64,000 nucleotides of DNA from Ornithinibacillus bavariensis (lineage in GTDB: Bacteria; Bacillota; Bacilli; Bacillales; Amphibacillaceae): assembly GCF_018333235.1 (NCBI RefSeq), contig NZ_BORP01000002.1, forward strand, positions 124,001-188,000. Direction: 5' to 3'. The notes beneath the pieces are model-generated. The model was not told where the DNA came from. It did no database searches and saw nothing but the letters and a program-made list of their open reading frames with translations. A program made the position numbers and the translations under genes. This document shows positions 1 to 64,000 of this stretch, one piece after another. How positions within the stretch are numbered: position 1 is the stretch's first letter; each line of letters opens with the position of its first letter.

Positions 1-88
1 GTGATAACTCGCCCAGGAGAACTTTGTGGTAACACCTCTATGGCTGAAGATCTGTCTGTCTGTCTGATGCACAACAACCACCAAGCAG

Positions 89-131
89 CAAGGTAGACAC
101 TGCGAAGGTTTTCGAGCAGATGTCTACCTTG
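89..131. other. Long perfect hairpin in unidentified left-edge region
   Basis: An 11-bp perfect inverted repeat (89-99 with 121-131, CAAGGTAGACA / TGTCTACCTTG) encloses an imperfect inner stem, so 89-131 folds as one extended hairpin. It is not followed by a T-tract on the plus strand, so it is not a classic terminator. A second, weaker inverted repeat (about 147-156 with 202-211) lies between it and the minus-strand gene that ends at 236 and could end that transcript. I see no convincing reading frame in 1-235 and match it to no RNA family I know. It may be the 3' part of a structured RNA or leader cut by the window edge. Confidence 0.4.
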
Positions 132-235
132 TACTGGAATTAAAGAAAAGTATATTTCCGAAGCGGTTATTTAGATTAAACAATTAATCGGGTTTTCATA
201 TATATACTTTTGCACCAAGCTTCTTCTTCAGAACA

Positions 236-1252
236 TTAATCCATCATTTCCGCTACAATCTCATAGGAACGTAAGCGGTCCTCATGATGGAATATTTGTG
301 ATCCAATAATTAGCTCATCTGCATTTGTTTCCTCTATAAAGCTTTCTAATCCTCTGTGTACGGCTTCCTTGTCCCCGACGATGGTTGTTTTGGGATCGAG
401 TGATTCCATTACAGCAGCAATTTCCATAGGGGAATATAATTCCTCTAGATTATGAACAGGAGGCTGCAATTTCCCAGGATTACCCCTACGCAAGCTTAAA
501 AATTGCTGCTGCTGAGAAGTAGCAATGAATTTAGCTTTTTCATTTGTATCTGCTGCTATAACGTTTATTCCCAACATAACATATGGTTTTTCTAGTACTT
601 CTGATGGTTTAAAATTATCTCGATATAGCTTCAAGGCTTGATGTAAATAAGCTGGTGCAAAGTGGCTAGCGAAGGAAAATGGTAATCCCTTTTGTGCTGC
701 TAATTGTGCACTAAAGCCACTTGAACCTAGTAACCATAATGGAACCTTTGCTCCTTGACCAGGGATAGCTTTTACTCTTGAAATAGGTTCATCCGAAAAA
801 TAATCCTGTAATTCATTTACTTGCATTGGAAAATCTTCTACACTCATATTTAATGTTCTTCTCAATGCATAGGCCGTTGCCTGATCACTCCCAGGTGCCC
901 TTCCTAAGCCTAAATCAATTCGCCCCGGGTACATCGCTTCAAGGGTACCGAATTGTTCAGCAATTACTAGTGTTGCATGGTTTGGGAGCATCACACCACC
1001 AGCACCAATACGCATTGTATTGGTTGCACCAGCTATATGGCCTATCACGACAGAGGTTGCAGAGCTTGCGATACCAGGCATATTATGATGCTCTGCTAAC
1101 CAATAGCGATTAAAGCCCCATTTTTCCACGTGCTGTGCTAAATCCACACTATTTTTGAACGATTCACTAGCATTACTACCTTCTGTAATAGGTGCAAGGT
1201 CGAGAACCGATAAAGGTATATGTTTAAAGTTTTTTGCTGTTTTAGATTTCAT
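236..1252 (-). CDS. LLM-class flavin-dependent oxidoreductase (luciferase-like monooxygenase)
   Basis: This 338-residue protein has the bacterial luciferase-like TIM-barrel pattern: an N-terminal LSVLDLAPI strand, RYWLAEHHN near residue 50, [13 protein letters not shown]-type flavin-pocket sequence near residue 85 and [12 protein letters not shown] near residue 110. Family members use FMNH2 or F420 to oxygenate or reduce small molecules in the cytoplasm; the substrate cannot be read from sequence. The start at 1252 is chosen because an AAAGGAG ribosome binding site sits 8 bases upstream, whereas the upstream in-frame start at 1276 has none. The gene stands alone and is divergent from rlmN. 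It resembles the YceB/YwcH-type group of Bacillus, but that assignment is only from general appearance. Confidence 0.88.
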
Positions 1253-1353
1253 AAATTGAACTCCTTTCAGTTGCAATCCTTAATAAGCAATGATAATTAT
1301 TTTGGCCATAAGAGTCCAGTTTTCCGCTTAGAGCTCATGATACAAAAATTAGT

Positions 1354-1382
1354 TTGCGCATACCATTTGAATCAAGTATGAT
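1354..1382 (+). promoter_or_regulatory. Candidate sigma-A promoter of rlmN
   Basis: TTGCGC (1354-1359) and TATGAT (1377-1382) are separated by 17 bases, about 70 bases ahead of the rlmN start. Boxes and spacing fit sigma-A; no experiment supports it. Confidence 0.5.
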
Positions 1383-1451
1383 AGTAAAGTGATTTAGGCA
1401 AAGCTATTACTGGATAAACCAGCTTACTATAGATTTTTGGAGATGAGAATA

Positions 1452-2519
1452 ATGACAAAAGCATCCATTTACGGGTTAACAATGGATCAATTGACAGAAT
1501 GGCTAACGGAAAACGGACAAAAACGTTTCCGTGCAGATCAGGTGTGGGATTGGTTATATAAGAAGCGTGTCCACAGCTTCTCCGATATGAAAAACGTAAA
1601 TAAGGAGACTATTGCACTCCTTGAAGAAAATTTTGTAATTGAAACGTTAGCAGAAGAAATTAAACAAGTGTCAAAGGACGGTACGATAAAATTTCTTTTT
1701 AAACTAACAGATGGAAACCTAATTGAAACAGTATTAATGCGATTTAATTACGGACTATCCGTATGTGTAACTACACAGGTTGGTTGTAATATTGGTTGTA
1801 CATTTTGTGCCAGTGGCTTGCTAAGGAAGAGCCGTGACTTAACGAGTGGTGAGATTGTCGAACAAATTATGAAGGTGCAAAAGCATTTAGATGAACAAGG
1901 AAATGATGAACGTGTTAGTCATATCGTTGTCATGGGTATTGGAGAGCCATTTGATAACTTTAATAACCTACTCAATTTTATTAACGTTATCAATGATGAA
2001 AAAGGACTCAAAATTGGCCAACGCCATATTACGGTTTCAACAAGTGGCTTAGCACACAAAATTTATGAGTTTGCGGATACTGGCTTACAGGTCAATCTTG
2101 CCATTTCCTTACATGCACCAAACAACGAACTAAGAACTCGCATTATGAAAATCAATAAGGCATTCCCAATAGAAAAGCTTATGAAAGCTGTTGACTATTA
2201 CCTAGAAAATTCAAATCGTCGTATTACTTATGAATATATCATGCTAAAGGATATAAATGATCATGAGGAAGAAGCATTACAGCTTGCGAAATTATTAAAA
2301 GAGAAGCGCCATCTATCTTATGTTAACCTAATTCCATATAATACGGTTCTTGAGCATAGTGAATATAAGCGAAGTGATACTGCGGTTATTCAAGCCTTTC
2401 ATGAGACCTTAAAAAAGCACGGAATTAACAGTGGTGTTCGCTGGGAAAATGGTGCAGATATTGATGCAGCTTGTGGCCAGTTAAGAAGTAAGCAAATTAG
2501 AAAACAACAAATTGGATAG
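1452..2519 (+). CDS. rlmN: 23S rRNA A2503 / tRNA A37 C2-methyltransferase RlmN
   Basis: This 355-residue radical-SAM enzyme methylates C2 of A2503 in 23S rRNA and A37 in some tRNAs. The radical-SAM cluster motif CxxxCxxC is visible as [12 protein letters not shown] near residue 115, followed by MGIGEPFDN and the RlmN-type [10 protein letters not shown] and [13 protein letters not shown] segments. The C-terminal [13 protein letters not shown] carries the cysteine that RlmN uses as a methyl carrier. The length matches the Bacillus family. The ATG at 1452 has GGAGA 8 bases upstream; an in-frame TTG at 1437 lies upstream but has no comparable site. The gene is monocistronic, with a terminator just after it. 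Confidence 0.96.
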
Positions 2520-2528
2520 AACAAAAAA

Positions 2529-2562
2529 AGATTGATTCAAGTTTATGAGTCAGTCTTTTTTT
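2529..2562 (+). terminator. Rho-independent terminator of rlmN
   Basis: An 11-bp stem with two G-U pairs, AGATTGATTCA / TGAGTCAGTCT, is followed by an uninterrupted T-run, immediately after the rlmN stop. Confidence 0.85.
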
Positions 2563-2621
2563 CTTGGAATACTATATTACCAAAAATAAAAAATGTCTAT
2601 TTTTAAAAAGGGGTAATTAGT

Positions 2622-4448
2622 ATGGTTGGATTTTTCGGTGTTCTAAAGCTAGAAGAAAATGGGAGGAATGTAGAGCAGGGAGGCAATGCTTTCGACAATA
2701 CAAAGAACGATGACTTGAATGTCTTTGAGAATGAACACATTCAGCTTGGCCTTTTAGGCTATTTAGATCAAGTCGACCAGCCGCTTATCTTTGGAAATAA
2801 TCGATATGTTCTTATATGGAATGGGAAAATTTATAATGGAAAGCAATTACGGCAATTGCTTGAAAATAGGAACTATACATTTGCTACAACCTCTGATGAG
2901 GAGGTCATCGCAACGCTATTTTTAGAATATGGTGTTGGTTCCTTCCGAGAAATTAGGGGCATGTTTTCTATGATCATATGGGATAAAGAAGAAAAAAAAC
3001 TTTATGGAGCGAGGGATCCATTTGGAATCAAGCCTCTTTATTACTATGATCAAGAGAGTTTTCTGTTTTCTTCTGAGAAACAACCAATTACAACATATAT
3101 AGGCAAATTACCCCTTCATGAGCAAGCACTAGCCGATTATTTATCCTTTCAATATGTACCGCCATCAGTCACGTTGACAGAGGGAATCCTTTCCCTTGCC
3201 CCCGGTCATTACTTTATTAAAAAGATGGATAAACCGGTGGAAAAACACCGCTATTTTCATGCAACACTGAAACCTGTCTATGGAAATGAAAATATGATTA
3301 TTAACCGGATTCAAGAGGCTTTAATTGATTCTGTAAAGGTTCATTTACCTGCTGAAGTGCCATCTGGTGTCTTTTTATCGGGTGGAATTGACTCAAGTCT
3401 ACTAGCTAGTATTGCAAGGCAAATTCAACCGGAAATCAAAACGGTATCTGTTGGATTTGAAGAAGAAGATTATTCTGAGCTCTCCATTGCACAACAAACC
3501 GCGGAGGTCCTTGGCGTTGAGAATATCTCGTATACCATTACTCCACAGGAATACATTGATGTCCTGCCAACTGTTATCAAGCTCCTGGAGGAACCACTTG
3601 CAGACCCTGCTTGTGTTCCACTTTATGTTGCAGCAAGAGAGGCTAGTAATTATGTGAAGGTGGTCCTATCTGGTGAAGGGGCAGATGAGTTATTTGGTGG
3701 CTATAATATTTATCGTGAATTTGAATCGTTAAAGCTATTTAATTATATTCCAAATCCCTTACAAAGAATCATTCACTGGCTTTCGAATATATTACCGGAT
3801 GGAATGGTTGGGAAAAGCTTTTTACAAAGAGGAACAACACCACTAAACCAACGATATATTGGAAACGCTAAAATATTTGAAGAGAAGGAGAAGGAACTAA
3901 TACTGGTTTCGAAACGATCCCCACGACAATCTTACCTGCACATTACGGAGGAATTATTTGCTCATGTAGAAGGACAGCATCCCACACAACAAATGCAGTA
4001 TATTGATATTCATACTTGGCTTCCCGGAGATATTTTAGTAAAAGCCGAACGAATGACAGCAGCTCATCTATTAGATCTTAGAACCCCTTTTTTAGACAAA
4101 GAAGTATTTGAAGTAGCTAGAAAAATACCTGTTGAATGTAAAATAACAGATAAAACGACAAAAGCAATCCTCCGAAAAGCAGCGACAGAATTTGTTCCTC
4201 CACATGTTGTACATCGTAGAAAACTAGGATTTCCAGTCCCAATCCGTAAATGGTTACGAGAAGAGCTAGTTGAATGGGCAAAACAAATCATTCATGATAG
4301 TCAGACTGAAGATTATCTTAATAAATCCTATGTGAAGCATTTATTGGAGGAGCACGTTACCCATAAGCGCGACCATGCTCGTAAAATATGGACTGTTCTA
4401 GTCTTTATGCTATGGCATAAAATTTATATAGAGGATACCGAGATATAA
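2622..4448 (+). CDS. Asparagine synthetase-like protein with degenerate glutaminase domain
   Basis: This 608-residue protein has the two-domain AsnB/AsnO layout. The C-terminal synthetase half is intact: the PP-loop ATP site SGGIDSS (near residue 253), LSGEGADELFGGY and RKKLGFPVPIRKWL-type sequence (RRKLGFPVPIRKWL here). The N-terminal class II glutaminase half is not. The protein begins MVGFFG, where active family members begin MCGF with the nucleophilic cysteine; the HRGPD motif is missing, and the substrate-binding NGEIYN reads NGKIYN. The overall sequence is otherwise close to Bacillus AsnO (YisO). It is therefore inferred to use free ammonia, or to amidate something else, rather than hydrolyse glutamine. 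ATG at 2622 follows AAGGGG. It is a single gene between two terminators. Confidence 0.9.
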   Translation: MVGFFGVLKLEENGRNVEQGGNAFDNTKNDDLNVFENEHIQLGLLGYLDQVDQPLIFGNNRYVLIWNGKIYNGKQLRQLLENRNYTFATTSDEEVIATLFLEYGVGSFREIRGMFSMIIWDKEEKKLYGARDPFGIKPLYYYDQESFLFSSEKQPITTYIGKLPLHEQALADYLSFQYVPPSVTLTEGILSLAPGHYFIKKMDKPVEKHRYFHATLKPVYGNENMIINRIQEALIDSVKVHLPAEVPSGVFLSGGIDSSLLASIARQIQPEIKTVSVGFEEEDYSELSIAQQTAEVLGVENISYTITPQEYIDVLPTVIKLLEEPLADPACVPLYVAAREASNYVKVVLSGEGADELFGGYNIYREFESLKLFNYIPNPLQRIIHWLSNILPDGMVGKSFLQRGTTPLNQRYIGNAKIFEEKEKELILVSKRSPRQSYLHITEELFAHVEGQHPTQQMQYIDIHTWLPGDILVKAERMTAAHLLDLRTPFLDKEVFEVARKIPVECKITDKTTKAILRKAATEFVPPHVVHRRKLGFPVPIRKWLREELVEWAKQIIHDSQTEDYLNKSYVKHLLEEHVTHKRDHARKIWTVLVFMLWHKIYIEDTEI

Positions 4449-4468
4449 TATACATTTAACCAATGAAA

Positions 4469-4499
4469 AAGGGCTGACTAAAAGTTTGTCAGCCCCTTA
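4469..4499. terminator. Bidirectional terminator between asparagine synthetase-like gene and GGDEF gene
   Basis: Perfect 8-bp stem GGGCTGAC / GTCAGCCC (4471-4478, 4488-4495) flanked by an A-run on the left and a T-rich tail on the right, lying between convergent genes. Confidence 0.8.
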
Positions 4500-5708
4500 T
4501 TAGTACATAGAAGATGATGGTACATCTGATATACCATTTTTTTCTGAAATACGATTTTTACCTAAGTTTTTGGATTTTATTAACAGCTGGTCCGCATGTA
4601 TATATGCATTCTTAATATCTAATGCTTCATTTGTCTTATAATAGTAAAAGCCGAATGAAGCAGTTAAAGAAATTTCAATTGTCTTTTTAAAATGTTCAAC
4701 TATAACCGGCGTGCTTTTTACAGCTTCCCTTATTTTCTCCACCTGCTTCATGCACTGATCAAAGTCACGATGACGAAGGAAAATAGTAAATTCCTCTCCA
4801 CCACTCCGAAATAAATAATCATCCGTGGACAATTGATTTTGTAACACATGTGCAACCTGCTGGATAGCTTTGTCCCCAACGGCATGGTTATAGGTATCGT
4901 TAATTCTCTTAAAGGAGTCTATATCTGTTACAATAATTCCAAGCTTTTCACCAGAGTTATTTAATTCACTCATTTTCTTATCCATAAAGGTGCGGTTATA
5001 CACCCCTGTTAGAAAATCTGTATAAGCCATTTGTTCAAATTTATCCCGTTCCATTTTATGTTGAAGTGACTGGTTAATAGCAATATTAGAGCGGCTAACT
5101 AAATAATTTAGTAGGAAAAGTCCAACGAGCATTTCCCATTGCTTATTCTCTAGAAAGATAAGTAAAAAAGCATTAGAAAAAGCGATTTTCCCAATATCTA
5201 AAATACTTCTACTTTGAATGAAGGAGATGACATCTTTGAACGACGTAAATTCTCCAGTAGATGTAAAGATAATGGACAAATAAAGATGGGATAGCAGTGT
5301 CATAATAATAACTAATGTGAATAGTAATATCCAGAATCCAAATGGTACCGGATCAAAAATTGGATAAAGTGCTCGGAATAGATAATAGACAATTGCCCCA
5401 TTTAAGGCAAAAGAACCGATGTTGTAGAACGTATGCAAAAATTCCTCTTCATCTGCTGTCTTTGTTAGTTTTCTTATGAAAAATATGGAGAACATCGAAA
5501 TGGTCTCATAAATAAATGCTCCTAGAGGACCAACAAAAATAGCAAATGCTATACTATAAGAAATAGTATAGTCTACATTCGTATTTCCATGTTTTACAAC
5601 TATTTTTAAATGATTATACAAATTGGAAAAGAAATAAAATAATGCAAAAGCAAGGACATAATTATTGAAGTCTATCTTTATACCACCAGAGCATACGGCA
5701 ACAACCAC
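4500..5708 (-). CDS. Membrane-bound GGDEF protein, probable diguanylate cyclase
   Basis: At least 402 residues. The first ~190 residues hold several hydrophobic helices typical of a membrane sensor region. The C-terminal ~165 residues form a GGDEF domain with YTDFLTGVYNR, VTDIDSFKRINDTYNHAVGD and RSGGEEF, so the GG(D/E)EF active site is intact and c-di-GMP synthesis is expected. No RxxD inhibitory site is obvious. The start is uncertain: the first standard start codon is a GTG at 5708 with no ribosome binding site, inside what reads as a transmembrane helix. The open frame continues upstream to an ATA at 5753 that lies 9 bases after AGGGGG, so a non-standard start or a small frameshift is possible. 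It is not in an operon. Confidence 0.85.
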   Translation of the reverse strand: MVVAVCSGGIKIDFNNYVLAFALFYFFSNLYNHLKIVVKHGNTNVDYTISYSIAFAIFVGPLGAFIYETISMFSIFFIRKLTKTADEEEFLHTFYNIGSFALNGAIVYYLFRALYPIFDPVPFGFWILLFTLVIIMTLLSHLYLSIIFTSTGEFTSFKDVISFIQSRSILDIGKIAFSNAFLLIFLENKQWEMLVGLFLLNYLVSRSNIAINQSLQHKMERDKFEQMAYTDFLTGVYNRTFMDKKMSELNNSGEKLGIIVTDIDSFKRINDTYNHAVGDKAIQQVAHVLQNQLSTDDYLFRSGGEEFTIFLRHRDFDQCMKQVEKIREAVKSTPVIVEHFKKTIEISLTASFGFYYYKTNEALDIKNAYIHADQLLIKSKNLGKNRISEKNGISDVPSSSMY

Positions 5709-5930
5709 CGATAACAGAAATAAGGAAATTATGAAAATTCTGTAAAATCTTATGACCTACTACCCCCTTTCATACAGATATGGGCAAGAATTCCTATACT
5801 AAATATAACATAATTTAGTAGATTTACTTCAATATTATTTCAATTTGCAACACATAAGCGAGTAAATTCGTCTAATAGGTATAGAAAAGTAAACCTGTTA
5901 GCAATTTGTGTTTTGACGAAAATCGTCTTA

Positions 5931-5959
5931 TTGAAGTATCATTTACGCATGCGTATAAT
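5931..5959 (+). promoter_or_regulatory. Strong candidate sigma-A promoter for the ATP-grasp/Mur-ligase operon
   Basis: TTGAAG (5931-5936), 17-base spacer, perfect TATAAT (5954-5959). It lies 103 bases before the first gene of the 6063-9733 operon, leaving a roughly 95-base leader with no recognised riboswitch. The rest of the 5709-6062 gap is AT-rich with a short GACGA/TCGTC dyad at about 5915-5927. Confidence 0.7.
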
Positions 5960-6062
5960 GAGAGTATAAGTATGAAGATAATATTGGCTGATAAGTTTCT
6001 AATAAATATACATTGTTTGGAATAAGATTTAGAAATGAATCTGCCCTGGGAGTAGTAGAGCG

Positions 6063-7241
6063 ATGAATAATAAAGCAGTTATTTTAGGAAATAATTATTA
6101 TATAGGGCTGAGTGCCATTCGGAGTCTAGGCGTACATGGTGTACATACTGTTGCTGTGGACTACTCAGAAGAAGATCGATATGGTGCAGCATCGAAATAT
6201 TGTTCGGAAAAAATAATCGTTCCACATTATAAGAATGATACGGAAGGATTTATACAAGCATTGATTGATTATGCGAAAAAACAAGATCAAAAACCAGTTC
6301 TAATTCCTTGTCATGATACATATTTAGAGGTGATTGATGCAAATTTACCGAAAATAAAAGAATACTATCTCATCCCTCAAACAGAGCAAGGATTGGCATC
6401 GAAGGTGATGAATAAAGATACATTGCATGCACTTGCGGTAGAACATGGTGTTCGCGTTCCAGAAACCGTACGTATCCATGAACCTAACTTTAAAGAGCGA
6501 GTTGAAGAGGAAATTAAGTTTCCATGTTTAGTAAAGCCATTTGACTCACCGAGCTTTGTAGCGACATTCCGTAAAAAGATATTTAAGGTTCACAATATGG
6601 AGGAGCTTGAGGAAGCAATAAACAAGGCGAAGGAAGCAAATCTAGAAGTGTTTGTGCAACGTATTATTCCTGGCTTTGATGATCATATGTATACATTTGA
6701 TGCTTATCTTAATCAGGATGGGAAGGTAACACATTGGACTACATGTCAAAAACTACGTCAGTATCCAATTAATTTTGGTGCATCCGTCTATACAATTCAA
6801 AAGTATACCCCAGAACTGTTTGACATTGGTTCGAAGTTTTTAGAGGCAATACATTATAAAGGATTTGCAGAAATAGAATTTAAGAAGGATGAAGAAACCG
6901 GAGAGTTTTATTTGATTGAAATAAATGCAAGGATTACAAACTTCAATCATTTGCTCTATAAGGTTGGCTTGAATTTTCCATATATCACATATCGAGAAAT
7001 GATCGGAAAGCCACTTGAGCCAAAGGCATTGACGGATACGACTAATCGTGCTTTTTGGTATGGTTATGAGGATTTTCTAGCGGTAAAGGATTATATAAAA
7101 AGTGGTCAATTGAAAACAAGTGAGGTAATGAAATCATTTTTCAGGCCAAAGGCTTATGCAATATGGAGCTGGAAGGATCCAAAGCCGGCATTTACATTCA
7201 TGAAAACGAGAGTTGGAAAACTATTTGGAGGCCGAAAATAG
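6063..7241 (+). CDS. ATP-grasp ligase, D-aspartate-ligase-like (carboxylate-amine ligase)
   Basis: 392 residues. It opens with a nucleotide-binding-like strand (AVILGNNYYIGLSAIRSLG) and then follows the ATP-grasp order: PVLIPCHDTYLEVI, a lid region with FPCLVKPFDSPS near residue 155, VFVQRIIPGFDDHMYTFDAY near residue 198, and the metal-binding KGFAEIEFK ... EFYLIEINARITN near residues 265-290. The order and several segments resemble Enterococcus D-aspartate ligase (Aslfm) as I recall it. Such enzymes form an acyl phosphate and join it to an amine, in the known case D-Asp to the third residue of the peptidoglycan stem. Neighbouring Mur-ligase and racemase genes support a D-amino-acid peptide role. 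The exact substrate is unknown. First gene of a four-gene operon. Confidence 0.8.
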   Translation: MNNKAVILGNNYYIGLSAIRSLGVHGVHTVAVDYSEEDRYGAASKYCSEKIIVPHYKNDTEGFIQALIDYAKKQDQKPVLIPCHDTYLEVIDANLPKIKEYYLIPQTEQGLASKVMNKDTLHALAVEHGVRVPETVRIHEPNFKERVEEEIKFPCLVKPFDSPSFVATFRKKIFKVHNMEELEEAINKAKEANLEVFVQRIIPGFDDHMYTFDAYLNQDGKVTHWTTCQKLRQYPINFGASVYTIQKYTPELFDIGSKFLEAIHYKGFAEIEFKKDEETGEFYLIEINARITNFNHLLYKVGLNFPYITYREMIGKPLEPKALTDTTNRAFWYGYEDFLAVKDYIKSGQLKTSEVMKSFFRPKAYAIWSWKDPKPAFTFMKTRVGKLFGGRK

Positions 7242-7257
7242 GCAAGGAGGTAGCACA

Positions 7258-8751
7258 ATGCAACTAAACGAATTACTCGGAGCAATTGAAATATTAAATG
7301 ATAGACAAATAGAGCCATTAGAGATTACAGAGGTCTCCTATCATTCCCAAAAAGTAAAAAAAGGAGATCTGTTTGTTTGTGTGAAGGGCTATAAAACCGA
7401 TGGTCACAAGTATTTAGGTGATGCGGTTAAGCGTGGTGCAGTAGCTGCAGTAGTGGAAGATTTTCAAGAGGATATAGACATTCCACAATATATTGTGAAA
7501 AATAGTCGAGTGGCTCTTGCTAAGCTAAGTGCAACATTTTACGGTAATCCATCCAAGAAATTAAATATGATTGGGATTACGGCAACGAACGGTAAAACAA
7601 CTACCTCTTATATGACAAATGCTATATTAGAAAATGAAGGTCGTCGTACTGGTCTAATTGGTACTGTCGTGATTAAAAATGGCGATAAAACTATTCCCGC
7701 TGAGCTAACAACTCCGGAGTCATTAGACCTGCAACGATATTTAAACGATATGGTACAAAATGATGTTACCCATGTTACGATGGAGGTATCATCAGCTGCT
7801 TTAGAGCTGCATCGAGTAGAAGCTGTGGAGTATGATGTAGTCTCATTAAATAATATGAGTAAAGAGCATATGGAAATGCATGGTACCTTTGAGCGTTATT
7901 TCGAGGCAAAATCTAGTCTAATTAGAAATGCTTCTGAACATAGCTATGCTGTTTTAAACCTAGATGACCAGTATTCTGCCTCATTAGTGGATAAAACAAA
8001 AGCAACTGTTATTTCGTTTGGTGTAAATAATAAAAATGGCTATATTCATTGTAAGAATTTAGATTTAACGACTGGAAGAGGTAAATTCACGGTAGAAATT
8101 CTTAAACCCTTTGAAGCGAATGGGATGAAGTTTTCACCTAGTGAGTTTGATATCGAGCTAGCTGTTCCTGGATTACACTCCGTTTATAACGCAATGGTTG
8201 CTATTATCATCTCCTTGATTAGTGGTGCGAGAATTCCAACAATCCAACAGACATTAAAGGAATTCTCTGGTGTTCCAAGGAGATTTGAGTTTATCTATGA
8301 AGATGAAATAAAGGTAGTAGATGACCACTTTGCTAACCCAGGTAATATAAATGTTACGTTGCAAACATTAGATTTCATGGATTACGATAATCTTCAGTTA
8401 GTATATGCAATTAGGGGCAGTAGAGGTGCTACAATTAACCGAGAAAATGCAGAGGTAGTCGTGGAATGGGCAGATAAACTAGGTATTAATGAGATAATTG
8501 CAACGCGAAGCATCTCCCATACGACAGATAAGGATAGAGTGACGGATGACGAAGTAAAAGCATTTACGGATGTTATGGAAAAGGCGAATATTAAGGTTCG
8601 TTTATATGATGAATTACCAGATGCTATTAAAGATGCACTTTCACGGGCAAAAAAAGGGGATCTAGTATTACTGGCCGGCTGTCAAGGTATGGACTATGGT
8701 GCAGGAATTGCTCTAGAAGCGTTAAATAAGGAAAACGTAGAAGTACAATAA
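7258..8751 (+). CDS. Mur ligase family protein, MurE-like with divergent C-terminal domain
   Basis: 497 residues with all three Mur ligase domains. The N-terminal UDP-binding-like domain has VKKGDLFVCVKGYKTDGH; the ATPase domain has the P-loop GITATNGKTTT (near residue 115), TTPESLDLQ, and FEAKSSLI with the likely carbamylated lysine. Two MurE landmarks differ: EVSSHAL reads EVSSAAL, and the C-terminal amino-acid-selecting DNPR/DNPA motif is missing. YAIRGSRGATINRE occupies the place of the usual GGDRD segment. It is thus probably not the housekeeping MurE but a paralogue acting on another peptide or nucleotide. ATG 7258 follows AAGGAGG and lies 16 bases after the ATP-grasp gene; an upstream in-frame ATG at 7213 is rejected for lack of such a site. 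Confidence 0.82.
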   Translation: MQLNELLGAIEILNDRQIEPLEITEVSYHSQKVKKGDLFVCVKGYKTDGHKYLGDAVKRGAVAAVVEDFQEDIDIPQYIVKNSRVALAKLSATFYGNPSKKLNMIGITATNGKTTTSYMTNAILENEGRRTGLIGTVVIKNGDKTIPAELTTPESLDLQRYLNDMVQNDVTHVTMEVSSAALELHRVEAVEYDVVSLNNMSKEHMEMHGTFERYFEAKSSLIRNASEHSYAVLNLDDQYSASLVDKTKATVISFGVNNKNGYIHCKNLDLTTGRGKFTVEILKPFEANGMKFSPSEFDIELAVPGLHSVYNAMVAIIISLISGARIPTIQQTLKEFSGVPRRFEFIYEDEIKVVDDHFANPGNINVTLQTLDFMDYDNLQLVYAIRGSRGATINRENAEVVVEWADKLGINEIIATRSISHTTDKDRVTDDEVKAFTDVMEKANIKVRLYDELPDAIKDALSRAKKGDLVLLAGCQGMDYGAGIALEALNKENVEVQ

Positions 8752-8794
8752 ATCATCAATGTAGATGCAGCATTGGATAAAGCAGGTGGAGAGA

Positions 8795-9520
8795 TTGAAG
8801 CAAAAGAAACTTGGGGTTTTAGGTGGAATGGGCCCAGTTGCAACATCACTATTTTTTGAGAGAGTTATCGATAACACGGTGGCAAATAAGGACCAGGAGC
8901 ATATTGACATGGTTATACTTAACCATGCCACTATTCCAGATCGGACAAGGGCTATTTTAGAAAATGACAAGGAACTTTTCCTAGAAGCAGTTAAGAATGA
9001 TTTTGCTATTTTTCAAGCTGCAGACATTGATCATATAGCAATCCCATGTAACACATCTCATTATTTTTATCATGAGATGCAAGCAATGACTTCTATCCCG
9101 ATTATTAACATGATAGAAGAAACTGTAAAGCGTATACAACAGCAATTTGGACAACATACAACTGTTGGTATTTTAGCAACCGATGGAACGATAAATACTG
9201 GTATATATCAACAAGAGTGTCATAAATTTAATATGAAGGCTCTTACGCCAAATAGGCATGTTCAAGAACAGGTCATGCGGACTATTTATGATTTTAAGGC
9301 CGATAAACCAATTGATACGGAAGCATTTAATGGGATTATTAGAAGTATGCTTGAAGAGTGTGACTGTGTGATTCTTGGGTGTACAGAGCTTTCCTGTATC
9401 CACATAGTGGATGAATTAAAGCCTTATTGTGTGGATGCAATGCAAGTATTAGTGAATGAAGCAATCATTCGATCAGGTAAGAGATTAAAGCATGATGTGT
9501 TGGTCCCTAATCTAGAGTAA
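8795..9520 (+). CDS. Aspartate/glutamate racemase family protein
   Basis: About 241 residues. It begins KLGVLGGMGPVATSLFF, the aspartate racemase signature, and has both catalytic cysteines in their family contexts: IPCNTSHYFYHEM (near residue 84) and ILGCTELSCI (near residue 198). Such PLP-independent enzymes interconvert L- and D-Asp or Glu in the cytoplasm. The start is ambiguous: TTG 8795 has AGGTGG just upstream, while an in-frame ATG at 8765 has no ribosome binding site. It follows the Mur-ligase-like gene closely in the same operon, so it plausibly supplies the D-amino acid used by the ligases. Whether Asp or Glu is the substrate cannot be decided from sequence. Confidence 0.87.
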   Translation: MKQKKLGVLGGMGPVATSLFFERVIDNTVANKDQEHIDMVILNHATIPDRTRAILENDKELFLEAVKNDFAIFQAADIDHIAIPCNTSHYFYHEMQAMTSIPIINMIEETVKRIQQQFGQHTTVGILATDGTINTGIYQQECHKFNMKALTPNRHVQEQVMRTIYDFKADKPIDTEAFNGIIRSMLEECDCVILGCTELSCIHIVDELKPYCVDAMQVLVNEAIIRSGKRLKHDVLVPNLE

Positions 9521-9532
9521 GGGGGGAGTTCT

Positions 9533-9733
9533 GTGATATCAAATAAAGAAGCATTTGATGAATTCTTACTCGAATCCTTTAAAGACGGAAGAAGTGTCCG
9601 TGAATTACGATTATCTGAAGAAGAGGCGGACTATATTAAAGTAAAACTTCCAAAAGCAAAATTCAAAAAATTATCCGGTACCGATCTTCATGCCATTAAA
9701 AAATGGTATGAAGTGGATACCAATAGGGATTAA
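9533..9733 (+). CDS. Small charged protein of unknown function, last gene of ligase operon
   Basis: 66 residues, starting at GTG 9533 behind an exceptionally strong AGGGGGGAG site, 12 bases after the racemase stop. It is highly charged, has no membrane segment, signal peptide or cysteine, and looks mostly helical (LSEEEADYIKVKLPKAKF). I recognise no domain. The tight spacing and terminator directly after it make it a genuine operon member, perhaps a partner or regulator of the ligases; that is inference only. Confidence 0.7.
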   Translation: MISNKEAFDEFLLESFKDGRSVRELRLSEEEADYIKVKLPKAKFKKLSGTDLHAIKKWYEVDTNRD

Positions 9734-9744
9734 CACGGTGTTAT

Positions 9745-9796
9745 GGCACCTCTAGAGGATGGTAGATAACTATCCATTTAGAGGTGCTATTTTCTT
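9745..9796. terminator. Bidirectional terminator between ligase operon and ferredoxin reductase gene
   Basis: GCACCTCTA (9746-9754) pairs with TAGAGGTGC (9779-9787), with an inner GGAT...ATCC stem, followed by TATTTTCTTTTATT. It lies between convergent genes. Confidence 0.8.
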
Positions 9797-10798
9797 TTAT
9801 TGAAATGACTCGGCAAATAAGTGGGTACTATGTACACTTAATTTCGCTTTTGGATCAAGGAATGTTTTTGCGTGATTAACTGCTATCGTTGCCTCGCCAA
9901 ACCCGGTTGCAATAAGCTTTGGCTTTCCTTCATATCCACAGATATCCCCTGCTGCATATATTCCAGGGATAGTAGTCTCCATTTTTCCGTTTACCAATAC
10001 GGCATTTTTTGTTGTATCTAGCCCCCAAGATTTGATTGGTCCAATGTTGGTAATAAAGCCATAGCTTACAATAACATCATCTACTGGTAAATTTACTACC
10101 TTTTCTCCCTTAACTTCCTGTAATACTACTTCACTAATTTGCCCATCGGAACCAATTATATCATGAACCTCGTATGGAGTAAGAATGGATACAGATGAGT
10201 TTTTAAGCTGTGTAATACTATGTTCATGCGCTCGGAACTCTTCCCTCCGATGGATGAGTGTAACAAATTTTGCTACCTCTTCTAAGGCTAAGGCCCAATC
10301 TACTGCAGAATCTCCACCACCACAGAGTAATACATGCTTACCTCGAAAAACCTCCACTTGCTTTACATGGTAATGGAGAGATGTCCCTTCAAATTCTATG
10401 GCGTTATGAAGCTTTAACTTTCGTGGTTCAAAGGCACCAGCACCAGCTGAAATAATGATACTACGAGAGTAATGAATAGCCTTAGTGGTTTCGATTTCAA
10501 ACCTCCCATCTGCTAGCTGGGTAATCGCAATAACTTGCTCATTTAAGCAGATTTTTGGCGAGAAAGTTAATGCTTGTGTATGAAGTGCATGAACGAGGTC
10601 TTTAGCTTTGACACCGGTAAAACCTGCCACATCGTAAATATATTTTTCGGGATATAATGCAGCAAGCTGACCACCGACTTCTGGTAGACTGTCAATTATT
10701 TTCACAGTTGCCTCCCGCATCCCTGCATAGAATGCGGTAAACAATCCAACTGGGCCTGCACCGATTATCGTAATATCGATACACTCATGTTTATTCAT
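9797..10798 (-). CDS. Ferredoxin-NADP+ reductase, thioredoxin-reductase-like type
   Basis: 333 residues with the FAD motif IIGAGPVGLFTAFYAG at the N-terminus, the NAD(P)-binding LCGGGDSAVDWALAL near residue 160 with HRREEFRAHE after it, and the FAD-binding GIYAAGDICGYEGKPKL near residue 280. The redox CxxC of thioredoxin reductase is absent, and the C-terminal tail is typical of YumC/YcgT-type ferredoxin/flavodoxin-NADP+ oxidoreductases. ATG 10798 has a GAAAGGGAG site. It is divergent from the phenylacetate genes. The paa operon lacks its own PaaE reductase, so this enzyme may help deliver electrons to the PaaABC epoxidase; that is inferred from position only. It could equally be the general cellular enzyme. 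Confidence 0.9.
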   Translation of the reverse strand: MNKHECIDITIIGAGPVGLFTAFYAGMREATVKIIDSLPEVGGQLAALYPEKYIYDVAGFTGVKAKDLVHALHTQALTFSPKICLNEQVIAITQLADGRFEIETTKAIHYSRSIIISAGAGAFEPRKLKLHNAIEFEGTSLHYHVKQVEVFRGKHVLLCGGGDSAVDWALALEEVAKFVTLIHRREEFRAHEHSITQLKNSSVSILTPYEVHDIIGSDGQISEVVLQEVKGEKVVNLPVDDVIVSYGFITNIGPIKSWGLDTTKNAVLVNGKMETTIPGIYAAGDICGYEGKPKLIATGFGEATIAVNHAKTFLDPKAKLSVHSTHLFAESFQ

Positions 10799-10850
10799 TT
10801 GCGTGACTCCCTTTCATTTATTGTCCATGTACTAATTAACGAAAATGTAT

Positions 10851-10871
10851 ATAACGAAATATTTACGTATT
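10851..10871. promoter_or_regulatory. Degenerate ATAACG...ACGTAtT dyad upstream of ferredoxin reductase
   Basis: A 21-base segment with the same length and partial sequence of the perfect paa operator (left half 6/8, right half about 5/8). It is weak and could be chance in AT-rich DNA. The surrounding 10799-11154 gap also holds the dyad ATTATTA-ggc-TAATAAT (11003-11019). Confidence 0.2.
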
Positions 10872-11064
10872 CTAAAAATGTTGTTATATAAATAATAAAA
10901 ATATTTCCAATAGAAGTCAATATTTAATGAACAACTTAATTTTACTTTCGGTTAAATCCATCTTCTCCTACATTTTTAACGAAATAATCATTGTTACAGC
11001 CGATTATTAGGCTAATAATTCCAACTATTATATCTAACGCTATAATCAGTATATTTTGATGTTA

Positions 11065-11118
11065 TTGACAATTAATGTAGTGGGTTTTAATATTAATATA
11101 ACGTTTAAAATACGGAAT
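11065..11118 (+). promoter_or_regulatory. Promoter and half-operator of the thioesterase gene
   Basis: TTGACA (11065-11070) and TAATAT (11088-11093) with a 17-base spacer. ATAACGTT, the left half of the paa operator, follows at 11098-11105; the matching right half at 11111-11118 (TACGGAAT) is only partly conserved. Position and half-site suggest co-regulation with the paa operon. Confidence 0.45.
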
Positions 11119-11154
11119 ATGAATCAATTAGAAAGAAGGGGAAGAGGTGAATAG

Positions 11155-11568
11155 ATGAAATATTCAATTACGGATTTGCAGCAGGTAGTAACGAATGGAC
11201 GAACACCACCTCCTTGTGATTTAACAATGCAAATAAAAGTAAATTCTTCTGAAGATGGTATTGCAAAGGGGATTTGGCAGGTTGATCAGAAATACATGAA
11301 TGGCCATGGAGTAGTGATGGGGGGATTTCTAGCTGGAGCTGCTGATATAGTAATGGCCTATGCGATAGCATCTAAATTAACAGATGAACAAGGCTTTGTT
11401 TCGATAGATTTAGATACTACTTTTCACAGACCAGCCTTTGAGGGTGAGATTGAAATTATTGCACGAGTGGAAAGAATGGGAAAAACATTAGCCTACGTCG
11501 TAGCAGATTTGTTTCAAAATGAAAAAAAGGTAGCAACTTGTGTGTCCTCTCTACTTATAAGAGGTTAG
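11155..11568 (+). CDS. PaaI-like hotdog-fold acyl-CoA thioesterase
   Basis: 137 residues with the hotdog thioesterase pattern: NGHGVVMGGFLAGAADIVMAYA in the middle (the long helix and its GG entry), then SIDLDTTFHRPAFEGEIEIIARVERMGKT. PaaI-type enzymes hydrolyse CoA from phenylacetyl-type or other stalled intermediates and relieve CoA trapping. ATG 11155 follows GAGGTGAA. It lies alone between the ferredoxin reductase and paaX, in the phenylacetate island, so a housekeeping role for that pathway is likely. Its specificity cannot be read from sequence. Confidence 0.82.
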   Translation: MKYSITDLQQVVTNGRTPPPCDLTMQIKVNSSEDGIAKGIWQVDQKYMNGHGVVMGGFLAGAADIVMAYAIASKLTDEQGFVSIDLDTTFHRPAFEGEIEIIARVERMGKTLAYVVADLFQNEKKVATCVSSLLIRG

Positions 11569-11615
11569 GTAACTTGGTAACTACAACTAAAATAATTGAT
11601 TTTCTTATTTAATAT

Positions 11616-11685
11616 GAGGTAGCGAAGAACGGCGCCCGCTGAATTGATCGTGTCCATAGCTGGGTGCCGTTTCATTTACTACCTC
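11616..11685. terminator. Terminator between thioesterase gene and paaX
   Basis: Strong nested hairpin: ACGGCGCCC (11629-11637) with GGGTGCCGT (11662-11670), and an outer GAGGTAG (11616-11622) with CTACCTC (11679-11685), the latter reaching the end of paaX. It separates convergent genes. Confidence 0.65.
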
Positions 11686-12539
11686 TTTATTTCTTCGATT
11701 ACCTTTTCAACTTCACCTTGTCTAAACACTTCCTCAAAAAAGCATTTTGCTGGATGTATTAGTAATTGGTAATAATCATTAAACAGGGAAGCAGCAGAAT
11801 CACCAAGCCACTTTTTAGGTAATAGTTCCTGTGGAAGGTTTGGATCAATGAATAAGAACTTTCGGTATTGATGAACTAATAGAGCTGATTTTACAAAACA
11901 GCTTCCATCACTTAGTTCATCCTTTTCCATTTTGTTTTTATCAATGACATACCTTTGGCTGTATTCCTGAATGAACTGCTGATATTTCTTATTAACTTCA
12001 TCAAGGCTCCAGCACTTTTGTACAAGCTCCTCCTCGTCATTTTTGCCGATATAGGAAGCATTGAAGAAGGAGACATAGTCACTAATATGGTACTTATCAA
12101 TTAAACGATTAACTTGTTCCTCCAAAGGATTAGGGGTTATCCAACAACTATTAGATAGAAGACCGAAACCACTCCATACTAGTTCCTTTCGTAATTCATC
12201 ACGAAGATGTCGTTTATTTTCTGGAATCGTATAAACAAGAATACGCCAATTTCCATCCCATGACGGGTGCTCCGTTTTATAAATACGCTGGGAAGCCTCT
12301 TCCATTCTTACTTGTCCTTGCTCGGTTAGGGAATAATAACTCTTATTGCCAATCTTCGTAGATTTTACCCAGCCCTGCTTGCTCATACGGGAAATAGCAG
12401 CACGTACGGATTGCTCATTATGACCGAACTCTTCCAATAAGCGGATAAGACTCCCAATCCAAATAACATTGTCATAATGCCTTATGTAATCACCAAATAA
12501 GGTGAAAATCATGGATCTTGTATTAAATTGTTTTTCCAT
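11679..12539 (-). CDS. paaX: PaaX family transcriptional repressor of phenylacetate genes
   Basis: 286 residues. The N-terminal winged helix reads SMIFTLFGDYIRHYDNVIW ... GHNEQSVRAAISRMSKQGW, and the middle has the PaaX signature (WDGNWRILVYTIPENKRHLRDELRKEL, then SGFGLLSNSCWITP). The C-terminal domain ends with FNDYYQLLIHPAKCFFEEVF-type sequence. PaaX proteins repress phenylacetate operons and are released by phenylacetyl-CoA. The gene is divergent from paaA, with a 300-base region between them that contains the perfect palindrome at 12805-12825. Length is close to the usual ~300 residues. ATG 12539 is followed by EKQFNTRSM, a typical start. Confidence 0.93.
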   Translation of the reverse strand: MEKQFNTRSMIFTLFGDYIRHYDNVIWIGSLIRLLEEFGHNEQSVRAAISRMSKQGWVKSTKIGNKSYYSLTEQGQVRMEEASQRIYKTEHPSWDGNWRILVYTIPENKRHLRDELRKELVWSGFGLLSNSCWITPNPLEEQVNRLIDKYHISDYVSFFNASYIGKNDEEELVQKCWSLDEVNKKYQQFIQEYSQRYVIDKNKMEKDELSDGSCFVKSALLVHQYRKFLFIDPNLPQELLPKKWLGDSAASLFNDYYQLLIHPAKCFFEEVFRQGEVEKVIEEIKR

Positions 12540-12777
12540 TTAAACCCTCTCTCTTGTTAGCATCTGTCTCTCCAAATTTTAGCAGATATGATGATGGATG
12601 AATAGGACTACCTATGACTGTGTTATTGCTTATCTGTAGTGTTATGAAATGATAAAAATAGGACGTTATAAAATAAAGCGTGATAAGAGAGCAACCTATA
12701 CCCTCTCTGTAGCCTATACAATAGACTATTATAGCATAAATTGTCGAAGTGATTTGTGAAAATTTAAAATAATTATA

Positions 12778-12806
12778 TTGCGATAGATATGACACTTTGT
12801 TATCAT
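12778..12806 (+). promoter_or_regulatory. Candidate promoter of the paa operon
   Basis: TTGCGA (12778-12783), 17-base spacer, TATCAT (12801-12806). The -10 box overlaps the start of the operator palindrome. The rest of the 12540-12839 gap is AT-rich; a 90-codon minus-strand frame there has no ribosome binding site. Confidence 0.55.
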
Positions 12807-12825
12807 AACGTTAAAGAAACGTTAT
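12805..12825. promoter_or_regulatory. Perfect 8-5-8 operator palindrome at the paa promoter
   Basis: ATAACGTT (12805-12812), five-base spacer, AACGTTAT (12818-12825). It overlaps the -10 box and ends 14 bases before the paaA start codon, an ideal place for a repressor such as PaaX. The same architecture recurs at 23081-23101. Confidence 0.6.
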
Positions 12826-12839
12826 AAAGGGGTGTAACT

Positions 12840-13829
12840 ATGTATAACTATGTGGAGGACGGAGATTCCAAGACTAGCGCCTACATGGAACAGGATCAGG
12901 AAAAATATGAAGCTTTTATGACCCGAATAGAAGCAGGAGAAAAGATTGAAGCAGATGACTGGATGCCTGCTGATTATCGTCAGGCACTAATAAAACTGAT
13001 ATCAATGCATGGGATTAGTGAAATTATGGGGGCACTTCCAGAGAAGGAATGGGTACCGAAAGCACCGACATTAAAAAGAAAGCTTGGTATTATGGCTAAA
13101 GTTCAAGATGAGATGGGACATGGACAGTTATTGTTACGTGTTGCAGAAGACTTGATGAAGCCATATGGAAAAACTAGAGAAGACTTAATGGAAGATTTAC
13201 TAAATGGGGATTTAAAATTTCATAATGTCTTCCATATGCCAACCAAAACATGGGCAGATGCTGGAATGGTCGGCTGGTTAGTAGATGGAGCTGCTATTAT
13301 TTCTCAGACTAACATGCTAGATGCGTCCTATGGACCATATCAACGGGCATTACAGCGTATTTGTCAGGAGGAGGTTTTCCATGCGCAACATGGGGAATCC
13401 ATTATTATGGCATTAGCAGAGGGGAATGACTATCAGCGAGAAATTTTACAAGAATCATTGAATCGTTGGTGGCCTGCACTGCTTATGTTCTTTGGACCTA
13501 GCTCCGCAGAAACTACTGGAAGTTCAAAGCAAGACATTATGATTAACTATAAGATTCGTAAAAGCACAAATGAAGAGCTACGTCAGGCATTTTTATCGAA
13601 GTACCTGCCAAGGGTATTTTCATTAGGGCTAACCGTACCAGACGAGACGGTACGTTATGACGAGAAAGAAGAAAAATGGATATATAAACAGCCAGATTGG
13701 GAAGAGTTCAAGCAAATTATTCGGAATAAAGGACCTCGTTCCAAAGAAAGATTACGTGTAAGAGAAATTGCTTATGAAAACAATCGCTGGGTAAGGCAAG
13801 CGCTAGCCACAGATCCAGTCAGCGTGTAA
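12840..13829 (+). CDS. paaA: 1,2-phenylacetyl-CoA epoxidase catalytic subunit PaaA
   Basis: 329 residues, the diiron monooxygenase subunit that epoxidises the aromatic ring of phenylacetyl-CoA within the PaaABC(D)E complex. Ferritin-like ligand motifs are visible: DEMGHGQLLLR (ExxH, near residue 96) and QEEVFHAQHGE (ExxH, near residue 180). WWPALLMFFGPSS and FSLGLTVPDETVR are typical PaaA segments. ATG 12840 has AAAGGGGTG upstream. It is the first gene of a roughly 10-kb operon running to 23021. Length equals the usual ~310-330 residues. Confidence 0.96.
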   Translation: MYNYVEDGDSKTSAYMEQDQEKYEAFMTRIEAGEKIEADDWMPADYRQALIKLISMHGISEIMGALPEKEWVPKAPTLKRKLGIMAKVQDEMGHGQLLLRVAEDLMKPYGKTREDLMEDLLNGDLKFHNVFHMPTKTWADAGMVGWLVDGAAIISQTNMLDASYGPYQRALQRICQEEVFHAQHGESIIMALAEGNDYQREILQESLNRWWPALLMFFGPSSAETTGSSKQDIMINYKIRKSTNEELRQAFLSKYLPRVFSLGLTVPDETVRYDEKEEKWIYKQPDWEEFKQIIRNKGPRSKERLRVREIAYENNRWVRQALATDPVSV

Positions 13830-13847
13830 AGGGCGGGAGGAACAAAC

Positions 13848-14201
13848 ATGGCAAAGGAATCCGATTTTTATCAAGTCTATGAAGTGTTTAGCAGGCGTGG
13901 AAATAAAGCGCCAATGCAACATCAATTCAGCCTACTAGCACCGAATAAAGAAATGGCAATGCTTATGGCACAGGAGAACTTCATGAGACGTGAAGAAGTT
14001 ATAGATGTTTGGGTTGTCAGACAAAGTGATATTCGCAAAATGACAAGTGAGGAAAGGCAAGGCTTGACGAATCGTTTGGATAATAAAGAATATCGAACAA
14101 CAAAGGGCTACGGATATTTACGTCAAAAATGGAAGGAAAAAGAACAAGGCATGCTAGATGAAAAGGAAATTATGTCCTGGAGAGAGGTGAAGAGGAAATG
14201 A
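13848..14201 (+). CDS. paaB: 1,2-phenylacetyl-CoA epoxidase subunit PaaB
   Basis: 117 residues; small structural subunit of the epoxidase that holds the PaaA/PaaC assembly together. The family pattern FYQVYEVFSRRGNKAPMQHQ near the N-terminus and APNKEMAMLMAQENF are clear. It is slightly longer than the ~95-residue E. coli protein, with a basic C-terminal extension. GGGAGG precedes ATG 13848 and the stop overlaps paaC by four bases, indicating translational coupling. Confidence 0.93.
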   Translation: MAKESDFYQVYEVFSRRGNKAPMQHQFSLLAPNKEMAMLMAQENFMRREEVIDVWVVRQSDIRKMTSEERQGLTNRLDNKEYRTTKGYGYLRQKWKEKEQGMLDEKEIMSWREVKRK

Positions 14202-15019
14202 GCAAGATTGTTGAGACAGCTGAAATAGCTAGACAGGATCCAAGCTATTATCAAGCATTAAGGGAACTCTTATTTCAATTAGCTGATGATGATTTTATTA
14301 TCTCTTTTCGTGGCTCTGAGTGGTTAGGTTTAGCACCTCATATAGAAGAAGATGTTGCTTATTCCTCTATCACACAGAATACAATGGGCCATGCTGTAAT
14401 GTATTACAATTTATTGGAAGAACTCGGTGAAGGGGATGCCAATTTCCTTGCTCATGATCGAGGTGCAAGTGATAGAAGAAATGGTGCTTACCTCGAAAAG
14501 CGGAACGGAGAAGGGAAGTATTTAGAAGAGCCTTACTTTGATTGGGCGTTAGCTGTTGTGAGGAACTACTTCTATGAATCCTTTAAAAAGGTAAAGTTGG
14601 AAGCGATTTCAACGAGCTCCTATAAGCCACTAGCAAATGTGGCAAAAAAAGTATTAATGGAGCACCCTTATCATTTTGCCCATTGGAAGCTTTGGATCAA
14701 GCAGCTACAAACCTCGTCTGAGGAGGCAAAAAAGAGAATTCAGAACCGTATTGAAGAGGCTTGGGAAGAATTTCTCGATGTGCTTGAGTTAGGTAATTAT
14801 GGAAATGAAATGGTGCAACACCAGCTAATAGCTATCGATGAAGAGACGATAAAGGGAAATTGGCTAGAAGAAGTAAAAACTGTATTAGTTGCTATGCCAG
14901 AGGGTCCTTTAGGAAAAAAATATGGTAGTGGAAGAAATGGAGAGCATACTTCCGATTTGGACCAAGCACTAGGAACACTTGCAGAGGTATTTCAAAGTGA
15001 TAAAACAGCAATCTGGTAA
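14198..15019 (+). CDS. paaC: 1,2-phenylacetyl-CoA epoxidase subunit PaaC
   Basis: 273 residues; non-catalytic ferritin-like partner of PaaA. Typical segments are LADDDFIISFRGSEWLG near residue 28, HIEEDVAYSSITQNTMGHA near residue 48 and the HRG/DRGASDRR-like stretch near residue 88. The C-terminal GRNGEHTSDLDQALGTLAEVF is the conserved PaaC end. It starts by ATGA overlap with paaB and is followed by paaD. Confidence 0.93.
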   Translation: MSKIVETAEIARQDPSYYQALRELLFQLADDDFIISFRGSEWLGLAPHIEEDVAYSSITQNTMGHAVMYYNLLEELGEGDANFLAHDRGASDRRNGAYLEKRNGEGKYLEEPYFDWALAVVRNYFYESFKKVKLEAISTSSYKPLANVAKKVLMEHPYHFAHWKLWIKQLQTSSEEAKKRIQNRIEEAWEEFLDVLELGNYGNEMVQHQLIAIDEETIKGNWLEEVKTVLVAMPEGPLGKKYGSGRNGEHTSDLDQALGTLAEVFQSDKTAIW

Positions 15020-15072
15020 TATAGCATGCCAAACATACGAGATGAATAAACTAGTAGAGAGGAGGAGTGACA

Positions 15073-15576
15073 ATGGTAGAGACTACTAAACTGGAAGAAA
15101 TATACACGGTATTAAAAACAGTCGACGATCCTGAGCTCCCTTCTGTCAGTGTGTTTGATTTAGGCATGGTTCACCAGGTTCTCGTGAAGGACAATTTGGT
15201 ACAAATCAAAATGGTTCCAACCTTCGCGGGCTGTCCTGCTCTAGATTTTATCGAAATGAATGTAAAGAAAGCGGTAGAAGAGCTTAGATGGGTGAAGAAT
15301 TGTCAGGTTGAATTTACAATGGAACACCAATGGTCAACGGATGCTATTACGGATAAAGGAAAGACAGAATTGAAGAAGCATGGAATTGCTCCACCACCAG
15401 AAAATTATCGACCTGGTGATGAGTGGACGGTTAACTGTCCGTATTGTGACTCAGATTATACCTCTATGGAAAATGTGTTCGGACCAACTGCTTGTAGAAG
15501 TATTCTTTATTGCAGTTCCTGTAGAAATCCATTTGAAGCAATGAAGCCTGTCGTTATTCAACCACTTAATAGCTAG
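15073..15576 (+). CDS. paaD: Phenylacetate degradation protein PaaD (MIP18/DUF59 plus zinc ribbon)
   Basis: 167 residues. An N-terminal MIP18/DUF59 domain (VDDPELPSVSVFDLGMVHQV near residue 18, FAGCPALDFI near residue 50) is followed by a C-terminal cysteine cluster CPYCDSDYTS ... CSSCRNPFEA that should bind zinc or an iron-sulfur cluster. PaaD is thought to help mature the metal centres of the epoxidase system. ATG 15073 lies 5 bases after GGAGGAG; the in-frame GTG at 15067 overlaps that site and is rejected. Confidence 0.93.
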   Translation: MVETTKLEEIYTVLKTVDDPELPSVSVFDLGMVHQVLVKDNLVQIKMVPTFAGCPALDFIEMNVKKAVEELRWVKNCQVEFTMEHQWSTDAITDKGKTELKKHGIAPPPENYRPGDEWTVNCPYCDSDYTSMENVFGPTACRSILYCSSCRNPFEAMKPVVIQPLNS

Positions 15577-15612
15577 ACAATTACCCAATGATCTATAAAC
15601 TATATGAAATTC

Positions 15613-15632
15613 GGAGGCAAAGCTATGCCTCC
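15613..15632 (+). other. Hairpin in the paaD-ethD gap, not a terminator
   Basis: Perfect 7-bp stem GGAGGCA / TGCCTCC with a six-base loop, followed on the transcribed strand by eight A residues instead of T. It cannot terminate in either direction. It could protect or mark an mRNA processing point in the long paa transcript. Confidence 0.4.
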
Positions 15633-15663
15633 AAAAAAAACCATATATCAAGGGGGAAATAAA

Positions 15664-15969
15664 ATGGTAAAACTAATTGCATTATACAAACAACCAGAGG
15701 ATAAAGCGAAATTTGATGAGCACTATTTTCATACACATGCTCCAATAACTAGTAAAATTCCAGGCTTACGAAAAATGGAGGTTACGAGAATTGTAGGTTC
15801 ACCAATGGGGGAGAGTGAATACTATTTGCTATGTGAAATGTACTATGATGACCATGAATCATTACAAAAGGCAATGCGAACCGATGAAGGGAAGGCTTCT
15901 GGTAGAGATGTCATGAAATTTGCTGGTGATATTGTCACCCTAATGATTGGTGAAGAGGTAGATGAGTAA
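15664..15969 (+). CDS. EthD family protein in the paa operon
   Basis: 101 residues with the EthD ferredoxin-like-fold pattern: MVKLIALYKQPEDKAKFDEHYFHTHAPITSKIPGLRKMEV, where the paired His residues and PGL are the usual landmarks. EthD-type proteins act as small dimeric enzymes or accessory factors for ring or ether oxidation; the exact role here is unknown. ATG 15664 has AGGGGGAAATAAA upstream; a longer in-frame start at 15604 lies across the hairpin and is rejected. Its end overlaps the next gene by eight bases. Confidence 0.8.
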   Translation: MVKLIALYKQPEDKAKFDEHYFHTHAPITSKIPGLRKMEVTRIVGSPMGESEYYLLCEMYYDDHESLQKAMRTDEGKASGRDVMKFAGDIVTLMIGEEVDE

Positions 15970-16732
15970 TTATATTCGTGCTTTTTCACAAGATGATATA
16001 GGGATAATTCAATTAGACCGTCCAGAGGTTTTAAACGCATTGAATAGAGAGATGGTTGATGAGATTGTAGCCCAGCTCGAATCCTTTGATCAAAATAATG
16101 CGATACGAGTGATGATTATAAAGGGAAATGAAAAAGCTTTTGCTGCTGGTGCAGATATAGAAGAGATGGTTCATAGTACACCTCTTTCACTGGAAATGGT
16201 AAACCCATTTGCAGTCTGGGATAGAATTAGCCTTATCAAAAAACCAATTATTGCTGTTGTTAATGGTTTTGCATTAGGGGGTGGGTTTGAATTAGCCCTA
16301 CACTGTGATTTGATTGTTGCAGCAGAAGATGCAAAATTTGGCTTTCCCGAAGTGAAATTAGGTGTTATGCCTGGTGCAGGAGGAACACAATTTTTAACAA
16401 AAGCGATGGGACCACGAAAAGCACTAGAATTCATCTGGCTTGGAGAGCCGATGCCAGCAAAAATTGCATATCAGTTTGGAATAGTTAATCGATTAGTAGC
16501 ATCTGAATTGGTAGAAGAAGAAGCAATGAGATTAGCATATCAACTAGCACTTCAACCACCAATCTCATTACGATTAATCAAAGAGGCAGTCCATGCAGCA
16601 GTCGATTTAAGTCTACAAGATGGCAAAAACCTCGAACGGAAAAACTTTTATATTGCATTTGCATCTGAAGACCAAAAAGAGGGGATGCAGGCATTTACTG
16701 AAAAGCGTCCACCAACATTTAGGGGGATGTAA
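15962..16732 (+). CDS. paaF: Enoyl-CoA hydratase, PaaF-type
   Basis: 256 residues of the crotonase family. The oxyanion-hole segments AFAAGADIEEM (near residue 60) and ALGGGFELALHCD are present, and both catalytic glutamates are in place (PEVKLGVMPGAGGTQFL and KALEFIWLGE). It should hydrate the 2,3-dehydroadipyl-CoA-type intermediate of phenylacetate breakdown. A GAAGAGG site precedes ATG 15962 and the gene overlaps the EthD-like gene. A second, similar hydratase lies at 21261, so which is the true PaaF is not certain. Confidence 0.85.
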   Translation: MSNYIRAFSQDDIGIIQLDRPEVLNALNREMVDEIVAQLESFDQNNAIRVMIIKGNEKAFAAGADIEEMVHSTPLSLEMVNPFAVWDRISLIKKPIIAVVNGFALGGGFELALHCDLIVAAEDAKFGFPEVKLGVMPGAGGTQFLTKAMGPRKALEFIWLGEPMPAKIAYQFGIVNRLVASELVEEEAMRLAYQLALQPPISLRLIKEAVHAAVDLSLQDGKNLERKNFYIAFASEDQKEGMQAFTEKRPPTFRGM

Positions 16733-16736
16733 GGAG

Positions 16737-17513
16737 ATGAATTTTGAAACAATCCTATATGAAAAAAACAATAAAATAGCCACTATTTATCTAAATCGTC
16801 CTGCCTCTTACAATGCATTTACGCAAAAGATGAATCAAGAAATTACATATGCTTTTAAACTAGCTACAAAGGATGAAGAAATAAGGTGCATTGTTTTAAC
16901 TGGTAGTGGAAAAGCCTTTTGCTCAGGCCAGGATTTAGCTGAGGTAGATGAACAAACTAACCATGCAACTTTTTTAAGAGAACGATATCATCCCATGCTA
17001 CAGACGATAAAGCAGACACCAAAGCCAGTTATAGCAGCGGTTAACGGGATTGCTGCCGGAGCGGGTATGGGACTTGCCCTTGCCGCAGATTTTCGTTTGA
17101 TGAAGGAAAATGCAAAATTTGTTAGTGCCTTCATGAATATTGGACTTGTACCGGATTCAGGATTTTTATATATACTCCCTCGGTTAATAGGTTATGCAAA
17201 AGCACTTGAAGTTACGGTTCTTGGAAAGCCAATAGTAGCTGAAGAGGCCAAGGCACTGGGGTTAGCAACAGAGGTATATAGTGAACAAGACTTTTTGGAA
17301 CAGGTCGAAAACTTTGCATTTCAAATGGTGGCACTACCTACCAAGGCATTTTCATTGTTGAAGCGTTATATGCTAGATAGCATGCATACCGATTATGGAA
17401 CGTTTTTAGAGCAGGAGGCATATGCGCAACGAATTGCTGGCATGTCCACGGATCATCTTGAGGGTTTACAGGCATTTGTGGAAAAGCGTAATCCAAATTT
17501 TATAGGAAAATAA
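16737..17513 (+). CDS. paaG: 2-(1,2-epoxy-1,2-dihydrophenyl)acetyl-CoA isomerase PaaG
   Basis: 258-residue crotonase-family protein. CSGQDLAEV, GIAAGAGMGLALAADFRL and SAFMNIGLVPDSG match PaaG: the first hydratase glutamate is replaced and an aspartate sits in VPDSG, as in PaaG, which isomerises the epoxide to oxepin-CoA. The start at 16737 follows AGGGGG at ten bases. The reading frame is open for 39 more codons upstream within the preceding gene, but that extension is basic, unlike the family, and lacks a good site. Confidence 0.9.
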   Translation: MNFETILYEKNNKIATIYLNRPASYNAFTQKMNQEITYAFKLATKDEEIRCIVLTGSGKAFCSGQDLAEVDEQTNHATFLRERYHPMLQTIKQTPKPVIAAVNGIAAGAGMGLALAADFRLMKENAKFVSAFMNIGLVPDSGFLYILPRLIGYAKALEVTVLGKPIVAEEAKALGLATEVYSEQDFLEQVENFAFQMVALPTKAFSLLKRYMLDSMHTDYGTFLEQEAYAQRIAGMSTDHLEGLQAFVEKRNPNFIGK

Positions 17514-17524
17514 GGAGGACCAAA

Positions 17525-19045
17525 ATGGAACAAATCGTATCAGATAAGATTACAGCAGTTGGAGAAATGAAACGAAGCCATTACGGCATGGTTATTAATG
17601 GTGAACGTGTGGAAAGTGTTTCTAAAGAGGTGTTTGAAACGTTTGATCCAGCAAAAGGAGAAGTAATTGCAACAATTGCTAAAGCAACGATCGAGGACGC
17701 TGAGAGAGCTGTTCAAGCAGCAAGAAACGCTTTTGATAATGGGAAATGGCGCAAATACCCAGTTGGAAAACGTGCACGTGTTTTAAATAAGATCGCCTCC
17801 ATTATGCGAAGCCGATTTAATGAGTTGGTGGAAATGGAGGTTCTCAACAGTGGTAAGTCGATTAGTGCAGCACAGGTTCAGATTAGTCAAGCCATTGAGG
17901 ATTTCGAATTTTATGCAGGTGCCATTATTGGTCACCGTGGAACAGTGAATAATATGCCGAATGGCTTTTTTAACTATACACATAAAGAACCAGTAGGGGT
18001 TTGTGCACAAATTATCCCTTGGAACTATCCAATGATGATGGCAGCATGGAAAATTGCACCGGCGATTGCTGCTGGGTGCTCGGTTGTCGTCAAGCCTGCT
18101 AGTCTAACACCAATCACAGCAATTATTCTCAATGAGATATGTCATGAAGCTGGTGTTCCCGAAGGAGTGGTAAATACCATTCCTGGCGCAGGCCAAGTGG
18201 TAGGAGATTACTTGGTTACCCATAAGGATGTAAATAAGGTTGCTTTCACAGGATCCACTCCAACAGGGCGAGACATTATGGAAAAGGCGTCAAGTACATT
18301 AAAACGATTGACTCTTGAGTTAGGCGGCAAATCACCAAGCATTATTTTTGAAGATGCTGATTTAGAAGCGGCAGTAGCAGGGTCATTGTTCGGTATCTTC
18401 TTTAATACAGGACAGTCCTGTGAAGCAAGGTCCCGATTGTTCGTTCATGAGGAAATATACGATGAATTCATGGAACAGTTTGTATCAAGAACGCAGAAGC
18501 TGAAGCTAGGTGATCCTTTTGATAAAGGGACACATGTTGGTTCTATCATTAGTAGAAGCCAGCTAGAGAAAATTGATGGCTACGTACAATCAGCTAGGGA
18601 AGATGGGGCAACCATTTTAACCGGTGGAAGAGAATTAAAAATTGAGGGGTTTGAGAATGGTTATTGGTATGAGCCTACCATTATTGTGGATGTTACTCCA
18701 GATATGAAGGTCGTCCAAGAAGAGATTTTTGGACCGGTTGTTGTAGTAGAGAAGTTTGCGGATGAGCGGGATGTTGTGGCACGAGCAAACGATACAGAAT
18801 ATGGACTTGGTTCAGCTATCTGGACGACAAACCAAGCAAGGGCTACCCGTGTTGCCCACCAAATCCAAGCTGGAATTGTTATGGTTAATAGCCCATTCTC
18901 CGCATTCCCGGGAACACCATTCGGTGGCTACAAGCAGTCAGGATTCGGTAGAGAGCTAACCGTAGAAACACTAGATTTATATATGGAAGACAAGAGTGTG
19001 CTCTCCTATTATGGTCCAAAACCAATAAATCCGTTTGGGGTATAA
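17525..19045 (+). CDS. Aldehyde dehydrogenase of the paa operon
   Basis: 506 residues, NAD(P)-dependent ALDH superfamily: QIIPWNYPMMMAAWKIAPAIAAG near residue 160, LTLELGGKSPSIIF with the catalytic Glu near residue 265, and FNTGQSCEARSR with the catalytic Cys near residue 300. GGAGG precedes ATG 17525. In enteric bacteria the ring-opening step uses PaaZ, a fusion of an aldehyde dehydrogenase and a hydratase; here only an ALDH is seen. It could oxidise the ring-opened semialdehyde, or phenylacetaldehyde to phenylacetate. The sequence resembles phenylacetaldehyde/betaine-type enzymes more than PaaZ, so both options stay open. Confidence 0.88.
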   Translation: MEQIVSDKITAVGEMKRSHYGMVINGERVESVSKEVFETFDPAKGEVIATIAKATIEDAERAVQAARNAFDNGKWRKYPVGKRARVLNKIASIMRSRFNELVEMEVLNSGKSISAAQVQISQAIEDFEFYAGAIIGHRGTVNNMPNGFFNYTHKEPVGVCAQIIPWNYPMMMAAWKIAPAIAAGCSVVVKPASLTPITAIILNEICHEAGVPEGVVNTIPGAGQVVGDYLVTHKDVNKVAFTGSTPTGRDIMEKASSTLKRLTLELGGKSPSIIFEDADLEAAVAGSLFGIFFNTGQSCEARSRLFVHEEIYDEFMEQFVSRTQKLKLGDPFDKGTHVGSIISRSQLEKIDGYVQSAREDGATILTGGRELKIEGFENGYWYEPTIIVDVTPDMKVVQEEIFGPVVVVEKFADERDVVARANDTEYGLGSAIWTTNQARATRVAHQIQAGIVMVNSPFSAFPGTPFGGYKQSGFGRELTVETLDLYMEDKSVLSYYGPKPINPFGV

Positions 19046-19127
19046 AAGCTTTTCTAAATGTCTTACCTTCGAAGGATTGGTAGCAAAAGATAAAGTTTAG
19101 TTAAGTAGAAAGAAAGGAAGACTACCA

Positions 19128-20003
19128 ATGACAATTAATAGTATTACTGTCGTTGGAGCTGGTGTGATGGGGCGAGGCATAGCCTATGTCTCGGCCCTTG
19201 CTGGCTTTCAGACGACACTTGTAGATGTTTCACAGGATCAACTACAAAATGCCCTAGACGAAATGAGCATTTTGGCAAATAAAGCAGTGGAACGTGGGAA
19301 ATTATCCAATATAGAAGCTGGGAATTTAGTAGGGAATATCCAAACCTCACTGGAGCTACATACAGCGGTAAAGAGTACGGACTTTGTTATAGAGGCTGTT
19401 CCGGAAAAGCGTGATTTGAAGAAACATGTATTGGAAACAGTTGATACATACGCAGCAAAGGATATCGTGATTGCCTCTAACACCTCGACCATCAGTCCAA
19501 CTGAATTAGGGTCCTACACAAAGAGATCAGAAAAGGTTGCTGCTATGCATTTTTTTAATCCAGTTCATCGCATGCGACTAGTAGAGATCGTAAAAGGGCT
19601 TGAAACAAGCTCAGAAACGGTGACCATTATTCGTGAAGTAGCGGAAAGAATGGGTAAAGAAACCGTTGAGGTTAATGAATTTCCAGGATTTGTTACGAGT
19701 AGAATTAGTGCCATGGTCGGGAATGAAGCCTTTTACATGCTTCAGGAAGGTGTTGCAACTGCAGAAGATATTGATAAAGCGATTAAGCTCGGTCTTAACT
19801 ACCCGATGGGGCCACTGGAGTTAGGGGATCTAGTTGGATTGGACACAAGATTGAATAATTTGAAGTACTTACATGAAACCTTAGGGGAAAAGTTTCGTCC
19901 AGCACCACTATTAGAACAGTATGTTAAGGCAGGAAGGCTAGGGAGAAAAACTGGTCGTGGTGTATACGAGTATTCCAAAGATGGTGAGTTGATAAAAAAA
20001 TGA
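19128..20003 (+). CDS. paaH: 3-hydroxyacyl-CoA dehydrogenase, PaaH-type
   Basis: 291 residues. The NAD-binding Rossmann motif VVGAGVMGRGIA starts near residue 8; EAVPEKRDLK, SNTSTISPTELGS and MHFFNPVHRMRLVEIVKG follow, and the C-terminal domain has NYPMGPLELGDLVGLD. It oxidises 3-hydroxyadipyl-CoA in the last steps of the pathway. ATG 19128 follows AAAGGAAG. An 82-base gap separates it from the aldehyde dehydrogenase, and its stop overlaps the thiolase start. Confidence 0.93.
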   Translation: MTINSITVVGAGVMGRGIAYVSALAGFQTTLVDVSQDQLQNALDEMSILANKAVERGKLSNIEAGNLVGNIQTSLELHTAVKSTDFVIEAVPEKRDLKKHVLETVDTYAAKDIVIASNTSTISPTELGSYTKRSEKVAAMHFFNPVHRMRLVEIVKGLETSSETVTIIREVAERMGKETVEVNEFPGFVTSRISAMVGNEAFYMLQEGVATAEDIDKAIKLGLNYPMGPLELGDLVGLDTRLNNLKYLHETLGEKFRPAPLLEQYVKAGRLGRKTGRGVYEYSKDGELIKK

Positions 20004-21199
20004 AAGATGTTGTAATTATTGATGCAGTACGGACGCCAATTGGTAGGTACAAAGGTGCTCTAAAGGGTGTTCGTCCAGATGATTTAGGAGCAATCGTGAT
20101 AAAAGCGTTACTAGATCGAAATCCAGCTATTATTCCTGAAGAGATAGAAGAAGTTGTCTTAGGGAATGCCAACCAAGCAGGAGAGGATAATCGAAATGTA
20201 GCTAGAATGTCTGCGCTACTAGCGGATTTACCTGTTTCTGTAAGTGGAACAACCATTAACCGTCTTTGCGGGTCAGGACTTGATGCGGTCATGTATGCAG
20301 CACGCGCTATTGCTATTGGAGAGGGAGATATTTTTATTGCTGGTGGGACGGAAAGTATGACGCGTGCCCCGTTTGTTATGGCTAAGCCAGATAAAGAATT
20401 TCCTAGAGGAAATATGGAGCTTTTTGATACAACAATTGGATGGCGATTTATAAACGCAAGGCTTGCGGAGATGTACGGAACAGAATCTATGCCGAAAACT
20501 GCCGAGAATGTTGCAGAACGTTTTTCCATTAGTCGTACAGAGCAGGATGAATTTGCTTTTACTAGCCAGCAACGAGCGAAAAAAGCGATGGAAGAAAACC
20601 GATTTTCGGATGAACTCGTTCCGGTAATCTATCATGATCAAAAGAATAATGAGATGAAGATTGAACAAGATGAACATCCACGTCCAGATACAACCCTAGA
20701 AAAGCTGAGCAAACTTAAACCATTATTTGATAAAGGCACCATTACAGCGGGAAATGCATCAGGTGTCAATGATGGTGCTTCAGCTTTATTATTAATGAGC
20801 GCAGAAAAGGCAAAAAAATTAGGTGTAAAGCCGATGGCACGGTATGTTACTGGGGCTACTGCAGGGCTTGAGCCATCCATCATGGGACTTGGTCCTATTT
20901 ATTCAACTAGAAAAGCACTTGTTCGGGCAGGTTTAAATACCTCTGATATCGGGCTAGTAGAATTAAATGAAGCATTTGCCTCCCAATCGATTGAATGCAT
21001 TCGACAATTGGAATTAGATTCACAGATTGTGAATGTTAATGGTGGAGCAATTGCCTTTGGCCATCCACTTGGAGCAAGTGGAGCAAGGATATTAACAACG
21101 CTGATCCATGAAATGAAGAAAAGAGAAGTAAAATATGGCCTCGCCACCATGTGTGTTGGAGTCGGGCAAGGTGTTTCCGTAATCGTGGAAGGGTTATAG
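20000..21199 (+). CDS. paaJ: Thiolase, PaaJ-type (3-oxoadipyl-CoA / 3-oxo-5,6-dehydrosuberyl-CoA thiolase)
   Basis: 399-residue thiolase with all catalytic landmarks: nucleophilic Cys in INRLCGSGLDAV near residue 90, NVNGGAIAFGHPLGASGARIL with the active-site His, and TMCVGVGQGVSVI with the second Cys near the C-terminus. It cleaves the 3-oxoacyl-CoA intermediates to acetyl-CoA and succinyl-CoA. The N-terminus VVIIDAVRTPIGRYKGALKGVRPDDLG is close to PaaJ/PcaF. It is coupled to paaH by ATGA overlap. Confidence 0.92.
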   Translation: MKDVVIIDAVRTPIGRYKGALKGVRPDDLGAIVIKALLDRNPAIIPEEIEEVVLGNANQAGEDNRNVARMSALLADLPVSVSGTTINRLCGSGLDAVMYAARAIAIGEGDIFIAGGTESMTRAPFVMAKPDKEFPRGNMELFDTTIGWRFINARLAEMYGTESMPKTAENVAERFSISRTEQDEFAFTSQQRAKKAMEENRFSDELVPVIYHDQKNNEMKIEQDEHPRPDTTLEKLSKLKPLFDKGTITAGNASGVNDGASALLLMSAEKAKKLGVKPMARYVTGATAGLEPSIMGLGPIYSTRKALVRAGLNTSDIGLVELNEAFASQSIECIRQLELDSQIVNVNGGAIAFGHPLGASGARILTTLIHEMKKREVKYGLATMCVGVGQGVSVIVEGL

Positions 21200-21260
21200 G
21201 CACTATTGAATAATGACCTAGAACACGACCACGCCAACACCAACGAAAGGAGAAAGAGCG

Positions 21261-22037
21261 ATGCAAACAATCCTTTTTCAAAAAGAAAATCATATTGCTT
21301 ACATTACTTTAAACCGTGAAGAGGCACTAAATGCCTTCAACTATCAAATGCTGTCTGAGCTACAAGAAACCGTAGACCGTATTCATCTTGATAGAGACAT
21401 AAGGGCTGTTATTATAACGGGAGCAGGGAATAGAGCGTTCAGTGCAGGGGCTGATTTAAAGGAACGTAAAACATTAACAGAATCTGAAGTGAGACGAAAT
21501 GTGAAAGCAATCCGTGACTGTTTCGATTCGGTTGCCAGATTACCACAACCGACCATTGCGGCAGTGAATGGCTATTGTTTTGGTGGTGGCTTTGAATTGA
21601 TGATTGCTTGCGATTTTGTAATTGCGGCGAAAGCTGTTCAAATGGGATTAACGGAAACAAGTTGGGCCATCATTCCAGGTGCAGGTGGAACGCAACGTTT
21701 ACCTAGAATAGTTGGCGAAATGAAAGCAAAGGAAATGATTCTTACTGCAAAAAAGATTACTGCAGAAGAAGCACACACACTTGGGGTAGTACTTAAAGTT
21801 GTAGAGCCAGAATTGGTGCTACAAGAATCAAAGGACCTAGCAGCAAAAATTTTGAAAAATGGACCGATTGCTGTTACACAAGCTAAATTTGCCATTTCAC
21901 TAGGGCTTAATACCGATCTCCACACTGGACTCGATATGGAAGCAAAAGCCTATGAGCTTACAATTCCGACTGAAGATAGGTTAGAAGCCTTACAGGCGTT
22001 TAGTGAAAAAAGGGAGCCAATTTTTAAAGGGAAGTGA
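21261..22037 (+). CDS. Enoyl-CoA hydratase/isomerase family protein
   Basis: 258-residue crotonase with SAGADLKERK, FGGGFELMIACD, and both catalytic glutamates (LTETSWAIIPGAGGTQRL and AKEMILTA). It is therefore a competent hydratase, and the second in this operon. The AIIPGAGGTQRLPRIVG segment resembles mammalian AUH/methylglutaconyl-CoA hydratase-like and Bacillus YngF-type enzymes. AAAGGAG precedes ATG 21261. It may serve the beta-oxidation-like part of phenylacetate breakdown or a side substrate. Confidence 0.87.
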   Translation: MQTILFQKENHIAYITLNREEALNAFNYQMLSELQETVDRIHLDRDIRAVIITGAGNRAFSAGADLKERKTLTESEVRRNVKAIRDCFDSVARLPQPTIAAVNGYCFGGGFELMIACDFVIAAKAVQMGLTETSWAIIPGAGGTQRLPRIVGEMKAKEMILTAKKITAEEAHTLGVVLKVVEPELVLQESKDLAAKILKNGPIAVTQAKFAISLGLNTDLHTGLDMEAKAYELTIPTEDRLEALQAFSEKREPIFKGK

Positions 22038-22052
22038 CAAAGGGGGATTAGG

Positions 22053-23021
22053 ATGAATCGTGTTACGAAACTATTAAATATTACCTATCCAATCATTCAA
22101 GGTGGTATGGGAAATATTTCAAATGCAATGCTAGCCGCTGCTGTCTCAGAAGCAGGTGGGCTCGGCACGATTGGTTGTGGCACTATGTCTGTCGAAGAAG
22201 TTGAAGAAATTATTTTGGAAACAAAACGGCTAACATCTAGACCGTTTGCATTAAATATCGCCATAAATGTTTCCCCGTTTGTTGATGAGTTGATTAATTT
22301 GGGCATTCAACATAGTGTCCCCGTTTTTTCCCTGTCAGCTGGAAATCCAGCACCCTATATCCCAATACTTCATGAAAGAAATATAAAGGTCATAACAATT
22401 GTTGCATCTGTAAAACACGCGGAAAAGGCAGAAGCGGCTGGGGCGGATATTTTAGTTGCTGAGGGGTACGAAGCAGCAGGAATTAACTCTAGTTTGGAAC
22501 TTACTACGTTTACATTAATTCCCCAGATTGTTCAAAAGGTGAAAACACCTGTTGTTGCAGCGGGTGGGATTGGTGATGGAAGAGGATTAGCTGCAGCGCT
22601 AGTACTTGGTGCAGAAGGAGTACAAATGGGAACGCGATTTATCGCAACAAAAGAAGCCCCTTTTCATGAGAATTATAAGAAGAAGCTAATGGATGCTAGT
22701 GGAACGGATGCAATTATCATTGGTAGAAGCTTCGGTAGCGTTAGAAGAGTAATGAAAACAAATTACTCTACTAGTTTGTTAGATAGGGAAAAGGAAGGAT
22801 TATCTAAAGAAGAATTTGCAGATTTCACCTCGGAAGCACACCATGTGATAGGGGCTATTCAGGGTGATCTGGATAGAGGATTCATAAATGGTGGTCAGGT
22901 AGCTGGGTTAATTGAGGATATCCCTACAGTAAGCGAGTTAATGGAAAGCATGATAGAAAGTGCAAAAGCTCAAGTGTCAGCTTGTTTTCAGAGGCTGGAC
23001 TTTCTTACTTCTAACAACTAG
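22053..23021 (+). CDS. Nitronate monooxygenase / FabK-like flavoprotein
   Basis: 322 residues of the FMN-binding NMO/2-nitropropane dioxygenase-FabK family. The barrel begins YPIIQGGMGNISNAMLAAAVSEAGGLGTIG, with VAEGYEAAGINS near residue 138 and FMN-phosphate motifs VVAAGGIGDGRGLAAAL and GAEGVQMGTRFIA near residues 175-200. Members oxidise nitronates or reduce enoyl thioesters. In this location an enoyl-CoA or flavin-oxidation role in aromatic degradation is more plausible than nitronate detoxification, but this is inference. GGGGG precedes ATG 22053. Last gene of the operon; no clear terminator follows. Confidence 0.82.
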   Translation: MNRVTKLLNITYPIIQGGMGNISNAMLAAAVSEAGGLGTIGCGTMSVEEVEEIILETKRLTSRPFALNIAINVSPFVDELINLGIQHSVPVFSLSAGNPAPYIPILHERNIKVITIVASVKHAEKAEAAGADILVAEGYEAAGINSSLELTTFTLIPQIVQKVKTPVVAAGGIGDGRGLAAALVLGAEGVQMGTRFIATKEAPFHENYKKKLMDASGTDAIIIGRSFGSVRRVMKTNYSTSLLDREKEGLSKEEFADFTSEAHHVIGAIQGDLDRGFINGGQVAGLIEDIPTVSELMESMIESAKAQVSACFQRLDFLTSNN

Positions 23022-23052
23022 TTCAAAAGATATAGATTTTTCTAAATTTTCA

Positions 23053-23082
23053 TTGACTACTACTATTACGGAATGATAAAAT
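23053..23082 (+). promoter_or_regulatory. Candidate promoter of the E1 alpha/beta operon
   Basis: TTGACT (23053-23058), 18-base spacer, TAAAAT (23077-23082). The -10 box touches the operator palindrome that starts at 23081, as at the paa promoter. Confidence 0.5.
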
Positions 23083-23101
23083 TACGTTTAAATAACGTAA
23101 T
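23081..23101. promoter_or_regulatory. Perfect 8-5-8 operator palindrome at the E1 promoter
   Basis: ATTACGTT (23081-23088), five-base spacer, AACGTAAT (23094-23101). Same length, core and placement as the paaA operator at 12805-12825, differing only by symmetric changes in the outer positions. The likely binder is PaaX or another repressor sensing an acyl-CoA. Confidence 0.6.
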
Positions 23102-23166
23102 ATAAATAAAAATAATAATGAAAACGCTATCAATGTTTTTACTAGATTGATATTGGAGGTATTTTA

Positions 23167-24219
23167 ATGGAAGAATATCCATTGAAACAAATAATTGATG
23201 AACAAGGTAATCTAGTTGATATGCAGGATAGAGATAGAATACATAAAGAACTTGTAGAGAATGGTTATTATCATATGTATCGGATTCGCACATTCGATAA
23301 AAAAGCAAAAAGCCTACAACGCCAGGGGAGGATTGGTACTTACCCACCTTTTGAGGGGCAAGAGGCAGCACAGGTTGCAAGTGCGTTAGCATTAGATTCA
23401 GATGATTGGATGTTTCCTACATACCGAGATCATGGAGCAATGCTAACCTTTGGTGCTGATATGGTTAGGACATTTCTGTACTGGAATGGTCGCGTTGAGG
23501 GCTGTGTTCCACCAGAGGGGAAGCGTATCTTCCCTGCAGCGGTACCAATTGCAACACAAATTCTTCATGCGGTTGGAGCTTCTTGGGCAGAGAAGCGAAA
23601 GGGAACTGACCACATAGCAATTGCTTATTTTGGGGATGGTGCCACTTCTGAAGGAGACTTTCATGAAGGATTAAACTTTGCAGGTGTATTCCAGACACCT
23701 ACGATTTTGTTTAATCAAAATAATGGATATGCCATTTCTGTTCCGTTTGAACGGCAAACGAATTCAAAAACGATTGCTCAAAAGGCTGTTGCCTACGATA
23801 TACCTGGAGCCCGTGTGGATGGAAATGATTTCTTCGCTGTTTATTTTGAGATGCAAAAGGCAATTAAACGCGCTCGAACAGGTGGTGGGCCAACGTTAAT
23901 TGAAGCTGTTACCTGGCGTGTTGGAGCACATACGACGGCAGATGACCCAACAAAGTACCGATCAACTGAGATCGGCATGGATGTTGTAGATCCGCTTATT
24001 CGTATGGAACGTTTTATGAAAAACTATGGCTTTTGGGATGATGCATATATCCAAAAAACGCATCAGCAAGTAGAAGAAGAGATCGAATCCGCAGTTAAAG
24101 CCATGGAGTCCTATAGTAAAGCAAATGTGGAGGACATGTTTGATTATGTATTTGCCGAACCTCCTAAGCAATTATTGGAACAAAGAGATTCGTATCTAGA
24201 ATTGTTAAGGGGGCAGTGA
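23167..24219 (+). CDS. Thiamine-dependent 2-oxoacid dehydrogenase E1 component, alpha subunit
   Basis: 350 residues of the PdhA/BkdA/AcoA family. The thiamine diphosphate and magnesium motif GDGATSEGDFHEGLNFA ... NQNNGYAISV is intact near residue 160, RTFDKKAKSLQRQGRIGTYPPFEGQEA is near the N-terminus, and the YRDHGAML segment precedes it. Such subunits decarboxylate a 2-oxoacid and pass the acyl group to a lipoyl E2. TATTGGAGG precedes ATG 23167. Only the beta subunit follows; no E2 or E3 gene is nearby, so it must share an E2. The shared operator with paa suggests phenylpyruvate or branched-chain oxoacids as substrate. Confidence 0.9.
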   Translation: MEEYPLKQIIDEQGNLVDMQDRDRIHKELVENGYYHMYRIRTFDKKAKSLQRQGRIGTYPPFEGQEAAQVASALALDSDDWMFPTYRDHGAMLTFGADMVRTFLYWNGRVEGCVPPEGKRIFPAAVPIATQILHAVGASWAEKRKGTDHIAIAYFGDGATSEGDFHEGLNFAGVFQTPTILFNQNNGYAISVPFERQTNSKTIAQKAVAYDIPGARVDGNDFFAVYFEMQKAIKRARTGGGPTLIEAVTWRVGAHTTADDPTKYRSTEIGMDVVDPLIRMERFMKNYGFWDDAYIQKTHQQVEEEIESAVKAMESYSKANVEDMFDYVFAEPPKQLLEQRDSYLELLRGQ

Positions 24220-24220
24220 A

Positions 24221-25240
24221 ATGAAGACGAAACGACAACAATCTAAGGATGAGTACATTGCCACTAAAAGCATGACAATGATTCAGGCGATAAATGATGG
24301 AATGAAAACTGTTTTAGAAAATGATGAAACAACATTAATTTTAGGTGAGGATATCGGGAAAAACGGTGGTGTTTTTCGAGCAACAGATGGTTTGCAAGAG
24401 CAATTTGGAGAAGAGAGAGTTATTGATACTCCTCTATCTGAATCGGGTATTATTGGAGCGTCTGTGGGATTAGCTGTAAATGGGTTTAAACCGATAGCGG
24501 AAATTCAGTTTATGGGCTTTATTTATCCAGCCTATGATCAAATCATGACCCATGTTTCTCGAATTAGAATGAGAACGATGGGGAGATTCACTGTACCAAT
24601 GGTTATACGTGCTCCCTATGGTGCTGGAGTCCGTGCACCAGAGATACATTCCGATAGTGCAGAAGCATTATTCACCCATATGCCTGGAATCAAAGTTATC
24701 TGTCCTGCAACGCCATTTGATGCAAAAGGGTTATTTATCTCGGCTGTGGAAGCTCCAGATCCGGTTCTCTTTATGGAGCCGTTACATAGCTATAGGTCTA
24801 CACGCGAAGAAGTTCCAACCGGTCACTATACCATAGAAATAGGAAAGGGTAAGAGGCGGATAGAAGGTAACGATGTGACACTTATTAGTTGGGGTGCAAT
24901 GGTTCCTCTTGCAGAAAAAGTAGCGAAGCAAGCAGATGCAAAAGGAATTAGCTGTGAAGTAATTGATCTTAGAACCTTATATCCAATAGATCATGACATA
25001 CTAGCTGAATCTGTTCAAAAAACAGGTAGAGCAGTTGTTATACATGAAGCACCAAGAACTGGAGGACTGGGAAATGATGTTGTTTCCATCATCAATGATA
25101 CTGCCTTTTTATATTTAAAGGCCCCGGTAGAAAGAGTCACAGGCTTTGATGTTCCAGTACCATTATCAAGCTTAGAGAATCATTATTTACCTACACCACA
25201 GCGAATTCTTACGGCTATTGAAAAAGTAATGTATTTTTAG
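24221..25240 (+). CDS. Thiamine-dependent 2-oxoacid dehydrogenase E1 component, beta subunit
   Basis: 339 residues, partner of the preceding alpha subunit. Typical segments are LILGEDIGKNGGVFRATDGLQ near residue 40, IDTPLSESGIIGASVGLAVNG, AEIQFMGFIYPAYDQI and the C-terminal transketolase domain with LISWGAMVPLAEKVA and VVIHEAPRTGGLGNDVV. It starts one base after the alpha stop, so the two are tightly coupled. The first 20 residues are a charged extension. No downstream E2/E3; the next gene has its own promoter. Confidence 0.92.
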   Translation: MKTKRQQSKDEYIATKSMTMIQAINDGMKTVLENDETTLILGEDIGKNGGVFRATDGLQEQFGEERVIDTPLSESGIIGASVGLAVNGFKPIAEIQFMGFIYPAYDQIMTHVSRIRMRTMGRFTVPMVIRAPYGAGVRAPEIHSDSAEALFTHMPGIKVICPATPFDAKGLFISAVEAPDPVLFMEPLHSYRSTREEVPTGHYTIEIGKGKRRIEGNDVTLISWGAMVPLAEKVAKQADAKGISCEVIDLRTLYPIDHDILAESVQKTGRAVVIHEAPRTGGLGNDVVSIINDTAFLYLKAPVERVTGFDVPVPLSSLENHYLPTPQRILTAIEKVMYF

Positions 25241-25327
25241 AAGGGGTGAAAAATTTTAAAATCTTCAAGTGCATTAATGGCTTGGTAGTAAGCGGTTACA
25301 AATTGGTAGAATAGTCTAATAATACGC

Positions 25328-25355
25328 TTGACTCAAATTTCTAGTATGTTATAAT
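25328..25355 (+). promoter_or_regulatory. Candidate promoter of the ABC importer operon
   Basis: TTGACT (25328-25333), 16-base spacer, perfect TATAAT (25350-25355), about 50 bases before the lipoprotein gene. Confidence 0.6.
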
Positions 25356-25403
25356 TTCTCAAATTGCATGAATTATTCAAAGGAGAATAAGGGGGAGTAG
25401 GTA

Positions 25404-26390
25404 GTGAAAAGAGGTTTACCATTATTAATTGTAGCGATTGTCAGTATTGTCATTCTAGCTGCATGTGGATCGAATGCAAGTAAAGGGGATAGCTTTAAAA
25501 TTGGAGCATCACAAATAGTAGAGCATCCATCATTGGATAGAGCCTATGAAGGCTTTAAGAAGGCATTAGAGGATGCCGGATTAGATGTGAAATTTGACTT
25601 TCAGAGTGCACAGGGAGATCAAAACAATCTAAAGCCAATATCAGATGGATTTGTTGCAGATGACGTAGACCTTATCTTTGCCAACTCGACACCTGCTGCT
25701 TTGTCCGCACTAGAAGCAACTAAAGATGCTAGGGATATCCCTATCTTATTTACTTCTGTAACTGATGCTGTATCCGCTGGATTAGTTACAGCAATGGATG
25801 AGCCTGGTGAGAACATCACAGGGGTTGTAGATTTACATCCAGATGCTATACAAGAAACGGTGAAATTTATTGATAAATATTTTCCAGATGCTACGGTGGG
25901 GTTAATCTATAATGCTGGAGAATCAAATTCAGTAACGCAAATTGAAGCAGTTTTAGCTGCTGGTGAAGGTACCTCCTTAACTTTTAAAGAGCGTACGGTT
26001 GCAAACTCGTCTGAGGTTCAGCAGGCTGCAACAACCTTAGTTAGTGAAGTAGATCTTTTCTATATAGTAACAGATAATACAGTCGTTTCTGCACTTGAAA
26101 GTGTTGTAGGGGTTGCGAATGAACAAGATATTCCACTAGTTGTAGGAGAGCCGGATTCACTTGCTAAGGGTGGATTTGTAACTTTTGGTATTGATTACTA
26201 TACTATCGGATATCGTACAGGTGAAATGGCAGTCCAAATTTTAAAGGATGGTAAGTCTATAAAGGATATTAAAGTGGAGTATCCACCTGAAATTCAGTTG
26301 TTCATTAATAAGAAAGCAGCAGAAGAACAGGGGATTGAATGGAATTCTGAGTGGGATGATGCTGAGTTCGTTGATACTGCTGAGAACTAG
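25404..26390 (+). CDS. ABC transporter substrate-binding lipoprotein (ABC_sub_bind/TrpX-like)
   Basis: 328 residues. The N-terminus is a lipoprotein signal: positive MKRG, hydrophobic stretch and lipobox LAACGS, so it is anchored outside the membrane by Cys-21. The rest is a periplasmic-binding-protein type I fold (FKIGASQIVEHPSLDRAYEGF, LIFANSTPAALSALEAT, ENITGVVDLHP, FGIDYYTIGYRTGEMAV) of the group that includes TrpX. Ligands in the family include aromatic amino acids and related compounds; here it is unknown. GTG 25404 follows GGGGGAG. A hairpin between this gene and the permease probably raises binding-protein expression relative to the rest. Confidence 0.9.
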   Translation: MKRGLPLLIVAIVSIVILAACGSNASKGDSFKIGASQIVEHPSLDRAYEGFKKALEDAGLDVKFDFQSAQGDQNNLKPISDGFVADDVDLIFANSTPAALSALEATKDARDIPILFTSVTDAVSAGLVTAMDEPGENITGVVDLHPDAIQETVKFIDKYFPDATVGLIYNAGESNSVTQIEAVLAAGEGTSLTFKERTVANSSEVQQAATTLVSEVDLFYIVTDNTVVSALESVVGVANEQDIPLVVGEPDSLAKGGFVTFGIDYYTIGYRTGEMAVQILKDGKSIKDIKVEYPPEIQLFINKKAAEEQGIEWNSEWDDAEFVDTAEN

Positions 26391-26414
26391 AGAAATGTAC
26401 CTTATAAGTCCAAT

Positions 26415-26446
26415 GAGAAGCAGGCATTAGGCCTGCTTCTCTATTC
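26415..26446 (+). terminator. Intra-operon hairpin after the binding-protein gene
   Basis: Perfect 11-bp stem GAGAAGCAGGC / GCCTGCTTCTC (26415-26425, 26431-26441) followed by a poor T-tract (TATTCT). Expected to act as a partial terminator or mRNA stabiliser. Confidence 0.55.
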
Positions 26447-26506
26447 TAAGAAGTTAATATCCACATTTTTCAGAAAAAGGTGTGGAATAGGAGGTTAATA
26501 TATTAT

Positions 26507-27487
26507 ATGGCTTTATCACTATTTGGTGCTGTTGAATCTGGAATTATATACGCAATCATGGCTTTAGGGGTATATTTAACCTTCCGCGTATTAGATTTCC
26601 CTGATTTGACAGTAGATGGTAGCTTTGTGACAGGTGCAGGTGTTGCTGCAGTATCCATTGTCAGTGGTGTCCCGCCTGTTTTGGCTACAATTTTTGCAAT
26701 CATTGCTGGTTTTATTGCTGGCTGTATTACAGGTCTGCTTCATACAAAAGGTAAGATAAACGCATTATTATCTGGGATTTTAATGATGATTGCCTTATAT
26801 TCTATTAATTTACGAATAATGGATAAGCCTACTGTATCTTTATCGAGTGAAGAAACCTTATTTTCCCAACTAAGAGGGATTTGGCCAGAAGGAATTGATA
26901 GTTTCCTGAATAATTTATGGAATTCTATTGGTTTAGGGAGAGCCCCTGCAACATGGATTATTGTAGCCTTCATGATTGTTGTCGCATTGGCTATAAAGTT
27001 TTTAACGGATTATTTCCTAAAAACAGAGGTTGGTCTTGCATTAAGGGCCACCGGAGATAATAAACGAATGATCCGGAGTCTTTCGGCAAACACAGACAAT
27101 TTAATTATACTCGGTGTAGGAATTTCGAATGCAATGGTTGCGCTTAGTGGAGCGTTAATTGCCCAGATTGGTGGATTTGCTGATGTTCAGATGGGAATCG
27201 GAATGATTGTTATCGGTCTAGCCTCCGTTATTATCGGTGAAGCTCTGTTTGGCAAGAAAACAATCGCGATTGCAACCATTGCCGTCATTGGTGGAGCAAT
27301 CGTGTATAGGATAGTTGTAACCCTGGCATTACGGGTTGAATTTTTAGAAACAGGTGATATGAAGCTAATTACTGCATTCATCGTTATCGTTGCCCTTGTT
27401 GCACCGAAAGTTCTTCAGGGACAGAGGGAAAAGAAGCGCCGATTACAAAAGCGTGCTGCACTAGTTGAATTAAAGGAGGAGGCCTAA
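26507..27487 (+). CDS. ABC transporter permease (TrpY-like, branched-chain permease family)
   Basis: 326 residues, almost wholly hydrophobic with about eight to nine membrane segments. FPDLTVDGSFVTGAGVAA near residue 37, LRATGDNKRMIRSLSANTDN (cytoplasmic coupling loop) and MGIGMIVIGLASVIIGEALFG are typical of this permease family. The ATG at 26507 follows AGGAGG at 12 bases; the in-frame GTG at 26480 would place that site inside the gene and is rejected. It directly precedes the ATPase gene by one base. Confidence 0.9.
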   Translation: MALSLFGAVESGIIYAIMALGVYLTFRVLDFPDLTVDGSFVTGAGVAAVSIVSGVPPVLATIFAIIAGFIAGCITGLLHTKGKINALLSGILMMIALYSINLRIMDKPTVSLSSEETLFSQLRGIWPEGIDSFLNNLWNSIGLGRAPATWIIVAFMIVVALAIKFLTDYFLKTEVGLALRATGDNKRMIRSLSANTDNLIILGVGISNAMVALSGALIAQIGGFADVQMGIGMIVIGLASVIIGEALFGKKTIAIATIAVIGGAIVYRIVVTLALRVEFLETGDMKLITAFIVIVALVAPKVLQGQREKKRRLQKRAALVELKEEA

Positions 27488-27488
27488 T

Positions 27489-28283
27489 ATGTTACATGTA
27501 AAAGATGTGTCCATTACATTTAATGAAGGCACTCCAGATGAAAAAAAGGCGTTACAAAGAATAAATTTGGAATTAAAAGAAGGCGATTTTGTAACGGTTA
27601 TAGGTAGTAATGGAGCCGGTAAATCTACGCTCATGAATATTATTTCTGGCAATCTAGTACCAGATGTGGGCGAGGTCATTATTGCTGAAAAGAATGTTAC
27701 CAGTCTCCCTGAATTTAAACGCTCTGCTTACATAGGTCGCGTTTTCCAAGATCCGATGGCAGGCACAGCTCCATCCATGACGATTGAGGAAAACCTAGCG
27801 ATGGCTTATTCCCGCATCAGAAAGCGGAATTTAAAGCCTGGTGTTACCAAACTGAGAAAAGCAGAATTTAAGGAACACTTAAAAACGTTAAATTTAGGCC
27901 TTGAAGATAGGCTGAATGCTAAAGTGGGATTATTATCTGGCGGCGAGCGTCAAGCACTTTCTTTATTGATGGCAACATTTACTAACCCAAATATTTTACT
28001 TCTTGACGAACATACAGCAGCACTGGATCCATCACGAGCCGCATTAATTACGAAACTAACGAAGGATGTTGTTGCAGAGCATGGCTTAACAACCTTAATG
28101 GTTACCCATAATATGCAGCAAGCACTTGATTTAGGAAATCGGCTGATTATGATGGATAAAGGGCAAATCATTTTAGATATCCATGGTGAAAAGAAACAGA
28201 ATTTAACAATAGAAGATCTATTAAAAGAATTCCAACGTATTCGCGGAGAACAATTTGAAAGTGACCGTGCTGTATTGGGATAG
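27489..28283 (+). CDS. ABC transporter ATP-binding protein (TrpZ-like)
   Basis: 264 residues with Walker A IGSNGAGKST, Q-loop GRVFQDPM, signature LSGGERQALSLLMA, Walker B ILLLDEHTAALDP (Asp-Glu retained; His after Glu is unusual but seen in this subfamily) and switch His in MVTHNM. It powers the permease encoded just upstream. A strong terminator follows, ending the three-gene importer operon. Confidence 0.94.
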   Translation: MLHVKDVSITFNEGTPDEKKALQRINLELKEGDFVTVIGSNGAGKSTLMNIISGNLVPDVGEVIIAEKNVTSLPEFKRSAYIGRVFQDPMAGTAPSMTIEENLAMAYSRIRKRNLKPGVTKLRKAEFKEHLKTLNLGLEDRLNAKVGLLSGGERQALSLLMATFTNPNILLLDEHTAALDPSRAALITKLTKDVVAEHGLTTLMVTHNMQQALDLGNRLIMMDKGQIILDIHGEKKQNLTIEDLLKEFQRIRGEQFESDRAVLG

Positions 28284-28288
28284 TCGAA

Positions 28289-28317
28289 ACAGGAGCGAGG
28301 AGCGCTCCTGTTTTTTT
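28289..28317 (+). terminator. Terminator of the ABC importer operon
   Basis: Perfect 9-bp stem ACAGGAGCG / CGCTCCTGT with a five-base loop and seven T residues. Confidence 0.92.
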
Positions 28318-28368
28318 AGAATCACTCATTCGTAGACTGCATGAATAAATAATTATTCAAAAGAAAAG

Positions 28369-28836
28369 TCTGATTGAGGAGCGCTAATAGACAAGAAGTA
28401 GCTGGAAGTAGGTGCGTGAGTCTAATAGAAGCGGTCTAAAAGACAAAAAGTAGCTGGAAGTAGGCGCGTGAGTCTAATAGAAGCGTTCTAATGGACAGAA
28501 AGCAGCTGAAAGTAGGTGGTTGAGTCTAATAGAAGCGTTCTAATAGACAGAAAGCAGCTGAAAGTAGGTGGTTGAGTCTAATAGAAGCGTTCTAATAGAC
28601 AGAAAACGGCTGAAAGTAAGTGCTTGAGTCTAATAGAAGCGTTCTAATGGACAGAAAGTGGCTGAAAGTAGGTGGTTGAGTCTAATAGAAGCGTTCTAAT
28701 GGACAGAAATCGCCAGAAAGTAAGCACCCGAGTCCAATAGAAGCACTCTAAAAGACAGAAAGCACTCAAAAACAAGTAACTCTGTCTATTAGATAGAAGA
28801 TATATTCTAATAGACAAAAAAACAGGCATACAGTCT
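28369..28836. repeat. 52-bp tandem repeat array, about nine units
   Basis: The block TCTAATAGAAGCG recurs at 28421, 28473, 28525, 28577, 28629 and 28681, with diverged copies at 28369, 28733 and 28785, giving an exact 52-base period. Each unit contains two copies of TCTAATAGA about 16 bases apart, then AGCTGAAAGTAGGTG-type sequence. The centre units are nearly identical, and both ends decay, as expected for slippage or unequal crossing-over. It fills the gap between the ABC operon terminator and the convergent sirtuin gene and carries no credible reading frame. Not a CRISPR: no unique spacers. Confidence 0.9.
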
Positions 28837-28891
28837 AATAGACTATCCAAAGCCAATATATCGCAGAAAGTACATACTGCCGAACATGCTC

Positions 28892-29614
28892 TTATGATAA
28901 TTCCTTTTCAATCATAATTAAAAACTCTTTGATACTTTTATCACGAACAATGAAATCCGCGTACATGTCCATTGGTGTTGGTTCGCGATTGACGATAATA
29001 AGCTTGGCGCCACGCTCAGTTGCAATTAGTGGGAACATATTGGCGGGAGTAACTGTTAATGATGAGCCTAGAACGATAAATAAATCAGATTTAGAAGTTT
29101 CAATTTCTGCTTGGAGAAAAACATCCTCAGGAAGCATCTCTCCAAATAGGACAATTCCTGGTCTTACAGGTCCATCACAATATTTACAGTGGCTTTTGCC
29201 ATTCAAGTACTCTTCTCGGTCCTGGTCTCTCAAACATTGATTACAGAAAAACCTTCGAAATGTACCGTGAAGCTCCATTACATTTTGGTTTCCAGCATCA
29301 TGGTGAAAGCCGTCCACATTTTGTGTGATAATTCCTTTTATTAACCCACGTTTTTCCCAATTTCCAAGAATTTGGTGGCCCTCATGGGGCTGATATTTAT
29401 CAATCTCTCGGAGTCTATACTGGTAAAAGCTCGTAAATTCTTCAAAGTTATCCTGAAGTGCATGTACATTAGCTAGTTCATCTGGATTAAATTTAGTCCA
29501 TAGTCCTCTATCCTTGGAGCGGAAATCTGGTAAGCCGCTTTCAGTAGACATACCAGCACCAGTAAATACAATTGTATAGGAAGCAGAACGAATTAATTCT
29601 ACAATTTTATTCAT
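28892..29614 (-). CDS. cobB: NAD-dependent protein deacylase (sirtuin)
   Basis: 240 residues of the Sir2 family. Motifs in order: FTGAGMSTESGLPDFRS (NAD binding), TQNVDGFHHDAG with the following ELHG catalytic His, a four-cysteine zinc site (CNQC ... CKYC), RPGIVLFGEMLPED and LGSSLTVTPAN. It removes acetyl or acyl groups from lysines, for example on acyl-CoA synthetases such as AcsA. Bacillus calls the orthologue SrtN. ATG 29614 has TGGAGG upstream. The gene is divergent from the ribonucleotide reductase operon. Confidence 0.95.
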   Translation of the reverse strand: MNKIVELIRSASYTIVFTGAGMSTESGLPDFRSKDRGLWTKFNPDELANVHALQDNFEEFTSFYQYRLREIDKYQPHEGHQILGNWEKRGLIKGIITQNVDGFHHDAGNQNVMELHGTFRRFFCNQCLRDQDREEYLNGKSHCKYCDGPVRPGIVLFGEMLPEDVFLQAEIETSKSDLFIVLGSSLTVTPANMFPLIATERGAKLIIVNREPTPMDMYADFIVRDKSIKEFLIMIEKELS

Positions 29615-29721
29615 ATAAATCGACCTCCACTTGATAATGCTATTGTACCCAAAATCCCTCCCATTTACGAATGGAATTAAAATATGTTTGCAAAGTCTAT
29701 AAAACTATGATAGGCTATTAA

Positions 29722-29764
29722 TACAATATATTGTGATAACATAATAATATAATACTATATATAG
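29722..29764. promoter_or_regulatory. Tandem NrdR boxes
   Basis: Two perfect 12-base palindromes, ACAATATATTGT (29722-29733) and ACTATATATAGT (29753-29764), lie exactly 31 bases apart, i.e. three helical turns. This is the sequence and spacing of the NrdR regulon, which represses ribonucleotide reductase genes in response to dATP/ATP. A TATAAT at 29747-29752 between them is a likely -10 box, so bound NrdR would block the promoter. Confidence 0.75.
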
Positions 29765-29768
29765 TACC

Positions 29769-29940
29769 TTAAAGTAATGGTGACATATATTGTCTGAAAA
29801 GGGAATCCAGTGAAAATCTGGAGCTGTCCCCGCAACTGTTAGTGTTGACGAACGAGAATTCCACTGTATCGATAACATAATGATATGGGAAGGACTTTAG
29901 TAGAGTGACGCACAAGCCAGGAGACCTGCCATCACTTATA
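29769..29940 (+). promoter_or_regulatory. Cobalamin riboswitch upstream of nrdE
   Basis: The conserved aptamer elements are present in order: AAAAGGGAATCCAGTGAAAATCTGG-type paired core (29797-29823), GGAGCTGTCCCCGCAACTGT just after, and the 3' GCACAAGCCAGGAGACCTGCC at 29910-29930. The flanking ends (GTAATGGTGA and CCATCACTTA) can form P1. A terminator follows at 30020. Cobalamin would lower expression of the B12-independent reductase downstream, implying that the cell also has a B12-dependent class II enzyme elsewhere. Confidence 0.93.
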
Positions 29941-30019
29941 GTTTCATTTTTCTTCGGGTTGAAAGAGTATGAGGCGATGGAGTTATACATATTTAGATAA
30001 TTTCTGTCGTTTTTTGTAT

Positions 30020-30055
30020 GCCGTTCATCCCGTGGTGAGCGGCTTTTCTATTTTT
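30020..30055 (+). terminator. Riboswitch expression-platform terminator
   Basis: GCCGTTCA / TGAGCGGC stem (30020-30027, 30036-30043, one G-U pair) followed by TTTTCTATTTTT, between the cobalamin aptamer and nrdE. Confidence 0.75.
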
Positions 30056-30131
30056 AGAAAAGAGCTAATTTCCAAGCCATATTTACCTTGTTTTAGCATG
30101 TTGCTAGTTTTACTATTAGGAGGAATGAAGG

Positions 30132-32354
30132 ATGCTGACAACAGAAGTAACATTAAAAGAAAAGCTAGATCCGATTATCCGTTTTGCTGTAGAAAATTTA
30201 CCGGTGAATCCAGCCGATTTAACTATGGATGTTTCTGGGGAAACCTCTTTTGACAAGGCTATTGATACACTCATTAAACGTGCACTAGAGATTATTGACG
30301 AAGCAAATTCGAATTGGAGCTTTGTTGCTAGCCGATTATACTTACAAAAGCTTTACCATCAAGCTGCAAAAAATAGGAATTATGATGTCGCATTAAAATA
30401 TGGCAGCTTTTATCAGCTCCTAAAAGACTTAACACAAGAGGGAATATACACGACTAAATTACTTGATACATATTCAAAAGAAGATATAGATTTTTTAGCT
30501 AATCATATAAATCCGGAGCATGACCTACAGTTCACATATTTAGGTCTCTATACCCTTGCTAACCGATACTTGGCTACAGACCATGATAAAAACACGTATG
30601 AACTTCCTCAGGAGCGATGGATGGTTATTGCCATGCATCTTATGAAAGATGAGGATAAAGCAAGTCGTCTTGATTTAGTTCTGGAGGCATATTGGGCGTT
30701 AAGCAATTTATATATGACGGTTGCCACACCAACACTAGCTAATGCTGGGAAAACACATGGACAGCTATCTAGCTGTTTTATAGATACAGTGGATGATAGC
30801 CTACAGTCTATTTATGATAGTAATACCGATATAGCAAAGCTTTCAAAAAATGGCGGTGGAATCGGTGTTTATATGGGGAAAATCCGTTCTAGGGGTAGCT
30901 CCATTAAAGGGTTTAAAGGGATGTCTAGCGGAGTAGTTCCTTGGATTAAGCAACTGAATAACACAGCAGTAAGTGTGGATCAGCTTGGTACGCGTAAAGG
31001 GGCAATAGCAGTTTATCTGGATGTTTGGCATATGGATATTGAAGCTTTTTTAGATTTGAAATTAAATAATGGGGATGACCGGATGCGTGCGCATGATATT
31101 TTCACCGGTGTGTCCATTCCAGATTATTTCATGGAACAGGTAGCTAGTCGTGGAGATTGGTATTTATTTGACCCACATGAAGTTCGTGAAGTAATGGGGT
31201 ACTCATTAGAGGACTTTTATGATGAGGAAAAAGGGGACGGGTCCTGGAGAAAGAGATATGAGGAATGTATCCAATGTGAAAAACTAACGAAGAAGAAGCT
31301 GCCTGCTATTTTAATTATGAAGAGGATTATGATTTCTCAGCTTGAGTCTGGGACACCATTTATGTTTTATCGAGATGAGGTAAACAGACAAAATAGTAAT
31401 GCACATTTGGGTATGATATATTGCTCCAATCTATGTACGGAAATTACCCAAAATCAATCACCAACCGAATTTCTAGAAGAGTTTACAGATGAAAATGGGT
31501 ATATCACCAAAACGTATAAGCCTGGAGATTATGTAGTTTGTAATCTTAGCTCAATCAATCTAGGAAAGGCTGTTCCCGATAATGTGTTAGAACGCTTAAT
31601 TAAAATACAGGTTCGAATGCTCGATAATGTCATTGATATCAATACATTACCAATCCTTCAAGCACAGCTTACAAACCAAAAGTACCGTGCTATTGGACTT
31701 GGTACATTCGGCTGGCATCATTTATTAGCGAAAAAGCAAATCCATTGGGAAACAGAGGAGGCAGTGGAATACGCAGATGATTTGTATGAGAAAATTGCTT
31801 TCTTGACCATTAAGAGTAGCATGGAATTAAGTGTGGAAAAGGGAAGCTATCCAGCCTTCACAGGAAGTAAATGGAGTACTGGAGCATACTTCGATGAAAA
31901 AGGATATGTCGGTGAAAAATGGCAAGAGCTAAAAGCTGCCGTAATGGAAAAAGGGATTCGTAATGGATACTTAATGGCAGTTGCGCCAAATTCCACAACT
32001 GCTATGATTGCGGGTTCTACAGCAAGTATTGATCCGGTTTTTAAACCGTTCTACCATGAAGAGAAAAAGGACTTTAAAATTCCAAATACAGCTCCAGACT
32101 TAGACCATCGTACGTATGATATTTATCGTCGCTCGGCATATATTGTCGATCAACGCTGGTCTGTTAAACAAAATGCTGTACGCCAAAAACATATTGATCA
32201 GAGTATATCCTTTAATTTCTATGTTCCACATACAATCCGTGCTTCGGTATTACTAGACCTACATCTTCAGGCGTGGAGAGAAGGACTAAAAACTACTTAT
32301 TATGTAAGATCTACCTCGACCGATGTAGAAGAATGTGAGTGGTGTTCCAGTTGA
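30132..32354 (+). CDS. nrdE: Ribonucleoside-diphosphate reductase alpha subunit, class Ib NrdE
   Basis: 740 residues. Reductase landmarks are TPTLANAGKTHGQLSSCF near residue 200 (active-site Cys), SKNGGGIGVYMGKIRSRGS, the NLSSINLG/CSNLCTEI region with the radical Cys and Asn-Glu, and LMAVAPNSTTAMIAGSTASIDP. The C-terminus ends CEWCSS, giving the CxxC that is recharged by a redoxin. No ATP-cone activity domain is recognisable at the N-terminus, consistent with class Ib. AGGAGG precedes ATG 30132. It overlaps the flavodoxin gene and is controlled by NrdR boxes and a cobalamin riboswitch. Confidence 0.93.
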   Translation: MLTTEVTLKEKLDPIIRFAVENLPVNPADLTMDVSGETSFDKAIDTLIKRALEIIDEANSNWSFVASRLYLQKLYHQAAKNRNYDVALKYGSFYQLLKDLTQEGIYTTKLLDTYSKEDIDFLANHINPEHDLQFTYLGLYTLANRYLATDHDKNTYELPQERWMVIAMHLMKDEDKASRLDLVLEAYWALSNLYMTVATPTLANAGKTHGQLSSCFIDTVDDSLQSIYDSNTDIAKLSKNGGGIGVYMGKIRSRGSSIKGFKGMSSGVVPWIKQLNNTAVSVDQLGTRKGAIAVYLDVWHMDIEAFLDLKLNNGDDRMRAHDIFTGVSIPDYFMEQVASRGDWYLFDPHEVREVMGYSLEDFYDEEKGDGSWRKRYEECIQCEKLTKKKLPAILIMKRIMISQLESGTPFMFYRDEVNRQNSNAHLGMIYCSNLCTEITQNQSPTEFLEEFTDENGYITKTYKPGDYVVCNLSSINLGKAVPDNVLERLIKIQVRMLDNVIDINTLPILQAQLTNQKYRAIGLGTFGWHHLLAKKQIHWETEEAVEYADDLYEKIAFLTIKSSMELSVEKGSYPAFTGSKWSTGAYFDEKGYVGEKWQELKAAVMEKGIRNGYLMAVAPNSTTAMIAGSTASIDPVFKPFYHEEKKDFKIPNTAPDLDHRTYDIYRRSAYIVDQRWSVKQNAVRQKHIDQSISFNFYVPHTIRASVLLDLHLQAWREGLKTTYYVRSTSTDVEECEWCSS

Positions 32355-32776
32355 AAACATTAATTGCTTACCTATCCTACAGTGGTAATACAGAAGAGGT
32401 TGCCGAGTATATTCAAAAGAAGTTAGAGACAAGAGGAGCGATGGTGGATAAGCACCGTATCGGCATCGATCCTCCAGTCCATCCTTCTGATTATGATGTG
32501 GTATTTATTGGTACCTTTACATGGGAAAATGGCAGTACGCCAGAAGAGGTAAAGGACTTTATTTTAGAAATAGGCTATAAGCCAAATAATATTGCAGTAT
32601 TTGGAACAGGGGATACACAGTTTGGTTACTTTTGCGGTGCGGTTGATAGGCTTGTAAAGTTTTATGAAAGCCCATGGGCTGGATTGAAAATTGAACAGTC
32701 ACCGAGAGGATTCCAGGAAATATTGATAGATCAATGGCTGAAGGGAGTATTACAGCATGTCCGTAGCATTGCTTAA
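32351..32776 (+). CDS. Flavodoxin in the NrdI position
   Basis: About 141 residues. The FMN phosphate loop SYSGNTEEVAEYI follows the first strand, with FIGTFTWENGSTPEEVKDF (second FMN loop) and VFGTGDTQFGYFCGAVDRL later: a classical short-chain flavodoxin rather than the compact NrdI seen in B. subtilis. NrdI or a flavodoxin supplies the oxidant for the Mn2-tyrosyl radical of NrdF. The start is uncertain; TTG 32351 overlaps the nrdE stop (TTGA), while GTG 32339 would extend it by four residues. It overlaps nrdF by 20 bases. Confidence 0.85.
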   Translation: MKTLIAYLSYSGNTEEVAEYIQKKLETRGAMVDKHRIGIDPPVHPSDYDVVFIGTFTWENGSTPEEVKDFILEIGYKPNNIAVFGTGDTQFGYFCGAVDRLVKFYESPWAGLKIEQSPRGFQEILIDQWLKGVLQHVRSIA

Positions 32777-33800
32777 AAAGGCAAAAACAATGGAGCCACG
32801 ATTTCCGAATAAATCTACGAAAGTATTCGGAGGGGAGTCAAGTGGTATTTTAAATTGGAATGATATTAAATATCCACATTGGTATAAAATGTACAAGCGA
32901 CTAGTAGGGAATTACTGGCAAGCAGATGAGATTAATATGTCTGCTGATGTAAAGCAATTTCCGATGCTTACTCAATCAGAACAGGATGCATACTTGAAAA
33001 TAATAGGCTTACTATCGACGTTGGATGCCCCACAGACTAGAACAGCCCTGTTAATTTCTTTATATGCAACCGATCCGTCTGTTCAATCTATTATGGCAGT
33101 GATTGCTCAACAGGAAGCAGTTCATAATGAAAGCTATTCCTATGTCCTTTCTTCCGTAGTGTCTTTAAAGGAGCAGAATGAGGCGTTTCAGTTGGGACGT
33201 AAAGACCCTGTTCTATTAAAGCGAAATAAAAGGCTTATTGCTGGCTACAATCAATTTGTGGAAGAGCCGAGCATTGAAAATATCGTAAAAACACTTGTAT
33301 ATACCGCTCTTTTGGAAGGACTATTTTTCTATTCTGGTTTTGCATTTTTCTATAATTTAGCAAGGGATAATAAGATGGTTGGAACCTCTACGATGATAAG
33401 CTATATAAATCGTGATGAACTTGAGCACGGTAGATTTATTTCTGAGCTATTTCGTGCAACTCTAGCTGAGTACCCAGAGCTGAATACAGAATCCATGATG
33501 GAATGGGTGTATCAGGAATTTAGAACCTCCGTGGAATTAGAAATGGAATGGTCAACGTATGTACTTGCAGAGGTTGAGGGGATTGATTTGGAGCAAATGC
33601 AAGGCTATATTAAATACCGTGCTAACAAAATGCTACGATTACTAGGCTTGAGTGAAATCTATCCTGAACAAGTTGAAAACCCAATGAAATGGATACGTGC
33701 TTACGTTGATAATATCGATGGAACGAAAACAGACTTCTTTGAACAAAAGTCAAGACAATATACCAAGACAAGTGACTTGAATGGCTTTGATGACTTGTAA
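32757..33800 (+). CDS. nrdF: Ribonucleoside-diphosphate reductase beta subunit, class Ib NrdF
   Basis: 347-residue ferritin-like radical subunit. Metal ligands are seen in WQADEINMSAD (first ligand region), QQEAVHNESYSYVLS (ExxH plus the nearby Tyr) and NRDELEHGRFI (ExxH). It holds the dimetal-tyrosyl radical that starts catalysis in NrdE. ATG 32757 lies inside the end of the flavodoxin gene, indicating coupling. Perfect terminator afterwards. Confidence 0.93.
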   Translation: MSVALLKKAKTMEPRFPNKSTKVFGGESSGILNWNDIKYPHWYKMYKRLVGNYWQADEINMSADVKQFPMLTQSEQDAYLKIIGLLSTLDAPQTRTALLISLYATDPSVQSIMAVIAQQEAVHNESYSYVLSSVVSLKEQNEAFQLGRKDPVLLKRNKRLIAGYNQFVEEPSIENIVKTLVYTALLEGLFFYSGFAFFYNLARDNKMVGTSTMISYINRDELEHGRFISELFRATLAEYPELNTESMMEWVYQEFRTSVELEMEWSTYVLAEVEGIDLEQMQGYIKYRANKMLRLLGLSEIYPEQVENPMKWIRAYVDNIDGTKTDFFEQKSRQYTKTSDLNGFDDL

Positions 33801-33831
33801 ACGATAAGAACAAATTTGGTATTATGTAAAG

Positions 33832-33877
33832 AAGAACCCTATTGAATGATTACAACATTAATAGGGTTCTTTTTTTA
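33832..33877. terminator. Bidirectional terminator between nrdF and terC
   Basis: AAGAACCCTATT (33832-33843) pairs perfectly with AATAGGGTTCTT (33860-33871), followed by seven T residues; convergent genes on both sides. Confidence 0.92.
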
Positions 33878-33881
33878 TTTT

Positions 33882-34640
33882 CTAATTTTTCCTATTGCTC
33901 TTCCCGGAAGCAAACCATCCGATTATAGCAATTCCGAGTAACACAACCCAGAAGGTAACTGTCCAGCCGGTACTATGTGGAAATTCATGTGGTAAAATTC
34001 CAACTTTGTCATGACTTAATGTTATGACAGCTAATTTTACCCCTACCCAAGCTACAATCAAATAAGCGGTAGTCTCAAGTCCAGGTCGCTTATCCAATAA
34101 TTGAACAAACCATCCTGCAGCAAACTTTATTAAGATTAGTCCAGCAATACCAGCTAAGACAACGATAAAGAATTGTCCTGTATCCATACCACCGAAATGA
34201 CCAAAGCCAGTTTCTGGTAATACGATTGCAAGCGCTACAGCAGCTAAAATGGAGTCAATTGCAAAGGCAAGGTCAGCCAATCCAATTTTCGCAACCGTTG
34301 GCCAGAATCCCTTCCCTGCTGATTCCTCTTCCTTTTCACCTTTGTCTCCTTTAGAAGAACCAAGGTCTTGAATTACGTGCTTTAATCCTAAATAAATTAA
34401 ATAGGCGGCACCGATTGCTTGAACCTGCCATACATTAGCAATAAATGAGATAGCAAATAATGCAGCAAAGCGGAAAAAGAAGGCCATCAGGATACCGTAA
34501 TTGATTGCTTTCTTTTTCTGATGATCTGGCAGATGTTTTGCAATTACTGCCAAAACTAATGCGTTGTCAGCAGACAGAATTCCCTCCAGCCCAATCAAAA
34601 TTAATAGAGTCCAGGCATATTCTAGCCATATTGATTCCAT
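33882..34640 (-). CDS. TerC family membrane protein, likely Mn2+ exporter (YkoY/YceF-like)
   Basis: 252 residues with seven or so membrane helices. The two TerC metal-binding patterns are visible: GLEGILSADNALVLA near residue 18 and LADLAFAIDSILAAVA near residue 128; a charged, Lys/Glu-rich cytoplasmic loop lies between. Bacillus TerC proteins export manganese or metallate secreted enzymes. Control by the manganese riboswitch directly upstream strongly supports a manganese role. ATG 34640 follows GAAGGGAG. Confidence 0.92.
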   Translation of the reverse strand: MESIWLEYAWTLLILIGLEGILSADNALVLAVIAKHLPDHQKKKAINYGILMAFFFRFAALFAISFIANVWQVQAIGAAYLIYLGLKHVIQDLGSSKGDKGEKEEESAGKGFWPTVAKIGLADLAFAIDSILAAVALAIVLPETGFGHFGGMDTGQFFIVVLAGIAGLILIKFAAGWFVQLLDKRPGLETTAYLIVAWVGVKLAVITLSHDKVGILPHEFPHSTGWTVTFWVVLLGIAIIGWFASGKSNRKN

Positions 34641-34661
34641 TTAGTTTTCTCCCTTCCAACA

Positions 34662-34704
34662 TAAAAAATAGAGGCTTATACCATGTACGATGGTAAAGGC
34701 CCCT
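34662..34704 (-). terminator. Regulated terminator of the manganese riboswitch
   Basis: On the minus strand AGGGGC...TACCAT / ATGGTA...GCCTCT forms a long hairpin ending in ATTTTTT, just ahead of the terC ribosome binding site. Part of it can instead pair inside the aptamer region, the usual switch. Confidence 0.75.
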
Positions 34705-34830
34705 AAAAAAGTAAAGACCTTTACCAATATTGGCAAAGGTCTTGCTAACAACACCGATGGGTTGCCAGTAATGCCGAGAGTAATGAATACTCTGAATTGA
34801 CGACATAACTGTTAAAGCTACTCCCCTTTG
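34691..34830 (-). promoter_or_regulatory. yybP-ykoY manganese riboswitch
   Basis: Read on the minus strand, the element has the family hallmarks: AAAGGGGAGTAGC at the 5' end (34818-34830), ACTGGCAACCCATCGGTGTTGT-type core split around 34745-34770, and a GCAAGACCTTTGCC / GGTAAAGGTCTTT stem at the 3' end. Manganese binding turns on downstream exporters. It fills most of the 34641-34954 gap together with its terminator. Confidence 0.92.
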
Positions 34831-34954
34831 AAATTATAAGTATATTTAATCATTAATTCTATTTTATGTCAATAATTTATTACACTATAATTGGAGAGAG
34901 CCCTTACCTAAATTTATTTTGATATAATGACACAGTTTTATTCCTGAAGGGTAA

Positions 34955-36208
34955 CTACAACTCGTTCTTATCAATTAAATCGCCTGTTGCGGCATTTACC
35001 ACATAGTTACATGAAACTCGGCCACATAATTGATAACTTTCCGATTTAGCATTTTTAACATAAACAGGAATGACTTCAATCGTTCCTACTATTTTTGAAA
35101 ATGCCTCCTCTTTTGTGACAGAGACTTGGTCTTTTTCCTTATAATCGTTAAACATGTCGAGAAGGAATTGACTATCCCAATAATTAACAGTTGTAAAATC
35201 CTCGCGATTTATAATTACCTTTAATTTCCGTTTAAATGCTTTAAATGTCTCTCCTTCAAGCTCAACAAAAATATAATTCTTTTCAGGGTACATTCCAGTG
35301 GCTGTCCATTTTCCGGAGTCATTTGGATAGAATTGACTCAGGAAATCCTTCGTTTCTTCTAATGCTAGAGTAAGTTCGTTTTGTGAAATGGGCTGTACGA
35401 TTACCTTATGCACGGCATCCTCGTAGGATATCTCTGTAGATAGCTCTAAGTCCTTCAGTGAGAACTCTTTGGTGCTAGTATTATCCCATTTGATCACACG
35501 ATTTAACTGATGGTATGTATCCAAAGTAAGAATGGATTCAGGAAGGATAATCTCCGATTGATCATTACGTATATAGAATTCATTTACCTGCCAGATCGGT
35601 AGCCATTTTTCCTCTTCCTCTATCGGAGCTTCTAAGAATGAAAAATGGTCTTGAATTTCCTCCGTTATATCATCCCTAGTTAAGGAAAAGGGCTCCCATT
35701 CCACCTCATCCTCTGTTGGGAATAAGCCATCGATAGAAAACATTGTTAGTTGGTTCGTATCATTAAAGCGAACCTCTATCTCACCTGTTGGTGCAACTTC
35801 CATATTATCGACAGTCGCTTGAAAACGATATTCTCTATCTCCTTCATATACTAGCTTAAACTGTCTACCGAACATCATATCTGTTACTTCTTCCACCCAT
35901 TCTATTACATTCTCTATTTCAGGGGTTGGGAGACTGTGCTCATTTGCAAAAGAAACCCCATTTACAAAAATAATTCTTCTCAATTTATTGGTATGGAAAT
36001 CAATATCTAAAGAAGCCGTACCAGCTGGATTAAAATCCTCATGTTCTTCAGAAGCTTCCTCCGTAGGGAACAATTCTAAAGAAAGAATATAACTTGTACG
36101 ATTATTTAAATTTGTTTCTGAAAATATATGACTACGTTCTAAAACATAATGATCTAGGCCTAATTTTTCTTGCCATGCCTTAGCTCTGGAAAGAATGTCT
36201 TCGTTCAT
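34955..36208 (-). CDS. Acidic protein of unknown function, YcdB/YcdC-like repeats suspected
   Basis: 417 residues, rich in Glu and Asp, with no signal peptide or membrane segment. Two similar halves can be seen, each with strands like FKLVYEGDREYRFQATV and YIFVELEGETFKAFKRKLKV, and the protein ends VSCNYVVNAATGDLI, a phrase common in PepSY-like and YcdB/YcdC (DUF4901-type) repeat proteins. I do not recognise an enzyme motif. ATG 36208 follows GGAAGGGTAA. It is a single gene divergent from the MerR fusion. Family assignment is tentative. Confidence 0.7.
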   Translation of the reverse strand: MNEDILSRAKAWQEKLGLDHYVLERSHIFSETNLNNRTSYILSLELFPTEEASEEHEDFNPAGTASLDIDFHTNKLRRIIFVNGVSFANEHSLPTPEIENVIEWVEEVTDMMFGRQFKLVYEGDREYRFQATVDNMEVAPTGEIEVRFNDTNQLTMFSIDGLFPTEDEVEWEPFSLTRDDITEEIQDHFSFLEAPIEEEEKWLPIWQVNEFYIRNDQSEIILPESILTLDTYHQLNRVIKWDNTSTKEFSLKDLELSTEISYEDAVHKVIVQPISQNELTLALEETKDFLSQFYPNDSGKWTATGMYPEKNYIFVELEGETFKAFKRKLKVIINREDFTTVNYWDSQFLLDMFNDYKEKDQVSVTKEEAFSKIVGTIEVIPVYVKNAKSESYQLCGRVSCNYVVNAATGDLIDKNEL

Positions 36209-36277
36209 TAAATTACCCTTCCTTTGTCTTATTTCCTACCATTATAACAAAGCATACGAGATTAAATAAAATAATAC

Positions 36278-36308
36278 TTTACCTTCCCCTTAGAGTAATG
36301 TTTATAGT
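36278..36308 (+). promoter_or_regulatory. MerR-type promoter with 19-bp spacer
   Basis: TTTACC (36278-36283) and TATAGT (36303-36308) are 19 bases apart. Over-long spacers are the hallmark of promoters activated by MerR regulators, and the gene that follows begins with a MerR domain, so autoregulation is likely. Confidence 0.5.
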
Positions 36309-36332
36309 AAATACGAGGGAGGGAAAAGCAAT

Positions 36333-37364
36333 ATGAAAATTAAAGAAGCGGCAATTTTTTTAAATACGACCCCAAAGACACTACGTTTTTATGAGGAAAA
36401 AGGGCTGATTTACCCAAGAAAGGATAAAAGCAATCAATACCGGACTTATTCCCATGAGGATTTATATCGGATTAGTACAATCTTATCCTTACGTGAAATA
36501 GGTATGTCAATTCCTGCGATTAAGTCATTACTTGATAATCCTACATTAAGCGATAAGCAATATTTGGATATCCAACGTTCCGCACTATTTGAACAGTGGA
36601 TAGAGATGCGAGATATGATTGAAACAGTTGATAAGATGTTATTGCAGGACGATATGAAGGACATCGAACCAATCCGTCAATTAACGAACCATCTAAAAAA
36701 GCTGAAAGAAATTCGCCGTTCCTGGACGGATCGTTGGAATTTTGATAACCAGGCAGCCAATTATGATAATAATATTAAAAAAGATGGTCATGTTTTTAAT
36801 ATCCATGATGGTTATGATCAAGCTCTAGCAAAAGTGGTGGACATGGTGCAGATATCAAGTGGCAAGACAGTGATTGATATTGGAATTGGGACAGGTAATT
36901 TAGGCTCACGATTTTTATCAGTCGGTGCTAGGGTCATTGGTGTTGACCAATCAACACTGATGCTTCAAAAATGTAAAGAGAAATATCCACAGATTGAAAC
37001 AAGGAAAGGACATTTTCTCGCGTTACCTTTATTAGATCAATCGGCTGATGCGATTGTGTCAAGCTATGCTCTACATCACTTAACAGACGAAGATAAGCTA
37101 TTTGCATTAGAAGAAATGCTTCGGGTAATAAAACCAGGAGGACAAATTTGTATTGCAGATTTAATGTTTCATGATAACTATCACCGTAAGAAGGTAATTA
37201 GTTCTTATTTGCGGAATGGAAATAAGCTAGCGGTCGAGTCGATAGAGGATGAGTACTTTGCGGATAAATCACGAATACTAGCTTGGTTGACGGAAAGAGG
37301 GTTGTTTGTTAAAGCTATGCAATTTAATGATATTCTCGGATTAATCTATATAAAAGTTAATTGA
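36333..37364 (+). CDS. MerR family regulator fused to SAM-dependent methyltransferase
   Basis: 343 residues. Residues 1-70 form a MerR winged helix (KIKEAAIFLNTTPKTLRFYEEKGLI, then YSHEDLYRISTILSLREIGMSI). A helical linker to about residue 145 is followed by a class I methyltransferase domain: VIDIGIGTGNLGSRFL (motif I), VIGVDQSTLMLQ, a DAIVSSYALHHL motif IV-like stretch and LRVIKPGGQICIADLMF. The regulator may sense a metabolite through the methyltransferase domain or act on one. AGGGAGGG precedes ATG 36333. The promoter has the MerR 19-bp spacer. Confidence 0.88.
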   Translation: MKIKEAAIFLNTTPKTLRFYEEKGLIYPRKDKSNQYRTYSHEDLYRISTILSLREIGMSIPAIKSLLDNPTLSDKQYLDIQRSALFEQWIEMRDMIETVDKMLLQDDMKDIEPIRQLTNHLKKLKEIRRSWTDRWNFDNQAANYDNNIKKDGHVFNIHDGYDQALAKVVDMVQISSGKTVIDIGIGTGNLGSRFLSVGARVIGVDQSTLMLQKCKEKYPQIETRKGHFLALPLLDQSADAIVSSYALHHLTDEDKLFALEEMLRVIKPGGQICIADLMFHDNYHRKKVISSYLRNGNKLAVESIEDEYFADKSRILAWLTERGLFVKAMQFNDILGLIYIKVN

Positions 37365-37372
37365 AATAGAGT

Positions 37373-37420
37373 AAGGCTGTCTAAGTATAATTGGAGACAC
37401 ATAAGACAGCCCTATTTTAT
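37373..37420. terminator. Bidirectional terminator between MerR fusion and amidase gene
   Basis: AGGCTGTCTAAG-type arm (37373-37384) pairs with CTTA-less partner TAAGACAGCC (37402-37411) and is followed by CTATTTTATTT; genes converge here. Confidence 0.7.
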
Positions 37421-38076
37421 TTACTACCCAAATACTCGACCAAAGCCTCCATAATAGCTTCAGCTACACTGTTTTGATAAGCATCTGTTTGTATAGTTGC
37501 AAGCTCCTTCTTATTTGTGATAAAACCTAATTCAATCAAAACTGCTGGCTGATGATTTTCTCTTAATACCGTATACCCATGGTGAATAACTCCACGGTTT
37601 CGTAAATGAATCTTTTCAGCAAGGGTCTTCTGAATCGTCTGTGCTAATCGTTCTCCATTTCTATAGTAATACGTATGGAACCCGCCTACATAATCTTCAT
37701 TATAAGCGTTAAAATGAATACTTATAAAAGCATCTGCATGATTTTGGTTACTAAGCTGTACACGCTGCTGAAGGGAGACAAAGGAATCATCCTCTCTTGT
37801 TAAAATGACTGTTGCACCTGCCTGCTTTAATTGTTCAGCAATTCGTAAGCTAACAACTAAAATCATGTCTTTCTCTAATATATTCTGCTGACCTAAAGCT
37901 CCAGGATCCTTCCCGCCGTGTCCAGGATCAATTACAATGGTATATCCTGATAAAAGCCCTTTAGGCAGAAATACTTCAGATTTATTATCCTTGTTCCTTT
38001 CTGCAAGTGTAGAAAGGGGGAATAGGGCAATGTTAAAAAGGATAACCAATACAAGAAAGATACAGCTGTATTTCAT
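37417..38076 (-). CDS. N-acetylmuramoyl-L-alanine amidase (amidase_3, CwlD-like)
   Basis: 219 residues. An N-terminal signal peptide (MKYSCIFLVLVILFNIALF, cleavage near LAE) sends it out of the cell. The amidase_3 zinc site is complete: VIDPGHGGKDPG, NILEKDM with Glu, SIHFNAY with His, and the catalytic Glu in LIELGFITN. It cuts the amide between muramic acid and L-Ala. No wall-binding repeats are present, and the length is close to CwlD (237 residues), which makes muramic lactam in spore cortex; a general autolysin role is also possible. AAGGAG precedes ATG 38076. Confidence 0.9.
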   Translation of the reverse strand: MKYSCIFLVLVILFNIALFPLSTLAERNKDNKSEVFLPKGLLSGYTIVIDPGHGGKDPGALGQQNILEKDMILVVSLRIAEQLKQAGATVILTREDDSFVSLQQRVQLSNQNHADAFISIHFNAYNEDYVGGFHTYYYRNGERLAQTIQKTLAEKIHLRNRGVIHHGYTVLRENHQPAVLIELGFITNKKELATIQTDAYQNSVAEAIMEALVEYLGSK

Positions 38077-38255
38077 AAAAGAAACTCCTTCCTACGTTAT
38101 CCTTAGATAGGATTATCCTAAAGTACCTCATTTTAAACGAAAACTGCTCTACCTATTTTGCAGAAAAATATACTTAAACTGTAAAATAAAAGAAATGGAT
38201 GGTTCGAATAAATAGTTTACTGGAATGATTAATAATCCAAAGAGGAGTGATAGAA

Positions 38256-39032
38256 ATGGTAGAAAATAAAGTTGTATTTGTAACAGGGGCTGCGAGTGGT
38301 ATTGGTTATGCAATTGGAAAAGAATTTGCTAAGCAAGGTGCAAAGGTAGTGCTTACCGACATTAATGAGGGAAAACTAGAGGAAGCTGTAAATACATTAA
38401 AAGATAATGGGCTAAAAGTGACTGGAATACGTTGTGACGTAACAAGTGAAGAGGAAATAATACATGCTTTTGAGAAAACAAGAGAATTATTTGGACGTTT
38501 GGACGTATTGATTAATAATGCTGGGATGCAGCATGTTGCTAGACTTGAGGACTTTTCTACAGAAGTCTTTGAGCGTATGGTACATTTGATGTTAGTTGCC
38601 CCATTTGTCGCCATTAAGCATGTTATCCCTATCATGAAGAAGCAAGGAAGTGGACGTATTCTAAATATGGCATCAATTAATGGTTTAATTGGGTTTTCTG
38701 GAAAGGCTGCTTATAATAGTGCCAAGCATGGGCTGATAGGATTAACAAAGGTAGCTGCTCTGGAAACAGCAGAAGCTGGTATTACAGTCAATGCTATCTG
38801 TCCTGGTTATGTAGATACCCCACTTGTACAAAATCAATTACAAGATCTTGCCAAAACAAGAAATGTAGCGTTAGAACAAGTGCTAGAGGAGGTTATTTAT
38901 CCATTAGTTCCACAAAAAAGGTTACTGGATGTACAAGAAATTGCTGATTATACTATCTTTTTAGCCAGTGAAAAAGCCAGAGGTATTACTGGTCAAGCAG
39001 TAGTACTGGATGGAGGATATACAGCTCAATAG
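38256..39032 (+). CDS. 3-hydroxybutyrate dehydrogenase-type short-chain dehydrogenase
   Basis: 258 residues of the classical SDR family. NAD motif VTGAASGIGYAIGKEFA near residue 8, NNAGMQHVARLEDF near residue 87, Ser in MASINGLIG and catalytic YNSAKHG near residue 152. CPGYVDTPLVQNQLQDLAK is characteristic of D-3-hydroxybutyrate dehydrogenase. It would interconvert hydroxybutyrate and acetoacetate. ATG 38256 lies 8 bases after GAGGAG; an in-frame GTG at 38247 overlaps that site and is rejected. Single gene. Confidence 0.88.
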   Translation: MVENKVVFVTGAASGIGYAIGKEFAKQGAKVVLTDINEGKLEEAVNTLKDNGLKVTGIRCDVTSEEEIIHAFEKTRELFGRLDVLINNAGMQHVARLEDFSTEVFERMVHLMLVAPFVAIKHVIPIMKKQGSGRILNMASINGLIGFSGKAAYNSAKHGLIGLTKVAALETAEAGITVNAICPGYVDTPLVQNQLQDLAKTRNVALEQVLEEVIYPLVPQKRLLDVQEIADYTIFLASEKARGITGQAVVLDGGYTAQ

Positions 39033-39117
39033 TGAAGTATTCGAAACTTTCACTCGGTTAATAGAAGAAAAAATGGTAAAATAAGAACTATATAATTTTA
39101 TTGATGGGAGGATATTC

Positions 39118-40032
39118 ATGAACGAACATTTTACAAGACCAATGCGATTTGGTGAGGTATTAGACCAAACCTTTCGCTTGAGTAAAAATAATTTTTCTAG
39201 TTTTTTATTGATAATGTTAATTTTGATAGGTCCTACGATATTATTGGAAGCTCTTATATTGTTACTAACTGGGACCGGTTTTTTCCGTGATATGGCTAGT
39301 GGAGGCTCATTCTTGGAACAGTATTACAATACGATACTTGATGTAGCGTATGAGCCGACAACAATAGGTGAGGATATAGGTACCATCATAATGGGGCTAG
39401 CATCTATTGTGCTCTATCCAATGGCACAGGCAGCGATTATTTTAGTGATTGATGCTAGTAGAAGACAGGAAGAATTTGCAGTGGGTTCCGCTATTAAACG
39501 AGCATTTTCAAGATTTTGGCCAATATTTGGTAGCTCCTTATTAATGGGCCTTATTATTTTTGGAATGTTTTTTGTTGCGATCATTGTAATTTCCATCTTT
39601 ACAGCGATTGGAGTGGTTTTTCATCCTATTATTGGAATTGCAATGGGTGTAGTTTTATTTTTAGTGATTGGTGGAGCGATAGCTTATTTCTTGACCCGTT
39701 GGGGGCTATATCTTCCTGCCGTTGTATTCGAACATTGCGCTCCAGGGCTTGGCAGAAGCTGGAGCTTAACGAGAAGAAATTTCTGGAGAACATTTGGTTT
39801 ATTTGTAGTACTAGGCTTAATAATAGTCGTTATTAGTTCTGTATTTGAATTGTTGTTCTTCTCATTTCTTGGCACAAGTGTTGTCTACAATATTCTTTTA
39901 AGTATAGTAAATCTTATTACCACAATGTTTTTTGCAGTTGGTTATGCCATTATTTATTTTGATCTAAAGCTCCGAAATGATGGAGACGATTTAATAGACA
40001 TGATGGAAAACTATGAAAATCCTAAAAACTAA
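39118..40032 (+). CDS. Polytopic membrane protein at head of the MoxR/DUF58 cluster
   Basis: 304 residues with about six membrane helices; N-terminus FTRPMRFGEVLDQTFRLSKNNF is soluble and resembles the start of glycerophosphodiester-phosphodiesterase-type membrane domains and related Bacillus proteins of unknown role. A cytoplasmic WSLTRRNFWRTFGLF loop precedes the last helices. GGAGG precedes ATG 39118. It starts a five-gene plus-strand operon with DUF4129, DUF4350, MoxR and DUF58 genes. No enzymatic motif seen. Confidence 0.75.
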   Translation: MNEHFTRPMRFGEVLDQTFRLSKNNFSSFLLIMLILIGPTILLEALILLLTGTGFFRDMASGGSFLEQYYNTILDVAYEPTTIGEDIGTIIMGLASIVLYPMAQAAIILVIDASRRQEEFAVGSAIKRAFSRFWPIFGSSLLMGLIIFGMFFVAIIVISIFTAIGVVFHPIIGIAMGVVLFLVIGGAIAYFLTRWGLYLPAVVFEHCAPGLGRSWSLTRRNFWRTFGLFVVLGLIIVVISSVFELLFFSFLGTSVVYNILLSIVNLITTMFFAVGYAIIYFDLKLRNDGDDLIDMMENYENPKN

Positions 40033-40055
40033 AGGCCTCATGTAGGGTGATGTAA

Positions 40056-40703
40056 ATGATAGATTTAGACCAAGCAAATGATAAAATAGAAGAAATTCTG
40101 CATCGCGATGAGTATCTCGTTTACTTAAAGGATAACCGTAGCTTTCTTCAGAAATGGTGGGATTCCATTAAGGAATGGTTTGGGAACCTGTTTCAGGAAC
40201 TATTTAGTTCTATTAATCCAGCAAATGGGTTTGCTACGGGAATTGTTGTCATCCTGTTAGTTGTTGTCGTTATGCTAATACTTGTTGCTGGTTTCTTTAC
40301 GATACGGAATTGGAGAAGGAAATCAAAACTTCAGAAGCATGCCCCGCTCTATCAGAAGCATGAAAAGGATTGGGGATATGAGGAACATATTGCTGAAGCT
40401 AATAAACGAGAAGTAGCTGGTGATTTACAACTAGCTACTCGTCATATGTTTCTAGCACTCTTACTCTATTTTCACAATAAGGAATTTGTAGAGGCAAGAA
40501 TATGGAAAACAAATTGGGAGTACGGACAGGAATTAAGACGTACAGATAAAAACTTAGCAGAAAGCTTCCAGCAACTTGCTCGTATATTTGATGAAGTTGT
40601 CTATGGGGAACAGAAGGTAGAAAGAGATGCCTATATGTCCTACAAGGAGACTATTGGAAGCTTACTAGCCAAACAATTGAATGAAGAAATAGGGCAAGGT
40701 TAG
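40056..40703 (+). CDS. DUF4129 domain membrane protein
   Basis: 215 residues. A soluble N-terminal helix region (LDQANDKIEEILHRDEYLVYL) is followed by one membrane span near residues 65-90 and a C-terminal DUF4129-like domain (RHMFLALLLYFHNKEFVEARIW ... NWEYGQELRR ... FDEVVYGEQKVE). DUF4129 proteins regularly accompany MoxR ATPases and DUF58 proteins, often as part of a transglutaminase-type system. GTAGGGTGATG precedes ATG 40056. It is 13 bases ahead of the next gene. Confidence 0.82.
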   Translation: MIDLDQANDKIEEILHRDEYLVYLKDNRSFLQKWWDSIKEWFGNLFQELFSSINPANGFATGIVVILLVVVVMLILVAGFFTIRNWRRKSKLQKHAPLYQKHEKDWGYEEHIAEANKREVAGDLQLATRHMFLALLLYFHNKEFVEARIWKTNWEYGQELRRTDKNLAESFQQLARIFDEVVYGEQKVERDAYMSYKETIGSLLAKQLNEEIGQG

Positions 40704-40716
40704 GAGGCGAGAGCAT

Positions 40717-41841
40717 TTGAATAAATCAGTTAAGCAAACATGGGCTTGGATTGTTACTCTCGTCATCATCTTTGGTACGGTTAGCTTATTTCTTGGTTCG
40801 AAAAAACCGGTGGAATACTCACCATACATATCTACCTCTCCTTCACCCACTGGGGTAAAGGCATTTTATACATATATGGAAGAGGAAGGAATCCCAATTA
40901 AACGTCTCAAGGAAGCACCACTTTCCAATGATAATGAACAAGAAAAGCTTTTATTAATGATAGAGCCCACTTTATTATCCAATCAGGAAGCTAGGAAGGA
41001 TTATGAAAGCTTCGTTAAAACCGGTAATACGTTGGTTATATTCAAACGTAATTTAGAAGGAATGTTTGATATAAAGACTACTTTTGGTATGTCAGACGAA
41101 GAGGCGGTCACCATTAAAGATCAAAATGGTGAAGAATATAAAGCGACCATGTTAACACAAATGCGAATTTTACCAGATGAATCGGATAAAGTTTTATTAG
41201 AGGATGACTTTGGAGCTATTGCAATTAAGCGAAATATTGGCGAAGGAACGTTAATTGCCGTTAATTCACCGGATTGGCTAACCAATCAATTTATACTAGA
41301 GAATGATAATCTAAATCTAGTATTTCAACTGTTGGAAGAACCTCAGTGGAATACAATTTTAGTTGATGAATATTCACATCAATCTACTAAAAAGCAAGCA
41401 ATATTTGAGGTATACCCGATGTGGCTATTGGTCGGTTCGTTACAGCTCATTATAGTTACATTACTTTGGTTATTATATAAAGGAAAGAGGTTCGGGCCAA
41501 TTTTGAGACCTCGGGAGGAAATGGTTCGATTTAGTGACGAGCATATAACGGCATTAGCTGCATGGTATCAAAAAGGTAAGCTATATCGCGATTCCTTACA
41601 TTCCCAAGCAAGCTATTTAAGATCAATCTTCCAGGAGAAATGGGGGATTTCTTATCAAAAGGACTGGGAAGATATTCAAGAACAGTTGCTATTAAAAGTT
41701 TCTTCTATGAATAGAGAAGCGATTACTTCTTTTGTTAAAGAAATCGATACCGTGCTAAAAAAACCCGATATATCCAAACAAGAATACTTACTATGGTCGA
41801 CACGAATTGATCAGTTACGGAAAGAGGTGGAGGAAGGATGA
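40717..41841 (+). CDS. DUF4350 domain membrane protein
   Basis: 374 residues. One membrane span at the N-terminus (WAWIVTLVIIFGTVSLFLG) leads into an extracellular or luminal GATase-like DUF4350 domain (SPSPTGVKAFYTYMEEEGIPIKRL, IAVNSPDWLTNQFIL); a second span follows near residue 245 (WLLVGSLQLIIVTLLWLL) with a cytoplasmic tail. The start is TTG 40717 with AGGAGG nine bases upstream. Its end overlaps moxR by four bases. Confidence 0.82.
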   Translation: MNKSVKQTWAWIVTLVIIFGTVSLFLGSKKPVEYSPYISTSPSPTGVKAFYTYMEEEGIPIKRLKEAPLSNDNEQEKLLLMIEPTLLSNQEARKDYESFVKTGNTLVIFKRNLEGMFDIKTTFGMSDEEAVTIKDQNGEEYKATMLTQMRILPDESDKVLLEDDFGAIAIKRNIGEGTLIAVNSPDWLTNQFILENDNLNLVFQLLEEPQWNTILVDEYSHQSTKKQAIFEVYPMWLLVGSLQLIIVTLLWLLYKGKRFGPILRPREEMVRFSDEHITALAAWYQKGKLYRDSLHSQASYLRSIFQEKWGISYQKDWEDIQEQLLLKVSSMNREAITSFVKEIDTVLKKPDISKQEYLLWSTRIDQLRKEVEEG

Positions 41842-42767
41842 GAGCAGAATTAACATCCTTAATAGAAAGCTATGAAAAACGTATTTTAGGTCAAGCTATG
41901 AACCTAAAACTATTATTGTCTGCAATACTAGTTGGTGGCCATGTATTGCTGGAAGGTGTTCCTGGTACAGGGAAAACACAAATGGTAAAAACGTTAGCCA
42001 GTCTTTTAGGCGGTGCTTTTAATCGGATTCAGTTTACACCAGATTTACTTCCAAGTGATATTACAGGTAGTACTATTTACAATATGAAGGACGGCTCCTT
42101 CCAAACACTAAAGGGGCCAATTTTTACGAATGTGCTATTAGCTGACGAAATCAATCGTACACCTGCAAAGACACAGGCGGCTCTCCTTGAGGCTATGGAA
42201 GAACAGCAAGTTACGATTCAAGGTGAAACATATCGACTTCCCGAAGTGTTTTTTGTTGTAGCAACACAGAATCCAATTGAATTTGAAGGCACATATCCAC
42301 TTCCAGAGGCACAACAGGACCGTTTTCTCTTTAAATTGCAAATCGGCTTTCCAACTTTAGAGGAAGAAACGAATGTGTTACGAAATGTACTAGAAAACAA
42401 AACATTTATGGATGAAGTCCAATCCGTTTTAGATATGGACACCTTCCTAGCAATTCGTACTGAAATAGATGCAGTTACCTTAAGTGAAGAGGTTTTAGAC
42501 TATATTATGCAAATCATTCACCGAACTAGGAATACGGAAACCATCCGTTTTGGTGCAAGTACGAGAGCTGCTATTGCACTTGGAAAGGCAGCGCGTTCAT
42601 GGGCATATTTAGATGACCGTGATTATGTTACACCAGATGATGTGAAAATGGTTGCTAAGCCATCATTACGTCATCGCATTCATGTATCTCCTCATATGGA
42701 ATTGGAGGGAGTGAACATTGACCAAGTTATTGAAGAGCTTGTCGGCTCGGTTCCTGTTCCTAGATAG
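41838..42767 (+). CDS. MoxR-type AAA+ ATPase
   Basis: 309 residues with Walker A GVPGTGKTQMV near residue 42, the MoxR phrase RIQFTPDLLPSDITGS, Walker B LLADEINRTPAKTQAALLEAM and sensor region ATQNPIEFEGTYPLPEAQQDRF. The C-terminal helical lid has TRAAIALGKAARSWA. MoxR ATPases act as chaperone-like factors that load metals or remodel partner complexes, typically with a DUF58 protein, as here. ATGA overlap with the upstream gene and a 50-base overlap with the DUF58 gene show tight coupling. Confidence 0.94.
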   Translation: MRAELTSLIESYEKRILGQAMNLKLLLSAILVGGHVLLEGVPGTGKTQMVKTLASLLGGAFNRIQFTPDLLPSDITGSTIYNMKDGSFQTLKGPIFTNVLLADEINRTPAKTQAALLEAMEEQQVTIQGETYRLPEVFFVVATQNPIEFEGTYPLPEAQQDRFLFKLQIGFPTLEEETNVLRNVLENKTFMDEVQSVLDMDTFLAIRTEIDAVTLSEEVLDYIMQIIHRTRNTETIRFGASTRAAIALGKAARSWAYLDDRDYVTPDDVKMVAKPSLRHRIHVSPHMELEGVNIDQVIEELVGSVPVPR

Positions 42768-44076
42768 AGGTATAGTTCCGACCAAGCGGCTCCTAATTGG
42801 CTATATTAGTATATCGATTTGTATTACATTATTTACATTCATCGGTTTTTCTTGGCTTCAAATATTTATGATAAATGGGTTAATATTGTTGGCGAGTCTA
42901 CTTGATTTACGTTCTATACCAAAGCGAAGTGATATACAGGTGACACGTTCGATCCCAGCAAATCTTGAACGAGGGCTGAACTATATAGTAAATTTACAGG
43001 TGCAAAATAATTCGAACCTCTCCTGTCATATACAGCTTATTGATGGAATGCCACAGTCCTTCATCTCAAATTTTCCTATTGAGGGAGTAGTACCAGGCAG
43101 GGGGACAGTAGAGCTTACATATCCAATCATTGCACCTGTTCGGGGAAAGTATTTGTTGGAAAAGATGTTTATTCGTTATCAAAGCTCACTTGGTCTTTGG
43201 CAAAAACAAATGGCTGTACAAGTATCTGATGCGATACGTGTCATTCCAGATTTATCCGAAACAAAAAGATACTTAGAAGATGCACAGCACTTTTTGATGC
43301 ATGAAGGAATGAAAATTCGCAAGCAAAAAAGTGGTGTTGGGGAATTTGCGCAAATTCGCAACTATGTTGTCGGGGATGATCCAAGAAAAATAAATTGGCG
43401 TCAGACCGCCAAACTTCAAACTGTCATGACAAATCAGTATGAACCAGAGCATGGCAAGCATGTTATGATTCTGATTGATTGCGGGCGTACGATGGGTGCA
43501 GAATTACGTCATACGAATCGTTTAGAGAAGGCAATTGAAGCATCGTTAACAGTTGCAGCAGCAGCACTTGGGAACGGTGACTATGTTGGTATTATAGCTT
43601 TTTCTAAGGAGGTAACGGTCTTTGTGCCCCCAGATAAGGGAATGGCTCAACTACAAAAAATACTAGATGCAGTCTATGATATTAAAGTTGATGCAGCAGA
43701 ATCAAATTATTTACAAGCTATGAATTATCTACAGACCGTGCAGAAAAAAAGAGGATTAATTCTTCTGTTTAGCGATATTCAAGCCTTTCTACAAGAAGAA
43801 CAGACACTCTTTTATTTTGAGGGAATAAAACGAAGACATATGTTTATGCTTGTAACCATTAAAGATGAATTACTAGTGAATAGAGCAAGACAAGATCCTA
43901 CTAGTTTAAATCGAGCAATGGTAAAGGGTATTGCGCAGGAACAAATCATGCACCGCAAACGACAAAAGACAAAATGGGAAAAGCAAGGATTCATTCTAGT
44001 AGAGGCAAAGGAAGACCGGCTAGCAACAGCTGCGGTCTCCCATTACATTCATATTATGAATCAAGGCTTACTGTAG
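42718..44076 (+). CDS. DUF58 domain (vWA-like) protein
   Basis: 452 residues. Two membrane helices near residues 25-65 are followed by a beta-rich region and the DUF58 signature GEFAQIRNYVVGDDPRKINWRQTAK near residue 205. The C-terminal vWA-like fold has VMILIDCGRTMGAE (MIDAS-like DxGRxM) and LILLFSDIQAF. It is the standard partner of the MoxR ATPase. TTG 42718 is chosen because GGAGG lies nine bases upstream; no better start occurs downstream near the moxR stop. Its last 23 bases overlap the convergent SpoIIM-family gene. Confidence 0.88.
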   Translation: MTKLLKSLSARFLFLDRGIVPTKRLLIGYISISICITLFTFIGFSWLQIFMINGLILLASLLDLRSIPKRSDIQVTRSIPANLERGLNYIVNLQVQNNSNLSCHIQLIDGMPQSFISNFPIEGVVPGRGTVELTYPIIAPVRGKYLLEKMFIRYQSSLGLWQKQMAVQVSDAIRVIPDLSETKRYLEDAQHFLMHEGMKIRKQKSGVGEFAQIRNYVVGDDPRKINWRQTAKLQTVMTNQYEPEHGKHVMILIDCGRTMGAELRHTNRLEKAIEASLTVAAAALGNGDYVGIIAFSKEVTVFVPPDKGMAQLQKILDAVYDIKVDAAESNYLQAMNYLQTVQKKRGLILLFSDIQAFLQEEQTLFYFEGIKRRHMFMLVTIKDELLVNRARQDPTSLNRAMVKGIAQEQIMHRKRQKTKWEKQGFILVEAKEDRLATAAVSHYIHIMNQGLL

Positions 44077-45031
44077 CATTTTTTCTGGCTAGTAACATTC
44101 TGCCTATGATCATATATGCGACAAGGCCAATTACTGTGATACATGCCACAGCATATTTTGCTTCTAAGGAAATGGATGAAGGTGTTATAAAGCCCTCAAT
44201 AATACCAGCTATAATAAAGAGCGGAACAGTTCCGAGAAATAATTGAACAGACCGTTTTCCATGCAGTTTAAGCTGGTATGCTCTAGTATATTTGCCTGGA
44301 GCAAAAAGTTTATAGCCCATCAGTAAGCCTGCACCTCCGGCAATGAAGATGGCTGTTAATTCTATCATGCCGTGCGGAACAATATATGCCCAAAATTCAT
44401 AGCTCATGCCGGAGTGCCAGAATACCCCTGCAAGAGCACCGACGAGTAAGCCGTTATAGATCATTAAGTAAACAGTTAAGATACCGAACGTAATACCACT
44501 CGCAAATGCTAGAATAGCCACCTGTATGTTATTGGTCATGATTTCTGCCGACATAATAGAGGAATCGATGGAATCATGGCCCTCACCTAGACGATCAGGG
44601 TCAATTCCCTGGGATATATCCGTAGGTAATACCGCATATAGATGGAGTGGATCATCGAGAACAGCAAGGAAGCCTGCAAGACCACCAAGAGTGAATAAAA
44701 GAAATGCAGCCACAATGAACTTCCATTGCTCTAATAGTAAACCAACAAATTTTCTCGTGAAAAATTCACGAATTTGTTTTCCACTTGTTACCTGATCTTT
44801 ATAAAGTAAATTATGAGATTTACCTACTAAATCGTTGATATAAGCGGTAACATCTTCGTTAGGAAAATAGGTTTGACTATAGGACAAATGCTGGGCAGCC
44901 TTTTGATAAAGCTGATCAAACTCTTTTAAGCTTTCCCTTGTTATCTGTTTTCTTTTACTTATGATGGCTATGTATTGTTCAAGCTGTTTCCATTCCTCAC
45001 GGTGAAGCTTGATAAACTGTCTAATATCCAA
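44054..45031 (-). CDS. Stage II sporulation protein M (SpoIIM) family membrane protein
   Basis: 325 residues. A soluble helical N-terminus (FIKLHREEWKQLEQYIAII) is followed by about six membrane helices including the SpoIIM-like NNIQVAILAFASGITFGILTVYLMIYNGLLVGA and YIVPHGMIELTAIFIAGGAGLLMGY. SpoIIM proper drives engulfment in sporulation, but this longer group accompanies MoxR/DUF58/RDD genes in many bacteria and its job is unknown. It is divergent from the RDD gene and convergently overlaps the DUF58 gene. Confidence 0.87.
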   Translation of the reverse strand: MDIRQFIKLHREEWKQLEQYIAIISKRKQITRESLKEFDQLYQKAAQHLSYSQTYFPNEDVTAYINDLVGKSHNLLYKDQVTSGKQIREFFTRKFVGLLLEQWKFIVAAFLLFTLGGLAGFLAVLDDPLHLYAVLPTDISQGIDPDRLGEGHDSIDSSIMSAEIMTNNIQVAILAFASGITFGILTVYLMIYNGLLVGALAGVFWHSGMSYEFWAYIVPHGMIELTAIFIAGGAGLLMGYKLFAPGKYTRAYQLKLHGKRSVQLFLGTVPLFIIAGIIEGFITPSSISLEAKYAVACITVIGLVAYMIIGRMLLARKNATVSLDS

Positions 45032-45115
45032 TGGAAAACCTTCCTTCCAATAGTGTACATATACTTATCTTATTATAATTTAATGAATAGTGAAACTTCA
45101 ACAGGGGGATATAGA

Positions 45116-45907
45116 ATGAATCAAGGAAAGGTTGAAATTAAAACGCCGGAATTCGTTTCCCTTCAATATCAGATTGCTGGCCTTGGAAGTCGGGCAGCAG
45201 CAATGATTATTGATCAATTATTAATTATCATTGTTAACTTCATCATCATCTTATTATTTTTAATCGCTAATTCCTCCAGCTTCTTATACCTATCAGATTC
45301 ATGGGTTCCTATTGCAATTGCGGTTCTCATTGTGTTTGTTATTAATTGGGGGTACTTTTTTGTTAGTGAGTATTTTTTTTGTGGGAAAACGTTAGGGAAA
45401 AAGTGGGTTGGTATTCGTGTTATTCAGGAGAATGGCCATAGTGTAACACTATTATCAAGCTTAATCCGAAACCTTCTACGTATTATTGATATGCTACCTA
45501 CTAGTTATTTTGTCGGAATGATTTTTGTGTTTTTCCATTCAAAGCATAAGCGATTAGGTGATATTGTAGCGGGAACTATTGTAGTCCACGAACGTGGAGT
45601 GAAAAAACAAGGCACATCTAAAATGGAAAAAGAAATTGTTCGAAGAGGATTGACTAAGGATAGTGTACAGCTGGAGGAATGGGCATTTCGTTCCTTAGGG
45701 AAGAAGGAATGGGAGCTTTTACGTGTGTATAGTGGGAAATTTCTTCATGTTACCCTCAATGAGAGAGTGGTTCTAACCAGGCAATTAGCGGGTATTTTAC
45801 TACCAAAGGTTGGAATAGAGGTAAATGATAAGGGATATGATGAGCTTGAGAATATATTATTAACCTTATATCTAATAGCAAAAGATGAATGGGAATATGA
45901 GATATAA
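45116..45907 (+). CDS. RDD family membrane protein
   Basis: 263 residues. The RDD pattern GLGSRAAAMIIDQLLIIIVNF lies near residue 25, followed by three helices, and then GKTLGKKWVGIRVIQENG and HSKHKRLGDIVAGTIVV. A soluble C-terminal helical region of about 100 residues follows. ATG 45116 has GGGGGAT upstream; the reading frame is open 47 codons further but without a site. It belongs by content to the MoxR cluster and probably cooperates with the divergent SpoIIM-like protein. Confidence 0.88.
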   Translation: MNQGKVEIKTPEFVSLQYQIAGLGSRAAAMIIDQLLIIIVNFIIILLFLIANSSSFLYLSDSWVPIAIAVLIVFVINWGYFFVSEYFFCGKTLGKKWVGIRVIQENGHSVTLLSSLIRNLLRIIDMLPTSYFVGMIFVFFHSKHKRLGDIVAGTIVVHERGVKKQGTSKMEKEIVRRGLTKDSVQLEEWAFRSLGKKEWELLRVYSGKFLHVTLNERVVLTRQLAGILLPKVGIEVNDKGYDELENILLTLYLIAKDEWEYEI

Positions 45908-45941
45908 TAAAGGGTCTGACGCTTAGCGCCAGACCCTTTAT
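45907..45941. terminator. Strong bidirectional terminator
   Basis: AAAGGGTCTG-rich stem: ATAAAGGGTCTGaCGC (45907 onward) pairs with GCGcCAGACCCTTTAT (ending 45941); it separates the RDD gene from the convergent ABC permease gene. Confidence 0.88.
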
Positions 45942-45965
45942 CAATAATCAAACCCTGCAATAAGT

Positions 45966-47201
45966 CTAGGATCTAATCCACTTCCAAATCTCTCCAGGCG
46001 TAGCATTTTTACCATACATTAAAATACCAACCTTAAAGATTTTTCCAGCTAGCTTCATAAATAGGAAAATACTCAAGACAAGAACTACTAATGCGATTCC
46101 TATTTCCAACAATGGCCAATCCTCTAATACGGTTAAACGCATGATAAGGACACCAGGTGAAGTGAATGGAATATAAGATGCTACCTTTGCAACTATTCCA
46201 CTTGGATCACTTAATACAGGACCAATTATAGCAAATGATAGGAATGGTAACATCATTACTAATCCTTGGAAATTTCCACTAGTAGTCATATCCGACATCG
46301 TAGCTCCAATACCAACGAATATGGCTGCAAATAATAAATATCCTAAAACGGCGATTAAAACTAATAATAATGTCTCCGGAACAAATAGATATTCTAGTAC
46401 GGGTTCATCAATTTTAATAACAGCATATGGAACAACAAATGCGAGAAGAACCGCTACTTGAATGATACCAAGAACAAAGTAGCCGACGATTTTCCCTTGC
46501 ATTAATTCACTTGGTGTTACAGAGGATAAAATAATTTCGGCAATCTTATCTTTCTTTTCCAGTGAGGCACTTTGGAATATCATCATCCCAGTAACCACTA
46601 TCGCAAAAAGGATAACCCCTGCAAAGATGCCAGGAACTAACTTTACTAATGGATCTTCTGCTTCAACAGACTGTTCCCCACTTGCTTGATAGTCCTCTGC
46701 TGCTGTCTCTTCAAATACAACGCCATTTGAGATTACTTTAAGCTGTTCCTCAGATAAATTTAATGAAGCTATACGCGTTTGCTGTAGGGGAGCTGCCAGT
46801 AGCTGTACTTTTGCACTGAAGCCAGAGTCTATCTCATCTGTCGTATAAACTGGTATAACTCCATTGTCTAACGCTTCCTTCGTTAAAAAAATGTAGGCAG
46901 TGTCTTCATTATTTTCTAATTCATCCTTTATTTCATCTTCCTTCAGATCTGTAGGAAGTATATCCCAATCGAGATTGAACTGGTCAGCAGATTCTGTTAT
47001 AGTGTCTAATACATTTAATTGGTCATTAATAAAAACAGTGGTTGATTGTGTTTCATCCTCTGACCCAAATAAGCTTCCTAAAAATCCGAAACCTAATATA
47101 AGAAGCGGAGTTAAGAATAGACCGATTATAAATGACTTATTTTTTATATTCCGTTTAATTTCCCATCTCGCAACCTTCATGGAATTACGCATGGACCTCA
47201 C
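45966..47201 (-). CDS. ABC-2 type permease, NatB/YhaP-like
   Basis: About 411 residues: an N-terminal helix (SFIIGLFLTPLLILGFGFLGSLFG), a large extracytoplasmic domain to about residue 205, then five to six helices (VPGIFAGVILFAIVVTGMMIF, LILSSVTPSELMQGKIVGYF-type motif). This is the NatB layout (sodium efflux or drug/peptide export). It overlaps the ATPase gene by 17 bases. Start choice is unsure: GTG 47201, or in-frame ATG codons at 47192 and 47180. A SPTPSE-like SSVTPSEL segment before helix three is the family signature. Confidence 0.88.
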   Translation of the reverse strand: MRSMRNSMKVARWEIKRNIKNKSFIIGLFLTPLLILGFGFLGSLFGSEDETQSTTVFINDQLNVLDTITESADQFNLDWDILPTDLKEDEIKDELENNEDTAYIFLTKEALDNGVIPVYTTDEIDSGFSAKVQLLAAPLQQTRIASLNLSEEQLKVISNGVVFEETAAEDYQASGEQSVEAEDPLVKLVPGIFAGVILFAIVVTGMMIFQSASLEKKDKIAEIILSSVTPSELMQGKIVGYFVLGIIQVAVLLAFVVPYAVIKIDEPVLEYLFVPETLLLVLIAVLGYLLFAAIFVGIGATMSDMTTSGNFQGLVMMLPFLSFAIIGPVLSDPSGIVAKVASYIPFTSPGVLIMRLTVLEDWPLLEIGIALVVLVLSIFLFMKLAGKIFKVGILMYGKNATPGEIWKWIRS

Positions 47202-48120
47202 CTACTTCCGCGATTAAATTATTGTTTGTCGCAATGTCAATAAAGATTTCATGAAGGGAAATGCGATTGATTTTTAATTCTTGAATAGCTAGATTATTAG
47301 GTAATTGTTTTAGCCAGTTTGTTGGGTCTACCGTTTGTTCTAAATACAGAATAGATGTATCCTCTTTTTGCTCAACACGCTGTACCTGTGGAATATTTTC
47401 TAGAACAGATAATTGATTTTTTCCATGAATAGTACACTTGAAATTTGCGTACTTTGTTTTAACTTCATCAAGAGAACCATAAATTACTTTTTGTCCATTT
47501 TGAATCATGAACAATCTATCACACATTTCCTCTACTAGATTCATTTGATGGGAAGAAAGTAGGATGGCGGTTCCATTTTTAGCTAAACTGCGAATCTCTT
47601 CTTTAAAGAGCTCCTGGCTGACAGGGTCCAGTCCAGAAAATGGTTCATCCAAGATTAATAGTTCCGGCTCATGTAATACGGAGCCTATGAACTGGACTTT
47701 TTGCCCCATTCCTTTGGACAATTCTTCCATTGAAACCTTGTCTTTCCCAACTAAATCAAACTTCTCTAAATACATTAAAATTCTTTCTTTTGCTTTATCA
47801 AGTGGATAATCCTTGAGGTCAGCTAGGTATAATAAAATATCCATTACTTTTACGTTTTTATAAAGGCCCCGTTCCTCGGGTAGGTAGCCAATCTTATTTC
47901 GTGGAATTTCCTTGCCATCATAATTGTGGAACGTTATCGAACCACTGTCTGGATACATAATACCCATAATATTACGAATAGTGGTCGATTTACCTGCGCC
48001 ATTCGGTCCCAAAATGGCCATTATTTCCCCCTTGCGAACCTCAAAAGATATGCCTTTTAAAGCCTGTTTATCTTTAAAGGACTTCTCTAATCCTTCAACT
48101 GTGAGCATGACTTCCTTCAT
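47185..48120 (-). CDS. ABC transporter ATP-binding protein, NatA/YhaQ-like
   Basis: 311 residues with Walker A GPNGAGKSTTIRN, Q-loop GYLPEERGLY, signature LSKGMGQKVQFIGS, Walker B LLILDEPFSGLDP and switch His in LSSHQMNLVEEMCD. The C-terminal ~85 residues form the extra domain typical of NatA/YhaQ. It drives the permease encoded just downstream. ATG 48120 follows GGGAGGAA. Transported substrate unknown. Confidence 0.93.
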   Translation of the reverse strand: MKEVMLTVEGLEKSFKDKQALKGISFEVRKGEIMAILGPNGAGKSTTIRNIMGIMYPDSGSITFHNYDGKEIPRNKIGYLPEERGLYKNVKVMDILLYLADLKDYPLDKAKERILMYLEKFDLVGKDKVSMEELSKGMGQKVQFIGSVLHEPELLILDEPFSGLDPVSQELFKEEIRSLAKNGTAILLSSHQMNLVEEMCDRLFMIQNGQKVIYGSLDEVKTKYANFKCTIHGKNQLSVLENIPQVQRVEQKEDTSILYLEQTVDPTNWLKQLPNNLAIQELKINRISLHEIFIDIATNNNLIAEVGEVHA

Positions 48121-48315
48121 GATATTCCTCCCATAGTAATAGTCATTATTAGAATAACGTATATATTTCCAGCTAGTTATCCGTTAGTAATACGAAGAAA
48201 GTGAAAAAAGGTTTCAAGAATTTGCTAATAGTATTGGAATAATGAAATGCTCTGAACCCTTGTTCACAAGTTAGTCAAAAACAAAACAAAATGTGAAATT
48301 ATGAGCAATAAAATA

Positions 48316-48344
48316 TTTACTAAACGTAAACATCATGTTATTAT
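48316..48344 (+). promoter_or_regulatory. Candidate promoter of the doxX gene
   Basis: TTTACT (48316-48321), 17-base spacer, TATTAT (48339-48344). Transcription would start about 20 bases before the palindrome at 48368. Confidence 0.5.
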
Positions 48345-48367
48345 CTAAGTGTAATAAGGAATATAAC

Positions 48368-48381
48368 CACAATATATTGTG
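48368..48381. promoter_or_regulatory. 14-bp palindrome CACAATATATTGTG upstream of doxX
   Basis: A perfect 14-base palindrome just downstream of the candidate promoter, in a good position for a repressor. It also resembles a single NrdR box, but NrdR sites usually come in pairs and none is seen beside it. Confidence 0.45.
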
Positions 48382-48414
48382 AAATGATGAACATGTATAA
48401 GGAGATGAACGCTA

Positions 48415-48921
48415 ATGATGAATTTCATTCGTGAAAATAAGGTGTTTGCAGGTTTGTTAACAATTATTCGAGTTTATATTGGGTATACTTGGTTAACAGC
48501 AGGGATTGGTAAACTTACAGGTGGTGGATTCGATGCTAGTGGATTCATTCAAGGGGCTATAGCAAGTGCAGGAGGTGAACATCCTGCGGTCCAAGGCTGG
48601 TGGGCAGCTTTTCTTGAAAACGTTGCACTTCCATATGCTGATTTGTTTAGTATGATGGTCATGCTGGGTGAGGTTTTAGTAGGTGCTGCACTAATACTTG
48701 GTATTTTTACGAACTTTGCTGCTGTTATGGGAATGACTATGAACTTTGCGTTTCTATTCAGTGGAACTGTTAGCACAAACGCACAAATGGTACTACTAAC
48801 CATTTTATTAGCAGTTGCAGGCTTTAATGCTGGTAGATATGGATTAGATAGATGGGTAATTCCATTCCTAAAAAGCCATAAACCAATGCGAAAAAACACA
48901 AAAAAAATGGCCGTTGCCTAA
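48415..48921 (+). CDS. DoxX family membrane protein
   Basis: 168 residues with four helices: LLTIIRVYIGYTWLTAGIGKLTG opens the DoxX fold, followed by LGEVLVGAALILGIFTNFAAVMGM and LAVAGFNAGRYGLDRWVI. DoxX proteins are quinone-linked redox or stress-related membrane proteins (thiosulfate:quinone reductase small subunit, CatD, MhqP). AAGGAG precedes ATG 48415. It lies between an ABC system and superoxide dismutase, which loosely suggests a redox-stress role. Confidence 0.88.
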   Translation: MMNFIRENKVFAGLLTIIRVYIGYTWLTAGIGKLTGGGFDASGFIQGAIASAGGEHPAVQGWWAAFLENVALPYADLFSMMVMLGEVLVGAALILGIFTNFAAVMGMTMNFAFLFSGTVSTNAQMVLLTILLAVAGFNAGRYGLDRWVIPFLKSHKPMRKNTKKMAVA

Positions 48922-48935
48922 CATAGTAATTAATG

Positions 48936-48966
48936 AGCCGATCCAATCATGGATCGGTTTTCTTAT
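48936..48966 (+). terminator. Terminator after doxX gene
   Basis: CCGATCCA / TGGATCGG stem (48938-48945, 48950-48957) followed by TTTTCTTATTT. Confidence 0.8.
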
Positions 48967-49045
48967 TTGCCTCCAGTTTTTATGTTTAGTAGTGCAATTA
49001 CATGTAAACAATGTAAATGATTACCATACAACTGGAGGGATTTAC

Positions 49046-49639
49046 ATGAAAAAACATTTGTTTGCTTTAATAATTATTGCTGCTGTTGTAGCGATAGCAA
49101 GCTATGGCTATTCAAAAGCAGATAATAAACGAGCTATAGACAAAGAGAACCCGAGTATTGAAACAGTAGGGCCACTTAAAGAAGAAGGTAAAAAGGTATT
49201 AGTAACCATGATTAATACAAAAGGGGAAACGATAGGTGAGGCTAGACTAGAGCAAACCCCGAATGGCGTTAGTATCAGCCTTGATGCTTCAAAACTGCCC
49301 CAAGGTACACATGGGTTTCATATTCATGAGAATGGATCCTGTGAGTTGCCAAAATTTGAATCTGCTGGTGGACACTTTAACCCAACAAATGCCAAGCATG
49401 GATTCAATAATCCAGATGGTCCGCATGCAGGAGATTTACCAAATATTGAGGTAAAGCCATATGGATTAGTTTCAACAAACGTAATTGCTGAAATGGTTAC
49501 CTTGGAAAAGGGTAAAACTAATTCTTTATTAAAAGAAGGCGGAACTTCCTTAGTTATTCATTCACAGGCTGATGATTATACATCACAGCCAGCCGGCAAT
49601 TCAGGTGAGCGAATAGCCTGTGGCGTAATAGCAGAGTAA
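49046..49639 (+). CDS. sodC: Cu/Zn superoxide dismutase, secreted or membrane-anchored
   Basis: 197 residues. An N-terminal hydrophobic signal or anchor (KKHLFALIIIAAVVAIASYGY) is followed by the SodC beta barrel. All metal ligands are seen: GFHIHENGSC (two His and the disulfide Cys), GGHFNP (bridging His), AKHG, PHAGDLPN (His and Asp) and LVIHSQADDY (His); the second Cys is in RIACGVI. It removes superoxide outside the membrane. The ATG at 49046 follows GGAGGGA; the open frame upstream crosses the previous terminator. Unlike B. subtilis YojM, reported to lack copper ligands, this one appears complete. Confidence 0.93.
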   Translation: MKKHLFALIIIAAVVAIASYGYSKADNKRAIDKENPSIETVGPLKEEGKKVLVTMINTKGETIGEARLEQTPNGVSISLDASKLPQGTHGFHIHENGSCELPKFESAGGHFNPTNAKHGFNNPDGPHAGDLPNIEVKPYGLVSTNVIAEMVTLEKGKTNSLLKEGGTSLVIHSQADDYTSQPAGNSGERIACGVIAE

Positions 49640-49646
49640 TGATGAT

Positions 49647-49685
49647 AAAATGACCCTCTCAAATGAGTGGGTCATTTTATTTCTT
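49647..49685 (+). terminator. Terminator after sodC
   Basis: AAAATGACCC / GGGTCATTTT with an inner CTC/GAG pair (49647-49678), then TATTTCTT. Confidence 0.88.
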
Positions 49686-49690
49686 AAGAT

Positions 49691-49749
49691 GTTAACTTTG
49701 AACAATTTGTGATAAATATTAACAACTTTTTATTGACAAATTTGTTAAC
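49691..49749. promoter_or_regulatory. Inverted GTTAAC repeats, likely DeoR operator
   Basis: GTTAACTTTGAACAATTTGT (49691-49710) and ACAAATTTGTTAAC (49736-49749) are inverted relatives; the second overlaps the -35 region of the operon promoter. A third GTTAAC lies near 49793. Fits autoregulation by the DeoR-type gene that follows. Confidence 0.5.
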
Positions 49750-49761
49750 GAGTAACATAAT
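49733..49761 (+). promoter_or_regulatory. Promoter of the sugar-acid operon
   Basis: Perfect TTGACA (49733-49738), 17-base spacer, CATAAT (49756-49761). Confidence 0.65.
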
Positions 49762-49818
49762 AAGGTGGAAGACAATAAAGGTAATGTTTATCGTTAACCT
49801 ATAAAAAGGATTGATGTC

Positions 49819-50568
49819 ATGCAGCCATCTGATCGTAGAAAATGGATATTTAAAAAAATCACTACTGAAGGAAAGGTTGAAATTGACCAGTTATCAGAAG
49901 AACTCGATGTTTCTTCGATGACAATTCGGAGGGATCTTGACCAATTAGAAGGTTCAGGTCAAGTTATTCGTGTTCACGGTGGAGCAGTAGCTGCTAAATC
50001 ACTCATTACTGAAACCCCTTTTACTACGAAAGAAAGTCGATATATCGTCGAGAAACGAGTTATCGCACAAAAGGCATTAGCATTTATCAAAGAGGGACAA
50101 ACGATTTTGCTGGATTCCGGAACAACTACTCGCGAATTGGCAAAACTGTTAACTACATGGCAAAACCTTACTGTCATAACTAATGATATTAAAATAGCTT
50201 CCGAGCTAGTTGATAGTAAGTTGAAAGTTATTGTTACTGGTGGAGAGTTACAAAGTGAGGTTGGTGCTTTATTCGGACCGCAAACCCATCATCTACTAAA
50301 GCAAATCCATGTAGATGTATTCTTTTTAGGTGCACATGCAATTGACGTAAACGAGGGTGTAACGTCTCCGACTTTTGAAAAATCATTTGTAAAGCAATTA
50401 ATGATAGGAGCAGCTGAGAAGACTTGGCTGGTCGCAGATTCAAGTAAGTTAAACCAAAGAGCTTTTTCTAAAGTATGCGATCTAAAGGAATTGAATGGTT
50501 TTATAACGGATGACTCCTTATCCGATGAGGATAGTAAAAAGTTATCAGAAGTAATTAGGATCTTCTAA
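49819..50568 (+). CDS. DeoR/GlpR family transcriptional regulator
   Basis: 249 residues. N-terminal HTH (QLSEELDVSSMTIRRDLDQLEGSGQVIRVHGGAV, the DeoR signature) and a C-terminal sugar-phosphate-sensing domain with LLDSGTTTRELAKLL, VITNDIKIASEL and TGGELQSEVGALFGP. It should repress the operon until a phosphorylated four-carbon sugar acid or related effector binds. Start ATG 49819 follows AAAAGGATTG. It is first in the operon with kinase, dehydrogenase and permease genes. Confidence 0.92.
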   Translation: MQPSDRRKWIFKKITTEGKVEIDQLSEELDVSSMTIRRDLDQLEGSGQVIRVHGGAVAAKSLITETPFTTKESRYIVEKRVIAQKALAFIKEGQTILLDSGTTTRELAKLLTTWQNLTVITNDIKIASELVDSKLKVIVTGGELQSEVGALFGPQTHHLLKQIHVDVFFLGAHAIDVNEGVTSPTFEKSFVKQLMIGAAEKTWLVADSSKLNQRAFSKVCDLKELNGFITDDSLSDEDSKKLSEVIRIF

Positions 50569-50585
50569 CAAAGAGGTGAAACATC

Positions 50586-51884
50586 ATGAAGGTTGGCGTG
50601 GTTGCAGACGATTTAACAGGTGCCAATGCAACAGGAGTACGTCTTAGTAAGGAAGGGTTTACAGCTGCAACAGTAGTGTTCGATGGGGATATTCCAGATA
50701 CCGCTGAACTCAATGCGATCTGTATAGATACTGATTCACGATATGCACCCGATCAATTAGTTGTAAGAAGGGTCAAAAAAGCAACAAAGCAACTTCGCGA
50801 ATGGGGAGCAAAGGTAATTTGTAAACGGATTGACAGTACGGTTCGCGGAAAAATAGGATTGGAAATTGACACTGTTTTAGGTGAATTGGGAGAGAATAGT
50901 GTTGCAATTGTTGTCGCTGCTTTTCCTGATTCGGGACGTGTTTGCTCAGGTGGATATCTACTAGTTGATGGTATACCTGTACAGGACACGGATGTTGCAA
51001 AGGATCCTGTAATGCCTATTACCGCATCCTATGTTCCAGCAATAATTCAAGAGCAAAGTGAATTCCCTGTAGGCCATATTGGTCTAGATATTGTTTTAAC
51101 AGAATCCTATCAAATTAAAGAGTCCATTGAAGCAGAAATAAAAGAAGGAAAACGGATTATTGTTATTGATGCTGTTACAGATGAGGACATTGATACAATT
51201 GCAGAGGCAATGGCATATATAAAAGGAATTAATTTAGTACCAGTTGATCCAGGACCACTGACAGCAGCATATTCAAAAGCTTATACACATCAGCATTCTG
51301 AACAAAGCAAAATTATTGTAACAGTTGGTAGTGTAACAAGCTTAACAGGTCATCAGCTCCGCTATTTAATGGATAAGACGGACTCAAAGCCAGTGTATGT
51401 TTCAGCTGAGAAGCTTGCAACAATGGGACAGAGCTGGGAAAAAGAAGTGGAGCGTGCGGTTGTAGAAGCACTTGAACAAATTAAGCGAGATGATGTTCTT
51501 ATCATTACTACGCATAAAGAGGGCAATGGTCTTGTTGATTTTAAAACAATTGCAGCGACCGAAAATACAACACAAGATGCACTCGCAAAGCGGATCACAG
51601 ATGGCCTTGCAAAAATCACTAGATTAGTTATGGAACAAACAAACTTCCCAATTCACGGCTGTTTCACAAGCGGTGGGGATGTAACAGCATCCTTATGCGC
51701 GCTGAGTATGGCTTCGGGAATTAAGCTAGAGGATGAAGTTTTGCCTCTTGCAGCATATGGAACCTTGATTGGCGGTCACTTTCCAGACTTACCAATTGTC
51801 ACAAAAGGCGGAATGGTTGGTGACAAAAAGGCTATATTTGCGAGTGTAAAATACTTAAAAACAAAAAGGAGCAATGCAAAATGA
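50586..51884 (+). CDS. Four-carbon acid sugar kinase (DUF1537; D-threonate/D-erythronate kinase type)
   Basis: 432 residues. N-terminal [20 protein letters not shown] and the C-terminal nucleotide-binding [25 protein letters not shown] ... [20 protein letters not shown] are diagnostic of the OtnK/DtnK family. It phosphorylates D-threonate or D-erythronate at O4. Together with the PdxA2-like enzyme next to it, the product would be oxidised and decarboxylated to dihydroxyacetone phosphate. AGAGGTGAA precedes ATG 50586; overlaps the next gene by four bases. Confidence 0.9.
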
Positions 51885-52897
51885 CACAACTTAGAGAAAT
51901 CATTGCAATACCAATGGGAGACCCTGCAGGTATTGGCCCTGAAATAACAGCCAAATCACTAGCAAACAAAGAAATTTATGATATGTGTAAGCCAGTTGTA
52001 GTTGGTGATGCAAATGTATTCAAGAAAGCAATTGAAATTGTAGAGAAGGATTTACAAATAAACATCATCGCTTCCCCTGAGGAAGGGAAATATGAGTATG
52101 GAACAGTGGATTTAATCGATTTAAACAATATCGATATGAATGAATTACAGTATGGAGTTGTCCAAGCACAATGTGGTAAAGCAGCATTTGCCTATATTGA
52201 AACTTCTGTAAATCTTGCTAAAGAAGGAAAAGTAAAGGCATTAGCAACGACACCAATTAATAAGGAATCGTTAAAAGCAGGTGAAATTCCGTACATTGGC
52301 CACACTGAAATGCTGGAGTCACTAACTAATACACAAGATCCATTAACCATGTTCCAGGTTCGTGGCATGCGTATCTTTTTCTTAACTCGTCACTTATCTC
52401 TTAAGGATGCGATAGCCCAAATGACTAAAGAACGTGTTCGGGATTATTTAACACGTTGTGATAAGGCACTTCAGCGTCTTGGTGTTGAAAGCCGTAAGAT
52501 TGCTGTTGCTGGTTTAAATCCACATAGTGGTGAGGGTGGCCTATTTGGAATGGAAGAAGTTGATGAAATTCGACCAGGAATTGAAGCAGCAATTGAGGAT
52601 GGAATTGATGCGGTAGGTCCTGTTCCAGCAGACTCTGTATTTCATCAAGCATTACATGGTAAATACGATGCTGTCTTATCTTTATACCATGATCAAGGTC
52701 ATATCGCGGCGAAGATGACTGACTTCCACCGCACTATTTCAATTACGAATGGCCTTCCTTTCCTAAGAACATCTGTTGATCACGGTACAGCATTTGATAT
52801 TGCTGGGAAAAATATAGCTTCAAGTGTCAGCATGGAGGAATGTATCAAGCTGGCAGCTCAATACGCACCACGATTTACTGCTGAAACAATGGAATAA
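51881..52897 (+). CDS. pdxA2: PdxA2-type 4-phospho-D-threonate/erythronate dehydrogenase
   Basis: 338 residues of the PdxA family: [20 protein letters not shown] at the start, [38 protein letters not shown] and the metal-binding [14 protein letters not shown] with [12 protein letters not shown]. PdxA proper acts in vitamin B6 synthesis; the operon with a DUF1537 kinase marks this as PdxA2, which oxidises and decarboxylates the phosphorylated sugar acid to dihydroxyacetone phosphate. Start by ATGA overlap. Confidence 0.9.
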
Positions 52898-52914
52898 AGA
52901 AAAGGTTTTACTTA

Positions 52915-52941
52915 GCTAGGGATAATTATTCTATCCCTAGC
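52915..52941 (+). other. Intra-operon hairpin between pdxA2 and the permease gene
   Basis: Perfect 10-bp stem GCTAGGGATA / TATCCCTAGC with a seven-base loop and no T-tract. Probably an mRNA stabiliser or processing site, separating soluble enzymes from the transporter. Confidence 0.5.
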
Positions 52942-52986
52942 CATTCCATAAATAATGAAAGCCATTACAAATTGGGGGGAAAGAAA

Positions 52987-54387
52987 ATGGAAGTTTCAGG
53001 AACACAAATGATAATAGGGCTAGTTTTAGGAATTGCATTATTAATTTTCTTTGTCTTAAAAACTAAGATTCATGCTTTTCTAGCCTTATTAATTGCAGCT
53101 TCAGTAACAGGTATTGTCGGCGGAATGAAGCCGACTGATGTTGTCACGTCCATTACAGGTGGATTTGGAAGTACGCTAGCATCTATCGGTATTATCATAG
53201 GTCTAGGGGTAATGATGGGTAGAATACTTGAGGTGTCTGGTGCCGCCGAAAAACTAGCATACACCTTGGTTAAAAAGCTTGGTAAGAAAAAAGAAGAATG
53301 GGCTCTAGCGGTAGCGGGTTATATTGTTGCGATTCCAATTTTCGTTGATTCTGCATTCGTAATTTTACAGCCGCTCGTGAAAGCGTTGTCTCGAAAAACT
53401 GGTAAATCTGTAGTTGGCTTGGGTGTTGCATTAGCCATAGGTCTTGCTGCCACTCACCATGCCGTACCTCCAACTCCAGGTCCGTTAGGTGTTGCAGGAA
53501 TCTTTGGTGCTGATATTGGTTTAATGATTATTGCAGGGCTATTATTTTCAATCCCAATTGTAATTGTAGGTATCCTCTATGCGAAATGGATTGGAAAACG
53601 AATAAATCAAGTACCAGAAGAAAATGGAGATGGATTTGTCAGACTAGAAGAGGGGCAAGTTTATCAAGAATTTTTGGATGCTGTTGACGAAAGAGAAAAA
53701 GCTTTACCATCGTTTATGAGGGCAATAATGCCAATTTTATTTCCGATCATCTTAATTTTCTTAAATACCACATTAGGTGCTCTAAATAGTTCAGGCATAT
53801 TATCGATAAATGATACAACGCTTTCTTATGTTCAGTTCTTTGGTAACCCTGTAATCGCTGTTGCAATTGGTTTGATCGTTGCAATTTACACACTTGCAAA
53901 CCATTTACGTCAATCCGAAGCATTGGAGCGTATGGAAGAAGGAATTACCTCTGCAGGAATTATACTACTAGTCACAGGTGCAGGTGGCGCATTAGGTAAT
54001 GTGCTTCGTGAGAGTGGAACAGGTGACTTCATTGCCGAACAAATTGCATCCTGGTCTATTCCAGCGATATTAATCCCATTCTTTATAGCGACTTTTGTAC
54101 GCTTAGTACAAGGAAGTGGAACTGTTGCAATGATAACGGCAGCATCAATTTCTGCTCCTATTATTGCAACACTAGATGTTAACCTTGTGCTAGCTTCTCA
54201 GGCAGCTGCTTTAGGTGCGATGATATTCTCTTACTTTAATGATAGCTTATTCTGGGTAGTTAATAGGATGTTAGGTATTAAAAATGTAAAAGAACAAATT
54301 ATGGTGTGGTCTGTTCCGACAACAATCGCATGGGGTGTATCCCTCGTATCCTTAGTTATCGCTGACTTTGTTGTTCGTATGTTTTAA
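52987..54387 (+). CDS. GntP family sugar-acid permease
   Basis: 466 residues, about 12 helices. GntP landmarks are GGFGSTLASIGIIIGLGVMMGRILEVSGAAE near residue 55, PIFVDSAFVILQPLVKALS, LAATHHAVPPTPGPLGVAGIFGADIG and RLVQGSGTVAMITAAS. It imports a sugar acid by proton symport; operon context indicates D-threonate, D-erythronate or a close relative. ATG 52987 follows GGGGGGA; the in-frame TTG at 52972 overlaps that site. Terminator follows. Confidence 0.92.
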   Translation: MEVSGTQMIIGLVLGIALLIFFVLKTKIHAFLALLIAASVTGIVGGMKPTDVVTSITGGFGSTLASIGIIIGLGVMMGRILEVSGAAEKLAYTLVKKLGKKKEEWALAVAGYIVAIPIFVDSAFVILQPLVKALSRKTGKSVVGLGVALAIGLAATHHAVPPTPGPLGVAGIFGADIGLMIIAGLLFSIPIVIVGILYAKWIGKRINQVPEENGDGFVRLEEGQVYQEFLDAVDEREKALPSFMRAIMPILFPIILIFLNTTLGALNSSGILSINDTTLSYVQFFGNPVIAVAIGLIVAIYTLANHLRQSEALERMEEGITSAGIILLVTGAGGALGNVLRESGTGDFIAEQIASWSIPAILIPFFIATFVRLVQGSGTVAMITAASISAPIIATLDVNLVLASQAAALGAMIFSYFNDSLFWVVNRMLGIKNVKEQIMVWSVPTTIAWGVSLVSLVIADFVVRMF

Positions 54388-54394
54388 TCTAAGC

Positions 54395-54422
54395 TCCCGA
54401 GCGTATGCTCGGGATTTTTTTT
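54395..54422 (+). terminator. Terminator of the sugar-acid operon
   Basis: Perfect 8-bp stem TCCCGAGC / GCTCGGGA with a four-base loop and eight T residues. Confidence 0.93.
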
Positions 54423-54634
54423 CTTTTGTTTAAAAATTATTGAATACCAAATAGGATGTTAATTATCACAAAGCGTTACTGAAAAGCTGTAATTACACTA
54501 AAGCTTTTGTTAATATGTTTAAAAATAGGAATATGTGTTCGTATAATTGGGAAGGATAAGTTATATCAACAACTAAATAATGTTCTCTTTAGGGTATTGG
54601 TTAAGCTTTGGATAGGAGGTGATGCTTCCTGAGA

Positions 54635-54724
54635 ATGTATGAGGTTATGATGGTACTCGGAAACTTTGGTACACTACTTCTCTCACTTCTCGCTTTGGTG
54701 ATTTCGATGATGAATAAAAATTAG
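54635..54724 (+). CDS. Putative holin-like type I toxin peptide
   Basis: 29 residues, too short for a normal gene search. Sequence runs MYEVMMVLGNFGTLLLSLLA then LVISMMNKN: one membrane helix and a short charged end, the look of holin-like toxin peptides (PF16935/TxpA-BsrG type). A very strong AGGAGGTGA lies about 12 bases before ATG 54635; a CTG six bases earlier (CTG AGA ATG) may be the real start. A stable terminator (54809-54845) 85 bases after the stop leaves a long 3' UTR, as in txpA/bsrG mRNAs. Type I toxins are controlled by a cis antisense RNA; I cannot see its promoter clearly. A candidate TATAAT lies at 54542-54547. Confidence 0.6.
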   Translation: MYEVMMVLGNFGTLLLSLLALVISMMNKN

Positions 54725-54808
54725 ATCCTTTCCAACTTGAACTGGCAAATAGGAAGTGACTAAACTGATAAAGCTGATATCCTTAGAGAACCGCTTATTC
54801 CTTTCCTA

Positions 54809-54845
54809 ATGAGTTCAGTCTACAGCTGGACTCATCTCTTTTTTA
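54809..54845 (+). terminator. Terminator downstream of toxin-like peptide
   Basis: GAGTTCAG / CTGGACTC stem (54811-54818, 54826-54833, one G-U pair) followed by ATCTCTTTTTT. Confidence 0.75.
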
Positions 54846-54973
54846 CGTTGCCATTAGTTTTGTTTCTAATAGTCGATAGGACTGAAGTCTATAAATATTT
54901 CCTATTATCCCATTCCCTTTCGTTATAGACTCATGTATAATGTATTTCGAGAATCGAAAGAAAGGGGAAAACA

Positions 54974-56179
54974 ATGAGCGCACAACTCGAGGAAGAACAA
55001 CAAGTTCAAATGAAGCAAGAGAAGATTTGGACACGGGACTTTATATTAATCTGTCTTGCTAATTTCTTTATCTTTTTTGGATTCCAGATGACATTGCCAA
55101 CCCTTCCATTATTTGTAAAGGAATTAGGCGGTAGCGACCAAATGGTTGGTGTAATTGTAGGGATATTTACGTTTTCTGCATTGCTGCTAAGGCCATATGC
55201 TGGTCATGCCCTGGAAAATAAGGGACGACAATTCGTTTATATGCTAGGGTTAGCGATATTCGTTGTTTCTGTTGGGTCGTTTGCGTTTATAGGAAGTATC
55301 GCCTTTCTACTAATTATCCGCGTTGTTCAAGGAGTAGGCTGGGGCCTTTCTACTACAGCAACGGGAACGATTGCAACAGATATAGTACCGGCAAGTCGCC
55401 GGGGAGAAGGATTAGGTTATTTTGGGTTATCCGGTAATATAGCGTTGGCCTTTGGACCCGGTTTAGGGCTAGCTTTAGTTGGTAAAATTTCATTCCCTTC
55501 ATTATTTCTTATATGCGCTGCTTTTGGACTCGTAGCTCTTCTGTTATCTACAAGAGTACATTATAAAAAAGCGGAGCAATCGCCTGATAAATCGGTAACA
55601 CCACGTTTTGATATCTTTGAAAAAACGGCAATTCAACCGTCTATACTAGTCCTGTTTATAACTTTTACATTCGGTGGTATAGCGACCTTCCTGCCATTAC
55701 ATGCGATAGAAAGAAATGTTTCCGGTATTGAAATTTACTTTATTGTATATGCAGTCTTTCTATTAATCTCGCGAACATTTGCTGGAAGAATATATGATAA
55801 AAAAGGGCATTTATATGTATTTTTACCTGGTACTGTCATGATTTTTGTTGCCATGATGCTATTGGCTTGGCTTCCAAATACTTCTGTACTGTTAGTTGCT
55901 GCTGGTCTTTATGGTTTAGGGTTTGGTTCCGTACAGCCTGCACTCCAAGCCTGGGCAGTAGAAAAAGCTGCAGGAAATCGCAAAGGAATGGCAAATGCCA
56001 CCTTCTATTCCTTTTTCGATTTAGGAATTGGATTAGGAGCATTAATTTTTGGCCAAATTGCATTTTTATTTAACTACAGTACGATTTATGCTACAGGAGC
56101 AGGGTCAATTTTGGTCTCCATGATCATTTATGTTGCATTAGTCTTACGAGCTAAGAAACTTCAAGAAGTGAACGAATAA
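54974..56179 (+). CDS. MFS transporter
   Basis: 401 residues with 12 predicted helices. The N-terminal half has FFGFQMTLPTLPLFVKELGGSDQMVGVIVG, RPYAGHALENKGRQ (the loop 2-3 MFS motif) and RVVQGVGWGLSTTATGTIATDIVPASRRGEGLGYFG, typical of drug-efflux/YfcJ-like groups. The C-terminal half repeats with GRIYDKKGH. Substrate unknown. AAAGGGG precedes ATG 54974; a charged 18-residue cytoplasmic start precedes the first helix. Single gene. Confidence 0.9.
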   Translation: MSAQLEEEQQVQMKQEKIWTRDFILICLANFFIFFGFQMTLPTLPLFVKELGGSDQMVGVIVGIFTFSALLLRPYAGHALENKGRQFVYMLGLAIFVVSVGSFAFIGSIAFLLIIRVVQGVGWGLSTTATGTIATDIVPASRRGEGLGYFGLSGNIALAFGPGLGLALVGKISFPSLFLICAAFGLVALLLSTRVHYKKAEQSPDKSVTPRFDIFEKTAIQPSILVLFITFTFGGIATFLPLHAIERNVSGIEIYFIVYAVFLLISRTFAGRIYDKKGHLYVFLPGTVMIFVAMMLLAWLPNTSVLLVAAGLYGLGFGSVQPALQAWAVEKAAGNRKGMANATFYSFFDLGIGLGALIFGQIAFLFNYSTIYATGAGSILVSMIIYVALVLRAKKLQEVNE

Positions 56180-56390
56180 CAAATGAAGCAATATTTTGTG
56201 CTATGCTTCCCTTATGGTATACAGATTAAAAATCAGAAATCTGTTTTATCCTAGGGGATTTTTTTATGCTTTACTACGTATAATCTAAAGGAGTATAAGC
56301 CATCCTAATGATAGATTAGAAGTTTTGAAATTTGACTCAACTCATATACAATAAAAGTAAAGTCTTGTATAGAAGGCAGGTTAATAGAAT

Positions 56391-59300
56391 TTGAGAAGAC
56401 TCAGTGATATTAATATCCAAAGGCTTTTCCCTTCTTTAATCTATAAGCGGGGATTAGAATATTATAAACGTGGTCAAGTATCTGATCTTACATACGATAA
56501 AAATTACAATGTGTGGACAGCAACGGTTCATGGTACGGAGGATTATTTTGTAGAAATTAATATGAAAAACTTGGATTCGGGTTCTGTCGATACGTATTGT
56601 GATTGTCCGGCATTTGAAACATTTGGCTCTTGTAAGCATATTGTGGCTACATTAATAGGCATTATGGATCAAGAGTCACCTTCAAAGACGCAAGCCTTCT
56701 CTTCCTATGATTATGAAATGACGAATCGGTTTATCAGAGCACTTAGCAATATAAGTGGATCAGCAACAGTTACAGATATTGTTCCAGAAAAGACACCACT
56801 CCATGTAGAGTACATCTTGAAGTGGTCGTATGATAAAAATATTTTAATTGAATTAAAAGCCGGTGAAAGTAGAAGCTATGTTGTTAAGGATGCTCATCAA
56901 TTTATTCAAGATGTATTGGCAGGTAATGAGCACTTTTTTACAAAGATGTTTACGTACTCACCAACTCAACATTATCTATTACCAGAAGATAGGGAAGTAT
57001 TAGAAATCCTTGGATCGATACAGAAAAACGAAAAAATATATGACGGTTACCATGTTTATCATTATCGGGGGAATGTGAGTGATAAGCGTGCAATTATCAT
57101 TCCACCCCTAGTTTTTGAATCCCTGTTAGAAAAGTTAATGGAGCGAAACTTTATAGTCGAAGCAAATTCAAAGACCTATTCAGAGGTAAAAATGGAAAAA
57201 GGGAATCTGCCATTTCATTTTGCATTAAATAAAAACGAGCAGAACGATTTATTATTAACGATGCATGATGTGGAGGATAGTATTTATTTTAAAAACTATG
57301 AAATTCTCTTTTACAACGGAATATTCTATTTTCCGCTAAAAGAACAAATTCCGATATTAGAGCTAATTAGTCAATTTGGGAGAGTCGATCAGCAGCTGCC
57401 TATTTCCAAAAAGCAGGCAGATGCATTTCTTTCCGAAGTACTACCATCTTTAAAGAAGGTCGGAGAAGTTACCATTGCGGATGATGTCTCCTCCGGTATA
57501 AGCCAGTTTCCTCTTCGCGCTAAAATGTATTTAGAAGCAAAGGGAGATTGGATTATTGGAAAGCTAGAATATCATTATGGTGAATATGTAGTAGATCCAT
57601 TTAGCGGTCGTGAGCAGTATGAGGTAATTATTATACGTGATGTTGAAAAAGAAAAGCAGATTATGCAGCTCATTGAGCATGCTAATTTTCATTATAATGG
57701 TAGGGAATTATTTATCGATGCAGATGAAGAGGAGCTATATGAATTCCTATATAAGGTGTTACCTGTTTTAGATGAATATGTAGAGCTTTTTCTAACGCAA
57801 GAGGTCCGTAGCTTTATCATAGAAAATGAGCCAACACCTAGGACCAATGTTACCATGGAGTCCTCAACGGATTTACTGGAAATTGGCTTTGATATGGAAG
57901 GGCTAAATGATGAGGAAATCAATAGGATATTAGACGCTGTCATTGAGAGAAAACGATATTACCGACTGCAAAGTGGGGAGATTCTCTCCCTTGAGGGGGA
58001 AGCATTTACTTCCATTCAACACTTCTTTGCAGACTTAGATATTCAAAAAGATGATGTACACAACGGAAAAATTCAAATGCCAGTTTATCGAGGAACACAA
58101 ATAGATGAACTGATTGAAACAAAAAAGAATTATAGTCCAGCTTTTCGTCAATTATTACACCAGCTTACAGAACCAGAGGAACAGAATTATGAGCTTCCGA
58201 GCACACTGGAGGCTTCCCTTAGAACCTATCAGCTGACAGGATACAGATGGTTTAAGTCACTTAGTCATTATCATTTGGGTGGAATATTAGCAGATGATAT
58301 GGGATTAGGAAAAACCTTGCAAAGTATAGCTTATTTGGCCTCCGAGCTAGGTGAACACCCGCATCTTATTGTCGCGCCGTCATCTGTTGTATACAATTGG
58401 AAGAATGAATTTGAAAAGTTTACGCCAAGCCTTACTGTGGCAGTGATGACTGGTACACCTCAGGAACGTCATGAAAAAATTAATACATTGAAAGATGTGA
58501 ATGTGTGGATCACATCGTATGCAACACTAAGACAGGATATCGAGCTTTATCGCGAATGTATCTTTAAAGTACTAATATTAGATGAAGCACAGTATATTAA
58601 AAATTATGCAACAAAAACATCCAAAGCGATTCGCCAAATTAAATCAAGCAGACGTTTTGCTTTAAGTGGTACGCCAATTGAGAATTCCATCGAGGAGCTA
58701 TGGGCAATTTTTCAGGTGGTCTTACCAGGTCTAATGCCAAATCAAAAGACCTTTAAGCAGCTTTCTCATGAAAAAATTGCATCAATTACAAAGCCATTTA
58801 TTCTCCGCCGTTTAAAAAAGGACGTTTTAAAAGAACTTCCTGAAAAAATTGAGACGGTAAGTGTTTCAGAGCTTACAAACCAACAGAAGGAACTATATGT
58901 CGGTTATTTAAGGCAGTTGCAGCAAGAAGCGGCTCAGTCCATCAAAGAATCTGGTTTTCAACAAAATCGAATGAAAATATTAGCAGGCTTAACACGTCTC
59001 CGCCAAATATGCTGCCACCCTTCCTTATTTATTGAGAACTATGAAGGGGAATCAGGTAAGCTAGAACTATTGATGGAGACTATCATGACAGCTTTAGCCA
59101 ATGGTAAACGGATGCTAATTTTTTCCCAGTTCACAACGATGCATGAGATTATTATGCAAAAGCTTCAGGATGAGGGTATCGATTATTTTTATTTAAGTGG
59201 TAATACTCCATCTAAAGAACGAGTAGAAATGAGTGAACAATTTAATCAAGGGGAAAAAAGTATATTTTTAATTTCTTTAAAAGCAGGTGGAACGGGTCTC

Positions 59301-59564
59301 AATTTAACTGGTGCAGATACGGTAATCTTATATGATCTATGGTGGAATCCTGCTGTAGAGGATCAGGCTACTGGAAGGGCTCACCGTTTTGGACAAAAAA
59401 ATGTTGTTCAAGTCATTCGTTTAATTACAGAAGGAACTATTGAAGAAAAAATATATGAGCTACAGCAAAAGAAACGGGAATTAATTGATAAAGTGATTCA
59501 ACCAGGAGAGACAATGCTCTCAAGCCTAAGTGAAGAGGACGTTAGAGAATTACTGAATATTTAA
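56391..59564 (+). CDS. SWIM zinc-finger plus SNF2-family DEAD/DEAH helicase
   Basis: 1057 residues. N-terminal SWIM domain with CDCPAFETFGSCKHIVATLIG near residue 75, a long middle region, and a Swi2/Snf2 ATPase from about residue 600: motif I ILADDMGLGKTLQS, II ILDEAQYIKN, III ALSGTPIENS, V LISLKAGGTGLNLTGAD and VI DQATGRAHRFGQKN. Such bacterial proteins (YwqA/HepA-like) are thought to move along dsDNA and help RNA polymerase or repair. Start is TTG 56391, preceded by AGGCAGG at eight or more bases; no better start is visible. Single gene. Confidence 0.92.
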   Translation: MRRLSDINIQRLFPSLIYKRGLEYYKRGQVSDLTYDKNYNVWTATVHGTEDYFVEINMKNLDSGSVDTYCDCPAFETFGSCKHIVATLIGIMDQESPSKTQAFSSYDYEMTNRFIRALSNISGSATVTDIVPEKTPLHVEYILKWSYDKNILIELKAGESRSYVVKDAHQFIQDVLAGNEHFFTKMFTYSPTQHYLLPEDREVLEILGSIQKNEKIYDGYHVYHYRGNVSDKRAIIIPPLVFESLLEKLMERNFIVEANSKTYSEVKMEKGNLPFHFALNKNEQNDLLLTMHDVEDSIYFKNYEILFYNGIFYFPLKEQIPILELISQFGRVDQQLPISKKQADAFLSEVLPSLKKVGEVTIADDVSSGISQFPLRAKMYLEAKGDWIIGKLEYHYGEYVVDPFSGREQYEVIIIRDVEKEKQIMQLIEHANFHYNGRELFIDADEEELYEFLYKVLPVLDEYVELFLTQEVRSFIIENEPTPRTNVTMESSTDLLEIGFDMEGLNDEEINRILDAVIERKRYYRLQSGEILSLEGEAFTSIQHFFADLDIQKDDVHNGKIQMPVYRGTQIDELIETKKNYSPAFRQLLHQLTEPEEQNYELPSTLEASLRTYQLTGYRWFKSLSHYHLGGILADDMGLGKTLQSIAYLASELGEHPHLIVAPSSVVYNWKNEFEKFTPSLTVAVMTGTPQERHEKINTLKDVNVWITSYATLRQDIELYRECIFKVLILDEAQYIKNYATKTSKAIRQIKSSRRFALSGTPIENSIEELWAIFQVVLPGLMPNQKTFKQLSHEKIASITKPFILRRLKKDVLKELPEKIETVSVSELTNQQKELYVGYLRQLQQEAAQSIKESGFQQNRMKILAGLTRLRQICCHPSLFIENYEGESGKLELLMETIMTALANGKRMLIFSQFTTMHEIIMQKLQDEGIDYFYLSGNTPSKERVEMSEQFNQGEKSIFLISLKAGGTGLNLTGADTVILYDLWWNPAVEDQATGRAHRFGQKNVVQVIRLITEGTIEEKIYELQQKKRELIDKVIQPGETMLSSLSEEDVRELLNI

Positions 59565-59587
59565 TGCTTCTTATTATTGTAAAGAAT

Positions 59588-59619
59588 TTGAGGGGCCGCC
59601 TAAATAGCGTGCCCCTCAA
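59588..59619. terminator. Weak hairpin between helicase and regulator genes
   Basis: Perfect 9-bp stem TTGAGGGGC / GCCCCTCAA, lacking a good T-tract on either side; convergent genes flank it. Confidence 0.5.
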
Positions 59620-59623
59620 AGCT

Positions 59624-60916
59624 CTACATATTAATTTGAAATAACTTCCTTGGCCTTCCTTTTTGGTAAGGTTTTTCCTCCCCAACTACTTTAATGACTT
59701 CCCCAACTAAGAGTTTATTTACTGTACGTTCGGCGCTTCTTTTGGTGACACGATAGTAGTTAGCAATATCATTGGAAGAAAATGGCTCATTATTACGTAG
59801 TTGAACAAAATCAATAAAATTATAGGACAGCTCATTATTAAGTTTTGCCTTATGAATAAGCGCTTGATAAAGTCTTGAAGTGTCAAAATGTTTTTTAACG
59901 CCTAACGGTCCAATGGTTTCCTGGCGATCATTCACAATATAACAGCTGCTATTTTGATTATGTAAACATGCATCCATTGCAAGCCGTGCATGATCTTCTG
60001 CCTGCTTGGCTGTTAAGCCTAAACCAAACCCGATTTCGATAGGAGTGGCTAATGCCTTCTCTATTTCCTTAATAAGTGGGAAATCGCGATAATGGTTGGT
60101 AATATGATCTAAAACTCCCCTAGTACCAAAAATGACGTATTGGTTTTCACTATTCGTCAGTACAGAAGCATATGTTTTATGGCCAAACTTTAGTAATATT
60201 TCATAAAGCTTTTGCTGTAATTCCTGTAGAAATTCTACTCCCTTTTCTTCCCTTACTTTATCTATATCCTTGATTCTAACGTAGCCAGCTACAATCTGGG
60301 CGCTTTGACTTGTGTTTAAGCGTGCAATGGACTTGCACTGGGCAATAGCGTGATCAATATTAATCTTCGGTATTACCATTAAGTAAGAGGGGATGTCTGC
60401 ATCTTGAAGCCTACTTTCTACTTCCTTCAAGGAGGTTAATACATAATCAATCTTTCCTTCTGCAAATAGCTGCTTATGAAAATCTACAACGTTACTAATA
60501 TTTACTTCTTTATCATTACCATAGCTTAATGTGTAAATATCATCATGATTAATTGCTAGCTCAGAAAGTACTTCGCAAACATGCTCTTCCTTTGGTACAT
60601 CAATGGCTAAACGTCGAAGCTTTACTTGATGTTTGTTTTTTAAATGGTAGAAGGAAGTTAATATCATATATTCGTCAAAAGCAACTTGAACAGCTGGCAA
60701 TCGCTTCTTTTTTATTTTTTGTTGAACATAAAGATACGGAAGCTCCTCTAGGAATAAATACACATCACACATAAAGGCTTTGTCAATTAGTTCAACCGTA
60801 TCACTTGCTTTTGTATAAATAAATGGGACAACTTCAACATCATCATGACTTTTTAAAAATTCATCAAAGTAATCAATTAGCTCACTCCGCCCGAATATCG
60901 CAACTTTTATTTTCAC
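59624..60916 (-). CDS. Unusual regulator: PrpR/GGDEF-like middle with C-terminal winged HTH
   Basis: 430 residues. The N-terminus (KVAIFGRSELIDYFDEFL, then VVPFIYTKASDTVELIDKAF) looks like a small-molecule-sensing fold akin to PrpR_N. The middle from about residue 215 (AGYVRIKDIDKVREEKGVEFLQELQQKL ... GFGLGLTAKQAEDHARLAMDAC) resembles a GGDEF-type or GTP-cyclohydrolase III-like fold without a GGDEF motif. The C-terminus (FSSNDIANYYRVTKRSAERTVNKLL ... YQKGRPRKLFQINM) is a winged HTH with a basic GRPRK patch. The perfect palindrome at 61009-61032 lies 93 bases upstream. It probably controls itself and perhaps nearby acyl-CoA or TRAP genes. Family name not recognised. Confidence 0.78.
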   Translation of the reverse strand: MKIKVAIFGRSELIDYFDEFLKSHDDVEVVPFIYTKASDTVELIDKAFMCDVYLFLEELPYLYVQQKIKKKRLPAVQVAFDEYMILTSFYHLKNKHQVKLRRLAIDVPKEEHVCEVLSELAINHDDIYTLSYGNDKEVNISNVVDFHKQLFAEGKIDYVLTSLKEVESRLQDADIPSYLMVIPKINIDHAIAQCKSIARLNTSQSAQIVAGYVRIKDIDKVREEKGVEFLQELQQKLYEILLKFGHKTYASVLTNSENQYVIFGTRGVLDHITNHYRDFPLIKEIEKALATPIEIGFGLGLTAKQAEDHARLAMDACLHNQNSSCYIVNDRQETIGPLGVKKHFDTSRLYQALIHKAKLNNELSYNFIDFVQLRNNEPFSSNDIANYYRVTKRSAERTVNKLLVGEVIKVVGEEKPYQKGRPRKLFQINM

Positions 60917-61008
60917 TGTCTTCCCCCCTAAATGAAGTAAGTAAATTTAACTCCATGTAACTACAGATAACTGTAAAGAAAATTCTGTCTATTATATGTA
61001 AAAAATAA

Positions 61009-61032
61009 CGTTAATTAGCGAACTAATTAACG
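61009..61032. promoter_or_regulatory. Perfect 10-4-10 palindrome upstream of the unusual regulator
   Basis: CGTTAATTAG (61009-61018), CGAA, CTAATTAACG (61023-61032). A perfect 10-bp dyad upstream of a DNA-binding protein gene suggests an operator. One half (CTAATTAACG) also occurs at 10832-10841. It has no T-tract, so it is not a terminator. Confidence 0.55.
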
Positions 61033-61106
61033 ACATGTTCGGTAATTTCTCTTAGTGTAGGTAATTTTCATAATATTGTCAAGTGGGTAAAGATTTAATA
61101 TATGTT

Positions 61107-61138
61107 GAAGAATAACCAGTGGAAACTGGCTATTCTTC
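61107..61138. terminator. Hairpin at the 3' end of the acyl-CoA synthetase gene
   Basis: GAAGAATAACCAGT / ACTGGCTATTCTTC (61107-61120, 61125-61138), one mismatch (G-U on one strand), four-base loop. T-tract is weak. Confidence 0.5.
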
Positions 61139-62757
61139 TATTCTTGAATGCTAAAACGTTCTCTTACTTGTTCACGTAACTCTCGTTTAAGAAATTTCCC
61201 TACTGATGATTTTGGTATTTCATCAAAATATAAAACATCATCTGGAAGCCACCACTTTGGAAATTGGGCTGCAAGAAAGGCTAGAATATCCTCTTTCTTT
61301 ACTTTACCTTCAAAGCCTTCATGTAATACAACACAGGCAATTGGTCGTTCCTGCCATTTATCATCCGGAATGGCAACTACACAGGCTTCAAATACAGGCT
61401 CATATGCCATGATGGCGTTCTCAAGCTCAACCGAAGAAATCCATTCCCCGCCACTCTTAATCAGGTCTTTTGTACGATCAACAATTTTAATTGTACCTTC
61501 TTCGTCGACCGTGACAACATCTCCCGTATGGAACCAACCATCTTTAAATGCATCGTTACTACGTTCATCCTTGTAATATTCATTTGCTATCCATGGGCCT
61601 CTTAGTAATAGCTCTCCCATATCTTTACCATTCCATTCAACTTCTCCCTGGTCACTTATCACTTTCATTTGCAGGCCAGGAACAAGAATACCTTGTCTTG
61701 CTCGTTCTTCAAATTTCTCTTCCTGAGTAATCGTTTGTTGGTAGCTTTTTAAACGAGAAATGGTAGCTAATGGTGTGGTTTCAGTTGCCCCATAAGCGTG
61801 ATAGAATGGAATGTTATGTTTTTCTTCAAAGGCCCTTATTAGTCCAATTGGAGCAGCAGATCCTCCGCATAAAACCGCTCGTAAACTGGATGTATCATAA
61901 TTTCCTTGCTCCAACTCCCGCAATAATCCAAGCCATATAGTTGGTACACCTGCAGTAATCGTTACTTTAAACCGTTCAATGAATTCGGCTAGTCGCTTTG
62001 GTGTAAAGCGAGGACCGGGCATGACTTGAGTTGACCCAAACCAAGTACAAGCAAAGGGAGTACCCCAAGCATTGACATGAAACTGAGGTACAACAGGCAT
62101 GGAAACATCTGATTCGGAGATAGCAGCAGTATCAGCAAGGCCTAAAGCAAAGCTGTGCAATACAATCCCACGGTGAGTATAGATTACACCTTTTGGTTTT
62201 CCAGTTGTAGCGGATGTATAACACATACCCGCAGGTTGGTTTTCATCAATATTGGCTGCAAATGCATATAACGGATCACCAGTCGAAATTAATTCCTCAT
62301 AGGAGTAAAGTGGTTGGATGCTAGATTCTGGAAGGTCAGCTTTATCAGTCATTACTACAAAAGCTTCTACAGTGGTTAAATGTGTGTGTATGTGTTCAAT
62401 CAGAGGTAAGATGTCTTCGTCAATAAATAAGATTTTATCTTCTGCGTGATTAATAATGTAAATGATGTCTTCCGGGGATAAGCGTATGTTTATCGTATGT
62501 AGTACTGCCCCCATCCCTGGTGCAGCAAAGTAAATCTCTAAATGGCGATGATGATTCCATGCTAACGTACCCACCCGATTTCCTTGCCGTATTCCCATTT
62601 CGTTTAAAATACTCATAAGTCTTCTAGTACGTTGACCGATTTCTCCATAATTTAATCGGTGAAGTTTATCATGTGTCTGTGAGATAACTTCCTTCTTGGG
62701 AAAAAACTGTTCAGCATGCTCCATCATTGACCCAACCGATAAAGGGATTTGCATCAT
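61138..62757 (-). CDS. Long/medium-chain fatty acid-CoA ligase (AMP-forming)
   Basis: 539 residues of the ANL superfamily: P-loop-like YTSATTGKPKGV near residue 180, YHAYGATETTPLATIS near residue 325, GWFHTGDVVTVDEEGTIKIVDRTKDLIKSGGEWIS near residue 415 and C-terminal catalytic Lys in SSVGKFLKRELREQ. It activates a carboxylic acid to its CoA thioester. QFHVNAWGTPFACTWFGS is typical of the medium/long-chain FadD3/AlkK-type group. ATG 62757 is used (MQIPLSV follows after a second ATG); the in-frame ATG at 62769 overlaps the AAAGGAG site. Phenylacetate activation is possible but it does not look like PaaK. Confidence 0.9.
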   Translation of the reverse strand: MMQIPLSVGSMMEHAEQFFPKKEVISQTHDKLHRLNYGEIGQRTRRLMSILNEMGIRQGNRVGTLAWNHHRHLEIYFAAPGMGAVLHTINIRLSPEDIIYIINHAEDKILFIDEDILPLIEHIHTHLTTVEAFVVMTDKADLPESSIQPLYSYEELISTGDPLYAFAANIDENQPAGMCYTSATTGKPKGVIYTHRGIVLHSFALGLADTAAISESDVSMPVVPQFHVNAWGTPFACTWFGSTQVMPGPRFTPKRLAEFIERFKVTITAGVPTIWLGLLRELEQGNYDTSSLRAVLCGGSAAPIGLIRAFEEKHNIPFYHAYGATETTPLATISRLKSYQQTITQEEKFEERARQGILVPGLQMKVISDQGEVEWNGKDMGELLLRGPWIANEYYKDERSNDAFKDGWFHTGDVVTVDEEGTIKIVDRTKDLIKSGGEWISSVELENAIMAYEPVFEACVVAIPDDKWQERPIACVVLHEGFEGKVKKEDILAFLAAQFPKWWLPDDVLYFDEIPKSSVGKFLKRELREQVRERFSIQE

Positions 62758-62996
62758 ACCTATTACCATCTCCTTTTATAATTTGGCTATTATTAAATAG
62801 ATTATTAGATACAAATTATCATGATAGGACTAATAGCATAGGAAAATAATCTAATTAATCATAGCAAAAAGAAAGTAAGTAGCTGAGTCAATAATATCAT
62901 ATTATTTTGATAATTTAAAATAAAATTATAATACATCGATAAAGCCTTATTTAATAGTGTTTTCAGTAATTATAGCGCTTCCAGTTTCAACAATAG

Positions 62997-63026
62997 TTTG
63001 ACAATTGTACGGATTGTTCAGTAGAA
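62997..63026 (+). promoter_or_regulatory. Promoter of the TAXI-TRAP gene
   Basis: Perfect TTGACA (62997-63002), 18-base spacer, TAGAAT (63021-63026). The rest of the 62758-63063 gap is AT-rich and shows no gene. Confidence 0.6.
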
Positions 63027-63063
63027 TAATAGTCAGGTTATTAAATAAAGGGGGAGAATTTCT

Positions 63064-64000
63064 ATGAAAAAGAAGTATATTCTTTCTTTCGCTATATTAC
63101 TAGTTCTATCGTTAGCACTAGCAGCTTGTGGCGGAAGTAAGCAATTAACGATGTTAACAGGCGGTACTGGTGGTACTTATTATCCATTAGGTGGAGAAAT
63201 TTCTAATATTATTTCAGATCAAACAGATACAACAGTAACACCTTCTACTTCAAATGCTTCAGCTGAGAATATTGAGGCATTAGCAGAAGGGGAGGCTGAT
63301 ATTGCCTTCACGCAAACAGATGTTATGTCAAATGCGGCAGATGGTATTAACGCCTTTGAAGGAAAGGCTATCGACAATGTATTAGCAATTGGTTCTTTAT
63401 ATCCAGAGACTATTCAAATCGTAACAACGAAGGATTCAGGGATTACCTCTGTTGAGGATTTAAAAGGTAAGGCGGTTTCTGTTGGTGCACCAGGCTCTGG
63501 TACCTATGTTAATGCAGAGCAAATCTTAGCAGCTCATGGCTTAGATATTGAAACAGATATTAAAGCACAAAAGCTAGACTTCGATGAGTCTACTGGTGGA
63601 ATCCAAGATGGTAACATTGATGCTGCCTTCATTACAGCTGGTACGCCAACTGGTAGTGTAGAAGGTTTATCTGCAACGAATGAAATTACGATTGTTCCAA
63701 TTGCCCAGGATAAAATCGATGAGCTAGTGAAGCAATTCCCTTACTATGCAGCAGATACAATTCCTAAAGGTACTTACGGATTGGAAAGCGATGTTACAAC
63801 TGTAGCTGTTCTTGCGATGCTAGCTGTAACAGATAGCTTATCAGAAGATGATGTATATGAAATTACAAAAGCAATCTATGAAAATACAAGTAAAATTACG
63901 CATGCAAAAGGTAAGTTAATTTCTTTAGACACTGCTCTTAATGGTATTGGTATTGACTTACACCCAGGTGCAGAAAAGTACTATAAGGAAAAAGGTCTAT
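63064..64000 (+). CDS. TAXI family TRAP transporter solute-binding lipoprotein (partial, runs off the window)
   Basis: At least 312 residues; the frame is open to the window edge. It starts MKKKYILSFAILLVLSLAL and has a lipobox LAACGG, so it is a lipoprotein. The mature part has the TAXI signature TMLTGGTGGTYYPLGGEIS, ALAEGEADIAFTQTDVM and SVGAPGSGTYVNAEQIL, and DAAFITAGTPTGSV, typical of TAXI TRAP binding proteins for glutamate or other organic acids. AAAGGGGGAG precedes ATG 63064. TRAP membrane subunit genes are expected just outside the window. Confidence 0.93.
   Translation, partial: MKKKYILSFAILLVLSLALAACGGSKQLTMLTGGTGGTYYPLGGEISNIISDQTDTTVTPSTSNASAENIEALAEGEADIAFTQTDVMSNAADGINAFEGKAIDNVLAIGSLYPETIQIVTTKDSGITSVEDLKGKAVSVGAPGSGTYVNAEQILAAHGLDIETDIKAQKLDFDESTGGIQDGNIDAAFITAGTPTGSVEGLSATNEITIVPIAQDKIDELVKQFPYYAADTIPKGTYGLESDVTTVAVLAMLAVTDSLSEDDVYEITKAIYENTSKITHAKGKLISLDTALNGIGIDLHPGAEKYYKEKGL

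Follow-up and report, generated by a model that had tools for sequence, protein, structure and literature searches.

A conserved operon with a MurE-derived ligase in Ornithinibacillus bavariensis, a possible extra branch of peptidoglycan-precursor synthesis

The third residue of peptidoglycan and its bridge are textbook taxonomic markers, and the question raised by the locus described here is whether four adjacent genes of Ornithinibacillus bavariensis, found in a window of 64,000 nucleotides (the whole stretch of DNA analysed), may contribute to either of them. The genes encode an ATP-grasp ligase (AGR), a MurE-derived ligase (MUX), a racemase family protein (RAC) and a small protein (P66), and they form a real operon (Table 1). 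The four ORFs lie on the same strand with intergenic gaps of 16, 13 and 12 bases, and comparison with seven relatives indicates that all are under purifying selection (dN 0.07-0.25, dS above 1.1 or saturated); low dN combined with high dS in an ORF of only 66 aa therefore marks P66 as a real gene. A consensus promoter scan returned no more sites than shuffled DNA (17 versus 24.3 expected), and the promoter is nevertheless retained because it is conserved, the -10 element being identical in seven of eight relatives aligned and the -35 element in six. The strong terminator hairpin was found by folding, the consensus scan having missed it. An earlier note on this DNA had described four genes enclosed by one promoter, short gaps and a terminator, and this layout is borne out. 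For MUX, an alternative start can be found at an upstream TTG (7213), giving 512 aa. Upstream of the operon, an AsnB-like gene that was absent from the earlier note is also present in eight of eight relatives.

Table 1. Features of the AGR operon and its surroundings (positions in the window)
Feature	Position	Strand	Description and basis
AsnB-like (asparagine-synthetase-like) gene, possible system member	2622-4448	+	Upstream of the AGR operon; glutaminase catalytic Cys absent (MVGF)
Sigma-A-like promoter	5931-5959	+	TTGAAG-17-TATAAT; aligned in relatives
AGR, carboxylate-amine ligase of the ATP-grasp type, separate clade	6063-7241	+	392 aa; ORF, family matches, tree, model
MUX, MurE-derived ligase, type a	7258-8751	+	497 aa from ATG; profiles, alignment, tree
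RAC, two-cysteine Asp/Glu racemase family protein	8765-9520	+	251 aa; PCNTSH and GCTEL motifs, profiles
P66, small protein	9533-9733	+	66 aa, GTG start; relatives in 48 of 81 AGR-chosen loci
Intrinsic terminator hairpin, then T-rich stretch	9743-9790	+	Folding energy -30.2 kcal/mol, z -5.9

The conservation of this gene set was surveyed in 81 loci picked by similarity to AGR, i.e., the best 80 of 143 found together with one record from a plasmid collection, a choice that makes them uninformative on the frequency of the other genes without AGR. Counted by tblastn, a MurE-like gene can be found downstream of AGR in 80 of these loci, a racemase in 72 and a small protein in 48; greedy ORF calling had overlooked genes where the GC content is high, as in L062, and contig ends cut loci L047, L083 and L087. 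The joint conservation that the earlier note had proposed to look for thus extends well beyond the source genus, and a single locus (L043) shows no Mur ligase beside its AGR. In 25 of the 81 loci, a different MurE with a DNPK motif (type b) takes the place of the type-a MUX of O. bavariensis. AGR is present in all 22 genomes of the genus Halobacillus, and two loci from Oceanobacillus (L016 and L017) also carry the set. Most named carriers belong to spore-forming genera, and judging by the organism names many are halophiles or soil bacteria. In the literature searched, which covered few subscription papers, no description was found of this gene set or of genes for the ornithine/D-Asp wall of these Bacillaceae; it is apparently an undescribed, conserved set of spore-forming soil and salt bacteria.

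Several wall-related genes recur around AGR. Within 8.5 kb downstream, AsnB can be found in 22 of the 81 loci, a C39 peptidase in 22 and a PcsB/M23 hydrolase in 30; FtsX is another recurring neighbour, and in two Paenibacillus loci the set is adjoined by AsnB, an AslA-type gene, FemAB and C39. Because of these neighbours, a role in the wall bridge fits. Six clostridial and Tissierellia loci display another architecture, with AGR and MUX and no racemase found in the 5-8 kb downstream that were examined, and in five of these, from the Tissierellia group (L057, L072, L073, L080 and L087), MUX is followed on the same strand by an ABC ATPase and a protein of about 555 aa.

The most altered member of the set is MUX. 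It passes the MurE subfamily model TIGR01085 (308.6 bits, cut-off 257.3), reaches the cut-off of no MurE equivalog, and exists alongside a normal MurE of the dcw type, which has DNPR and GKGHE and lies elsewhere in the source genome, so that its description as a MurE paralogue in the earlier note holds. These two motifs of the dcw-type enzyme were also seen in all 27 distinct AGR-bearing genomes read (26 and the source genome G000), in an alignment where 29 of 29 rows have them, one genome being represented twice and one row coming from G002, which has no AGR. Among type-a proteins, S30, DGH, NGKT, TTP, EVSS, the Arg after EVSS and the Lys, which we take to be the UDP-MurNAc-dipeptide, P-loop and carbamylated-lysine residues of MurE, are each kept in 55 of 55. 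Changed are the D and R of DSR, the first P-loop Gly (Ala in 54), the N of NTTP and the H of EVSSHAL. The motifs of meso-DAP-type MurE are missing, DNPR being kept in none of the 55 and GKGHE likewise not being kept, and new motifs are invariant in all 55, namely RGxRG, QGMD at the position of GKGHE and HFANxG (HFAN-x-G) at that of YAHTPD. In the MurE of S. aureus, Glu-460 contacts the side-chain amine of the added residue, according to the accessible part of the source (PMC3829189). The contacts of the L-Lys-type enzyme are not found in MUX either: the column of the DNPx Asp is Lys in 54 of 55 and that of the GKGHE Glu (Glu-460) is Asp in 55 of 55. To judge from the alignment, MUX is a MurE whose predicted UDP-substrate and catalytic residues are retained and whose diaminopimelate pocket appears replaced. 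In the tree, type a forms its own clade on a long stem and type b is separately derived; the MUX type switches seven times on the AGR tree.

Regarding AGR, family searches detect general ATP-grasp relationships only, with two Pfam models over cut-off and none of the NCBIfam matches listed. The predicted model (pLDDT 82.9) has an ATP-grasp fold, and its best 50 fold matches are generic members (biotin carboxylase, PurK, 2pn1, PylC) that are uninformative about the substrate. The likeness to enterococcal D-aspartate ligase stated in the earlier note holds at the level of the superfamily and not below it, since AGR forms one clade (support 99/99) apart from the AslA side (100/100), with 23-32% identity to AslA-type proteins, and thus falls outside the AslA-type clade. 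The tree program warned of long branches, and the AslA-type references (lactobacilli and racemase-paired relatives) were named by organism and gene context, neither an experimentally proven AslA nor the enterococcal protein being among the rows. An AslA-like trait, encoding alongside a racemase, is found for AGR in 72 of the 81 loci.

The distribution of the two ligases was compared at several levels. In the source genus, AGR occurs in nine of 11 genomes, and an AslA-family gene is present in both of the others (G002 and G008), of which G008 still carries MUX and P66 at the original locus. Among 41 genomes surveyed, all 13 with type-a MUX carry AGR or an AslA-family gene. Mutual exclusion is suggested by the zero overlap in the genus (9 versus 2, chance 1 in 55), but it was rejected at the family level, where 138 genomes include 20 with AGR, 14 with an AslA-family gene and two with both, versus 2.03 expected under independence; the complementarity in the genus may therefore be due to chance or shared descent. 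AslA-family genes can also be found in five genomes of the genus holding Oceanobacillus profundus. Searching the 22 Halobacillus-genus genomes with the AGR query, which in the family sample had picked up all 14 genomes with an AslA-family gene, revealed no AslA; three of the 22 show a single additional weak match (25-27%), and the one examined is closest not to AslA but to a different ATP-grasp group (64% to L120).

RAC exceeds the cut-off of the amino acid racemase model TIGR00035 (183.3 bits versus 93.1) and harbors both cysteine motifs, as expected from its earlier assignment to the Asp/Glu racemases. It also scores 197.1 against the NCBIfam model of the cysteate racemase CuyB (cut-off 190), an identity that was dropped, as two AslA-adjacent racemases pass the same model (212.4 and 216.9; that of L. 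curvatus scores 185). P66 has no Pfam or NCBIfam match and no fold match (best E 0.13); many of its relatives exceed it in length and have a coiled coil at the C-terminus, as seen in the alignment and in the model of a relative, and a DivIC match of one relative (E 0.059) was disregarded. The AsnB proteins are distantly related to the dipeptide-osmolyte amidotransferase TIGR03104, below its cut-off.

The nearest known system is that of lactic acid bacteria with A4-type walls, in which AslA, RacD and AsnH are the D-aspartate bridge enzymes, as given in the accessible part of PMC4155827. There too, an ATP-grasp ligase, an Asp/Glu racemase and an AsnB-type amidotransferase are found together, and RAC shares both catalytic-type cysteine motifs with the RacD family. 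In the Lactobacillus loci compared, a racemase adjoins the ligase in L. curvatus and asnB adjoins it in L. crispatus; the annotation of these ligases reads only carboxylate-amine ligase or hypothetical protein, AslA-type being the assignment of the present analysis. Unlike this system, the O. bavariensis operon has an ATP-grasp ligase of another clade and, in addition, a MurE-derived ligase and P66, which are absent from the three lactobacillus loci. Compared with MurE as meso-DAP or L-Lys ligase, MUX is alike in its three Mur-ligase domains and its UDP-substrate, ATP and carbamyl-lysine residues and unlike in missing DNPR/DNPA, GKGHE and YAHTPD. A pairing of MurE-like and ATP-grasp ligases is also found for pseudomurein (pMurE and a Ddl-like enzyme), but both proteins score far below the cut-offs (MUX reaches 150 of 600 with pMurE, and AGR 20 of 500 with Ddl_archaea). 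Cyanophycin synthetase combines the same two ligase folds in one chain, whereas AGR and MUX are separate proteins and MUX, with a MurE-type N-terminal domain, reaches 97 of 850 bits.

With regard to wall type, Halobacillus probably has the L-Orn-D-Asp (A4-beta) wall, and some genera carrying type-a or type-b MUX are of the meso-DAP type; because the set is also found in the latter, the AGR system does not simply track a D-Asp-bridged wall. The reported walls of two carriers of the set differ likewise: as far as the accessible text of the sources goes, Ornithinibacillus is A4-beta at genus level (PMC4062624), in agreement with the D-Asp-type wall named in the earlier note, and Oceanobacillus is A1-gamma. 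The proposal of a bridge system made in that note agrees with the neighbours and with the wall of the source genus, and less cleanly with the wider distribution of wall types; overall, its interpretation is supported in part, as the conserved set, the MurE paralogue and the fit to a bridge role stand and the likeness to AslA holds for the superfamily only.

The reading preferred here, to which a probability of roughly 45% can be given, is that the operon encodes an extra branch of peptidoglycan-precursor synthesis, in which MUX adds a third residue other than DAP and AGR attaches a D-amino acid made by RAC. In its favour are the kept and lost motifs of MUX, the second, normal MurE of the genome, the linkage of a Mur ligase and a racemase to AGR, the wall-related neighbours, the parallel with the lactobacillus loci, the distribution of AGR and AslA-family genes in Halobacillus, in the source genus and among the genomes with type-a MUX, and the A4-beta wall of Ornithinibacillus. 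For the substrates, the reaction order and the entry of the product into the wall, we infer the following. MUX would recognise UDP-MurNAc-L-Ala-gamma-D-Glu and add a third residue other than meso-diaminopimelate, the first guess for type a being L-ornithine or a different diamino acid. RAC would produce the D-amino acid, most likely D-Asp, which AGR may activate with ATP and couple to the amine on the side chain of the residue added by MUX. The outcome would be a precursor of the A4 type, bridged by a D-amino acid, which AsnB-type proteins could amidate in those loci that have an intact one; P66 may be an accessory protein. Several observations run against the proposal. AGR falls outside the AslA-type clade, and AslA-family genes occur in the genus of O. 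profundus too, the genus reported as A1-gamma; both types of MUX are found in meso-DAP genera. The six clostridial and Tissierellia loci show no racemase in the 5-8 kb downstream, and no wall reading predicts the ABC pair in five of them. The MUX pocket, with no DNPx Asp and an altered GKGHE, is not obviously an ornithine pocket, and any of the further MurE paralogues present in Halobacillus could add ornithine. Finally, the source's own AsnB-like protein is without the glutaminase cysteine.

An alternative is a minor or conditional modification of peptidoglycan in meso-DAP-walled cells (under stress, in stationary phase or at a special wall site), where types a and b would add different residues and never build the bulk stem peptide. 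The intact dcw MurE in every AGR-bearing genome read, the Oceanobacillus loci in a genus given as A1-gamma in the accessible text and the repeated changes of MUX type favor this explanation, which we consider rather unlikely, the presence of AGR throughout Halobacillus and the conserved sigma-A-like promoter being suited to a core vegetative function. The thorough rebuilding of the MUX amino-acid pocket, the loci reduced to AGR and MUX with the ABC ATPase and its partner behind them in five, the halophilic or soil habit of many carriers and the distant kinship of AsnB proteins with an osmolyte enzyme would instead suit a small peptide outside the wall (osmolyte, metallophore or antibiotic), which the two ligases would assemble with a UDP-sugar or a free dipeptide as its base. 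This is judged unlikely, given that the UDP-substrate side of MUX is intact and that the recurring neighbours in other lineages are wall enzymes (M23/PcsB and FtsX, with FemAB and an AslA-type gene in two loci).

A spore-specific precursor pathway, for the cortex or the germ-cell wall, seems very improbable. Its model is Lysinibacillus sphaericus, whose spores reportedly use a separate DAP-adding enzyme; most named carriers are from spore-forming genera, and two genomes of the AslA-racemase type (G066 and G193) have two MurE genes with different motifs. However, the conserved promoter is sigma-A-like, and the residue of the spore cortex is DAP, for which the dcw MurE suffices. Spore formation is also no predictor of AGR, Spo0A being present in 247 of 299 genomes of the class and an AGR orthologue in G000 alone (53 others have matches of at most 31% identity), a comparison that, with this single orthologue, says little.

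Returning to the extra precursor branch, a further and more doubtful suggestion is that Ornithinibacillus and Halobacillus build their L-Orn-D-Asp (A4-beta) walls through a pathway that arose separately from that of lactic acid bacteria, with type-a MUX setting the third residue and a non-AslA AGR adding the D-amino acid. The MurE part, type a or type b, could then be an exchangeable cassette through which the third wall residue can be altered among related bacteria. If true, the operon would provide candidate genes for the ornithine/D-Asp wall chemotype of these Bacillaceae, an example of a MurE specificity that was rebuilt and exchanged within the locus, and a way to obtain altered muropeptides. 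Should the operon instead serve a minor pathway of meso-DAP bacteria, common soil bacilli would have a second stem peptide that had not been suspected.

The four genes at 6063-9733, namely AGR (an ATP-grasp protein), MUX (a MurE-like ligase), RAC (Asp/Glu racemase family) and P66 (a 66-residue protein), are separated by gaps of 16, 13 and 12 bases. The earlier note had placed one promoter, short gaps and a terminator around them, and this layout is borne out by a promoter aligned among relatives and by a hairpin. All four, the 66-residue gene among them, are under purifying selection. The source genome comprises 3.47 Mb in 31 contigs, and Ornithinibacillus is nearest by AGR protein (90% to O. 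massiliensis). The operon is followed by a long phenylacetate-type degradation cluster, the members of which we take from their translations to be a PaaX-like regulator, PaaA-like oxygenase subunits, enoyl-CoA hydratases, a thiolase and a branched-chain dehydrogenase.

Locations of the features discussed, in the window or in compared loci
Feature	Location	Remarks
AsnB-like protein	window 2622-4448	MVGF instead of MCGF, N-terminal glutaminase cysteine absent; SGGIDSS synthetase motif intact
Promoter	window 5931-5959	TTGAAG-17-TATAAT; -10 kept in 7/8 relatives, -35 in 6/8
AGR	window 6063-7241	
MUX	window 7258-8751	
RAC	window 8765-9520	
P66	window 9533-9733	
Hairpin, then T-rich stretch	window 9743-9790	-30.2 kcal/mol; operon end
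Phenylacetate-type cluster	window 11679-25240	
P66 relative	L027 9106-9435	
AsnB, AslA-type, FemAB, C39 peptidase operon	L085 12439-17141; L086 11589-16814	two Paenibacillus species; faces AGR operon
AslA-family gene	L211 5275-6483; L215 5499-6713	same place in Lentibacillus and G008

That the genes form a conserved set is upheld by a neighbourhood survey of 81 loci selected by AGR: the best 80 of 143 confirmed relatives from a protein search, and an Acetoanaerobium locus from a plasmid-collection record. On the same strand, up to 8.5 kb downstream of AGR, tblastn detected a Mur ligase in 80/81 loci, a racemase in 72/81, P66 in 48/81, a PcsB/M23 hydrolase in 30/81, and AsnB and a C39-type peptidase in 22/81 each; the last three would fit a cell-wall role. 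Carriers of AGR belong to Bacillaceae, Paenibacillaceae and clostridia/Tissierellia. In six loci of the last group (L031, L057, L072, L073, L080, L087), AGR and MUX are present and no racemase was found in the 5-8 kb downstream, while the clostridial loci L007, L045 and L063 have one. Five of the six, all but L031 and all of the Tissierellia group, encode a same-strand ABC ATPase and a protein of about 555 residues downstream of MUX, a transporter that could serve export or import of the product there. AGR is found in 22/22 genomes of the genus holding H. kuroshimensis, a genus recognised by the AGR place that G369 shares with G352, to which locus L042 belongs; at large scale it is patchy, since among 299 genomes drawn across the class an orthologue was detected in the window's own alone.

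P66 matches no family in Pfam or NCBIfam. A RELRLS core is conserved among its relatives, many of which carry a coiled-coil-like C-terminal extension, and the model of one relative (pLDDT 84) gave no structural match.

MUX passes the MurE subfamily model (308.6 bits, cut-off 257.3) and reaches the cut-off of no MurE equivalog model. It belongs to type a, one of two MurE-derived clades filling this slot. In type a (n=55), the positions that we take to be the UDP-dipeptide substrate, ATP and carbamylated-lysine sites are mostly retained, the diaminopimelate motif DNPR occurs in 0/55, and new invariant motifs replace GKGHE and YAHTPD. The Arg aligned with what we number as E. coli Arg-390 is kept in 55/55 type a and in just 2/26 type b proteins; all 26 of the latter carry DNPK and GKGHE. 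In the tree, each type forms one clade apart from the ordinary dcw MurE (support 100, 99). As the dcw MurE of the window's genome has DNPR and GKGHE, MUX is a second enzyme rather than the housekeeping one, and its earlier description as a MurE paralogue holds. On the AGR tree, seven switches between the types occur at this slot, and well-supported branches force at least three of them. The clearest example is P. globulus DSM 18846, whose type b enzyme sits within a clade otherwise of type a. Two Mur genes occur at two loci, type a with type b in L029 and both type a in L084.

According to a species description, Ornithinibacillus has an A4-beta and Oceanobacillus an A1-gamma wall (PMC4062624). 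The window and 7/8 Ornithinibacillus/Paucisalibacillus loci carry type a; the two Oceanobacillus loci both carry type b. Type a as an ornithine enzyme would fit this mapping, which is suggestive only; against it stand the other MurE paralogues of Halobacillus and the occurrence of type a in Cytobacillus, Neobacillus and Cohnella, which are meso-DAP genera. In addition to MUX and dcw MurE, Halobacillus and related genera (L187-L201, L204-L206) have up to three MurE paralogues. The amino-acid pockets of these differ: DDLN/GKGHE, DHPGYH with GKGHE missing, or NDPR/GKGxE-like, the last kind adjoining an mreB-like gene in L197 and L204. Separately, L185, L186, L202 and L203, from one Bacilli family with AslA-type genes, pair a DDPR/GKGHED MurE with a distant DNPR/GKGHE one, a pattern that would be in keeping with different residues in wall and spore cortex.

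AGR had been said to resemble enterococcal D-aspartate ligase (AslA). Its AlphaFold model (pLDDT 82.9) has an ATP-grasp fold with generic structural neighbours. The proteins standing in for D-aspartate ligases as references, none annotated AslA, were from L. curvatus (beside a racemase), L. crispatus (beside asnB) and L. fermentum (neither gene adjacent), joined by 29 ATP-grasp loci of several families from the class-wide search; a racemase ORF adjoins the ligase in eight of these, seven in one family (f26), and a ninth has a partial racemase further away. AGR (99/99) and the AslA side (100/100) form separate clades, with a program warning that long branches meet, so the resemblance stands for superfamily and context and not for family. 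Both types of ligase meet in two Paenibacillus loci, a context indicative of the wall, where the AslA-type protein shows 41-45% to the L. curvatus and L. crispatus ones and the C39 peptidase of L085 has a SpaA domain. Within the window's genus, 9/11 genomes have AGR; G002 and G008 lack it and have an AslA-family gene. The syntenic site of G008 still holds MUX (77%) and P66 (65%), without trace of AGR or RAC, and an operon-type AsnB occupies the position that corresponds to the window's AsnB-like gene. The AslA-family gene shared in position by Lentibacillus and G008 is flanked by what we presume to be gyrA-like and guaB-like genes, judging from translations. All 13 genomes with type-a MUX (within a set of 41) have AGR or an AslA-family gene, G008 and G016 the latter only. 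Complementarity of the two is nevertheless countered by 138 family genomes (AGR in 20, AslA-family in 14, both in 2), where they are distributed as if independent.

In known systems, AslA puts D-Asp on the third residue and AsnH amidation comes afterwards (PMC4155827). For the present operon, the most likely scheme of predicted reactions is that RAC, a putative maker of a D-amino acid, would supply AGR, which would join this residue onto a precursor in which MUX had added a non-DAP residue to UDP-MurNAc-L-Ala-D-Glu, AsnB then amidating the product. Amidation in the window's species is doubtful because its AsnB-like protein is missing the catalytic cysteine, a loss also found upstream of the same operon in 6/8 relatives. 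A literature search, with most subscription journals outside its coverage, found no description of the AGR-MUX-RAC-P66 set. The most likely place for the operon is with the synthesis of a D-amino-acid-modified peptidoglycan precursor via non-orthologous enzymes.
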